Shown piece after piece: positions 1-64,000 of a DNA stretch of 64,000 nt. The stretch lies in assembly GCF_041260155.1 (NCBI RefSeq), contig NC_091936.1, positions 41,818,963-41,882,962 on the forward strand. Reading direction: 5' to 3'. The notes below the pieces were generated by a model. It was not told the DNA's origin. It saw only the letters and a program-made list of their open reading frames with translations, and ran no database searches. The DNA comes from Ptychodera flava (lineage: Eukaryota; Hemichordata; Enteropneusta; Ptychoderidae). Position numbers and translations under genes: made by a program. Each line of letters starts with the position of its first letter. Within the stretch, counting starts at the first letter, position 1.

Positions 1-959
1 CAGCAATATCATGCATTTGTCACCAAGTACCAATTTGTTTGCATATCACTGCCCCCCCCCCCCCCCCCCATTTTCATTACCTCCAAACAAGGTCAACAAC
101 AAAAATCTTTTTCTTTACCATATACCGTAAAAAATTTACAATGTTGCAAAAAAAACATGTAAGAAACATTTCATTTCGATAGATATATACTCTCATTTTA
201 AATAGGTGCACACTATTACTTCACCAGATCACAATGTCAGCAAAACTTCAGTGCAATTCAATGGACATGTTGAATATGTTGGTATCAACTTATATCCATA
301 TTTTCTATAATTATTTACAAAATATTTTAATCAGAATTTTTCTTCCTCCACTCTTATTTCATCAGTAAATTTTAACTGCATGAAAATTTCAAATAATACA
401 TGAAAGATTTTTTTGTGAACAGAAACCAGTTTCAGGTTTTTCATACCACTGGTAAGGAATTGTACATGGTGTCACCAATTCTCTGAGTACATACCTTTCT
501 GGATTTTTTCCTCCAGAATTTTTCAACTCCTTGCAAATTATGCCTTGACAAAATGAAACATTCCAACACCACTGCTAAAGAAAATCTTACTTTACTCATA
601 GATTTGTTACATTTTCATGACCTGTACAATAATTTTACAAGGGCTGTGTAGTTAGTAAGCTAGAACTTAAAGTGAATGGTACATTTATAAGAAAGCAATC
701 CCTTGGACGTGCCTGTACTTATTCTAAAATCATGAATTTGATGCAAACAAACACTTTGCACTATTAAGGACAATTTTGGCATCATATGCCATCTTCTCTG
801 TCTCAACCCCAGTGAAGAAGTACATGCCAGTACAGAATGAATAAGGATAGCCAGTATTAAGTTCAGATGGCCAAATTTGAAATGTAACATGACCTATGAC
901 CTTTCTTTAGCCACTGTGTCAATTCCTCACCATGTGTTTCATGATGATCAAGTCTACCA
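1..959. other. Non-coding stretch with a poly-C run
   Basis: I see no gene here. There is a homopolymer C run at 51-69, and the rest is AT-rich with no convincing reading frame or splice-bounded exon. Confidence 0.6.
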
Positions 960-1097
960 TTAGGGATCGTTCAGTTTTTACGGCGGGGGGGGGGGGGGGG
1001 GGTCATCATAATTTTGGAATCCGCAAAGGGGGGTCATCGCTTTTTCACTGGTAGGAAAGGGGGGGTCACCACATTTTCAAAAACATAATACCAACAA

Positions 1098-1625
1098 TAA
1101 AGTTCACTTTATGCCATGGCCATGATCGACCCTCTTTACCGGCGGGCCGCCTTCGGCGGCCCACTACAATAAATATACATTATGTATTACCCATGACCCT
1201 CTTAAGGGCAGACGCCTTTAGCGGCCCACTCCAATTAGCTTTACTTCATGCAATGGCCATGATCCGACCGTCTTTACCGGCGGGCCGCCTGCCGCGGCCC
1301 ACTACAATAAATTGACTTTATGTAATACCCCACGGCAATCTTACTGTAAAATTCCCAATTGAAACCGCGACTTGTATTAGAAACATTTTGAGGGACCCCT
1401 GGGATCACGCACTGAATAATGGTAATGGCCGCGCGCCTTCAGCGGCCCTGTCCAGTAAAGTCTACTTTATGCAATAGCCATGATCGACCCTCTTTACCGG
1501 CGGCCACCTTTGGTGGCCCACTAGAATAAAGTTGACTTTACGTAATGGCCCATGACCCTCTTAACCGGAGGGCTGCCTTTGGCGAACCACTCCAATAAAG
1601 TTTACTTTATACAATGTCCATGGAC
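1098..1625. repeat. About 70-bp tandem repeats with GC palindromes inside the Harbinger-like element
   Basis: Six or so diverged units run head to tail. Each begins near AATAAAGTTNACTTTATG, continues through a GGCCATGA-CCCTCTT segment, and ends in a GC-rich palindrome such as GGGCCGCCTTCGGCGGCCCA. The array is interrupted around 1340-1440. It lies wholly inside the transposon at 963-1961. Confidence 0.7.
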
Positions 1626-1691
1626 ATGAGTTGTCTATGGAAATGAAGTTAAAAATTGCCTTACAGTCGTCCTAATTAACAGACGTTTCAA

Positions 1692-1775
1692 TGGATGTGG
1701 CTGAGAAGTTTGTGCACTGGCATCTCTGCTACACATATAAAGTGCGCCGCGTACCAGAGTTCAAATCCAAATCAT
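1692..1775 (+). repeat. Possible tRNA-derived SINE fragment
   Basis: A stretch resembling an internal pol III promoter: a box-A-like TGGCTGAGAAGTTTGTGCAC at about 1700, then a box-B-like GAGTTCAAATCC at about 1758, spaced as in tRNA. I cannot fold a convincing cloverleaf, so I do not call it a tRNA gene. It sits inside the Harbinger-like element. Confidence 0.25.
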
Positions 1776-1964
1776 GCGGGTAAATTTGACATATGGGTTT
1801 TGGTTATTTTTCAGGGGGGGTCATCAATTTTTTTCGTCTGACAAAGGGGGGTCATCTTTTTTTCACAAAAAATGCAGGGGGGTCTATATTTTTTGAACAC
1901 CGGCGACAAGATTTTGCCCCCCCCCCCCCCCCCCCCGGGCCGTTAAAAACTGAACGCTCCCTTA

Positions 1965-4590
1965 GGGTATCTTAGTTTGTTGTGATGTAAAAAGGAATGT
2001 TCCATTTCGCCTTTTTTCTGATTTTTTGTAAAATTTATAGAAAGATTTCATTTCAATTTAAACACAAGTTCAGTGTCTGAATAGTGAAAGTCATTGGACA
2101 TCCCATCAGTATTTTGGGAATGTACTTACTTAGACTTAGTTCTCGCAACTCTGATCACCAAGAATAACTTTGTTCATGAGGTGTGTCCACAAGCTTCCTA
2201 GCTATAATGTTACAGCCCTTGAAATTCATAGCACTTGCAATGAAAAGACATGTTGAAGTTCATAGAAAGTAATGATCAAATATTGGTCCATGTAGATTAT
2301 GGTCTTTATTGGGGATGGTTGTTTCACCATAGACACTACAAGTTTGAATAACCAGTGAATATATATACATACTTTTATGATAAAGAATAACCATAGAACG
2401 TACAACCGGATGACCACAAAGCACCTACAGATTTACCTTGAATCCTCGGGACACAAGTCCTCATTTAGTCCATTTGGAAGGGGATAAGTTTTCTTGGCTA
2501 AAGGAATGGGAATATTCCTTTGATAAGCAAAAGGAAAGGTCAAGTTGCTCCTTGATTAAAACTTTAACATTGATCAATAACATTTACCTTGATATTACTA
2601 TAATAGCTTTATGAGATGTATGAGGTCACAAGCATCGTTCTGAAATGGTTCATAATGATCTAACTCAACCATTTGTTCACTTCATATCCAAAAATTACAC
2701 CCTGTGAAGAGGTTATGCTTTATGGGCTCAACTTTTCAAACACAGTTGAATTACAGCTGAACAAGAGCATTTGGAACAAACTGAACTGAAATACCCAATT
2801 GTTTTGATTCTTGCGATTACTATAGACACTTAAAATTGTAAAGGTTCTGAAATACAAAGTGGTGGAATACAATTCCGGGACAAAATGGTCAATTAGTACT
2901 TAACAACAGCCAGTTGCTGTAACATATGCAAATCAGTTGCCATGGCAATTCTTGCAAAGCAGCCAAGGGAAACAAACTATTTGGTATTGAATGTGTTCCA
3001 GTGAATTGCTCATACTTCTACACAACTATCTTTAAAAAATTACTCTTCAGGCAGGATAGATCAGGCTTCAAAACAAAACCTTCAGAGAGGACGCTGATGT
3101 GTTCCAATTGTTTCTGAACAAGTGTCTGGTTGCCACACATTCAAAAAGACAACTAAGGCCCAGTGACTAGTCCATATTGATACAATATCACCAATATTCA
3201 TAGCACTCCATTTGTGAGTCCTCCCTCAAATACCAAATCGATAAACAGATGCGATAGAAGTGTGTTGATGCAAACACTATACATGATGGAATACGCAACA
3301 AACTAAACATATGACATTAAATATAAAGGCAAGAAAATTTATTGATAAAGTTGTCTTCACAAGAGGAAAACAAGATCCTTTTTGTGGCAATTTACATCAT
3401 TATCTGTTGCTTTACCAGTAAATGACAACATTACACCAAGTTACTGTCCTATCAGTGGCAAGAATTTTTTCATATGTGGGCAACACTTACTAGCTGTGTG
3501 AAAACATTACTGCTTGACCTCTGGGAAATGCCAAAAACATTCATACATACCATATCTTTTGTCAGAGAATTCCAAATATATGCATTTATTCTTAAAATTA
3601 AATGAAAAAAAAAATCATATGTATCGATCATATTTCATACCAGAAACTATTTGTAAAATTTGTACGACATTGTAGGCGAATGAAAATTTTGTATCTAGAA
3701 ATCTGAATCCTGTATTTTGATAGCACATTTCATAGAGTAACCTTACAACTCAAATGACTGTATTTTGTGTCAATATGATAGTATTCAATTGTATAAAAAT
3801 GAAAATGTACAAATTGTAATTATTCAAGTTATTTTGTAATGTCATTGTTTTCACTTGTTTGCGACAATTACATGTTGTTAATGCTTTATCTGAAATTGAA
3901 AATAATCTTAATAAAGTCATTTATCTTGATGTGAAGTGTCTTTTTCTTCTCGTGACCACGTGTCACTTCATTGTTATTTCCACATGTATATAATGGTTGT
4001 GGTATGAAAATAGATGCAGATGTCAGATTTTGAATGCATGCACAAAGAAAGTTGATAATGTCTCTTGACATAGCGTAAAGATTTTTGTGTTGATAATTGC
4101 AGCTTGTATAAAACCCACAAAAGAGGTAATATGCTAGCATCAAGCATTAATGCAATGACATTTTAGGGAAAAGAGCAAATCAAGCTTGTTTGAAAAAAAT
4201 ATATACTTAATTTATGAATGTATGTGATAATCATGCAATGGATGAATATTTGTATACTCACTGTAGCTGAAATTGGTAAATATGACATCATGTCTTGAGA
4301 GCAATATTTATATATAATAAGGAGATCCAAAGACAGAAGAATTAAGCCACACACACCGAATACACCCTCCAACAAAAATTGGTGGATAGACACGTAGAGC
4401 TTCTTGGGAATAGTCAGTTACTCCAGCCAGAAAGACATTGAATCTAAACTGCTATATGGAATATATGAATGACATACTAGAAGGGCATGCCAAAAACTGA
4501 CACCAAATGATGCAATTCATAGTTGTTTTCATGCCAAGCAGGGAATTGTGGGCTTGCATGATATGAAATTGATAGGTTATTTAATCAAAA
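1965..4590. other. Intergenic, nothing recognised
   Basis: Short open frames occur on both strands, but none shows a known motif, coding-like composition or splice context. One near-palindrome, GTTGCCATGGCAAT at 2936-2949, is one base from the canonical RFX X-box. Confidence 0.5.
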
Positions 4591-4887
4591 ACACATTGAG
4601 CATTCCCAAAATTAGTGGGAACTACCTACCGACCCTGTTCCACCAGCTGGAGAAACTTATTGACCCTTTGCCTTTCCCCACAGACTGTAGAAGGAGACAG
4701 GGTTCATGATGATATGGCAAATTTCTTTCCCACCATTGTGTTGATAGATGGCGCTGTTCCATTTGATTTTGCCAAGCATATTATAAATAGCAGAGGTTCC
4801 TCCAATATCATGGTCCCTCCACAAGAAGACTGTCCAGTGGCTGTGATTTATGACAGACTGTGTATGCAGTGTCAGCAAACACCATGA
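4591..4887 (+). CDS. Possible terminal exon (or remnant) of an unidentified gene
   Basis: A strong acceptor (CCTTTCCCCACAG ending at 4681) is followed by an open frame to a TGA ending at 4887. Its protein text looks coding: FFPTIVLIDGAVPFDF in the middle and CPVAVIYDRLCMQC near the end. Immediately upstream, in a different frame, lies another coding-like string, LPTLFHQLEKLIDPLPFP. Either an exon boundary separates the two, or this is a decayed copy with a frame change. I do not recognise the family. If real, it is the 3' end of a plus-strand gene entering from the left, convergent with CFAP210. Confidence 0.35.
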
Positions 4888-5447
4888 ACTTGGAAATGCA
4901 CCAACAAGGTATATTCATTTTGATGTTTTCTTGAAACTTCCACAAAGGACTTGGGTCAGAAGAAAAATGTGTTATAAAAGTCATTTCAGCATGCTAGACT
5001 TTAAGATCAAATGACAAGACATTTTCCTTTACAAAATTACTTTCAAAAAAATCTGAATTTCAGGTAGCTGTTTTTGTCAATGCTTTGATAAATATTACTG
5101 TACACTTCTTTGAAAGGTGAAATTTGTTGTAATGAGCGATGTGAGAGCAAATTTAAAAATTTACTCTCAAATGGTTTTCACTGTCTACTCACCGCTGTGT
5201 ACGATAAATCAGTACAAGAAGCTATACAGAAAGTGTGAATAATCTCACGACTGCTTGATTCTTCACCCTAATAACTTCCCATCATTTCTATCCAATTATT
5301 GCAAAAGATAGGAAAACATTTCAGTCCTAAAGTGACTGCCATTACCAGATCCTGTAAGCTTGTATTCTATGAATGTTCACAAATTTCCACACAGGCTTGA
5401 ACCATTTATTTCCATTGCCAACATCACCACCCACAAAGCCATAAATG

Positions 5448-5508
5448 TTAGTTGCAAAATAGGATCTTTTTCATTCGTGGTATAGAAAAGATCCTATTGT
5501 GCAACTAA
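5448..5508. repeat. 61-bp fold-back (MITE-like) hairpin
   Basis: The left arm TTAGTTGCAAAATAGGATCT... pairs with a right arm whose complement is TTAGTTGCACAATAGGATCT..., 23 bp each with one mismatch and a short loop. If the outer TA is a target duplication, it would fit a Tc1/mariner-type MITE, but this is inference. Confidence 0.6.
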
Positions 5509-5543
5509 GTAAAGGAAAGTAGCCATGGCAACATGGCTTAACC

Positions 5544-5557
5544 GTTGCCACAGCAAC
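5544..5557. promoter_or_regulatory. RFX X-box-like site
   Basis: GTTGCCACAGCAAC matches the X-box consensus GTNRCC-(0-3 nt)-RGYAAC at every position. X-boxes drive ciliary genes through RFX factors. It lies 3' of CFAP210, not at its promoter, so it may serve an unseen neighbour or be chance. Confidence 0.3.
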
Positions 5558-5771
5558 AAGAAATGCTACTTTCAGCATAGGTCACATTTTCTCACTAACA
5601 CATAAATACCTTGGTGAAGAGAATATGGCCATCATCAGACTAACATTGGGAACAGAACCAAATACCTTAATTCTTGCAAAGACAAGGACCAGTTGTAATA
5701 TATTGTTTCTGTGACAAGGATCAGTAGGGTGCATAAATTAAGTGACAACAACAAGATTTGACATGAAATGC

Positions 5772-5777
5772 TTTATT
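5772..5777 (-). terminator. Polyadenylation signal of CFAP210
   Basis: AATAAA on the minus strand, about 280 nt past the CFAP210 stop codon at 6056. This is a typical 3' UTR distance. Confidence 0.5.
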
Positions 5778-6055
5778 CTTGAACAATGCACAGTAAAATT
5801 TACTGTATCATCAATTATATATACTGTACAATATGTAAGAAAGTCACACACAAAAAAGATGTTTGTTTCAGACGACTGACAGGTCATCTGACAATATTTG
5901 GAAATTGTTGAGTGTAATCTACATACGTGGTTTATTTACAGCTTATTTTCAAAGGAGGGCTGATGTCTTTGGAAAGTAAGTCTCACTTTAAATGTGTTTT
6001 ACAGATTATGCATAACAAAATATGTTCATGTAACCAAGGCGATGTTCAGTTTCAA

Positions 6056-9000
6056 CTACCATACAAATCCCAGGCGTTTGCGTGAATCTCCAGAATTCTG
6101 ACCATCTTTGATATCCTCTGTGCTATCTTTGTGGTATGTTGGTAATTCAACACCGCTATTATCCTGGACAAGGTAGCTGGGTCTAATACCTCCTTTGCCT
6201 TCAAATACGGGGCCTAACCCACCACCATGACCCTCTCGCGCTGCCTTGACCAGCGGGTAGACATTGCGACCGTTGCGTTTGCAGTGAGTGATGACTTTGG
6301 CAGCGTACTCTTGGAACTGCTGTTCTTCGAGTCCTAAGAGCTCAAGGTTACGCTTGTCATGATCTAACTGTTCTTGTATTTCTTTGGAGTCTTTGGTTCT
6401 CCTCTCATCAATCTGACCGACATGGAAGGACTGCAGAGCTTCTGCTTCCGCTTTGGTCGCCGCCTGTTTCTCCTCCTGCTGGGCCTGGAAGATATGATCA
6501 GCTTCAACCCGAAGTTTCAAGTTCTCATCCTCCTTCCGCTTCTCCTCGCGCTCTTTCTCTTGCGCCAGTTTCATCTGGGAGGTCCTGTGCTGGGCGATGG
6601 ACATCAGGTCTTTCTTCAATTTGGTTTCTTTTTCTTCATCTTCAAACTGCTCTCTGGCCTCTCGCTGGGCGACAGCTCTTGCGATCCTGTCATCTTCATC
6701 ATCCACCTTTTGTCGTAGTTGTTGATGAAGCAGCTCTATCATCTTGTTTGTGTGGTCCTGTTTTTTCCTGAAGTTTTCAAAAAAGAAAGAATGTTGTCTA
6801 ATCAGTGACCAAGCTGTTTCTTCTCTGCTTACATAATGCATGAATTCTAAAGATTTTTTTGACATATTTGTGTTTATCTAACAAACTATATATCACTGTA
6901 ATAAATCTCCCTTCATGAATAAGTTTCATTGAATACAAAAGTTTTTAATGTCAACTTGCACAGAATATTAGGATACTGTAGTTACGACAGAGAGTTTTGA
7001 CCTACTATTCAAATTGGAGCAAAAATTTACATTCAAAACGTAAGTCTGTGCCATAAATGACCAACACATTTCATGACAAACTTCCTTTATGCAAACTTGT
7101 ATGAATGAATTAGGTTTATGAAAGTTTGCAAATTTCATGATGATGACTCGATTCTCAATATGATTGTTACATCTATGTACCTCAGGTCACTTACAATGCA
7201 GATTCAAAGCATTGATTTGACGGTTGCTGTGTAATAAACAACTTACTGCCACAATTCCTGTTCTCTTTCCTTCCTGAGTTTTGACATCTTCTTCTTTGCA
7301 GCCGCAAATATCCTAATTTCATCATCTTCTTCCTCCTCTTTCTGTTTCTCCACAGCCCTTATCAGGTCCCTGTCCTTCACTGTTTGAAGATGTGCCCTCA
7401 TGAGATCCTCTCTCTCTTGCCGTTTGATCTCTTCAATTCTCTTCTTCTCAGTCTCAAAGCGCTGTGTGTTCCTCTTAATCTCTTCACCCTCTCTCAGATC
7501 ACCCAGGGCGTCTAATTCTGCCTGCCTGATGTGACCGTTAATTCTGCATGTGCAAGGAAGACAGTGGTGGTGTAAGTCTCACATTGGACAGTGTTATTCT
7601 ACCCCATTCCCTACAATGGTTCAGCCCAAGCCCATTGTTTTCAGTGGTGAAAGTAGACCTATGTATGTGCAAATGAGGTGAAAAAGTTGAAGGGGCAACT
7701 TTTTTCACTGGTTTTGTTTCTGAACAAACTGAATAACTGAACACAATTTTCGAAGGAGGACACAGGATTACAATCACATGAACAGGTAACGTCACAAGGA
7801 ACTAATATGAGAGCCAAGGATTGAGGACTCGACTGTTGCTTATTATAAGCCATAGCGGCCTAAGTTCTATCTTCATATTAGTTATTTCCAAATATGGCAA
7901 ACATGAGTAATTTTATTTGAACCTGGAAGTTTGGTTTATTTCTCAATCACATAATGTGGGAAACTATTCAGCAACTGGCATTCCAAAAAACTGTATAGAT
8001 AATAACACTATATTGTAGATGAATTTCAAAACTAACGGGGAGTCATGATGGAGCAATTAACTTCATCTGCAACTTGACTACACATACTGATTAATGGTTT
8101 AATAAAATAATAATGCAATCAAATTAATATCCTATTTTAGAATTGTTATATGTCAACTTACTGTTCGCGTTGAAATCCTTGAATTTTCCTTTTCTCTTCA
8201 ATGGCTCTCAAAGCTTTAGCTTGGTCTTCTAGGATGCCCATCTCTAATTCTCTCTGGTGTCTAGCCAGTAACTCCTTGTCTTTGCCAGCACTGGCACGCT
8301 CTTTGGCCCTCTTCAGTTCAATCTGTGCTTCCCTTTCTTTCAATACCTCAGTAAGGAGTAATGCTCCCTGCAAGATAAACCACACGTTGGGAAGTTATTG
8401 CACTATTCCTTAAACATACATCTGCACATACCGTACATACAGACATATAGACAGCACCGACTCACCATATAAGCTCTTTTTGGTATTTATATACATACCA
8501 AATATGAGCTAAAAACTTCACAAACAACTCAATTTTTTCCAAGAGGTTCGTGAGATTCAGAGATACTGCTGGAAAATTTTTCTCAAATATGTTACACCTT
8601 TACTGATTAAATAACCCCATAAAAGATTGTTTTTCTTTTCCAAAGAAAACCACACTTATCATTTTTCCCCATCTTCAATACTGTTGATCATAGTAATACC
8701 TTGCAAATAAAACTTACATGGAAGCCTTTGACTCTGTCAGTCTGGTAATATTGTTGGGTTTTGGCTTTTTCAATCGCTGCTTTTCTCTTTTCCGCCTGAA
8801 ACTTTGCTTCTTCAATGTCAAGCTGTACTTTCTCTTCTTCCTCTTTCTCTTCCCGGATTTTACGGGCTTCCAGTTTCTTCAGACGCTGACCCTGAAAAGA
8901 GAAGATTTTTATTGCGACAGGGTTAATGAAACTGGGACAGACAATGGATTTCATGTAAATCCAACCACAGCACTCAAAACTGCATGGATAGATAAGAATG

Positions 9001-10484
9001 TTGCGATGAAAGAGGAAAATATGTGAATGTGATGAACAATTTATAGGTTTGATAAAAAAGAAGAACCCTCCATCGGAGCATCCATTACTCTGGTGTCAGT
9101 GGTGATGAACAATTCTTGACAGTTTTAAAACAATCAATATATACATACAATCAATCAAAATGTAGCTTAACAATTTCATCCGGCTGGTAACTTGTACTTG
9201 TTCCAAAGTTTAAGTCAATCTCTTGTCTGTGATGCACAAAAACTTTCATTTGGCACTCTACACCCAACAACTGTCAGCCCTTAAAAATGTCACCCAGCTT
9301 AGTATTTTAGTCATGGCTATATGATGTGAACATTTCAAGATTGTACTCACCGCTATCGTATTACTCCAGTTTTTCACAGCTTCTTTGGATCTTGCATGTA
9401 ATGCTTCTTTCTCCTCTCTCTCAGCCTGAATTCGTTGTGCCTCTCTACTTTTGCTTGAAAGCTGATCCTGAATACGTGCCCAGTCCTTCTTTGAAAGCAC
9501 CGTGACTTGTCTGAGGTTGGTACCAGTGATTCCCAGTGACAATTGTTGGTCATGTTCAGGTGATATGTCACCACTGCCGGCACTGTTTGCTGTGAGCATA
9601 ACAATAATTACATTGATAATGATGTCGTTATAATGATGGAGATTATATCTTATCTATCATAAAGTGGAATTGGAGCAAACTGACTTCCTAATTACCAAAT
9701 TAAAATCATGTATTTATTCTGTAAGACTTGCAATTTATTTGCATAACCTAAATTATTTTCATTTATCATGGTCCCATCAATCAGAATTAAATCCCTCTCC
9801 CCCAAAAAAAATCCAAGCAGTGGGGACATTTCCATCCCGCCTTGTGAGAGAAATCAAGAGAATACATTACTATTTTCTTGCCCAAATAAGGGATATGCAC
9901 ATCAAGTCGAGTCTGTGATTCAAGCGAACAAAAAGGTACATGCGAAACTTCTCTCCCCAGGCTCTACGCAGCGATTATAGTCAACGACAGAAAGGTTCCT
10001 CATTCTATTTGTTATTAGAACAGACATTGAGAACAGGATCAACGGTACGAGAGTGGATGGGTACGTTGTACCTCCAAGATGTCCGAATGCCTTAACGCCA
10101 GCTTATCTGTTTGTTTTACTGTTTCGTGATTTGTTGTGGTTTCCTGATTCGCTCTCTTTACCGTCCAACATGGCCGACACCGGCCATGATGGTCTGTCAG
10201 CCTGAAAGATTATCGCGATATGAAGACGGATCAAGTATAAATGCTAACGTTCTGTATATAAATGTTGACATAAAGAAACCATCACCATAACTGCCAATAT
10301 CGTAGAGAGGAAAATGTGATAAAAATGTAATTATTTTACAGAAAATAAGCCATGTCACTACTGTATGATCGTGATCCCATCCACCACAGTCCCGCCCAAC
10401 TCCACACACTCGGCTCGGCGCAAACTCACCCCTCGATTGTCCTCTTCTTCGTCCGTGTTTGACTACATCTGCCGACATCGACAT
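6056..10484 (-). CDS. CFAP210: Cilia- and flagella-associated protein 210 (CCDC173-like), complete, six exons
   Basis: Exons on the minus strand are 10484-10430, 9589-9351, 8891-8718, 8367-8162, 7543-7247 and 6767-6056. All introns are GT-AG, and phases join without a break to give 560 aa; the human protein is about 552 aa. The protein is one long charged coiled coil of the trichohyalin/plectin-homology type, rich in E, K, R and Q. Recognisable points are a basic start (KHGRRRGQSR), VLSKKDWARIQ near residue 50, and the C-terminal stretch GGIRPSYLVQD with the end RKRLGFVW. In vertebrates CFAP210 is a microtubule inner protein lining the doublet microtubules of motile cilia and sperm tails. CFAP45 has the same coiled-coil type, but the C terminus favours CFAP210. 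An imperfect X-box lies about 116 bp upstream of the ATG. Exon choice rests on splice motifs and phase, not transcripts. Confidence 0.87.
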
Positions 10485-10929
10485 ATCTGCTGTAAAACGG
10501 GAAAAAAAGATTTAAATTGTTTCAAACGCTGCAAAAATGCAACGAGGTTGATGAGAGATGTCGAACTGCCCCTTCGCTGCGCGCTGTGGTTCTTTGAGTG
10601 TTGCCAGGCACAACTTTGTTGATGACAACGTCAAAAATTTGCATATATTTATTTATGTAGATCAGCAAGTTCCGATCACACTTTCCGATTATTAACGGAC
10701 ATTTCCGAACATTGGTGTTCTCTGTGCGAACAGTGGCGGCGCTGTTTATGGCGAACTTCTTCATTTGAATGCCACTGTCACCGCGTCTGTCAAGGCGTGT
10801 CGACATGTCTGTCACAATGACCTTGTACCTCAACCGCCACTGTGTCACATGAACAGCTCATGTTGTCACATGGCACACTGATGTCTGCCACGGTCAGTAT
10901 TTTGACAGTGGGGCATTATAATGTTTCAC
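10485..10929. promoter_or_regulatory. CFAP210 upstream region, probable divergent promoter
   Basis: This stretch is visibly richer in CpG than its surroundings and lies between the CFAP210 start codon (minus strand) and the probable leader exon of the plus-strand PHOSPHO2-like gene. GTTGCCAGGCACAAC at 10600-10614 resembles an RFX X-box with a 2-bp insertion in the second half-site. It sits where X-boxes usually lie relative to ciliary gene starts. Confidence 0.45.
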
Positions 10930-11830
10930 CAGTCCGGGTCAGCTCCAAAATTGGAGACTCATTATGATAATGTATTCCGGCATTCAGCCAATCATCGACC
11001 AGATTACATCATTAATAAAGTACAGGTCACGCTGGGTCACAAATTACCCACCAAGTGTGATCGGCAGTTTGTGGCCGCTTATTAAGCCCCTGTCTTGTGA
11101 ATTTCGACGAATTTCGACAGTCAACATAATCCACGTGTTCTGCAGAAGGTCATGTCCAACAAGGAGTCCGATTAGTGAACAAATATTCGAAATATTGACG
11201 ATTCATTTCTACCCCCAGTTTATCGATTTCGCTCAAGTACCGAGAATCATTTTGTGGATGTTCGTCATCTCTATTAGAAATAGTGTTATAAAGGTTATTT
11301 GTGTAGGTACGCGTATAACATTTTGCAAGAAAGAAGAGCAATGTCAGAGCTTTAAAACGATACCTGTTTTGTAGTTGTCAAACGCAGACTAAAAATGGTA
11401 CGCGATTTTGAAAATGTGTTGACAGAGTGGCCACACAACTGTTCCCCATACTAGGTAGAATTTGTATCGCTGCCATCTCCGATACAAATGGGGTATTCTG
11501 AACGATCTGTGTAGGTACACGATTTATATTTCGCAGGACTTCAAGCCAGAGTCTAGGAATCACAGCGATATATGGGGTTTGGTTGTCTTAGCCAGAAAAA
11601 ACTGGTACGCGATTTTGAAATTGTGTTTTGACAGAGTGGCCACACAACTGTTCGACATTATGACAGAATACGGCGCGGGAGTTCGACACAGTATGGCGTA
11701 CGTAACGAAGGACGCATGTGGAGGTTGCCAGGAAATACAATTTTTACTGATGGCGCGCTGGCCGCTGATTGGCTAATGAGAGGGGAAATATTATGGTATA
11801 GCGTCTCCAATTTGGAGCTGACCCGGACTG
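10930..11830. mobile_element. 901-bp terminal-inverted-repeat element, non-autonomous
   Basis: The left end CAGTCCGGGTCAGCTCC... and the right end read backwards are the same over about 28 bp with one indel. A weaker match continues for some 50 bp more, including CAGCCAATC against TAGCCAATC. No transposase frame is visible and I find no clean target duplication, so the superfamily stays open; the CAG start leans towards hAT. It sits between CFAP210 and the leader exon of the PHOSPHO2-like gene. Confidence 0.6.
11290..11655. repeat. Two diverged direct repeats, period about 207 bp
   Basis: TGTGTAGGTACGCG at about 11300 recurs as TGTGTAGGTACACG at about 11508. TGGTACGCGATTTTGAAA followed by GACAGAGTGGCCACACAAC occurs at about 11395-11442 and again at about 11602-11653. 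Both copies lie inside the inverted-repeat element at 10930-11830. Confidence 0.7.
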
Positions 11831-11950
11831 TTCATTGTGCCGTTGTGAATAAGTTAGAGCCGGTGAGCGATCCAGGTCATTTGGCAGGTAGCTTAAAAGT
11901 TGCAAGGTTATCGTGTGGCAGCTGTTCTTTTCAACCAGTTTTTCTTCCCG
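11831..11950 (+). other. Probable 5' untranslated leader exon of the first PHOSPHO2-like gene
   Basis: A strong donor, CTTCCCG followed by GTAAGTC, lies at 11950/11951 just after the inverted-repeat element. The PHOSPHO2-like coding exon has an acceptor at 15201-15202, 10 nt before its ATG, so an upstream leader exon is required. This is the best donor I see. The exon's 5' end is unknown. Confidence 0.4.
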
Positions 11951-12099
11951 GTAAGTCTTTTTTTTCACTTAATTTTATCAGATTGATGTGGATGTTTCTG
12001 AGGTACCTTGAACACACTGTTGAGTACATTTACCGAGTTCATGTGTTTGCTCCATGTTGTCGATTGCCTTCGGGTGAAATAAATACTTTCTATATATAA

Positions 12100-14290
12100 C
12101 GTATAATAGTCAGCCTAGCCCTATGATTGCGACAATAGGGCCGCCGTACATGGAATTATGTCCAGGAATATACAGGAAGGATTGAGGGGGCCGAGCGCCT
12201 GCGACTGGAGGCACTTCAGTGCTTGACAAGAAACATTTTTGCGTTCAAATTAAAAACGAACACTTTTCTGCTTTCAAGTTTCAATTATCAATATGCTTCA
12301 GCAACCTCAACGGTCAAACAGGAATTGTTGAACAAATATCATATCTCACCAAAAAAGTCATGTTTCCCGTTCAGTTGTCAAAGCAGAACCACGGTAAATT
12401 ATTGGAAGTCGCACTCTGAATATTATTTGCACAGTCAAAATATTCCACTCGGAGTATATTTACTATTACATTTAGATTTTAGCACATTGCGATGACATTC
12501 CCAGCGCACATTAAACCAAGTTCTCTTTACACACACAAAACAAAATCAGTGTGATTTTCCCACAAATTTAAGCACACATCCTTGAAATTGGAATAATTAC
12601 ATTAAGCAACAATTAGTGCATTTCACAATACTCAGAAAACAATAGCCAGGGTGGAGTTATATGTAAATTAGGATTGAATGCATAAATTTCGCAATACATT
12701 CACTGTCATATCTTAGTATAGTATGAACACAATCAAAAATAGAATTCTTCTCTGACTATCATGATATCTATCCACATAATATCCATATCAAAATATTTAC
12801 AGATGTTTTGAAGTGATAGAATGACAAAATGCAAATATCTTCTTTGTGTTCCAAAATTTGACAAATTATTCATTTGTGTGTGTGTGTGAAGCATGCATGC
12901 CATTGCATGTCATGTGAATTTTCTTTACAAAAGATCAACATGGTTGCTATTTTTTTCCTATTTCTAATTTTTGTACTACAGATTACCCCCCAAATTTTAC
13001 CAGCAACTCTAATTGTCCATTCAATGAATTTTCATAGATCATCATGATCTCAGTGGCAGCTTGTTAAATACAATTATGATATTGAAACCCATGTATATTG
13101 GAAGTGGAGTAGACTGGATGATTGAAATAGATATTTATCAATAAGGGTCAGCATTGTAGAGATATTCATAGAGTATGAGTAAGAACACACTTACATAGAG
13201 CATATACATTAAGTGTCATGGACACGCAAATAATATTTACTTGGTATGCAGACATGACAATGCATGCAGTAAGCCACAGTCCCTTTTGTGGAGGGACCTT
13301 GGTCCAGCCAAGCCATAGTGCTGACTCAAAGTGACTTGCTTTCCATGCTCCACCATAGACCCTCCAGAAAAATGAGGGTCTATGGCTCCACTTAACAGCT
13401 AAAACCAAGGTTGACAAAATTAGCATAACAAAGCTGTATTGCCCATAAATTCTGTACTGAAACCTGTCAAGGTCGGTCAAGTCCCTTCCATTGGTAAAAG
13501 TAATGGGATTCATTAATTGTTGACCTTGTTTGTGATTCTGATATTGTAAAAGAATTGATTTGGACCTTACATGAAGAAAATGAAAAAACATAGACATTGC
13601 CGTCACTATCACCTGGTGAACACCAACAAAATGAACATTATTCACCATGGCAACTATGGTCCCTATTGTTTGATGTGAAAGCTAACTTAAAACACATTCA
13701 TTGAATTTTTGTCTGATTTAAGATTCAACCACAGTTGTCTTGTACTTCAATTATTAAGTAGTCTTATTTATTGACATGAATATTTATTACAAATCTTTAC
13801 ATATTGGCAAGATAAAAGCAGTGATGCCACTCTTGTAAGAATGCCATCGTTGATAGTAAACCAGTTACTGAAATAGGGGCCATCGGCTATATCACAGGCT
13901 GTGAAAATTTTCACACAGGTAGCCACCACATTTGTTTGCTGCTACACTAATGGGACTCAACCTTTGCAATGAAATCACAGGGCTTTCACACACATCAGGA
14001 ACTGGTGACTAGAAGCTGACTCTGAATAAAAATACTAGATCTTTGCTCAAACAACAAAGTTCTGTATTTACAAGCAATTTAATACCATATACATGTTGTT
14101 GATAACCAATCAAGAACTGCTCACCACAAAACACTAAAAGTATATTCATTGTTTACACTGTTACAGTGATAATTTTGCACTTATCTTGAATATGATTGGC
14201 CAATCACAGTCATAATTTTGCTTGTTATATGCCCAATGACAATCATAATGGTAAATCAGACAAAATATGCCCTTACACATGATTAGCATG
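12100..14290. other. Non-coding; probable intron of the PHOSPHO2-like gene
   Basis: No convincing gene. It contains hairpin repeats at 13278-13383. The 160-residue open frame at 13166-13648 on the minus strand has no recognisable motif and runs through those hairpins. Confidence 0.5.
13270..13390. repeat. Dispersed repeat with two hairpins
   Basis: AGTCCCTTTTGTGGAGGGAC, at about 13277-13296, folds on itself. Next to it CATAGACCCTC pairs with GAGGGTCTATG across a 9-base loop at 13353-13383. The first hairpin recurs, with TGGTCCA following, at about 23478, and in weaker form at about 29785. Confidence 0.5.
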
Positions 14291-14299
14291 ATAAACTTC

Positions 14300-14790
14300 A
14301 CTCGTTACTTTTAGAAAAGTTTTATGTTTGATTTACATCATCATAATTTGCCGCAAAGCTTGAGTAACTTCTTTGCAAATGTAGATCATCGTCACGAAAC
14401 ATGTTTCAAACAATGTTCAAATTTATATTTGCCAAACATGCGTACGAGAACCGGTCAGTTGCAATTTCGTACGCCGGCGCCAAACTCTGGAATAATTTAC
14501 CACGTAATGTAAAAGCAAGTACTTCAAGAAATGCATTTACACATTCCCTAACACAGCATCTTTTGAATATATATATCTGTCTACTAATTTTTTGTATTAA
14601 CATGTATTTTTACCTGTAACTGTCTCATTTAAGCCCTGGTATCATTTAATGCAATGCAATGAGAGATGGGGCCAGCCTCGATTAGCTGTAAGCTATTACT
14701 TCTGGCTTCCAATATTGCCAGTGTTATTTATAAAAGCATAATTGGATTTATAAACAATTTAAATTGGCAATAAAGTATAAGTATAATATG
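14300..14790 (+). mobile_element. LINE (CR1/L2/Jockey-like) 3' fragment
   Basis: The encoded text has the end-of-reverse-transcriptase signature shared by many LINEs: SYAGAKLWNNLPRNVKAS then AFTHSLTQHLL. About 170 nt of 3' tail follow and end in a short AAGTATAAGTATAA repeat. The portion upstream (HHHNLPQSLSNFFANVDHRH) is in another frame, so the copy is 5'-truncated and frame-broken. I cannot place the clade firmly. Confidence 0.7.
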
Positions 14791-15212
14791 GCAGATTTGA
14801 AGATGTTTCAAACTATTATATTTCTCTGCATAGCAACCACAGTTTCATTCTTTCCTCAGAATTCGATGTGTTTGGTACATGTAGCCAAAAATTAAAATGC
14901 TCACCTTTCTGTTTGCAAATTGAAAATTGCTGTCTTCAAAATCACAGCTTTCTATGGGTAGGACTGTCAAAATTCAGGGATTCACGTAATATTGTTCAGG
15001 GCTATCTTGATTCACAAACTTGATGGTGTTTGGTTGTTAATAAGTTTACTGCCTCCACGATGATAGTATATGGGAATCACAGTCGCAATTCTGCCGATTG
15101 AAAGCAGCTAAGATGATGATTTAGTTCCTCTCTAGGGTTCTGTCCATGATTCCCAAACAATTAAATGTTTTATAAATTAAATCATAAACTGTTTCATTTC
15201 AGTACAAACACA

Positions 15213-15959
15213 ATGGCACAAATTACATTGAGGAAGAAGATTCTGATGGTGTGTGACTTTGACCTGACAATAGTGGATGGTGACAATTCCGACACCTGGT
15301 TATGGAAACTGCTTCCAGATGGGAAAGTACCGGAGCCTTTAACCAAGCGCTATTCCGAACATGGGAGCTGGAATGACTACATGGGCGAGGTCTTCCAACA
15401 CATGCACAGCTTAAAGATCACTCCACAAGATATTATTGAGTGCATCAACCAAATGCCGTTCACAGCTGGAATGAAGGAATTGCTGCAATACCAATCCAAA
15501 GCCGACAATATCGACTTGATTGTGCTATCTGATGCCAATGCAGTGTTTATCAATTCCCGTCTAGAGGCTGCTGATCTGAGGCAGGGTGTCAAGAAAGTCA
15601 TCACCAACCCATCCTACTTCGATAATGAAGGATGCCTGAAAATTGAGCATTACCACAGCCATGGCTGTAGTAGCTGTCCTGTCAACATGTGCAAGAGAAA
15701 AATCCTGCAAGCATATATCAAACAACAGAAACAAGATGGTGTAGAATATGACCACGTATGTTATGCTGGAGATGGGAGCAATGACTTTTGTCCCAGCCAG
15801 TCCCTCGGTAATCAAGATGTGGTCTTTCCAAGGAAAGGATATGAACTAGTTGATATCATCTCTCTACATAAGAGTGAGGGCAAGGAGTTTAGTCCAAAAG
15901 TCATCCCTTGGAACTCTGGTTCAACAATTATTGAAGCTGTGAAAACAATGCTTGCCTAA
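15213..15959 (+). CDS. PHOSPHO2: PHOSPHO2-type HAD phosphatase, first tandem copy
   Basis: A single coding exon gives 248 aa. The ATG at 15213 is chosen because an acceptor (TTTCATTTCAG) ends at 15202; the longer open frame upstream is intronic. HAD motif I is DFDLT near residue 15, with the nucleophile and acid aspartates present. Motif II is VLSDANAVF, and motif IV is GDGSNDFCPS. The family's Cys signature HYHSHGCSSCPVNMCKR is present. Family members dephosphorylate small substrates such as phosphocholine, phosphoethanolamine (PHOSPHO1) or pyridoxal 5'-phosphate (PHOSPHO2). Length and sequence are closer to PHOSPHO2 (241 aa) than to PHOSPHO1 (267 aa). It lies divergent from CFAP210, with a second copy 6 kb downstream. 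Substrate is inferred. Confidence 0.9.
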   Translation: MAQITLRKKILMVCDFDLTIVDGDNSDTWLWKLLPDGKVPEPLTKRYSEHGSWNDYMGEVFQHMHSLKITPQDIIECINQMPFTAGMKELLQYQSKADNIDLIVLSDANAVFINSRLEAADLRQGVKKVITNPSYFDNEGCLKIEHYHSHGCSSCPVNMCKRKILQAYIKQQKQDGVEYDHVCYAGDGSNDFCPSQSLGNQDVVFPRKGYELVDIISLHKSEGKEFSPKVIPWNSGSTIIEAVKTMLA

Positions 15960-16084
15960 AGTAGTAGACTTCATGGTCTATGCTGTAGAGAACATAGAGA
16001 GTTGAATTCTTCCAGAGTATTGTTTTCAAATAGTTTTCTGTATCTTGTAAAAACAACAATGTTCCGGCTAAACCATATTGGTTC

Positions 16085-16450
<366 letters not shown>

Positions 16451-19390
16451 TGGTATGTATGTGTGTGTGTGCTTGTTCTCTTTCTAAAGGGTGCTTTCCT
16501 TAAAACTACCCTGAAATTTAAACTTACAGGAATCTATATTTTGTATTTTGTTTCCTCTCCACCTCATTCACAAGTACACGGGAATTACAATTTCCTGTAA
16601 GGATGCCCTGACAGTTTAGAAACAGAGAATACAAGAAAGTCCATTTACATCAACGGTTTGTGAACTTTTGGTTCATGTTAACGATTTACAACATTATTGT
16701 GAACTTGACCATTGATACACAGGGTAAGGTAAATTTCACTGTTGAGGCAGACTGACAATCTGAGACAGGCATATGTGTCGACAAAGACTGCACAGGACTG
16801 TAAAGTGCTGTGACGGAGGTCTGTATACAGTGCTGTGAAGACATTGCTGTATAAAGTACTGTGTTTACAAGGTGTGTGATAGCTAGGGCCTGAATTTCTC
16901 AGCTTGTATCACAGCCTGTTTTTCATTGCTTGAGTTTTGTGCTCATAAGCATGTGACAAGAGCTGATATTTTGACATGTTTTATTATATCTTCACAACAT
17001 AGATATGTTCTTTTTGAATATATGAGAACATCTGAAACTTTGCATATTCAAACCCTGTAAAGAGTGCTGGGAATTTAATACTGGATACAGCTCACTCTGT
17101 ATGCATTTCAAAATTACATGTATGAAGAAAAGTAATGGCAAACTTGTTACAGGTCATTGAATAGAGCTTTGAAATTTGACTGAAATTACATTTCCTTTGA
17201 CAGGGTCTATTGAATGTTCCGTGTGACAGGGTCTTGTACAGGCATGTCCTGTGGTCTGACTGTGAATTTTGTATTATTGCCGTATGACACGCACACTACA
17301 ACAAAATTGCATTTACAAAATATAAAAGTGACTGAAAGTTTGCTCTGGTTTATAGCTCTAGTAAATGCGGTATTTACACTTTTTAATATTTATTGGGAAC
17401 ATCTGAAAGTGGTTGCATTTTCACTTTTTTCATATAAAATTGCATATTATACATGTATGCATAATAAATAATGCAATAGTTGCTGGAGTTGTTTATTAAT
17501 AATAGAAATCTATTTCTTATTGTATTCTGATATTATCTTGTAACAGTGCACATACATTTGTCTATGGAAAATTTAATCAGGGAAACTATGAATATTATCA
17601 CATTGATCTTAAATAGAAGCTGTGTTTTAACAGCTATGAAACTAAATATTAACTTTTCAGATTTTTCACTTTTTCTCCAAGTTTCATTGTGTAGCTCATC
17701 TTTTATTTTAGCTCATTATTTAATATTTGTCTGTATATTTATATACACATTGACATGATATATTTTTTGTCCTTTTACAATTCCTGGCATTCGTTTATTT
17801 TATAGCTCATCATGGCACATGAGTGAGGCTAATTTATTTTTGTTTAAAACTTATCTTTACAGTGCTGCTAACAATATTTCATGCTTTATTGCAGAAAATA
17901 AAATCTCCATTACGGTTTTATAACCATTCAAGAGTGATGAGTCATTTTCTAGTTAACATTTAGCCTGTCCACCCCAATTTACTGTAAACTGGTCCACAAC
18001 AACCATTGTTAACAATGGATTTGGACCAAACCATTGTGGCGGAAGGGTGGAATATACCATTTTGTAAGAGACTGTGAGATTTGGCATAGGTTTATTGTAT
18101 AACTACAGGGTCCTGCAAACACCATGAAATATACCGGTAATTAAGCAACAAACCACACCCATTGACTGGTATACCATGAGATTTCTACCAGTTTCTTGAT
18201 GTGTAAGCATGATTGATAGCAAGTGAATAATATATGGAGTGAAGTGGTCAAAACCAGGTGGTATCCCCATTGCCAAGGTAGTTTATTGCTATTATATCAT
18301 AACAGTATAAAGAAATTATGCCATGTAAAGAAAGAATTTTTCTCTGGACTAGAGCTTGCATGTGTTCCAACCATGCTATATCACAAATATGATATGGTTA
18401 TTTTCTTGGCTTCACTGTATTTGTGCCCACAACATACTGGCATGATATAACAAATCAATATTACCCTACAAATATTGAAAATTTCGATAAATGCAAGCTT
18501 TACAGGGAGGGGGTCATCCCATCTGCAGCTTTGCATACGGGAGCCATACAATGGGTCTGTTATTATGCAGGACATATATCCTAACATCCCTTGTCCATAA
18601 ATTGGCAGCTGTACTGAAATGGGTGACCGCGACCAAAGTAGTTTCATAAAAATGAAGGAAAATAATCGCTATCATACCAATCCATAATCCAATAACACTA
18701 GGTCAAAATTTGTAAGACAATAGTTGTAAACATAGACACAGAACAGACAGTAAATAGACGGTACACAAACAAAGTCAAATTCATGAAAGAAAGATATATG
18801 GACCTCTGGCCAAAAGACCAAGAAGTGATGTCAGGTGTTTCGAAAATAGTAAGTGCTACAAAACTGGTGAGCTATAGGGACATGCATTAAATGCTGAATT
18901 TGCTTCCGCAAGAAGGTCATGCAGCTGCTTTATATCGGGCAACAACCCCTCTTTACATCTCCCTCCTTGTTCCTGTTCAGTATTGCCTACCGTAATGATA
19001 CTAAGCTACTGGTTGGTCAGTGCTTGTCTGTTGCAATAAAGATCAGAAATTGAAATCACATGGTCAGAAATAAACAGCGTAACCACCATTTTATTTCATT
19101 CACCTCTTGAACTCTCATTTTGTTTTAGTTTTCTTTTGTGGGCATATTTGGAAGTTAGTTTCTTTCGCAATCACGTCAAATATTATGCAATAATGCTGCT
19201 ATTTGCTGATGAGGCAGGTTAATTTTACATGGTAATGTGCATGGATCACATTATTTGTACGGTGTACCACTTCCCCTGGGAGTATTAAAGTATATCTCTT
19301 ATTAAAATGTCTGTCTATCTGGTTCCTGTCTTTCTTCATTTACTCACTCTTACATACATTAAATAATACAATCATACATACATACATGCT
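16451..19390. other. Between the PHOSPHO2-like copies; no gene seen
   Basis: AT-rich sequence with short frames only. It may include the 3' UTR of the first PHOSPHO2-like gene; AATAAA occurs at about 17463 and 17896. One copy of the dispersed CCATTGTTAACAATGG repeat lies at about 17980-18045. Confidence 0.5.
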
Positions 19391-19395
19391 TCGGC

Positions 19396-19422
19396 TGTGT
19401 GTGTGTGTGTGTGTGTGTGTGG
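19396..19422. repeat. (GT)n microsatellite
   Basis: A simple GT run of about 13 units. Confidence 0.9.
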
Positions 19423-19544
19423 ATGAGGATGAGTGGGGGGATTTTTGAGATGGTACTGCGTGATGCAACTGGTTGATGCGATGATGTATGGTGAACAGCG
19501 CCCTCAAAAATGAAAAGTACAATGCACTTGTTTATGTTGCTCAC

Positions 19545-19960
19545 TCTTGTATGCAGTCCGGCTGGTCTGCGGTGTCAGCGCAGCCATCGGCAGAAATTTG
19601 AACGGGAACGTGATACTAGCCATGGTGGTTCCTTCATTTCGTTGTGACATGCAACAGTACTAATCAACTAGAGCGCACGCCGCAGGGGCAGTCTTCCCAC
19701 TGAACATCAAGTAATACCTCGACATCGAGCACCCCAACACACACAGTCAAGGTAATATTGTAGAGCGACAGATCTGCAGTAACTGTAGGAGTCTATGATT
19801 GTACTGGCCACGACATTGGGAGCCTAGGTACGTGTATGTGCTGTACGTGTCTCTTTGTGACCTCTACAAGTAATCGAAGGTCGAGACATGTGTACACGTG
19901 CGTGTTCCTGGCATTCGACTCAATATGTGCAAGGTCAACGTCCGGTTTACGACATATCGT
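19545..19960 (+). promoter_or_regulatory. CpG-richer stretch; candidate promoter or leader exon for the second PHOSPHO2-like gene
   Basis: Base composition changes here to more CpG-rich sequence. Two possible donors follow: CAAG before GTAATA at about 19752, and CTAG before GTACGT at about 19829. The second PHOSPHO2-like coding exon has an acceptor just before its ATG and needs an upstream leader, and this is the only promoter-like stretch in between. Confidence 0.25.
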
Positions 19961-20195
19961 AATGTATTTCAGAGGACCATATTGTTTCTAAATTTAGTAA
20001 GTCTGTGACCAAGCAAACAGATGAGTCCTCCAAAAGGCCAGGCCCGCCTGCAGGGTACTGTCCCCTGCAAAAGAATATATCTGCTGGGTAAATGACCAGA
20101 CCACCAACCATTCCTGCTGGGTATAACTATGAAAGGAGATGCATTATGTACATATATAGTCAGAAGTAGTCCTACATCACTGGGTCGGAAATAAG

Positions 20196-20196
<1 letters not shown>

Positions 20197-20227
<31 letters not shown>

Positions 20228-20258
20228 ATATATAATATATATATATAACATATATATA
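20197..20258. repeat. (TA)n microsatellite
   Basis: An interrupted TA array abutting the left end of the hAT-like element at 20261. Confidence 0.85.
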
Positions 20259-20260
20259 AC

Positions 20261-20870
20261 CAGGGCTCGAAATACTTTTTTTCAACCACCTGTCCACTGG
20301 ACAAGTCAAAATAAAAAGTGCCTGTCCCAGTGAGAAAAGTACCTGTCCAAAATGGCATAATTTATTTAAGAAACTATACTAATTTCAACTCACCTGAGAC
20401 AATGTCCAGAGAAATTGAATGTCATTTTTAATTAGTTTGACAGGAAGTTTTTGACAGAATTACAATGAGTGAATCGGGGAAAATTCAACAAACTCACGTC
20501 TGTTTTGTATGCAAAATGGCTTAATTGCGCCATCGGTGTTGAGATGGCTCTGAGAATCTCCCAATCTAAGAGATTTGAGACGTGACCTTAGATAAATCAA
20601 CATGGCTGCCTCCTGTAAACAGTGATTAGATATTATCAAACTTTCTTTTACTTTTTTCTGACAGGTAAATATCCAAATAATGATTTTCAAAATTATAAAA
20701 GGTACATAAATTTAAAACATGAATATTTGCTGTAGTCAATAGGTTGAAATAGTGGTTGCAGGATGAAAAATCTACCTGTCAAATTGGACAAGTACTTTTC
20801 AAAACTATACTTGTCCCAGGCCAAATTTCACTTGTCCGGGACAGGCAGACAGGTATTATTTCGAGCCCTG
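20261..20870. mobile_element. hAT-like non-autonomous transposon
   Basis: Both ends start CAGGGCTCGAAATA when read inward, the typical hAT terminus. Subterminal repeats around CCTGTCC/GGACAAGT occur at both ends in opposite orientation. The copy is 610 bp with no transposase frame. Both flanks are TA microsatellite, so the 8-bp target duplication cannot be read. Confidence 0.75.
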
Positions 20871-20874
20871 CATA

Positions 20875-21220
<346 letters not shown>

Positions 21221-21627
21221 TAATTTTATCACACCAAACAAACACTTTTGTTTTCGAAACTTAGCTGAAGCAGTCAAGTGTTGATTTAGATGTGCCACAG
21301 TGAAACGTACGTTCCATTTGTTGCTCAATCGTGATGCTACATGAAGTTGAAGGTCAACTTAAATTCACGTCTAAAAACGAAGATAGTGTTGTTTAACCTT
21401 TTCTTGTATAATGTACTTGTAGGCTTTCAAAAGTCATTGCTCTACAGAAATTACCATGCAAATTTACGCAATGAAGTGGTACACGCAGAAATGACACTCA
21501 GGATTCCAGAACATGATAGCGAGCTATATCAGTGCACATGACAGGGCTCTATCACACAAGCCACGTTCTAACACTTTTTGTCCTATATCACATTAGTGCA
21601 GAGGCTCAGTCATGATAGGTGAGGTAC

Positions 21628-21628
<1 letters not shown>

Positions 21629-21676
<48 letters not shown>
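21629..21676. repeat. (GA)n microsatellite
   Basis: A simple GA run, about 110 bp upstream of the second PHOSPHO2-like coding exon, in its presumed leader intron. Confidence 0.9.
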
Positions 21677-21791
21677 CAGAGATAGACGATGCAGGCCGAG
21701 ACAGACAGACAGATAGGCATGCAAACATTTATTATAGGTATCACTCTTTCAATTATTCTCTGTATTTTCACATATCATAACAGATTGTGCG

Positions 21792-22538
21792 ATGGCATCC
21801 AATACACTTGGCAACAGAGTGCTCCTAGCATGCGATTTTGATCACACCATCATGGATAAAAATACAGACACCTGGATCTGGAAACTTCTGCCTGGTGGAA
21901 AAGTGCCTGAAGAGATCACCAATCACTTTGAGCAGCACAACAGTTGGAGAGACTATCTGACAGAGATACTAAACTTTATGCACAGCCTTGGGATCACTCC
22001 AAAGCAAATTGTAGACTGCATCAAAGAGATGTCTTTCACGCCTGGCATGAAAGAATTGCTAAGATATCAATCAGAACATGACAACATTGACTGCATAATA
22101 TTGTCAGATTCCAATGCAGTCTTCATCGATGCTTGCCTTGAAGGTGAAAATCTGAGAGAATCCGTCAAACACGTAATAACCAACCCATCACAATTTGACG
22201 ACAGTGGATGCTTGAAAATCAAGCATTACCACAGTCATGACTGTCCACTCAACTCCTGTCCCAAGAATCTCTGCAAGAGAAGAGCCTTGCGGGAGTACAT
22301 ACAGGGACAGGAACAGGGTGGGGTTCATTACAGTCACATCTGCTACGTTGGTGATGGTAGCAATGACTTCTGCCCAAGTCTTACTCTCCATGAAAAAGAT
22401 TTTGTATTTCCCAGGATTGGTCATTCTTTAATCAACAAGATAAAAAGACAAAAGAATGAAGGGAAGGTTTTCAGGGCAAAGGTCATTCCTTGGAAATCTG
22501 GGGATAAAATTGTAAAAACTTTAAAGACTTTGATCTGA
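21792..22538 (+). CDS. PHOSPHO2: PHOSPHO2-type HAD phosphatase, second tandem copy
   Basis: A single coding exon gives 248 aa. The acceptor CATAACAG ends at 21783, 8 nt before the ATG, the same arrangement as in the first copy. HAD motif I is DFDHT, with both catalytic aspartates kept; motif II is ILSDSNAVF and motif IV is GDGSNDFCPS. The Cys signature is spaced differently, CPLNSCPKNLCKR instead of CSSCPVNMCKR. The two copies are clearly paralogous along their whole length but well diverged, so the duplication is not recent. An AATAAA at 22650 lies 112 nt after the stop. The likely role is hydrolysis of a small phosphate ester in the cytosol; the substrate cannot be told from sequence. Confidence 0.9.
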   Translation: MASNTLGNRVLLACDFDHTIMDKNTDTWIWKLLPGGKVPEEITNHFEQHNSWRDYLTEILNFMHSLGITPKQIVDCIKEMSFTPGMKELLRYQSEHDNIDCIILSDSNAVFIDACLEGENLRESVKHVITNPSQFDDSGCLKIKHYHSHDCPLNSCPKNLCKRRALREYIQGQEQGGVHYSHICYVGDGSNDFCPSLTLHEKDFVFPRIGHSLINKIKRQKNEGKVFRAKVIPWKSGDKIVKTLKTLI

Positions 22539-22649
22539 AATGTTGAATTTCACAGAGCATGCACACAATCAAGGACATGCACAGACAGACAGCCAAGCCT
22601 ACCGTTATGGCGGTCAGCTTGATATTGTGTTGGAATATTTATGTGCCTT

Positions 22650-22655
22650 AATAAA
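22650..22655 (+). terminator. Polyadenylation signal of the second PHOSPHO2-like gene
   Basis: AATAAA, 112 nt downstream of the stop codon at 22538. Confidence 0.5.
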
Positions 22656-22659
22656 AGTG

Positions 22660-25600
22660 TGTTCTCTGAGTAGACATCATTTAATTATCATATTAGGTTT
22701 TTGGACAACATGCCCCTTCCCAAACAAACATTTATTAATTATAAAACCAATTAACTTCAATAATTTGTACATGTATACCTTTAAGATGATAGAGGACTCT
22801 GGTATTACCAGTAATATTCAGTTGACCAACTTTAAAATTCTAAAAGCCATTCATAAGTGGTGCTATACTTGACAAGTGACCTTACCATGATCAAATCTGT
22901 TACAAAAATGATCCCTCAATTGTGTTTTTATGTGCTTGATGTGAATTAACATGGACTTATGCATTTCATTGAAATACCAATTCTCATGATCACTGGTTGT
23001 TCCTCACAGTGTGCTGTCAAATTGAATCATATAAACTGAAGTGTCTTTGATTAATTTTTGTTGATACATCTAACTATTTCATGAGTTTATAAACTACATA
23101 TATGTGGCCTTCAAATCATGCTTCACTCTGTATGCCATGGTACAACTAGTATAACCTTGTCTGTTTTTCAGCTATCTCAGTTTTCTGAGACCAGACACTA
23201 CGGCTCTCACAGACAGGATTTTGAGGAGAATGACACCACTCCTTTTTCTGAAGTATCTATTGATATGTCAATAACTAAACAAAATAACATGTTTTCACTA
23301 CAAAAGAATATGCAAATTCTGCAGTGATTTTTTAAAGTGGCCACCCCTCATGTTTTCCAAGCTTTGGAGAACATTTGATGTGCTTGGAATGTTATGAATT
23401 TCGTTTTAAGACTGAATCACTTGAAGCAAAGTGCCAAATTCACAACATTGCATTGCTTCATGTGTTGGTTTACACACGGTCCCTCTTTTGTGGAGGGACG
23501 GTGGTCCACAGTGCCCTCTCTGGTGCTTTATAGAAATCAAAGCACCTTCTTTTTATCCTTGATTGACAGGCTGCAAAGCAAGCATGGTGAAACCTTTGAC
23601 CAGGTCATCAAAACAATGGCATGCCCTTTGCAAATATGTCAAATTATGCGTGATTTGTATAATTGTGCATAAAGACAAGAAATGCTAAGTTGCTGTGTCA
23701 CAGGTCCTGAAAACAATACCATAGCATAGAAAACAGTCATATTCGAACCTCAAAGCACATTATCATGGTATTCGGTCTGACAAATGTAATATATATAAAA
23801 CACCTAAAATGTGCCAGAAAGTGCCCTTACTTAAGTGGCTGTAAATTTTGTTCACGGTCAGTGCATTGGTTCAAAGCAACAACTCACTGTTACCGTCCTT
23901 CTATTTACTGATGTATCTTTACATGCATCCCGTTTTTATCACATGATTTCATTTTGTATGTAGTATGCGTATTTTAAAACATCTTTCTTTACCAGATGGC
24001 TTATCTGAGTCCATGCACTATGAATACCAGCATTTTCCATATTATCACATTTCATGTCATTTTTATGTTTAGATCTTCAACCCTGAAATAGAGCAGGCAA
24101 AACAATAAATAACAGCCCTTGCACGCAATTCCAATGTTCAGATTTAATGTCCTGTGCTGACATTGTCCTCATGTCACCTACCTATAATATGTGGGCACTG
24201 AAACATGATTGAGGTTGTATTTTCATAACAGTTTGTCTGCGTGATGTGGTTTTCTGTTGCCAAATAATTTATTTAGTTAATTGAGAGGAAAGTAATGGCC
24301 TGTTTTATATGGACATATTACATTAACTGTGTGCCTGTACTTGTTGTTGCCATGCATACTTGTATTGCAAGTAGTGTCAGCTATCGTGTACGGCCAACAT
24401 ATCTCTTCACATTGCATCTTGTTTGTCGATATCACAGAACTTTGTCAGCAGTGGAACCTTCAATTTCCGATTGGCTGAAAGTAGTCATGTGAGCGATCTT
24501 CTCCTCATGCCACAAGCACAGAACAATTTGTGCAAATTTTGAAGCAACTTTGAAATGAAATTACATAATCACCATGTCTATAATATAATTCATTGAAGCA
24601 TGCATACTCCATGCTGCTCAGGTATGCATATGAGGGCTATGCAGTTCTCATTAGTGATCAATTCTTGTTTTGTAACTGAATTTGATTGTACTAATATGCA
24701 AATGTTTAGATAAAGACAATAGACACAGAGATACATGTATATTTTTCATAAAGCTGACTTTGTAATATGTCTGTGTCATGTCACTTCTTGGTAATTTGCA
24801 TACTGTCAGCTATTTGTAGCGATGTAATGGTCTAGGTTTTGGGTTAGAAAATCCACTCAACTTCAGGTTTTCCTTGGCCCAGTATTGAGGTACTTTTCAA
24901 TGGTTAAGCGGTTTTCAAACCCAGTTTGTTCATTGGTACTTTTATCCTGCATTTTCATGAGCTCTACCTGGTCTGTCAGATCACTAGAAAATGGGCAAAT
25001 TGACCAATTCAGGCAAGAATTTGGTGATCCCAAATTTCAGGATTGCTCATACCTCCCCCTCCACACCTAAGATACTATTTCTGGTAATTGATGTGATGTG
25101 ATGTGAGGGAAAGTCTACACCATTGTGTATGATGTGTACACTCATATTTATGATGAAAAACAGCATTTTATAGCTTTGGTAATATCAAATGGTTTCAGGT
25201 TTTTGTGAAAAAAGTTAAACATACTTTCTATACCAGGATTTGTTCAAGTTTATATGTTGAGAATACACACAATGGATGTGCAGTATTATCACTTGCTCAT
25301 TCTGTCCCTGATTACCTGCAAGTCTTTACTGCAAGTACTGAAAGACAGATTCAAAAGATGAATTGCAAAACAGAAAAGGTATATTTTATGATTACAGATA
25401 GCCCTGTTCTTGCAAAGTTTGTTAAAAGATGAAACATTTATGTCAACATGCAGTTGAAATATAAATTTACTGTAAATGTAAAACATTGTAGTAAGTTGGT
25501 TTTTACAAGAATAACAGCATGCATAGAACATTTAGAGTAATATTGCAGTTTTCCTGTTTTAACTTTTTACAAATGAACAGGAATTTGATTGCATTTTTTG

Positions 25601-28035
25601 TATTTATAAGTCAATATTTACAACACTTGGATGACATGTATTTTCTGAAATTGCTTAAATCCAATAATGCAAGTGTGTGTAGCTGAATTTTTTAAATATC
25701 AAATTAATGTATCAATAAATGAGAATGGCTGAATTTGATGGGTGTTTGCATTTCTGTAAAATTTAACTTGTGCAACCATAATCTGTCAGCTTGTTAGGGA
25801 TGCATCATTAGATCCAAAAGGGGGGTGGGGTAGAATACCAATATTCATTTTTTTTTCATATTTAAAACTTTGACAGTTTTTTTACTGTGCAAAACATAAA
25901 TACATTATTTCTAAATTTCCACATTTTTGGCTGACTTTCATTGATATGTTTATTTTCAACATCATCACGGCTGCAAAATTTTATTGAACATTCTTTGCCG
26001 TGCAGAGTTTTCACCCATTCCTGGCCACCCCTCCCAAGATCAAATGGTCAATCCCTTATGCGTCATTGAATTGCAAGGATAAATTTCAGCAAAATGTTTG
26101 TCTTCATGGTGTGAATTGGTCAACACATCAAATTAGCTGAATTGTATTGACATAGTTAATATTTTGTCATTTTTATTTATTTATTTTCTTTTGTCAGTAT
26201 TGTTTGTCAATTTGTTTGCCATTTTGTTATTCAGCCTGAGGCCGCTGTGACTTAGCACAGTAATCATAGCATGGCAAATGAAAGACTGCTTACACACAGA
26301 CCAGAACCACTGATGTATGTACCGGTAGTTTATGATCTTTACTTCAGACAACTCAATGGGCAAATCTCCATGGAGACAAAAACAAGTAGATGGACAGTGG
26401 TGTGATATAAATCTGAAGTGATGTCTTTTTATTGAATACAGCCTCGCCTGTGCCTGAAATAGATGAACTAAAATGAAAAAGTAATGATAATTGTTAAAAA
26501 AACAGTGGGTTATAAAGGATTAAAGTATAATCAGTAATGTAAGCTATTACCAATTCAGTTTTTTCAGAATAGATTGCATGCATACTTTTTTACTTTTATT
26601 CCGTATGTGTTCAATACTTATTTATCTTTCCAATAATGTCAATATTTGTGTAGTCAGAGAAGCAGATTTAAATTTTTTTAACAATGACATGTTTTTCCAT
26701 CATTGCCTGTAACCCCTTCCACTGGGATTTTACATTCCATTCCCAGTAAAGCAGTAGAGACCATGATTTTTACTCTTCTTGCAACAAACTGCCTGTAAAT
26801 AATGTCTTGATAGCATAGAACAGAGACTCCTTCAATTGCTCAATGTTGCAAACATCAGCTGTCTGGATGTTTATGGAAACGAGAAAATCTGGAACACATA
26901 ATACTCCCATCAGTTTCCTGAGCATGTTGCATGGAGATAAAAATTACACCACACTAATTTAGTTGTATTTTTATATGATTTTTACACCACTTGTTACAAA
27001 ATGGCTAGAAACCATGCATAGAAAACAGACATTTACAATTATTTAATGTTGCAAATGACAGCTATCTAGATGTTTTGAATAACTTTATTACACTACTATA
27101 TCGTCTAATACAATATGTGACGGGGAAGGAGAAAAAACTATAATTACCGACAACAACAAAATAAATTTGACAAATTATTATCACATTGCAAATTATTAGA
27201 TGTCTAAACAGCAGGGTGTAATTTTCTCTGAAAATGAAAAACATAGAATTCCCATCAGTTTTCAGAGCATGTTGCACAATGGGAAGTTATAATTAAAAAT
27301 TACATCATACTTTGCATCATACCAACTACCAGTAAGTCACCTTTCTCTATATGGTTGACATGTGTCCCACCGTTTGATTTAGATATTTACAAGGGTCTGG
27401 CACCATCATATAATATGTTGCCATCAAAATTAGGTGGGGAGAATTTTTATATGCATTGACAACAAGATTTAATTGTCATTTTTCAACATGATTGATTGTC
27501 AAGCTACCAGGCTGTATCCAAAGCCTTTCTAAAAGTAAAAAGATTGTATCAATAATTGAACCATTGTCAGTGCATAAACATCAAGTATATTTTTGTCTTC
27601 TTTCTCCCAGGGCAGTGGTTGTCTGTATGTGTTTCTATATTTGGTTTGTTGTGCAAGTCATGAAATATGAAACATTTCATCTTCACTGGCCAAGCTGTAT
27701 TTTTTGTAGCACAGACCTGACCATAAAGAGTCACAGTTATTGTCTAGGTTGGGATAAAAACTTGTAAAAGAGGGCTGTTTGGAAATTATGTCATTGTTTT
27801 ATTGTAAGTATGCAAAATTAAATATTTGTCCTACAATTTTTATTTCATTTTTTGAAAAGACGCGTGCAAGACCAATAAAAATACAACTTGATAGGTGACT
27901 GCCAATATTATGATGAACATAAGTATATATTCACATAATGAATATATCACTGACAAAGTTTCTCTGAATTTCCATCAGCAGTGTCTGATGTTGTGCACAT
28001 GCAATATTTAGTTACAAACCTGTGACTTCAATCAG
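22660..28035. other. Intergenic, no gene seen
   Basis: AT-rich, with only short frames lacking motifs or splice context. It includes a hairpin repeat at about 23478 and a diverged local duplication at 26815-27305. Confidence 0.5.
26815..27305. repeat. Diverged local tandem duplication, second copy interrupted
   Basis: Copy one (about 26815-26930) carries CAATGTTGCAAACATCAGCT then CCCATCAGTTTCCTGAGCAT. Copy two (about 27015-27295) carries TAATGTTGCAAATGACAGCT then CCCATCAGTTTTCAGAGCAT. The halves of copy two are separated by about 150 bp (27075-27222) that copy one lacks. Confidence 0.55.
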
Positions 28036-28041
28036 CCCTAA

Positions 28042-29174
<1,133 letters not shown>

Positions 29175-29875
29175 TAAAGGCTTTGGAAAACAAACATTCT
29201 GATAAATGTTCAGCATGGACTATTAGGAGATGGAGGTGAGAAGATTAAAGTGGTTGGAAATGTTGAATGGAATTGGCAGAGAAGAAAATCCCATGCAGAC
29301 TGCATCATGTGATGTAACATGGCATCCACAAATTGCATCTTTTGAAATAACAACTACCGGTAGTTAAAACCACTGGTAACTAAAATGTAATATTGTACAT
29401 GGACAAACATGGCTGTCGGTCGAAGACAAAAATATATTTTTGGGCCAAATTTGACAGAGAACCATTATATTGTAAATCAAAGGTTTAAATATCTGTGTCA
29501 ACTAACCATAGAGGCCTTGAAAATCCCCATTTATAAATAATTTTCTATATTTGGATCCATGTTCATGACGCAAATCAAGTGCTGATGCAGGTTCAAGGTC
29601 TGGCATGCAAGCCAGACGACACTAAATGTTTGGGTACGTATAGATGGTGCTTTCAATGAGACATATCTGAGTAACTTGTCCAGAATGTTACCCTGGTTGC
29701 CTGACAGTCTTGGCAACTGTTGACTAAAACTGGCTTTTTGTGCATATCACAGGTACTAGAGAAACAAATTAGCCAATATCAGAGTCCCTCTACCTATGGA
29801 GGGACTGTGCCAATATTACAGACATTTGAAATTCAAAATGGCCACCATCCCCTTGTTATCTCTGTGGGGCATAAT

Positions 29876-29945
29876 TAGTCTCGGTTTACCCAGACTGCAG
29901 TGGGGCTCTACTTAGCCCTACTGCAGTCTGGGTAAACCAAGACTA
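29876..29945. mobile_element. 70-bp fold-back transposon with 9-bp target duplication
   Basis: The element is almost wholly two inverted arms: TAGTCTCGGTTTACCCAGAC on the left against TAGTCTTGGTTTACCCAGAC read from the right. It is flanked by GGGCATAAT at 29867-29875 and 29946-29954. A 9-bp duplication suggests a Mutator-like (MULE) origin. It has no coding capacity. Confidence 0.8.
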
Positions 29946-29959
29946 GGGCATAATAAAAT

Positions 29960-32900
29960 TCCCAATTTTCACTAAGTTTGTGAAAAATATCATTTACTTC
30001 ATAAGCTTCAAAATAAGCTCCCACAAGTGGTAGGCTAACAGAATATTGTAAAAGTTTGAGAGTCAGAATATGTCCTCAAGGCCCATTCTACAGATGACAT
30101 ATCACAGTACAATAAATTACCCACAGTTCTCTTTGATTTGTATCTTTGAAGGTTACTTTTCTGATAACTTTTTCAGTTCTGCATATAATCAATAATGTGC
30201 TGCATTAGAATAACTGTTAAATAATATCTAGTAAAAGTACGTTTAGATATTTCAGTTGAAGTTTCCCAATAACCATTAAACAGCCATGAAAGTCATATTC
30301 TGTAGGTACTAAAGTGCTATACTTTTAGGCAGCAAGTTATGACAAACTGAAGGGGTCATTCTCTGTGAAAACGTAGCATGCAAATTTCTTTATTTCCATT
30401 GGAAAAAAAATCAATATCCTTTTTCATAAAACAAGTGCAACTAGTCTCCCTACTTTTCATCACTTTATTCTGTACGGCTGAAGACATAATCAGTGGAAAA
30501 TTTTACAAAAATGCTATCTCCTCTCTCAATCATGCATAATTTTTCAAATAATTTAAAATGAGAATTGAGAAGAATGGTGTCCTTAAACGTATGGTTTCAG
30601 AATTTTTACAACTAGTCTAGGAATTTGTCTACACATGGGAGATATGATAGACTTCAATTCAATGAGGAATCTCCAATGATACAAATCATGATGAATCATG
30701 GGAAATCTACAGTACAGTGTGACAGAGACTTGGGATGAGGTGTGTGTTGCAATGTAATAATGATGCCTTTGTGAAAAGACAACAGACAGACAGAAAAGAC
30801 AACACTAATTTCTGAAGTAGCAAGAGTGATATTTAATCGATCACTACTTTAAAAGGTTACAACAGTCGTCTCAAAAGGAAAATTTCAAAACAAGTTTTGT
30901 TTAAATTCTAATTATCTGCCACAATTAATTTTTGTAGGTTTATGTAGATGCAAGTTTCTAGACAAATGTACAACAAACACCTTTCCAGGACAAAAAAAAG
31001 AAGTGAATCAGCTGAATATCCTGCCAGCAGGTTCATCTGTTACTTAGTTTGCAGAGATTTTTGTTTGTTTGTTCAATATCTGTCAATCTGAATCCCAGCT
31101 GAGAGAAAGGTTGGTGGATAAACACATTAGGTGGTTGATACATCATGGGGACTGGGTGTACATGTATGGAGGAACTCCAACAATCATTTTGCCTTGTCTG
31201 GCGAACCCTTTCACCACCATGGTTTGGTCCTTAGTAATTGTTATCAATGGTGACGGCGGACCTCTTTATAGCGAATGGGGGTGAACAGGTTACACCATAA
31301 AGATGGGGAACGAACCAAATTTTCCTTTAGGAACATTTATTCACAAGTTGCCATGGCATTCGAGTAGCAACCAGCACTACATGAATTACAGGACAACATA
31401 TCGCATTGCCAAAGAGATCACCACCAATGAAATACCAAAACCCTGTGTTATATGTAATTCAGCATAGAAATTATTAGACCTAATCAACATTTGTATTGTT
31501 GTGTACAATTTTCTTCTGCCTTACACAAGTTCAGAAATTTTGTTCTACTGATTAAAGATTAAATTACTGATCTAGATTCTATAGATTTCTGCACTTATCT
31601 TTCACGTATGCATTGCGTTCATATGAGTGTGCATGAATGCCAAATCACATTTTGATCTATTTTTTTCCTGTAACAAATGAAGCATACACTCCACATATAC
31701 ATCTTCAATTAATTTCACTGAGGATGAAAGCAAACATGATTAAGATGAAATTTCCTATACCAGCAAATTCTTTAACACTCCTACCTGTGAGAAATCAGAT
31801 CAAGAACAACTTCAAACCAATGGTTATATTATACCCTACTAAAAAGTTCGTAATTTAGAAAAAGCATTTTTGATACATATACTTCCAGTACAATTACTAC
31901 CAGAAACATTTTAAACATGTTTATTTTTGACAGAAAAATGTTCAGTTTCCACATGTTTGAGTTTACACGATGGGCAGCACAGCAGACTGTGTATGTATTC
32001 AAGTTAATAATTTTAAAGTTGACATTGTTTTGTGTAAATTGCTATATTGCATTTGCTGTTTTTTTTCAAACTTACTGAGAGAGGAGGTGAAACTATCACT
32101 AATGCATTGATTTCTAACAGCTGCTCATTTGCCACACACACCTTCAGCTGCCAACTTCTGATTAAAACTTGTGCGCACATGCCATCTTCATGCATCTCAA
32201 AATTCCAAACAAAAAATGTCACAAATAAATCACAAAGTAAACTTTCCAAAATGACCTAACAATCGATGATAGTACATGGGAAACTTAGATTCTCATGAAA
32301 TTCCCATTGTATTCCAATACCACCACCACTTCACCATAGTCATACAAGGTTTTTTAATACTGGACAGATATTCAGCTTTATCTTCTGAGCACTCAAAACA
32401 TGGTTGCATCCATGTTCATTTATGCAAACCCATTCCAACACATCTAGAACATTTCTGCACCTTTACCAAATGATAATTCAAAAAAGATATGATATGTAAA
32501 TTGTTTCATAATGATATCATATACTAACCAAAAAGGAAAAAGTTGTAACTTGTAAGTGGGTAATTTGGTTGTCTTGGTGCAGTGTATACAAGTAATAACT
32601 AGATTTCTGGCGTTGTCAAACTGTGGCACCAGTTATGCAAAGATGACTGCAACATACAGTTAATTGATAGCACAGCCATCACACAAATAAACTACTGAGA
32701 GATCTTACATAAGACAGCATTGGTCAATTTGGTGAAGTGACTGTTGATAAAATTGAATACCATGTCATGGCACTTTGATAACCAGTATCTGTAAATCGCT
32801 AATTTCCCAATAAAACAAAAAAATGAAATAGAGTAGACAAAAGTAACATCTTTTAAACCCTACACAGAAGGATACCTTATTCTCAGTGGCAAATTCACTA

Positions 32901-33700
32901 CAGCTAGTTACAGTTGATTTGTTACAGTTATTTGTTGCACTTTCATCACTGGTCAAAAGTTTTATTGGCCTGTAAAACTTTCAACCCTCCCCCTCACACA
33001 TGGGTATTAGTGAAAACACTGGGGACATAGGGTTAAATCAGGGATCAGTGATGTAAGGCAATGGTAGGCACATGCACCCACACAACCTGGAAAGTAACAT
33101 TTTCACTGAAATATTGCTATTCTGAGTGTCAAAGCCTAGAAATACTTGGGCATCGGATGATAACAAACAAACAGCCCTTATGACTAAAATACTTGGAGGT
33201 GAATATTTTCTAACTTGAATACCACTGACACAGAAATGTTATAATGAGATATTCCAAAGTGTACACTTCAATCATCTAGTTTTAGATTCTAGATAAATAC
33301 TTCAGAATGAATCTAGCACAAAATTATTGATATCTGAATTTGGCAAATGAATCCCAGTGCAGCGTTACATGTACAACAGTGGAAATAACTATTCTTGAAG
33401 AAAAAATTATTGGGCAAAAATTTATACACATTTATACACAAGTACAACCAAATGATTTTACTATGATTTAACAAGATGTAGCAATCATGATGGTTTCGAT
33501 TTTTTGTTTTCACTTTTCAGTATTTTTACACAGATACTTATACAAGAATGATATCGGAGCACATTCAAAATATTTCTAGCGCTGTGTTCTTACCATATGC
33601 ACTTTTTTGCACAATTTTATGAAATACAGAGTTTAATGGCCTTGCCTAACAAACTGCATTCAATTCAAACGTCTCACATGATTTTTAAACTCAGTTGTTC
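29960..33700. other. Intergenic, no gene seen
   Basis: Short frames only. A copy of the dispersed CCATTGTTATCAATGG-type repeat lies at 31207-31265. Sequence next to 33771 should include the ORMDL 3' UTR. Confidence 0.5.
31207..31265. repeat. Dispersed short palindromic repeat (one of four copies)
   Basis: The consensus runs CCACAATGGTTTGGNCCAAA then CCATTGTTAWCAATGGTGA then TGTGGAC. Copies lie at about 7605-7655, 17980-18045 (reverse), 31207-31265 and 57047-57100. The core CCATTGTTAACAATGG is a palindrome. The family is unknown to me and the repeat is probably MITE-derived. Confidence 0.6.
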
Positions 33701-33770
33701 TCAGTGAAAAAAAAACAAATGAATTCATCGCATGGTTCTCTTCATCATCCATTGTAACATTTATTGTCAT

Positions 33771-36700
33771 TTAATATTCGTTGATGCCCCATATCCTCTT
33801 ACGATGAAAGTACGGCATCTTAGGCAACAACACTGCAAGCAAAGCCACTGCATTGATTGCAAAGTGTCGGCTGTCATATTTTGTGTAGAAACTGGCCAGA
33901 ATAAACCTGCAAACAGACAAAAAATGTAAATACAAATAATAAATAATCTACTCAGGTTAAAATTACCATTAGAATTATCAATATCAATGCTCACACATTA
34001 AATAGATAACAATATTGAGTTTATTTAAATGGAGACAGACAAACAGTATCAGAGCTGGTTAAGAGGTTGCAATGGTTGGTCATATGTTCTCCAGCAAATA
34101 ACTGCCATCTCCACTGGAGATGAAAGATTCCGACGAAGAAGCAGGACATTCTAATTTGTACAAGTGTGTCATTTTGAGTGATGGAAATATGATTCAGGCA
34201 ATTGAAATAGTCAACAATACGATAGCTGCAATGCTGCATAGACCTCATTCAGGAATACGAAAATTTGATCATCATTTCATATCTTTGAAATGATCTGCAA
34301 CAACATGTGGTGGGGAGGACTCAGATTTTGCAAATGTATTCACGTGTGACAGCGATCTGTATAATTATTGTAAAAGTTCGCTGATTAGAAAAGTGTGATG
34401 AGTTTTGACGACTACACTTACAGTATGATTGGTACAAGTGTAAGAAATTTTTTGGTGGCTGTAAATTGCTCTCCGTGGTCCATCTGTTCCCAGTGGGTCA
34501 GGTACCGTGCCTTGCCTTGATCTCCTGTTTCCCAGGGTGAGCCCTTCACATAGTGGAATGCCATATACATAATCTGATTATGGGAATGAACAAAAGAAAT
34601 ATATTGCATCGATGTTATTGTTGGCAAAATTGGCCAGTTCAAAAACAGATATCTACAAATTTTTTGTTGAACATGCTGAAAATTTTGCATAAAAGCACTG
34701 CAGCCAGAAATACAGTACACTAGATATTCATAGAAAATATAACAGTCACAGTGTCCATGACATTGCTTTGTTGTGTCTTTATTTATCATGATAATGCAAC
34801 CCCTGATGTTACATGGATCTGAACTATATTGCCAGAAATTTGACTGGATAATTTGACTAATCCAGCTTACTCAGGCCAGCTGTAGTCTTGTCAGCCCCAC
34901 CCAACCCTCAGAGCTAAAATAATGCCAGGACTTAAATTACATTAAAAGAATTGAAACATGACAGATTTATGTTTTATATTTGGCCAATATTGTACCGCTA
35001 ACTGATATTGCTTCATGATGACCTATTTTCCAAAGATTATCATGGATACACAAACATGTCCACATCCTCCTGGCATGCTAACGTGTCATTTGTTTAGTTT
35101 AACATCCAGGCCAATGCTTATTCCCTGCCATGCAAGATGGGACTCAATATTCTGTCTGCATTCACATCAAAGGACCTGTCAAAATGTCTAATAATTTTGT
35201 TGTGATGTCTCTCAGACATAGTATATGGTTTTTTAGGCATCATGATTAGTTTACAATGAAGCCTTCAGTTTCTCAACTTTCTTTTTCTTTTTCTCAGCAT
35301 TTTGATGATACATTATATTGTATCCATTGTGGACATCTTAGCCTGAATGGAAGTGGTGATGATGATGATATTCATGATCATTAATTAGTAATAGATCAGC
35401 TGAAAATGACCCAAAATGAAATGCAATCATGGTTCCAAACATTGGGTAAATGTAACATAATGGATGCCTGGCAGCCATATTGGATCTTTTTGCAGCACAA
35501 ACTGGCATCATATGTTACAGTGCATTGCCTTTGTACAACATGTGTGTGTACATGCATTGTTACCATAAAAGGCCTAAATTGTCCGTCAGCTTTCTCATAA
35601 TGGAGGAAATATCATCATTAGAATAATTTGGAATGATTCCAAATACAATAAATCCATTCAAACACTTTCAATTATCTTCATGCTAATGAAAACAAAATAA
35701 TCTCTACATTTTTATATTTCCGCGCGATATCTGTTGTCATAGATAGGGACATCTTCCAATAAAATTCTTCTGATAAAAATATACATTCATTGTGGAGTTT
35801 TCAATAGTGGGAATTAAATTCATATGATTATGACTATATGAGGTAATTACAGACACAGTGTACTTAAATATGCACAGTGCAAACATTCACCATGAAGTGC
35901 AATGTAATGATTCAGAATAAAAGCCAAAATACACATTACTTGATGTCTGTATTTACAATGTGAATCTCTCCAGAATAAGGACATAAAATCCAGGGAACTA
36001 TTTATCAATAATCATTCAAAAACTAATAGTTTTACAACACAAAAACATCTCTTTTCACACATTTCAGTGAAAAGAATTGAGCATGTAACATAATTACAAT
36101 AATTTCTTCACACACAATAGCAGGTATTCTATCAACCCTGATAAAACAGACTTTCTGAACAAGACATGATCAAACAGGTAACATACCGTAGTCTCTGTAT
36201 TACAGCATTCTCACAGTCAGAACCAGCTCACAAAACTTCTTATAATAATGACAATTTTGTACACAATGCATTGTTTTGGCACAGCTAATCCTCTGTAATT
36301 CAAAATGTATTTGTTTCATAGAATAAAACTGTGAAAATATTACAGAAACTTTCCAGTTGTTGTTCCTTTCCTTTCACATTACTTGTATAACTCTCAGAGG
36401 TATCATAAAAACAAAGCATTTCCTAATATGAACATGCATTGACTAATATATATTGAAACCTACTTGTCCCTCTACATACTTCTGGGTTTTAGTATTACTG
36501 TGCAAAAAATGTTTTAAAAGTTTTTCATGAAGTGACCTTTTGTTTTCTTTGACACTGACTGATTTTATGTATTTTAAAGGGAACTGTACATTAATCTTCA
36601 GATGCACGCTATACTAACATGCATTATTATTTATTATGTACAATTTATTCGGGAAGGGAGCGTCTCATTTTACAACGCAAAGCTTATGTTTGCCATGTTT

Positions 36701-37767
36701 GAAATCATTTGAAATACCTACATGTTTATAAGTACACAACTTACAGCAATGTTTTATTAAGCAAAAATTCTGAGTTAATAGTTTACAGCCAATCAGGCAT
36801 GTGCAGTCTGATCTAAGAAGATTTATGCCTTATATAGTGTTGTGTATCCCCAAAACATCATGCACTCACGGTTAGCAGTTGGTATCTGTATAGCTACAGC
36901 CCTTTCAAGATTTGAATTAATCATCTTAAACTTATAAATGGCAATAAAGAACAAATTAATGTTAAGCACCAATGTGTCTATCAAAGGTATAACACAGACA
37001 TAAGAATGATAAAGAGTGATGACACTAGAACTCTCTCTATCACTTGCATGGAACATTAACACAGAACATACATGTCTTGATCAGATGAACTCAACATGAA
37101 GTCCACATGTCTATTACATGTAAAGTAAGGTGGCAATCACATGAAAAACAGAGAGATTGGACACACATGTACACATTGTAGCCAACTGTGACATCCCCAT
37201 GTATTGTCAGTATTTTCCCACAAACACAGCAGTGCATGCATTTTCCATTATGTGTAGTGCTAGGTAGACAGTGCTGGATACATATGATACACTGTAAATT
37301 TCTTTATGGCTACACAATCCAATATCACTACTTGTACACTGTAAGCCATGGCACAATGAGGAAACTATTTAATTTGAGGAGGATATACAAAAGGAAATGA
37401 ATCCTAAACTAGAAATTACCTCTTTAGTGGAAAACACATCATTTAAACAATTATTACAATTTTAACATTGTAGGAATTATCATTACTTGAATGGGAGTTA
37501 ATTGTACTCAGAGAATATAAAGGGACCCAGAATAAAATGGCGAAAAACAATGAATAACCCAGGATCGTTTGACCATTATCTAGTTGTACTCACCGTATTG
37601 TGGACGATATTGGTCAGAGTCCATGCCACTGCCACACTAAACCAGGGCACACTCAGGATGATGTAGTGTAAAGCTGCCACAGTCAAGGCATAGGTCAGCC
37701 ATATCCCCCGGCTGTTGAGCCATGTTGTATTGGGATTCAATTCACTATGCGCCACCCCAACATTCAT
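33771..37767 (-). CDS. ORMDL1: ORMDL sphingolipid biosynthesis regulator, complete, three coding exons
   Basis: Exons are 37767-37594, 34573-34422 and 33906-33771. GT-AG introns and compatible phases give exactly 153 aa, the length of human ORMDL1-3. It starts [14 protein letters not shown]. Hydrophobic segments follow at residues about 22-60 and 95-135, with the family's [24 protein letters not shown] and LLPKMPYFH between and after them, ending WGINEY. ORMDL proteins are ER membrane proteins that hold serine palmitoyltransferase in check as ceramide rises. An acceptor (CTTGCAG) 15 nt before the ATG shows that a non-coding leader exon lies upstream, probably at 41967 or beyond. The symbol follows linkage to PMS1; an invertebrate may have one ORMDL equally related to all three human genes. 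Confidence 0.96.
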
Positions 37768-37799
37768 TGCCTCCCCAGATCTGCAAGATCAATCAATCA

Positions 37800-40700
37800 A
37801 TCGATTAAAAAACTACATAAGGGGGCAATAGATTCAACTTTGAAAATGTTTTATTCTTCATGATCTACTCTGTCTCCAAAATGTATGTTGAATATAAAGC
37901 ATTTACCTTGTAAGGAAGATGTACAATATGAAGCGTTCTTGTTGACAAACAAAGTCCTGACTAAAATTCAGTTGCAAACAATAACATTGGACGTTCAATA
38001 CATACAGTCTGTACGTTGAGCACCTGGCATTATGGTGTGGTTGTCGGAGTAAAACAAGAAACTGTATTAGATATGCAGAACAAAATTACTGGAAAATACA
38101 TGTTACAGTATATTCACCACTACCTCCAGCCCCCAAAATAAGAAGCCAATGTTAGAAATGACTCTCAAAGTTGAATTGACATGAACATCTATGCATACAC
38201 ATAACCACTATGCATAACCATACAAATTGTCAATAATTTTACACTTTTGGTCAAATTGTGAAACTTTGGTGCCCTACAATATATCAAACTCAATTATGTT
38301 AATGTACTTCATGAAGAGGCACCTGACAAAAAAAAATAATAACTACTCAACCCATCATCATGATTACTCCGACGACAAAAATTACAGTGTATTCATCTAA
38401 CGCTTTCTCTGATATTGAGTTTTTTGAACATGGGAGACAACATTTTAGCACTTCCCAGCAAAAGCCAAAACAGGATCCTAAAGCCGTGTATAAATTTCAT
38501 CAAAATTGTTCATACATGTACCTCTGCCTAGTTCAACAATACCTTCTGTTGTTATTTCAAAGATTTTAGCCAACAAAGTTCAAAACAAACAGTTAACTAA
38601 TAAAATAAATGTTAAAAAGTCAAACCTTTTCATCATGCTGATCGCTAAACCTTTAAAAGATACACTCTTGAAGTACAGAGATTGCTGTGTGTTATGGCAG
38701 CAGTACTGACACTGAAAAGGCCTTTTAAAACCTGGGTCCCCAGACAGCAAATATAACAGTACATATGGAGTGAAAATCTGGTGCAATATTTAGAAGCCAA
38801 TAACAATCAACCCCCACTCTAAAGGTAGGCTGCAATCTGATAGGCCTAAACAGCTCAATGCAAATGTATAAAATGTGCAGAAACAAAATATGCAAGCTAG
38901 TGTCCCATGACAACCTTAAAATAGTGCTAGTAATTGAAGGATAAAAATAATTTTAACATAGTGAAAATAGATTCTTTTCAACAATATACTTCACTACTCT
39001 TGAAGAAAATTCCTAGAAGTACATGTACGGTCACTGAGGTCAACGAAAACAATTGCATGATACTGTAGTAAGCTGATATGGAAAAACAAAAGAACACAAA
39101 CCCATACACATTTCATGAATGAACAATGGTAATATGAAAATTTATGTGGAATGACTCCAGAGAACCTTGAGATTATAGATGAAATCGTGACTTTTCAGTT
39201 ATCAACACCAGCCAGATATTTATTTCCTGTTAGTGTAATGCAGCTTCTTTGACAAGTCAGACTTACAGAGTGCTATGATATTAAAACATGGGTTGTGCAT
39301 TTATGGAACCATAAACTGTTATGAGTGTTGGTGTGCATGCCAGCTGGTGTTTACTGCTACTGGTATCAAATGCTAATTGGAAAGCTGTAATATATGACAA
39401 ACAAATAGTTCCACTGATAGAATGGATCTGGAACAAATTATTTGTTTGCAAGAGATACATCAGATTTATTGCATACATTTCATTCTCAAGTATTCTGGCG
39501 GAAGACTATGAAGTCTTGAACTATCTTGTCTGCTAAATTGGCAAAGTCCATCATCCGTAATCCAAGATGATAGATAAAACAGACGGAATTATGAGAGATC
39601 TGGACTATTTAGCCATTAAACTTTGAAATGTTCAGCCAAATTAATTACAAGAGTACCGCAGCATCAACACACATTGGAATCTGCATGAAATCAGCACAAG
39701 ATTTGAACATCATCTTGCACATAGTATTCATCAACAAGTATCTCTATACCTGCCAAATTAATATTTCACCATCAGATCAAGTTGGTTAAAACTAGTGAAG
39801 CAAAAAATGTCCCATATGGTGCATTTTAACAAATACTTGAAGATTTTGAAGGTCCATGAAGACAGAGATACTGTAAACATAACTTTTACAGACTAAAGCT
39901 GCTATAACATACCAAACCAAGTGGGTGAAAATACACATGGTTTTGGCTCAATACTGCTTTTTACTGACTTGGCAGATAGGGAAGTGATACTGTCTGGCAG
40001 GTAAAGGGTTAAATCGGCTTTCGTTGAGGTAAATTTGAATCAGTTATTTTTTATCCTCAATTCAAAATTACAAGCATAAAATGACTCATTGATATTATAT
40101 TTGAAGTCCAAAAAGAAAATCTGAAACATAATCATGTAAATATTAGTATTCTAGACACAGTGTGCTTTCAAAACAGTTTTGATCATTTTTTTAATGACAC
40201 TGACAATAAATCAAGTCAGAAGTGAATGAATGAGTAGAGATGGGAGTGGGGGCGCTTGGCCTCAACATGTAACTTACTTTACATACAATAATGTTTACTA
40301 TAAACCTATGACCTTGTGTCATCTGAGATACTGGGTCCTTTTGAAACGGGATAATTTGCCACTTTCATGGCTGGGATTTCTGTCAGTGAAATGGGATTGG
40401 AACAACAGAATGGTGAAGCCATACAAAAACTCATCTTTGTACATGATGCACCAAAATTAGGATGATGTAATGGAAGTTTTATCAGTTTATTTAAGGTCAA
40501 AATTACGAGGTGTCATAAAACAAAAAACTTAATCATCAGCTCTTCTCTAACAATAGGCGCACACCTGGGAAATCATTAACTTATAAAACCATCTAATATT
40601 ACCAGGTTTTAACACTCTAAATTGCAGCATCTCGTGATGCTGTCATCAAGGGTGGATATTCTAGCACTGTCTGACACAACAAGTATCAGATGGAAACAGG

Positions 40701-41290
40701 GGCCTCAACCATCAACTTCCCCCTCTACTGTCTATGCCTGAACCTTGAATGACCCTGTTTTGTTTGAAGAGAGTTGAAGCAGGACTTCTAACTATATTCC
40801 ATAGAAACAAACTACATATTCCACAGAAACAAACTACATAGTGTGACAAAGTGCCAAAGCTGTGAATTTGTATTGTTCCTTTTTGATTTCTTCTTTGTGC
40901 ATTTCCACTGTTGTTTTGTTTTAACTTGATTCAGTTGTTTAAGTATTTTGATGATTCAAGTTTCCTTCTTTTTGTTGGATTCGCCTTTTCAGCAGACTTT
41001 CCCTTTATTATGCAAATTTTGTTTTTTGTTTCCCAGGATATTTTTGGGCAAACCCACTTCTGAAATGTGACCAGCTCAGACTGTTTAAGCCCAAAAATTC
41101 GCTGAAATACACAATAGGTATGGCTAAGCTTCTAGAAGAGAGGCAAAGTTTCCCTGATGTACGAAAACTTGAAGGACCAATGGATAGCTCACGGTGATAG
41201 ATTAGAGGAACAGTGGATAGATCATTCTGTGTACATTTGCAAAACCAATGAGACTATTGTTATTTTCTCCAAATCATGTTCAGTTCATTT
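37800..41290. other. Probable first intron of ORMDL; no other gene seen
   Basis: AT-rich sequence with short anonymous frames. A small tandem repeat (CAGAAACAAACTACATA, two units) lies at about 40803-40842. Confidence 0.5.
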
Positions 41291-41296
41291 CAGCTT

Positions 41297-41325
41297 ACTT
41301 TATTTGATGTGTATCAAATAAAGTG
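41297..41325. repeat. Perfect 12-bp hairpin carrying AATAAA on both strands
   Basis: ACTTTATTTGAT pairs with ATCAAATAAAGT across a short spacer. Each arm carries a poly(A) hexamer for one strand. Function unknown. Confidence 0.5.
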
Positions 41326-41960
41326 ACGATGGACCTTGTTCGCTTTCTAAGGGTTTTGGACTGTTGAATAGGACGAGTGGCCGTGAAGCCTTTCAGACAT
41401 GACGTGGGTTTAACAGTCATCATGTACAAGTAGATCACAACGAGACAATCACGTACAGCTAACATCACCTCTCTTCGACGGCTGCTATTATCCTGACTCA
41501 CACAGACAACTTTGGAAACTTTTCACACCCTTCATTCGGTAGAACCTAATTATGTCATGTGATACGGAGAATTGCCATCTCGAAGATATTAACACATTTC
41601 TGCCGATGCTCTCACGTTAAAGTGACTGATGACGGGCAAACTGGAACTGCAAACAGATTTGCTCATGCCAGTTTTGGATGACGTTCAACGTTTACAATCA
41701 GGTTTGCATCAGTGGATATGCCGACGAATGCAACATAAGAATTTCCTCAACTTGATTTTCTTTATCAATATTTTTTTAAATGCGCCCAAATGAATACTAC
41801 AAAGAGGTTCTGAAACAGCACAATCGCATCAATAAGTATTTTCGACGAGGCGTTCCGTGGGGATTTACGCGGCTGAAATGCGTCACCAACGTCGCTCTTT
41901 CTTGCCAACGGCCGACCTTGGTTTGGGATGAAAATGAGGGCGACAGATAAAGCGAGAAAT

Positions 41961-42311
41961 ACTTACGGCTGGTACAATGTGCAGGACTGTTGTGAGGAGA
42001 CTATATGTTTCTTAAATTGCCCCGAAAACCGTTAAAAATAGTCCCTAAAACGGGCAAACTTGACGTATTTTCCACCACTTCCGCGCACACAAAACGTGTA
42101 AGTATTGCAAGGCAAGTAAACACACGCGTTCTACGCAAGCGCAATCAAGAATGTCAATGCAATACCCACAATTTACCCACAATGCTTGAGGAAACAGCTG
42201 GTTTTCGATTTTGAAATGTCAAAGGTCAGCCGCCCTTACCTGGCGCCATTTCAAATGTAAAAACATACGATGCGTGTATCTCGATGACAACTGAAGATCG
42301 TACCTCTCGAC
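41961..42311. promoter_or_regulatory. Shared divergent promoter of ORMDL and PMS1
   Basis: On the minus strand a donor GTAAGT lies at 41966-41961, so the ORMDL leader exon ends at 41967. On the plus strand the PMS1 ATG is at 42312. The roughly 340 bp between is CpG-richer than its surroundings. It holds CACTTCCGC at about 42077 (ETS core), CTACGCAAGCGCAA at about 42131 (NRF1-like) and CCCACAATGC at 42176-42185 (ZNF143-like core). All three motifs are common in bidirectional promoters. The donor and motifs are seen; the promoter role is inferred. Confidence 0.6.
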
Positions 42312-42673
42312 ATGGACAACCACGCTTCGGATCAAGACAACAATATCAATGTGGAGATGAAACTGCTACCGGCATCTACAGTGAGGCTAATCACCAGCTC
42401 ACAGGTTATCACTTCGGTTGTCAGTGTGATCAAAGAATTGATTGAAAACGCTCTCGATGCCAACTCAACAAACATTGAAGTAAAACTTGTAAGTTTGTCC
42501 GTTTTCGTGGAATTCGAGGTTACTGTATGATACTGAATTTAATCGATCATAAAGGGGACGGTTTCTGGTGGTCTGCGCCAAGAGACCACCATAATGCGGA
42601 GTTTACAGTGACAGAGGCCATCGGTCATCTCCAGTCCTGTATTCCTCCTCGATCCTCAACCCCATGATCATTG

Positions 42674-42725
<52 letters not shown>

Positions 42726-45700
42726 AATCGTCATCGTCAATGATCACGACTTTAGTTTGCAACTAGATTAAACAATTGCAGATGCGAAAACCGGGCAAAA
42801 GTCGATGATAATCGGTGTTGATGACAGATGACAGATGTGACAAGATCTTTAAAGATTGATAACTTTTCTCAGGAGCGGGAAATGCATAATCCGCGGGAAA
42901 TGGAGTGCTTCAGAAGTTAAGCTAGTTTTTGTCAATAACATCCAGTAATAAATCACACTGAGATTTGTTAATATTTTTTGTTGACATACATTTGAGGTTT
43001 TTATATTAATTTGTATTTTGTTCTGTAATGGATATTTTAATTTTGTCCCCTTTCTCAGAAAGTCTGTTTATTTTCCTTCTATAGCCTATTTGTCATTGCT
43101 GTGAGGAGAATATTTTGTTGTCCCCAAATCACAAGAGTTTGCGTTCCTCTCTGCACTTTGCTTCATGAAAGAATGCTGCTTGGATATTATAGTCTGACAA
43201 AAAAAATAGCTTTTGCACAAACTGTCTATTTATTTATGATAAAAATAATCACCTTATCATTCTGTAATTTCATTTCCCTTCCCAAATTTTATTCAATTCC
43301 GTTTGCTGTTATGAAAAAATGTTGTTTTCTTTTCAATGACTTCTTTCAAATACTGTCAATATAATAACAAATGGTTATTTCTCTTGATTACACATTCAGA
43401 AATCAAAATTTTTTGACTTACTAATATCTCAGTCAATATTGTGATGTCTGTTTTTTTTTGTCTTTTTAACACCTGAAGGATAATTTTGGTTTTGACAAAA
43501 TCGAAATCAGAGACAATGGCACAGGCATCAAGCAATCAGACTCAGAGTACATGGCTCAGAGACATTACACATCTAAGATAACAACCCACACAGACTTGGA
43601 AAAATTACACACGTATGGATTTCGAGGAGAGGCGCTGGCATCACTCTGTGCAGTTGCCATGGTTACCATCACCACCAAGACAGCTGACGATGTCATAGGA
43701 TCAACATATACCTTAGACCATCAAGGAAAAATCACAGCAGTAAAGCCTACACCTGTAAATCAAGGTATATCCATAATCAGTGTTTCTGCTGGCTGCTTGT
43801 CAAGTCATAATATGCAACTGTTGAAGTCTGTGCCAAGGAAAGCCAGACTATTGGCAGTGCCAAATTTCATAGTACTCCCAATGTACTGGTATCCATTGTT
43901 CACACAGCCGACAAAAGCGTTGATACTTAGCACAGTCACTATGTACATTTGCATATTGCTCTGTAACAATACCAAAATAAACAGCTTGTTTATTGTATTC
44001 CTTACCATCCCAGCATCCTTAGTTGTACGTGAGAAAAAATTTTCTTCACCTTGTGTGAATAGAAAGCTAATGTGCATGGCATTGAGAATGGATATTTGGT
44101 TCTAACTTTTTCTATGAGTCCATTATAGTGAATTACAGTTTTGACTGATGAATCTTCAGCCTTTTCGTCAGAGTTGATGTCAACTAAGCGAATTTAATTG
44201 CTATGATGGTATGATTGCTATGACATTATACAGCTCAGATTACACACTTCATATTACATACTATTATTAGTATTATCATTAAAAGCTTCTTTAAAGTGCA
44301 CTACACATATGTCTCTGCACGCTGTACATGACTGAAAGAAAAAAAATACATGACTAAAATGAGAGCAAGGATTGTTTTTAAAAAAATCACAAATATCACA
44401 AGAAATTTGGAACTCAAGTAAAAAATAGCGTAAAATGAGCAAAATGGCTAAAAATCACAGTCAATAAAACTCAGTAAAAAGGTAAGTCTTCAAAGCACGT
44501 TTAAAACATTCAACATTTTTTGCAGAGCGAATCTCTGATGGCAATGAATTCCAAAGGAAAGGAGCATGAACAGAAAAGGCCCTATGGCCATAGGACTTAT
44601 TATACTTCCCTTTTGGCGGGACTAAACGTAACTTTTCCATGGACCAAAAGTTTCTTGATGGAACATACAACTCAATTAAGTTGCTCAAGTATATGAGTGT
44701 AATACCATTAATAATTTTGAAAGTGATTAACAGAACCTTGAGTCTTATTTGAGCTTCGATTGGAAGCCAATGCAAGTCGATCAACACGGGTGTAATATGG
44801 TCATATTTGTGTGACTGAGTGGCGAGACATGCAGCAGCATTTTGAACTGACTGCAATCGAGAAAGCTGTTCTTTTGAGACTCCGTACAAGAGACTATTGC
44901 AGTAGTCCAATTTGGATATAATGAAGGAATGGACCAATGTCTCGGTGATACCTCTGTCAAGTAATTTACGGATCTTGCTGATACGGTACAAAGAATAATA
45001 CATATAATGCAATTTAAGTGGTGTAGAAATCTGAAAAGTTTTTTCACTAATTTCAAGAGTTCATACCACAGTAGACTTTTGTATGAGATAACAGGCTGGC
45101 ACCCTGGTAGATTTTACTAATGTTCCCTTGTCGTGTTATCAAAATAGTTGTACTGGAGGACAACAGAAAATGAGTTCTTCAGATATCATTTACCTATCTC
45201 TTCAATCCTCATAGCACAAACACTGCCACACATGAAAAATTAAATAATTAATCAGACCAATCCGTGGTTGTTATGGAACTAGGAAGATGTACATGGTAAC
45301 GTGTACTTTACCTCCTCACACTGCATTGCATCAAAAAGTCAAAAAGTGCATCTATGTTTGACATATAAGATGAGTACACACATACATGTATGCATCTATA
45401 GGGTCAACTGGATATGTGATTTTCTGTCAGTTAGATATTTAGGTATTTGGTGTTTCAGTGGACAACATGAATTCAGTGAACATTTTCCTGCTCCCCAAAA
45501 GAATACTTCTTGGTGAAAACTGCCAAAAATTACAGTTTGAACAGTGTCATAGGTCTGCAGTACATCTACTGATTGGTCCATGGCCTTGCAGTTAATTTAA
45601 AAGTCTGACAGAAAGATGAAATAAAAGCTGATAGTACTCACATTCAATTCTTTATTGAATGAAACAAGGGTGTCCATGCAATGCTGTTGACTGAATATTT

Positions 45701-48700
45701 TTTGCTGGGAAACATCAGAAATATAATGACGGTAGAACACAAGTTATTGTCTCTTGTCAGCACTTGCCTCACTTGCAAACCCCTCTGTCATTCTTGTGTT
45801 CCTATCAGCAAATATTGACACAGCGACTGATGGCAGGCTGTAATGATAAAATGGCATAATGCAGATATTTGTCAAATGCAATGACATTTATTGAGGTGTC
45901 TATAGTTCAATCACAAAGATGTGGGGAAATTACAAATCATCTGTAGATGGAATGAGATAAGTGTGAAAAGTACTGGAATAACTGGAATAAAATGGAAAAG
46001 TGGGCCAAAGATGGGAAAAACCATGACTAGGAAAAAAGGTTTTTCTTCTTTTGGCCATAACTGGATGTATTATTTTGTTTTCCTTTAGAACTGTTTAGAA
46101 TCTTAGAGTTTTTCGTAATCACAGTAGCTTGCTACGCTTTACCATTTTTTCCCTGAGTACATTCACACATTTACAATTTACAACACTTGTGCCACATATT
46201 TTCCAACATGTTCATCAGAAATTGTGGCATCACTTTCACAAATCTAATCAGCACTACTGATTCAGCCAATTATTTTATTTCTTTGATAGGTACCACAGTT
46301 ACAGTAAGTCAGCTGTTTAAAAACATTCCTGTCAGGAAACAATATTACAACAATACAAAACGACGGAAGGAAGAGGTGAAAAAAGTGGAAGATTTAGTTA
46401 TGGCCTTTGGATTGATCAGGCCTGGTGTGAGATTCACACTGCGCCATGACAAAACAATGGTTTTGCAAAAGAATAAAGTGAATAACAGCAAATCCGCACT
46501 CCTGAGCATTCTTGGAACTAATGTGATGTCACAGATGGAACCTGTCTTGTACACAAATGAAGATTCACAGGTAACCATACCGACCATTTATAAAATACCT
46601 GGTATTTATATATATGATAAACTTTTCAAAGCACCTCATATTTTGGTTCATTGAGTCATGTACAATGTGTAATATCCAAAAGGTTATTAATTAATATCAA
46701 ATAAGGGTAAGACAGATATCCCATTACTGAAGCTATGTCAAGATTCAAACAACAGGTACATACATACAAAACCATGAAGGTGATGTCAGTACTTAAACTC
46801 TGAATGTACTGGTGGTCCTTATGCTGTTGGTAATTGCTGTTAATCATTGTGGCAGTGCTCAAGTTAAATTGATCTTCAATCTCACTCCAATTTGAGATTA
46901 ATGTTTGCAGTGCCAACAACTGTAGTCTAACTTCAAGCAAACAAAAATGTTTGCAGTGATGTCAAATGATTCACTATCAGCTCTCTGTATTTTCTCTATC
47001 CACATGTATGTGGTTCTGACTAGATTCATAATTATCTGTATAGTTGTCCATCGACTCCATTGAATCACAACTGATTGAAAATAATTAGTTTTAGAGCTTT
47101 CATGATAATAGTTGAATGACTAATAAGAAACTCAGAGGTCAACTGAATTTGAGCTCAAATTATGATAATAACTGAATATATCTTTTTAGAACATTTCCAT
47201 CTTTTTTAGGTTGAAGCATTTCAAGACTTTAAAAAACATTCACCGAATGCCAAGATCAGTCATTTGCAAGCCGATAAAAATTCGGCAACTGAGATTTAAG
47301 GTGACAGACATCCAAAAAAACCAAAAGTTTCAACTGTCAATGGCTTCTTGTATAAGTTGATGGTAACTTCCTTCCATAAAAATAATAGAAACCATCTTAT
47401 ACTGAAAATTTTTTTGAATTTATAGAGAAGCAAACTGCTTCAACTGTACCAATTTTTAAAATTCAACATACCAGCCACTCATTTTTGGAAACATTCAATT
47501 TTCAAAGAGGCAAAATATCTCAGCTGCTGGGTCGCTTATCAACACAATGAAGGGCAGTTCTTCTGAACCCACAATGTTGACAAACAGAAAATAAGAGAGG
47601 GTAAATATCTACTCTGTAAGATAGCAACTGAAGATAGACAAAGTAAACATCTAAGGCAATTTTATGTGATTTATTTACTTAAGAAAGTTTGCCTAGTATG
47701 TGATATGACTCAAGAATACTTAAGATTACAGGTATTTCATTGCAGATGTGAGATATAAACAAATGTTTATCAAAAAAATAAATAGCCATAGATTACAAAG
47801 TTAGATTATGACACAGATTGTGATGACATTTGGATTATAGTAATCAGATTCAGTGTCATGTACATACAATCATGCAAGTATGCAGTCTCCCAATAAAGGT
47901 CCAATTCATTACTAATATTCAATGTACACTGTTTGCATTAGATGAATATTACCCGGAAGTTATCACTTAAAGTCATCTTTACTGACTGCTTTGTCATATT
48001 TGTCAATCCTACGCTAATGTTCTGTATCATCAAATCAGTATTTTATGCAGTAATTTTGATAAAAGTGTTTGTTCATCGCACTATTCAGGTCAGTTGGATT
48101 GTTTGCTGATGTCTCTAAAGTAGAGGCAATTCAAAAACAAACCTTTTTTATTCAGGTTATTAATTAAAAATTTAATGTCTTCCAGCTGATTACAGATCTT
48201 CTGTTTTTGTCATCCAGGTTATCATCAGTGGGTTTGTTCCAAAATCAGGATCTGACGTTCAGATGACTAGCCGTCTGACAAGCGACCGTTGCTTTGTCTT
48301 TGTAAACAGGAGACCTGTCAATGTCAAAGAAATTGAAAAGGTAACACTGTTGGTTGGCATAGTTTCCAAGAATTATGATTTTCAGAAAATTCTTCAGAAC
48401 CTGAAAATAGTATTCATTGAAAAATGAGTTTTTAAAATATATGGGCTTCATGCACTTTTACAGGATATTAAACAGTTGCATTTTAATTGTGTGTGTAAGT
48501 TCTTCTAAGTCACTGACAAAAAGTCTTGAATTTGTAGCCCACCTATTGCACGATGGCCTCTTTAAGGAGCATATGTAGGTTTGCCATTGGCCTTTTTATC
48601 GCAGTTGGTTGTTTCGGTTTTCTTGCAAAAGTTTACTTTGAACAGAGAAAGACAATGAAAAAAAAAGAATTAGCGTGTCATGGTGGCTAGAACCATGGTT

Positions 48701-51700
48701 ACTAAGTTTAGAATTACTGTGAAACTGATGAAGAAAAAACAGGATTTGTAGTCAAATATTGCAAACATGATTACAAGGTATAATATCAGTTATCCATATT
48801 TGGATGTTTTTTGCCATTTTACAAATTAATAATATTTGAATGAAACTTCTCATATATAACTTTTAAGCTTCTCTTTGAAATTTAAACATGACTCCGATTT
48901 TTAATATAGAGTATCACACACAGTCACAGTTCCTCATGTCATTTAAAAGCACTGGGAAACCATCACATTTTAGTTTTTAAGAGTTTACCCAGGGTTCCAA
49001 CCAGTATACTTTATGAGTCCATAAACCACCAATTTCCAGACCACACTGCTCACTGTTAACGATTCATAAACTGCCAAAGAAAGTATTCACGGCTTTGTAA
49101 TAGATTAAGCCAGTCTTTAATCTCTGTGATTGAGTTGAAAAATTATCATTTTGAGGTTTTCCAGTAAACAGTCTGTTCATGCTATTTATATCTACCTCAC
49201 AGTAAAAGAAATATTGTCGTCAGCACCAAGCAAAATGAGTGTTTTGAACAACAATGCTGCTAAATGTGTAAAAAATCAGTGACAAAGTCCATAAATTTTA
49301 CATATAGGTTGTACTTGATAAATAGTTATGACCGCAAAATTTACATTGTAATGAGTACTACCTTTTTTCATTTGGACCATTTAAATATATTCTGGTGGGC
49401 TACGTGACCATTACCATGACTACATAAAAATTTTGATAGTTTTAATATTTAATTTAATATATACATTGTACTAGTTCTTTACTAATAATGAGTTGTCACG
49501 TTGCATATTTGAATTTGAACAAAGATGTATGAAAAGGGATAGCAAATATCCTGAACAGCTACCACTCAGTAAAATTAACATCACACAGTTGTAATTTGCT
49601 GTTATTGAAGTGGAAAGTTGGTCCCTAAGAGTGATTCAGTTACTCACCGGCCTTCGGCAAATGGCCGGTTTTTTTGCAAATGTCCTAAAGTTTTTTTGTA
49701 ATTTCTGACAAATGGCCGGAAAAAATTGTCACAAACCAACTTCAATCGGCCAGGCCCTGAGGCACAAAGTTGCAATCCCCGTCGGCTGTAGTTTAGTGGC
49801 TGCCTCCTCAACAGAAAACTACAGCTAAAAGTAAAATGTTGTAAGATGTTGAAACAGTTCACTCTCCTTTCTACAAAGTTACAAATTCCCTGGTACGTGA
49901 AGCAAACATTGTTGCAGTTCGATACGTCCATGAATACACTGACTCACTTATGTGAGTCCCAGTCATCTATGAGTCCAAATTTTACCTACTTTGCTTGAAT
50001 CAAAATTTGGCCTGTAGCTATACTCAGTTTGATAGTAAAACCATAATTTCAAAGGAAACTTTCACAAACAGAATCATAATACAAGGGAAGAGGAGAAAAA
50101 CTGAGGTTTTCTCAAAGGTCGAATCTGGGTCATCTCATGTGATGTCATGAATGAAGACCCTTTAAGTACACAATTATGGTTCAAAAGAAACCACCTATGG
50201 AGGTCCAATAGGTACAATCTTATGTTCAAAGGTCCTTGGTGCCTTCCAATTTAATGGTATTTAGCTTGACTGTCAGTTTTAAATCAAAAGTTTATTAAGA
50301 GTCTTGGCAAAGGGACATTGTGAACAGTAGTTGCAATAAGCATATCCATTTTCAAATCGTCACATTTGAGAACTGCAATTTTTGCATGGTAACTTAACAT
50401 CAAAGCAACAATTCAAAAGTAGAACTACCGGTATGAAAATTGCCCATTTGGCCTATTTCAAATTGCTATAACTTCTACAAGAAATGATGTGATTCTGGAT
50501 GATTTTAATATTTTGCAGATTCCAACAGTTTTAATGACGCAATAGTGAACATTACCGCGCAGACAGTTCTTGATGATATCAAAATATCAAATGAAAATAT
50601 TTCTGGGCTAAAATGTTATCATAATCATTAATACAATGATTACTTTTAAAAACATTGGGAAATTAAATGAACGATATCATTGTGTCTTGCTTGTCTTACA
50701 TAATTTGGGCCTGACCCTTTTTGTCCTCAAGAAAAATATTATGCTTAAGATGCTATTGAGCCTGCTTGATCACAACTACCGTATGACACAACACCAGGGC
50801 CTTAAGGATGATAAATACCAAATCGTTCATTTTTCTGTCAAATTTTCAAAATTCTCTGAGAATACGCCTTGAAGTAAGACCCAGAATTGAGATGTGTCGC
50901 CAGTTCAAGATAAGGAATGGTTTCCGTGTAATTCACGATTTTTAAAAATCAAAACAAATGCACGTGGCTATCCCGGTTAAATCGAGGAGCTTTGTAAACA
51001 TTGTGGACACATTTGCATTGCTATTTCCATAATCCATCTTGAGTGACACAACGTTGCGTTGCACTGGGTAATTTACATAATGACCTGCTGTGACTTCTCC
51101 AAACACCAGGATTACTTCCGTCTGTAAACAATGAACCGTAATTAAATGTTTGTCGAAGCCTAGTCCAATAAACAAGTATTCGTACAGTTCCAGACATAGT
51201 CTACACCAGAGAGCAAGTCATTTTTCTTAGTGTGGTCAAGACATCGTGTCAACGACGATTTCTCAGCAGTGCGACGTTTTATCACTCTTTGCTTAGGGTT
51301 GGTCGGAGCCTGCACACGCCGCTTTACGGTGGTTGACGTCTTTTTCGCAATGTTAGATAAACAATTACACAGTGTTCATTCTAGGATTTAAAAACAACGG
51401 GCCACTGTTGGCCCCAACTCCTGTCCCAAGGGGGCCATTTTAGAAAATCGGGGGCCATCATCATCACACATGTAAAAACCTTGAATTTTCTGCAGAAAAT
51501 ACAATAGTCTATCAAGTCAAGAAAAGGAGAATACTGGAGATCGGGCCCCCCCGTAACCATGGATGTAAAAACATCCATGCCGTAACCAACCAAGCCTACT
51601 GCAAAGTAGCCCTGCGTACGATGCTGTGTGTTCCGCTACAGCTAATAGCCCCGCTCAGTGGGGCTATTTAATAGCTGTAGCGGAACACACAGCATCGTAC

Positions 51701-54700
51701 GCAGGGCTAACTGCAAAGTTGTCCCTTGTACGTGCGCAACAGGCCCAATAATGGCAACAGCAAACCGTTTGGTTTGATTCAATTGTTTACGTAACTTATG
51801 TGATGAATTATTGATATGTCGGACTTGAACAACTGTACAAATTGCTAAGGACTGTGATTTTGACTGTGGAAACGATCATGATCAAAGCGTAGTGCACTGG
51901 TAGGATTTCTCCGAGAGTGGCCCTCGATTTGCATGCATCGACAATTAGGCTACTCATACACTGATATACCACGAGACTGTAACCCGTACGACCTTAATAA
52001 AGTGATTGATACATCAACTTTTAAACATAACTCGTATGTATTAGCAAATTTACGATCATTGGTTCTGGCCAAAGGGTTTTACACAGGGGTGTTGTTCTAT
52101 GCAAAGACCTGGCTACTCTGGAAAACGAGATGTGTCCGACCTATTAGGTCAAATGTGTTGCTCTTCAAAACGATCATGGATGTTTTCCTTGCAGTGTTCT
52201 ACGTTTCGTTTGTATGGACGGTAGACGTTGCAAACGCTTCAATTTAAGGGACTGCCCGATCATCCTGGGTTCATCAACTATACCGGCGGCGTTAAAAAAC
52301 CGAGTGTCGACTAGCTTTCCACCTTTACGCAGCGGCCAGTGCCGTTGTATACATGCGTACGGCTCCAAAACACCGTTGCCCCTACATCAGTCCTTTCTAC
52401 CCAGCTTCCTATGTACCACCATATATGCTGTAGTGGGTATTTAATTGCAAAGGTTGATAGGTAACTGAATCGTTTTACATGTCACACTATGACTGAGGTA
52501 ATGACCTTCGGGGAGCTACGCGAATGTATGAACTACGTGAACTCTGCGTGATCGACCCATTCATATAATGTTGCGCCCTTAGTGGCGCATCAAACGTAGA
52601 ATTAATGAGGGCCATTCGAGATTTTATTGTGCAATGGCGCGTCCTAGAATTAACTTTGCAATTAGTGCGATAGTACGCTATCAAGTCTACGGTTCTGCAA
52701 TGTCTATATAGCGTGTGAGGGGAGTGTGATCTGGGGAACGCAAACAAGCTTATCTGCATATGAATTTAGGACACGCCCGCTATCAGTAATGACTGCTGAC
52801 GTCATTGTTTTTCCCACTGAAGCCATTCGCTGTGGCGATGTGTCGACACGCAAGGCTCCAAAAATTGGTAGTTTTCCGCGATTTATTTTATTTTCCTGGG
52901 ACTTTTTCTCTGAACAACTGTCATTCCCGGCCGACATCATCACTTGGTAACAAAGTATGCCCGTGTTGAGGCTCGTGCACGTCTAATTATCAAATGCCGT
53001 AGCGTAGAAGTATCAAAACATGTTTTTTGCGTTTTTCTCGAATTCAATGTGTGAATGAAGTACCCGTCTTTGGCACCTCGTCAATTCGCGCTCACAAGCA
53101 CTAGCTGCTTGAAATTCACACCGTCCATTGGAAACATAATGAACTCAAAATTCGTGTCTGGGATTTCCTTTATGTGCCTTTGTTTTTTTTTAATGCGCTC
53201 TTAAAGGTGTTGGACGAAGGTGCTTTTCAAGGAATTTTAATTATCACGCCATATAATTTGAATAGAGCCTCCGAGAAAAAATCGCAGACACGGTTTTGAA
53301 GGATATTGTCAAGGCTTGTCAATGAAGAAATTCCAACCGGAAATCTTGCAGCGTGTTTGCATAAGGCCGGGAAAACCGTTTTTTGGAAGGTTCAGCAAAA
53401 CGCTTGTCATGTGACTCTTATGCAAATAATGACCGTGCACTGTGCTTGGTCGGATAGCTCTATATCAGGGCTTTCAGAAAATGTATACTTTATTGGGTTT
53501 GGGAAATGTTGAATTGAGAAAAAAATAAAAATCTGAAAGTGTCTAAAAGGTATTTATCATCCTTAAACACCACAATACTTGTATCTATACTGCCACTATG
53601 CTACCAAATGCTTTCTTCATCAAAAATTTTTATTTGTGTGGCTCACAAAATTTTCAACATGACTTTAAAGACTGCATAAATTAGCCACATGAGGAGCTTT
53701 TAGCTTACATATATGATAAGTTGTCATACTGTGAATACTGAATAAATGCTGAAGAAGTATTCTGTATCTGTGGTAATATACACTTCACATTGCTACCAGA
53801 CTTGTAGAATTGCCACCTAATTTTATTTCTGGTGAAAAAAGTTTACCACCAGAAATGAAAAAATATTTCTATCCTTCTAATGTCATAAAAACACAGATAG
53901 TTAATGTAATAAAAACTGAACAAATATTTGTTTACTGTAAAAATTATCATGAACAACATACAAAACATCTTGATTTGTATAATTGGGAACTTCTGAATGC
54001 CAACAAAGCTGTTGCCACACTTGAAATCGTAAACTGTCTAAAGTTGTTCAAAGTGGCTACAGATTTTTCATTTGGCTAACGAGTTGGCTAATCATTTTGG
54101 TGATCTAGGGAAGTCCTGCAGTTTATGCGAATGCAGTAAACTACTGAAGGTTTTATGTTGGTACAATTTGACACAACACCAGTGGTTTATTACTTACCTT
54201 TAATGCACTCACCTGACTAGTCTATTTAACACCAAATATAGTACCAGGTGATGATGATACACAATGACACTGTACAGTGTTATTTTATTGAAAAATATTA
54301 TGTCCCTTAAAAATGTAATTTGTCCCCATTTAAACCTACTGTGGGTCACTGTGTCCTCATGCTAGCAAAACCTGGCTAAAACACTGCTTAATTACAGTAT
54401 AATACCAGATAAATAATAACAGTAAGAAAAATAAATATTAATTAATCTTATGGACATTAATGAATGAAAAAGCCCCCAAATTGAAGTCCATGGGCCAAAA
54501 TGCCCCTACTCTCTGATCCTAGATTCAACACAGTGTCAGTATTTGTTTCACAAAAAGTTTTATTGAACAAAATCATATTCTCACACCCCTCAGAAATCGT
54601 TTAAACTGTTAACCATCAAGATATGGTGATGAGAGTTAAAATTAAGGGAACACTAATATTTGAGATGGATCTCTCAAGTGTCTTGAGTGAAGACAGGGCC

Positions 54701-55950
54701 ATCTTATGGAAAAGCTTTTCTGTTGCAGATGACCCTGTCTGACAGTTAAAATTTAAAGTTCTAAAGTAATTTTCAGAAACAAAATTACAGTGAAGATACC
54801 ACAGTTATGTGATATCCTCACTGTAATTTGTCTGTGAACCTCACTTTGAGACTTGAAATTTCATCTTTCTGACAATTCACGGGATAAACAGCTCAGAGAT
54901 GTATTCACATTCAAAATTTATTGTTTCATTTTGTTTGTTTCAGATTTCCAAGTGTATTGTAGGTTCTGAATAAAGATACCAGCCTTGTTGGTTACCAACA
55001 AGGCTGGTACCTTTATGGTGTATATGTGTGTGTTAAAAACAATATTCTCTGACACAAACGCTGCGATTAGGTCAACAAGTGACCACAAAGGATTATGGGA
55101 TTGTCCTAAAGATTTTTCTCGATTTAGGACATATGTCCTAAGCATATACTTCAGCAGCAGAATCCTGCCTAAGAGTCAGACCGAGGTTTGAAAATTATCA
55201 TGTAGTAAACATCAAGTAGCAATAGTAAGTTCTTTAGCTTGTATGATACCTGTATCTAACAGGTTGCTATGTGTTACATTCAAGGAAAGGCCACCAGTAT
55301 TCATAACAAAGATCTCAAATTTTCTATGTGAGCCAAATGCAACAAGACACAGCAGATTGTCACAATTTTTGTCTGATTAGCAAATTGCTGTTTTATTTAT
55401 TCAAAAAACTACATGTATATCACTTTCATGGAGCATTTCCACAAATGATAAATGAACACTTACAGTTTATGCAAATGCTGAATGTTGAATTTGCTGAAAA
55501 TTCGCTTTCTGCCCGAATGACATCTTCAAATAATTGCAAATATGCAAGATCAAAAATAACAAATGATAATTGGTGTAATTTTGGCATTTCAAAAATAACC
55601 ACCTATATTCATTTTCACCGGACTACTTTTAAAATCAAATAAACTCCTTGGAGACATTCCAGGTTGCAAGTTTATCAAGTATTGAACTTTTCATTCAATT
55701 TGACTGAGCAGTGGTGGATGAATCCGGTACAGAGAAAAGATCAACAATCAGAGTTATGCAGCGCCATCTATTGTAAATGATATGCATTCTTTCCTCTTTT
55801 CAGCTGGTTCGGCAATATTACAACAGTGGTACAAGCAGTAGTTTTTCACATCCTCGATGTCCTGTTATATTTTTGAGCATAATTGTACCCCCTGATGTCG
55901 TTGATGTCAATTTAGACCCAAACAAAACAACTGTGTTGCTACATAACAAG
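42312..55950 (+). CDS. PMS1: PMS1, MutL-family mismatch repair protein; N-terminal five exons
   Basis: Exons are 42312-42488, 43479-43764, 46290-46570, 48218-48340 and 55804-55950: 338 codons, GT-AG introns, phases consistent. These cover the whole MutL N-terminal module: ATPase motif [13 protein letters not shown], motif [10 protein letters not shown], motif [15 protein letters not shown], then [12 protein letters not shown] and the transducer-domain end [15 protein letters not shown]. Alignment to remembered human PMS1 is continuous through this point. MutL proteins are GHKL ATPases; PMS1 pairs with MLH1 in the nucleus, and its own repair role is minor in mammals. The first ATG adds 15 residues before the methionine that matches the human start (42357). 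The HMG-box and C-terminal dimerisation parts are not found in the remaining 8 kb. The open frame running past 43764 is intron read-through. Confidence 0.94.
42673..42726. repeat. (CAT)n trinucleotide microsatellite in PMS1 intron 1
   Basis: About 17 near-perfect CAT units. Confidence 0.9.
44255..45030 (-). mobile_element. LINE (CR1/L2/Jockey-like) 3' fragment in PMS1 intron 2
   Basis: Minus-strand frame 45012-44461 reads as the C-terminal part of a LINE reverse transcriptase: [54 protein letters not shown] and [11 protein letters not shown] 3' tail follows and ends in ATAATACTAATAATAG-type repeats at about 44260, the usual end of such elements. The body is 5'-truncated but this part is still open over about 183 codons, so insertion is fairly recent. 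It is antisense to PMS1. Confidence 0.88.
48341..49640. other. PMS1 intron 4, first part; nothing recognised
   Basis: AT-rich, no exon-like stretch between the exon ending at 48340 and the repeat region from 49650. Confidence 0.5.
49651..49910. repeat. Dispersed repeat, copy 1
   Basis: The segment from about 49803, CCTCAACAGAAAACTACAGC to TACAAATTCCCTGGTACGT, recurs at 63864-64000 with few changes. Upstream, in both copies, lies a CCCTG-containing junction preceded by different sequence (here with several GGCAAATGGCCGG motifs). Family unknown. Confidence 0.6.
51607..51709. mobile_element. 103-bp fold-back transposon with 9-bp target duplication
   Basis: The arms are near-perfect inverted copies of about 48 bp, TAGCCCTGCGTACGATGCTG... 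at both ends. ACTGCAAAG flanks the element at 51598-51606 and 51710-51718. Arm identity suggests a young insertion. Size class, TAG...CTA ends and 9-bp duplication match the element at 29876-29945, with unrelated arm sequence; Mutator-like origin is inferred. Confidence 0.85.
51920..54080. other. PMS1 intron 4, middle; no gene recognised
   Basis: CpG-richer than its surroundings between about 51.9 and 53.3 kb, with open frames up to 104 codons but no known motif and no splice-bounded exon. A fragment near 53970-54110 ends in TTTGGCTAACGAGTTGGCTA, a text like the subterminal part of hAT-type elements. Confidence 0.35.
54779..54831. repeat. Fold-back hairpin
   Basis: ACAAAATTACAGTGAAGATA... 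pairs with a right arm reading ACAAATTACAGTGAGGATA... inward; about 24-bp arms, two mismatches and one indel, 4-base loop. Confidence 0.6.
54970..55016. repeat. Fold-back hairpin
   Basis: ATAAAGATACCAGCCTTGTT pairs with a right arm reading ATAAAGGTACCAGCCTTGTT inward, with almost no loop. Confidence 0.6.
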
Positions 55951-56566
55951 GTAAGTAGTGGTTTTTATAAATTTTCAAGTGTGAATGAAATCCACAAATT
56001 AAAGTCAGGGAGACTTTTTGGTGATATGTAGGTCATAACATAAATGCGAATAATATAAGTCATCAAAAATTTCAAATGATTTAAAAAATGTTTGTGACCT
56101 GACCGAGCAATGTGGCAGGCTTCTTTGTGGTTTGTCAGGGTGATGTGAAGGGCGCCCTCTAACTTATGACACATTGTTTGACATCTCTTCGAGTCAATGA
56201 AGGAATTTCTAGAAATCTCTTGCATCAGCACTCTACCAGTAAACGTTGAATGTTTTAAGCTTCTCACATATATGACTTTCATGAGTTGCTGGCATGCCAA
56301 TCCAGCTAAGAACGCATACTGGTGCTGTGATGAAAGAAAAGTAGCAAACATAGCAAATTGTGCTGAAAAATCTTTATTGAAACAGTTAAAATTATAATAA
56401 ATTTAGGTAATCAAATGTAACTGAAGTTGATATAGTCTCCCTACCATATGCTGTATAGAAGTAGAATAGATGAACAGTGGTTTCAACATTAAAAGCAACA
56501 TCCATGTAAAATTGTTACGAACATATTCAAAGCTGTTTTTTCCGTTTCCCCATTATCTATGTTAAA

Positions 56567-56711
56567 GAACTTCAATCCCATCACTAAAGATGATGAAAAT
56601 GTTAACCATCTTCCTGCCAAATCTGTGGAGATTTGCGTCAATTTCCGAGGTGCCCAGAAGTTGGCATCAGGGGGCTTCAATAATGTCAAGAAATATATTG
56701 AAAACAATTAA
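56567..56711 (+). CDS. Candidate terminal exon downstream of PMS1 exon 5
   Basis: A pyrimidine-rich tract and AG end at 56566, followed by 47 sense codons and a TAA ending at about 56711. The text includes HLPAKSVEICVNFRG and GGFNNVKKYIENN, which looks coding. It is in phase with PMS1 exon 5 (both phase 0), and an AATAAA lies downstream at 57239. It does not match remembered PMS1 sequence, so it may be an alternative end, part of another gene, or a gene remnant. I do not recognise it. Confidence 0.25.
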
Positions 56712-57238
56712 CTGCAATGAATTACTACATACTAGTAACTAATGGTAGAAAAGAAACAAATCAAATTTTACAGAATAGAAAAACGTGAACATCTTTGATT
56801 TGATGTCCCGATATTGAGTGATCAACTCAGAGAGGTTCAGTTACATGTGATTTGAGACCCTCTTATGGACACCTGTTTATGGCGGCAAATTATGCAGCCC
56901 TTGGCTGGTTGTGTAACCTATTTTATAAAAACAATCTCTCAACCCTGAGGGAAATTCACCTTGGATATTATGTGATGCAAAGGTAACACCATCAATGAAG
57001 CATCAATAATTTCACAGAGTAATAAACACCCCTACCAAGTCCACCCTCTCACCACCATGGTTTGGCCCAGACCCATTGTTATCAATGGTGATTGTGGATA
57101 AAGTTACAGGGTATCGGGTATGTACAGGTTAAGGTTCACGCAACAGAATGTAAAACCTTGCTACAAATAGGATGTGTCTGCTTTCATGAAATATACTGTC
57201 AGTTTAACCAGAGATTCAGGTTCTGTTGAGTTTGAAAA

Positions 57239-57280
57239 AAATAAAACGACTCCCAGCATGCATGTCACATCACCTTTATT
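57239..57280. terminator. Facing poly(A) signals, plus and minus strand
   Basis: AATAAA occurs on the plus strand at 57239-57244 and on the minus strand at 57280-57275. The minus one is about 380 nt past the stop of the modular gene. If both are used, transcripts from the two strands converge here. Confidence 0.4.
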
Positions 57281-57656
57281 TCCATCATTCAATTCAGTTT
57301 GACGTATTCAGAACTTTGTGAACCCTAAACAAAATATTGCTTTTCTGTTTAGTACACATAACAAGAAGAGTGAAGGTGGTGTAGGGCAAATTCTGTTTTG
57401 AAAACTCAAGGAAAGGGCAAAGTTTCATGTGAATACCAAAATACTTGTGTGTGATCATGTTTTCTTGAACTGCTGGACTAATATCCCAGCAAAGAAAGTC
57501 AATGGAAGGGAGGAACCTAAATTTACTCAAAACTGATCTTTACTGTTATAATTCTAGTAACTATGTTTTTGTATCACAAAATGCTTACAACAGGGAAGCT
57601 TGCAGTTGCGTTGATTTCTCTGCCCCAGCATCGTGTATTTCCTTTTGTGATTTTAT

Positions 57657-60600
57657 TTATTCTGTGACCTCAATCACATGCTCATTTCCATCAAAGTAAT
57701 ATTGTACAAAGGTTAGATCGTGATCAATACCATCACATTTTGTGATTCTGATTACAACTCTGTGAAAATCTGGTGAACTTTTGTTGACATATTGCCTCCG
57801 AATAACCCTACAGGCCTCGTTTGCTGAGCAGCCATTGGAATCAACTTCCTGAACCTTCTCCAGTGTGTTGGAGTACAAATAGTAAAAAGATTTGGTTCCC
57901 TTTGATTGCCACAGTCCCAGACCATCATCCAGCAAATGCTTCCAATTGGTCGACTCTGAAGTGTAACACAGAAATGCTACATTGTGACAAACACCAGTTG
58001 GAGTCACTGTGGCAATGTTATCTTTGTCACCAGGATGTAACATTGTCATTACTGCTTCAGCAGTTGCTATTCCAGACTTTCTGCCTTTAAATAATATCGG
58101 CAAATCAGGGTTATCGTTGTAGAACTCTACTTCAGAGTCTTCTTCAGGCATTTCTCTGGATAATAAATATTTTAAAATATGTCGTCAAAAAGTATTCCGA
58201 AGTATTTCTAGTCTTATTCTGTGAAGTTGTGAGATCACAAATACTACCCTAATTTCAAAATATGTATTTCAAAATGATCTAAGGTGGTAATGCATATGTC
58301 ATCATATTTTCCAAATGTTGAAAAAATTCATTTACACTTGCGTGTGTGGTCCTTTTTGGTTCATGTTCTTGCTTTGAAATGTATTAGACATTTCATGTCA
58401 TAATTTTTCAAAAATTGGATAAAATATTATCCAGTTCAGTCAATACAGTACCATTTTTGTTCATTATATTGCCAAACACTAAAAGTATTTCATTTTGGGA
58501 GTGACAATTTGAAAACGTATGTTCTTTCAAATATATATACAGTACCTGTCTGCTAATGGTTCACATTCAGAAATGGACTGCATGGCGTCAATAGATGCTG
58601 GTATACTTGTTGTGGGTGTTCTGATCTGCAAAATTAAATGACAACAACACCAAATAAGTACATGTAGATAGTACCATTCAATGGAAAGTAGGTGATGAAT
58701 GTTGAGAAGAAAGATCTTTGACAAATTGAAAATGAAAATTTGATCAAGATTTCAGAAAACAATTGCATTTTTGCTGAGAATACATCTGTAACCACTTATG
58801 TTTGTTTTTTTGTGAATGATTCCATTATCATAGTGGTCTTATTTTTAAGATCGTATAGGAATAAATACATGTATATGTTAAGTATAGTATTGTTACCATG
58901 GCAAAACATTACATGTACAAGGTCAAAACATGTAAGGTAAATGCCTCCTCAATGTCTTCAAAAGAGTACCGCATGAGTGTATGTATTGAATGTCAAAATG
59001 ACAGTCCCTCCACTACTCTGACTGTGTCAAAGTAAAGGATGTGAACATTGATTGGTTGAAGGGTGACATATGATAAAATGCAAGTATCTGATTGGCTATT
59101 TGGATCTCATGCTAGATTTATAAGTGTGGACAGAGCAACATCACTCGACTTTTATGTTGTACTATTTTTATCAGTAGATACAATCTTCTTTAGCACACTT
59201 CACAAATGAAATGGATATTTCATTCCTCGGTCACTTGCTCTTGAGAAACAGTTACAAATTTTGCTTACTGCCTGTGAATTTGTCATTTCCATCTGGTTTT
59301 GAGGAAAGCTGTCACTTGATGTTCCATTTGTGACACTACTGTCACCTTCCAGTGGAATACCTGATCTGGACACTTGTGAGGTTGACGTAAACATTGCCTG
59401 TATCTCTGCAGACTTCACCTTTCTTAATTCTGATTGTGTGGGTTCATCGACTTCAATTGTATGCTCCTCGGCATCAAAGAAATACTGCACAAATGTCAAC
59501 TTGTCATCAATCCCATCAGGCTTTGTCACTCTTACAATCACTTTGTGAAAGTCTTTGGACTTTTTGTTGATATATTGTCTCCTTGTGACTTTATAGGCCT
59601 CATGTACCGAGTCATCACTATCATCAACCTCTGAAGTTGTGTGCTTGTAGAATAGTGTTTTGGTCCCCTTAGTTTCCCAAGATCCAAGACGGTCATGCAA
59701 TATCTCCTTCCAGTCTCTCCATTTTGTAGTGTCACACAGAAATGCTACATTGTGACAAACACCAGTTGGAACAGCTGTGGCAATGTAACTTGTGTCTCCA
59801 GGTTTCAATATTATGTTCACAGCATCAGCCGTACGGAGTCCTTTCGTCCGACCTTTAAGATATATCGGCAAATTTTTGTCATTGTTGTAGAACTGTACTG
59901 GGCCTCTACGTACTTTATCAGTTATTCTGAAATTTAAAAAAAAAGTGTCAATCATGGCACTGTGCTCCCATTTGATGAGAACAGAAGTACATTTAACACA
60001 CATAATGTGATATCTATTAGACAAGAAGTTTCAGAGAGAAAGGTATTTTGGTAAAAGTTGAGATATTTGATATGTATCAATACTGTATCAATACAATATT
60101 GCTAATTTTGCCTCAATGTAGACAATATTAACTTAGAAAATCGCAAGGGACATGCATAGCACATTAGAAACCTATCGGACAAGTGGTTTCTGAGACTTTT
60201 AACCCTAAACAGCAAACATTGCCTTAAAAACGATATATCTTGCGAATTTTGTCATGATTTGAACGAACTTGGATATATTTAAATATCATCTCCATGAACC
60301 AGCATACCACAATTCAAACCTATCACACAAGTAATTTCTGAGAAAGTTCTTTCATTAAATATGATAAATTTTATATGAATATTGCAATGTTGGTAATATC
60401 ATCAGGATTTGTAAAATCTAACTTACACCAGCCCTTGAGTCCTGTAAACTAAATATCAAGCTATATGGTACGTGGCTTTGGAAAATTATCTTTTTTTACC
60501 ATTTTTCACATTTTCAAGCTAATGTACCAATTTTTGACTAAAAAAAAAAAGTGTCCAGTATCTCCTTTTACAATTTCATACCAAATACCAATTTAATAGA

Positions 60601-62454
60601 TCCCAGGTCCCACCGCAGCGGGCTTTAAATAATAGGTGCAACTCTTTTCAAATCATAAAAGTGGACAGATATACATACATGCATACCGGTACATATGTAC
60701 AAACAACAGACGACAGAAGTCGTATGATCTGATAAACTTCTGTTGCCATAGGCAAATAGGAACTTAAAGCTGATGTGCATATGCTAACACTATCAGATTA
60801 TCCTCATGTTTTTTCCCTGTTCATTTTTTAATATATTTTTTAATGTACATATTTTTTTTCTTACATCTTGACACTGTGTGAGAAGAGCGTTTGGTCCAAC
60901 AGTCTATCGAATTTAAATAAAAGACTAATAACAATAATAATAATAGTCATAATAATGTCAAGTTTGAACAAAATTGGTTAAGACACAAAGGAGCAATATT
61001 GGGCGCTGACAGAAGAGTCTGGATCAATCTGAAATCTACATTCTTTCGACATCTACATTCTTTCATACATCTATACAGTACCTGTCCGCTTGTCCTGGTT
61101 CATGTTTAGAAGTCAGCTGAATGGTCTTAGTCACTACTGTACCTGTTGTGGGTGTTCTTATCTGCAAAATTAAACGACAACAATGGCAAGTGGGTAAATG
61201 GTTTTGTTAAAATAAAATAAAAGAAATCAATGAAAGTTGAGAAGAAACACCTTGACAAATGAAAACAGAAGTCAAGATTTAGGAAGACAATCTGTCTATA
61301 GCATTTTGCTGAGAATGCATCTGTAATCATACAAATATCTTCACTGTTGATAATCTTTATTTTTGAGTCAATTATAATTTAACATGCTAACATGAAATAC
61401 CAGATCAAGTTTTGTTACATGTAATCGGAAGAATTTCAATTTGGTCAATCATTTCACATTCACACATAAAAGTTGAAGGTCAAAAAAAATGAGCTCAACG
61501 TCTCCTCAGAGATGTCATATATAAGATATACAATATGAAAGTGATTATTATATGTGACAATTAATGTACACCAAACAAAGGTGGCAAACATTGATTGGTT
61601 GAAGAGTGACATGTGACAAATGCAAGCATCTGATTGGCTATTTAGATCACAAGCTAGAATTTAGGTCTGGACAAAGCAAAAACATTTCACTGTGGTGCTG
61701 TACTATTTTTATCAGTTGATAGAATCTTTACAAATGAAACGGATATTTTATTCCTAATTCACTTTCTGTGGATAAACAGTCACGAATTTTGCTTACTGCC
61801 TGTGAATTTGTCATTTCCATCTGGTTTTGAGGAAAGCTGTCACTTGATGTTCCATTTGTGACACTACTGTCACCTTCCAATGGAATACCTGATCTGGACA
61901 CTTGTGAGGTTGACATAAACATTGCCTGTATCTCTGCAGACCTCACCTTTCTTAATTCTGATTGTGTGGGTTCATCAACTTCAATTGTATGCTCCTCTGC
62001 GTCAAAGAAATACTGCACAAATGTCAACTTGTGATCAATCCCATCAGGCTTTGTCACTCTTACAATCACTTTGTGAAAGTCTTTGGACTTTTGGTTGATA
62101 TATTGTCTCCTTGTGACTTTATAGGCCTCATGTACAGAGCAGCCACAATCATCAACCTGTGTCGTTGAGTACATGTGGAAAAGTGTTTTGGTTCCCTTGG
62201 TTTTCCAAGACCCTAGACCATCATGCAATATATCCTTCCAGTTTGTCCATTTTGTGGTGTCACACAGAAATGCTACATTGTGACAAACACCAGTTGGAAC
62301 AGCCGTGGCAATGTAACTTGTGTCTCCAGGCTTCAATATTATGTTCACAGCATCAGCCGTACGGACTCCATACTTCCGGCCTTTAAGACATATCGGCAAG
62401 TTTTTGTCATCATGGTAGAACTGTACTGGGCCTCTACCTACTTTATCAGTAATT
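57657..62454 (-). CDS. Unrecognised modular gene: three repeated-domain exons with linker exons, 5' end not in view
   Basis: Exons on the minus strand: domain C 62454-61797 (658 nt), linker 61161-61082 (80 nt), domain B 59926-59269 (658 nt), linker 58625-58546 (80 nt), domain A 58155-57657 with the stop. GT-AG junctions and phases (domain in at 2, out at 0; linker in at 0, out at 2) join them into one frame of 658 aa, open to the right. Each domain has LPI-LKGR, then GVCHNVAFLCDT, a W-LGSW-KGTK block, VTRRQYIN-KS-DFHKV, and LTFVQYFFDAEEHTIEV. Domains B and C add a Ser/Thr/Gln-rich tail of about 55 residues; domain A stops just after the core. Linkers begin IRTPTT. There is no signal peptide or membrane segment in view. 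I do not know the family; the W-basic-aromatic pattern is only loosely reminiscent of CG-1 DNA-binding domains. Separate tandem genes are possible but fit the splice sites less well. Confidence 0.7.
58546..62454. repeat. Tandem genomic duplication, about 1.4 kb units
   Basis: Segment 62454-61082 (domain exon C, 635-bp intron, linker) and segment 59926-58546 (domain exon B, 643-bp intron, linker) match through exons and intron alike. For example, both introns share ACATTGATTGGTTGAAG and ATCTGATTGGCTATTT. Domain exon A is an older, more diverged relative outside this duplication. Confidence 0.85.
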
Positions 62455-62469
62455 CTGAAATTCAAAAAA

Positions 62470-63740
62470 GCAGAGTAGCTTAATCAAAACTTTGAAATGC
62501 AGGCATTTTGAATAATTGTTTGAAAATTGGTTTAACAACAAATGTAATACATTCTACTTGTACAAGTTCTTCATTTTGTCCTTATTAATTTCTTGATTTA
62601 TTTGAGGTATTTAGGAATACCGAAAACTGACAAGTGAGAGACCAAGTGCATGACACGCAGACTAAAAAATATAGTGTGGAACTCTGTAAAATATTGGACT
62701 CTGCAGGACGGTGCCCCCAGTGATATGAATGGGGTACAATCATCAAGTACAACTACACGGGTTCCCGCTAACCATTCAGACGTGTTTGATCAATGAAAGT
62801 CCAGCAAAATATATGCCAATCAAATGAAACAACACAAGAGGTTGCATCTTGCAGTTAAGGTATGCTAAATTTACAAAAACAAATATAATTTCAGGTTCAG
62901 TTGTCATCGCAAAAGTTACAGATACTGTCCCTTTAAAAAGAAGGTAGACATGCTTTTCTCTACAGTTCATACCAGCAAGATTTCACTAAATTCCCACATA
63001 CACATATTCTTTTACTCCTATCCAAAACTTTAATTTAATATGAGTTATCATTGCACTTTGATTGTTGGGTCTGCAGACCCTAAAATGGCCAGCTAGATTC
63101 TCAATCAATGTATGGTTGAATGCACAAAGTTATATAGCGGTGTGGGACATGGCTGTGTTGCAACTGCTATTCATCCAATGCATGGTTGACTGTTCAAAGA
63201 ATACCGTAATATAGCAGAGTAATTGATAACAATATCCCCTGCACTATACATCCCTGTTGCAAGAGCTCCAAATACAGTGGCTAGAATAATCACACACTAG
63301 GAAATGAATATACTCCAATCTTCCCAGTTCTTGCTCATCTACTGTGGTTACCAGTATGTCAGAGGTTCAAGTACAAAATTTGCCTGTTCACTTTCAAAGC
63401 TATTCACAGCAAGACTCCTGCACACATTTAAGCCTGATGTGCCCATCCATCCCCTGTGGTATGAAACTTAACTTCAACAACCAAACTAGCATATCACATG
63501 TGAATATGCCTTTACATATGAACATGTCTTTTCACATGCTTTTTCTCAACTGACTATAAATGGATATCAGAGAGATGAACATGTTTGCAAAATTTTAAAA
63601 GAAAACTGAAAGTGGCAATCAGTGTCACAGAGCAAAACCTTTAGTTTTGGATCTTGCTGCTATATAAAACCATGTTGATTGACATCATCTTTGGGTGATG
63701 TTGAAACAGTAGGATATTGATGTTCCGCCTTTGCCATTAC
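62470..63740. other. Upstream of domain exon C; no further exon seen
   Basis: I looked for another 80-nt linker (an IRTPTT-type start after TTTTGCAG) and found none here, so the preceding exon is different or lies past the window end. Confidence 0.4.
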
Positions 63741-63749
63741 CAGCAGATC

Positions 63750-64000
63750 CAGGGCTCCCGCTACCCGATCGCCAATTAGCCAAATGCGAAAGAAAGTTAA
63801 AAATGGCTACAAAAATTCCAGTTTGGCGAACATAGTGGCTAATGAATTTTTACTGCCCTGGTGCACCTCAACAAAAAACTACAGCTAACAATAAAAAAGT
63901 TGTAAGATGTTGAAACAGTTTACCCTCCTTCATACAAAGTTGCAATGTATTGAAACACTTCACTCGCCTTTCTACAAAGTTACAAATTCCCTGGTACGTA
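63750..64000. repeat. hAT-like end plus dispersed repeat, copy 2 (runs off the window)
   Basis: CAGGGCTCCCGCTACCCGAT at 63750 and TACTGCCCTGG at about 63852 bracket about 110 bp rich in AATTAGCCAAATG and GTGGCTAATG motifs, hAT-terminus-like. From 63864 to the window end the sequence repeats 49803-49905, here with part of the unit doubled. Confidence 0.5.

Follow-up and report, generated by a model that had tools for sequence, protein, structure and literature searches.

Organization of the locus

The window (the whole 64-kb stretch of DNA that was analysed) carries on its minus strand a gene whose exons C, L1, B, L2 and terminal A join into one open frame ending in TAA, with neither a stop codon nor a frameshift across the joined exons. 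Domain exon C (61797-62454; 658 nt; phase 2 in, phase 0 out) is open in frame between the acceptor tttcag and the donor gtaagc, and encodes the domain proper (residues 1-164) followed by a Ser-rich tail (residues 165-219). The gene continues, in the same orientation, with linker exon L1 (61082-61161; 80 nt; phase 0 in, phase 2 out; acceptor ttgcag, donor gtactg; IRTPTTGTVVTKTIQLTSKHEPGQAD), domain exon B (59269-59926; 658 nt; acceptor tttcag, donor gtaagc), linker exon L2 (58546-58625; 80 nt; acceptor ttgcag, donor gtactg; IRTPTTSIPASIDAMQSISECEPLAD) and terminal domain exon A (57657-58155; acceptor atccag), whose frame is open to the TAA stop at 57657-57659. Exon A is devoid of the 55-residue Ser-rich tail, and the protein terminates there. 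All internal exons are preceded by AG and followed by GT (GT-AG splice sites), with introns of phase 2 ahead of each domain exon and of phase 0 ahead of each linker exon. The original prediction had described three domain exons joined by 80-nt linkers, C and B being of identical length (658 nt), and its lengths, coordinates and phases all proved correct. Two AATAAA motifs at 57652-57661 (minus strand) overlap the exon A stop codon and would permit a very short 3' UTR.

Exon C begins at its acceptor, and no in-frame ATG is present ahead of the core even when the frame is extended upstream, so that the start of the gene should lie upstream, beyond the window. Judging from the sequence, the gene should extend past the window edge and comprise at least three domain repeats. 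No fourth copy of the domain was found in the 64-kb window by tblastn, and a blastn self-comparison of positions 57001-64000 yielded no third cassette of the kind described below.

Duplication of a domain exon-linker exon cassette

One domain exon and one linker exon together amount to 738 nt (246 codons) and make up a phase 2-2 symmetric cassette, whereas each exon alone is asymmetric; the pair has flanking introns of the same phase and a length divisible by three, the two properties that define symmetric cassettes. In the self-comparison, a single long match (78.6% identity over 1465 columns) linked positions 58522-59948 (exon B, intron and L2) to positions 61058-62476 (exon C, intron and L1), both on the minus strand. 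This match ends 24 nt past the linker donor and 22 nt past the domain-exon acceptor, the outer introns being unmatched further out. Since the limits of the match hug the exon pair, the duplicated unit is the cassette itself. Exons B and C are 92.8% identical at the DNA level over 657 nt with no gaps, and 89% identical at the protein level; the introns between domain and linker exons are 76.4% identical, with 94 gap columns. L1 and L2 are of equal length and have their first six residues (IRTPTT) in common, yet their DNA identity is only 74%. Exons A and C are 58% identical.

The claim that the domain-linker pair is frame-neutral is thus borne out by the phases, the cassette match and the B/C comparison. 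The proposal that the protein varies in repeat number finds no such backing, in that the one sequence examined points to an array history in which B and C arose by a single duplication and A is an older paralogue. The logic of the cassette duplication is that of ordinary symmetric-module duplication, of which it is a textbook case: modules flanked by introns of the same phase may be duplicated or dropped without disturbing the frame (PMC2394523), and the principle of in-frame gain and loss is the same as that described there for the tandem duplication of symmetric exons in animal genes. Unlike a single symmetric exon, the unit here is a pair of asymmetric exons (2-0, 0-2), one encoding domain and tail, the other the linker.

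That the locus consists instead of three independent genes or pseudogenes, all with starts of their own, strikes us as very unlikely. In exon A the second codon read is ATG, and the frame of exon B extends upstream into the intron, where in-frame ATGs occur, both of which would suit such an arrangement; against it stand the lack of an in-frame ATG ahead of the core in exon C, the single frame that runs through all five exons, with phases that fit together and splice sites that are alike in both cassettes, and the conservation of the tail-linker part of the domain exons as coding sequence.

Coding potential and selection

The stop-free runs holding C and B span 251 and 276 aa, respectively, while a chance control of 200 first-order Markov sequences, each 9 kb long, gave a longest stop-free run of 183 aa; the 175-aa run of exon A lies below this chance maximum and would fail the Markov test alone. 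Pairwise dN/dS values were 0.34 (B vs C), 0.32 (C vs A) and 0.38 (B vs A), with an excess of synonymous changes in each comparison (Fisher tests, p = 5e-4, 6e-8 and 3e-6, respectively). A chance open frame was rejected on the basis of the Markov run lengths, the dN/dS values and the Fisher tests. The sequence is that of a constrained coding gene under purifying selection, and it is because of this constraint that we regard the gene as real. Together with the alignment, the dN/dS range of 0.32-0.38 also upholds the earlier view that the three copies share a real domain.

In exons B and C, the final 55 codons (59269-59433 and 61797-61961, minus strand) differ by one synonymous and two nonsynonymous changes, and dS between B and C is 0.03 in this segment compared to 0.21 in the domain. 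The low dS of the tail points to gene conversion or to a constraint from splicing.

Searches for known families and relatives

None of the three copies matched a family in Pfam, and no match of note was obtained with them in NCBIfam. This includes the WRKY and FLYWCH families of Pfam, to which none of the three copies had a match (for WRKY, with the gathering score as threshold); nor does any of the three contain a C2H2-type motif. Searched against PDB sequences, copy C returned a Bcl-2-like protein as its sole match (E 1.3) and a profile of the three copies returned none; matches in PHROGs were weak only (best E 0.013). The domain had been called unrecognised, which holds for the sequence libraries tried (Pfam, NCBIfam, PDB and PHROGs), where profile searches place it in no family; it holds less well at the level of fold, which may be recognisable as WRKY-like, and a weak similarity to WRKY profiles was detected (see below). 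The domain is thus unnamed in the libraries tried and is possibly a zinc-less WRKY-like domain.

Scans with peptide patterns retrieved 84 stretches from viruses and 107 from prokaryotes; tblastn confirmed none of them. The looser pattern GVxHNVxFLxD was found in three viral stretches, where the domain HMM scored at most 1.3 bits at the matching frames and which, by eye, we take to be one phage polymerase reading frame. The same pattern with DT added retrieved one prokaryotic stretch (L004; HMM at most 2.5 bits), and a MULE-core pattern retrieved one viral stretch (L005; HMM at most 4.1 bits), which we did not take for a relative. No match was obtained by tblastn with copy A in phages or with copy C in plasmids, and when viral structure models were searched for the fold of model 1, nothing came up at E <= 0.001. 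These searches for relatives covered viral, phage, plasmid and prokaryotic sequences and say little about animal relatives. A text search of the literature with peptide strings of the domain gave no match, and absence from print is claimed for those strings only.

Similarity to WRKY domains

A segment of copy C (DILHDGLGSWKTKGTK; residues 74-89; 62187-62234, minus strand), which was aligned to WRKY chains taken from the PDB and subjected to a motif test, resembles the WRKY signature and has its equivalent in copies B and A. The strand motif at this aligned place reads WKTKGTK in C, WETKGTK in B and WQSKGTK in A (consensus W[KEQ][ST]KGTK). Each of the three copies has the pattern W-x3-G-x-[KT] at this aligned position, and the remaining window ORFs, 20,743 residues in all, contain it a single time; as the copies are paralogues, their common motif counts as one observation, not three. 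A like segment, D-I-L-x-D-G-x-x-W-x3-G-x-K, is found in the WRKY domains of plant WRKY1, WRKY18 and WRKY33 (PDB 2ayd, 7z0r, 8k31), from which the present domain differs by one additional residue between DG and W and by having W[KEQ][ST]KGTK where WRKY domains have WRKYGQK. Variants of the signature, WKNNGNT and WKKYGNK, have been reported, to which the motif described here is similar without being identical to either (PMC4350883).

The WRKY core profile alone aligned with the domain over 9 columns, placing WQSKGTK on WRKYGQK (E 0.34). With the preceding strand included, a local match was obtained between HLLDDGLGLWQSKGTKSF and DIVNDGY-RWRKYGQKSV (E 0.038 for a single comparison), the score of which was equalled by 5 of 200 column shuffles and to which the program assigned a probability of 1.4%; the global mode of the same program gave no signal with this WRKY profile (93 of 200 shuffles as high). 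WRKY HMM scores were 3.4 bits for C, 2.6 for A and 0.2 for B, the match falling on the motif in C and on another segment in A. In a template-global profile alignment, for which gap costs were set once and left untuned as they were for the single copies, WRKY scored 25.7 compared to 2.8 +/- 5.8 for 300 column shuffles, none of which was as high; such shuffle counts are not blind, WRKY having been tested after the motif and the structure had pointed there. GCM1 scored 21.5, a value reached by 2 of 100 shuffles. FLYWCH scored 7.0 and was set aside, 47 of 100 shuffles scoring as high. Aligned singly to WRKY, copies A, C and B scored 38.3, 37.3 and 18.4, respectively, while 106 other stop-free segments, some of which are not real proteins, had a mean of 7.2 and a maximum of 22.3, none being as high as A or C and five as high as B. 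These segments, each 153 residues long, were cut from stop-free frames of 160 aa or more in the window and in stretches L001-L005 (L001-L003 are near duplicates); the frames of this gene and microsatellite (YIYIYI) frames had been dropped beforehand.

Two low-confidence structure models show the strand order of WRKY domains and superpose over nearly their full length on WRKY structures. Neither GCM1 nor FLYWCH was among the 50 structural matches listed for either model, which carries no weight as evidence. Sequence and models together lend moderate support to a relation with WRKY, most of which comes from a single segment of about 17 residues and from the low-confidence fold; tentatively, the domain may share the WRKY fold and its DNA-contacting strand. 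Another fold unrelated to WRKY, be it hot-dog-like, PH-like or new, is a serious possibility as well, in which case this would be an animal-lineage domain repeated as a multivalent adaptor.

The spacing of the WRKY zinc ligands (C-x4-7-C-x20-32-H-x-H/C) was matched by none of the three copies and by both WRKY control chains. Based on strand order and on the end of the structural alignment, the two WRKY cysteines would map to Asn120 and Asp125 of copy C and the first histidine to its invariant His155. The sequence aligner favours a different register past the first strand, which makes this mapping uncertain; the full ligand set is kept in neither register. Lacking a complete set of zinc ligands, the domain is not filed as a WRKY zinc finger, and the C-C-H-H set of WRKY domains is tentatively considered absent. 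The GCM1 domain, for its part, is zinc-bound and has large inserted loops.

WRKY, GCM1 and FLYWCH domains have a common fold and links to transposons (Babu et al. 2006, as cited in PMC4350883). GCM1 (PDB 1odh) is an animal member of the WRKY superfamily (PMC4350883), and its SSWAMRN aligns on GSWKTKG of the present domain in the template-global alignment; the FLYWCH zinc finger (PDB 2rpr), assigned to the same superfamily in the literature (PMC4350883) and listed for some animal MULE groups (PMC6446971), finds no sequence support here. The non-plant hosts of WRKY domains named in the abstract of PMC4350883 are diplomonads, social amoebae, fungi and amoebozoa; animals are not listed there, and the present gene, which is probably from an animal, would lie outside that list.

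Proposed function and origin of the domain array

We propose, with a probability of roughly 0.4, that the locus is a host gene for a nuclear protein of the beads-on-a-string type, in which tandem WRKY-GCM1-like domains would provide multivalent DNA binding and whose array grew by cassettes. At least three domains of roughly 155 residues would lie on one chain, each predicted to adopt a WRKY-GCM1-like fold of one beta strand, a short helix and a four-stranded antiparallel sheet, the first sheet strand of which would carry W-x3-G-T-K, and successive domains would be separated by flexible Ser/Thr-rich linkers of about 80 residues. WRKY domains reach into the major groove of DNA with the first strand of their sheet, and group I WRKY proteins have two domains on one chain. 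The first sheet strand of each domain is likewise predicted to enter the major groove, and several domains per chain would allow multivalent, spacing-tolerant binding. Duplication of the phase 2-2 cassette of domain exon and linker exon accounts for growth of the array, and its symmetry would make in-frame skipping by splicing possible. A broader proposal, which we regard as rather unlikely, is that the gene represents a new animal family of zinc-less WRKY-like DNA-binding domains multiplied by exon pairs, in which the W-x3-G-x-K strand would be kept, the zinc site would be replaced by other packing, and the number of units would differ between species, individuals or splice forms.

If the WRKY-like reading is true, the fold that defines a large family of plant transcription factors occurs without zinc and as a tandem array in what is probably an animal. 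It would also bear on the kinship of WRKY, GCM1 and FLYWCH domains and the DNA-binding parts of transposons, and would provide an example of a gene whose binding valency can shift by one clean exon-pair duplication.

We have also considered a transposon ancestry, in which the domains would derive from a family of MULE-type DDE transposases of marine invertebrates, namely from their DNA-binding N-terminal part, and the gene would be a domesticated or decaying piece of such elements. This explanation, which we hold to be doubtful, concerns origin and can be compatible with the WRKY-like reading. It is suggested by uncharacterised transposase-like proteins of coral and lancelet which have the motif order PTGV..NV.F..D ... 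DD.G.W. The ties of the WRKY, GCM1 and FLYWCH fold to transposons (PMC4350883) point the same way. However, the viral and prokaryotic scans gave no relative, and no transposase Pfam match at E 0.01 was obtained in any of the 10 window ORFs scanned, which were picked from at least 255 ORFs of 60 aa or more. No MULE DDE catalytic core follows domain A within the gene, since TAA comes directly after that domain; the upstream part lies outside the window. Finally, the introns and the purifying selection favour a host gene.

Neighbouring genes and repeats

Four plus-strand MutL-type ORFs (42288-42527, 43470-44102, 48176-48424 and 55777-56028) match HATPase_c_3 and DNA_mis_repair and are presumably exons of a PMS1-like gene; two of the four matches exceed the curated cut-off. 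We take the DNA to be that of an animal, probably a marine invertebrate. This gene runs toward the minus-strand domain gene, tail to tail. The exon that ends near 55949 has gtaagt after it, from which it follows that the PMS1-like gene continues; the domain gene may be located inside it or next to it. Within the PMS1-like gene, a 199-aa minus-strand ORF (44464-45060) with no Pfam match at E 0.01 resembles the terminal part of a LINE reverse transcriptase.

Elsewhere in the window, two tandem single-ORF Put_Phosphatase genes (15165-15956 and 21738-22535, plus strand; open frames of 264 and 266 aa) are assumed to be of the PHOSPHO type, and charged, coiled-coil-like ORFs at 6059-9653 (minus strand), one of which matches TPH at a score under the cut-off, are presumably CFAP210-like. 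Stretches at 63866-63999 share 87-88% identity with 49806-49898 in the same orientation, and positions 57040-57132 have similar copies near 7603, 17960 and 31205; both sets are dispersed repeats.
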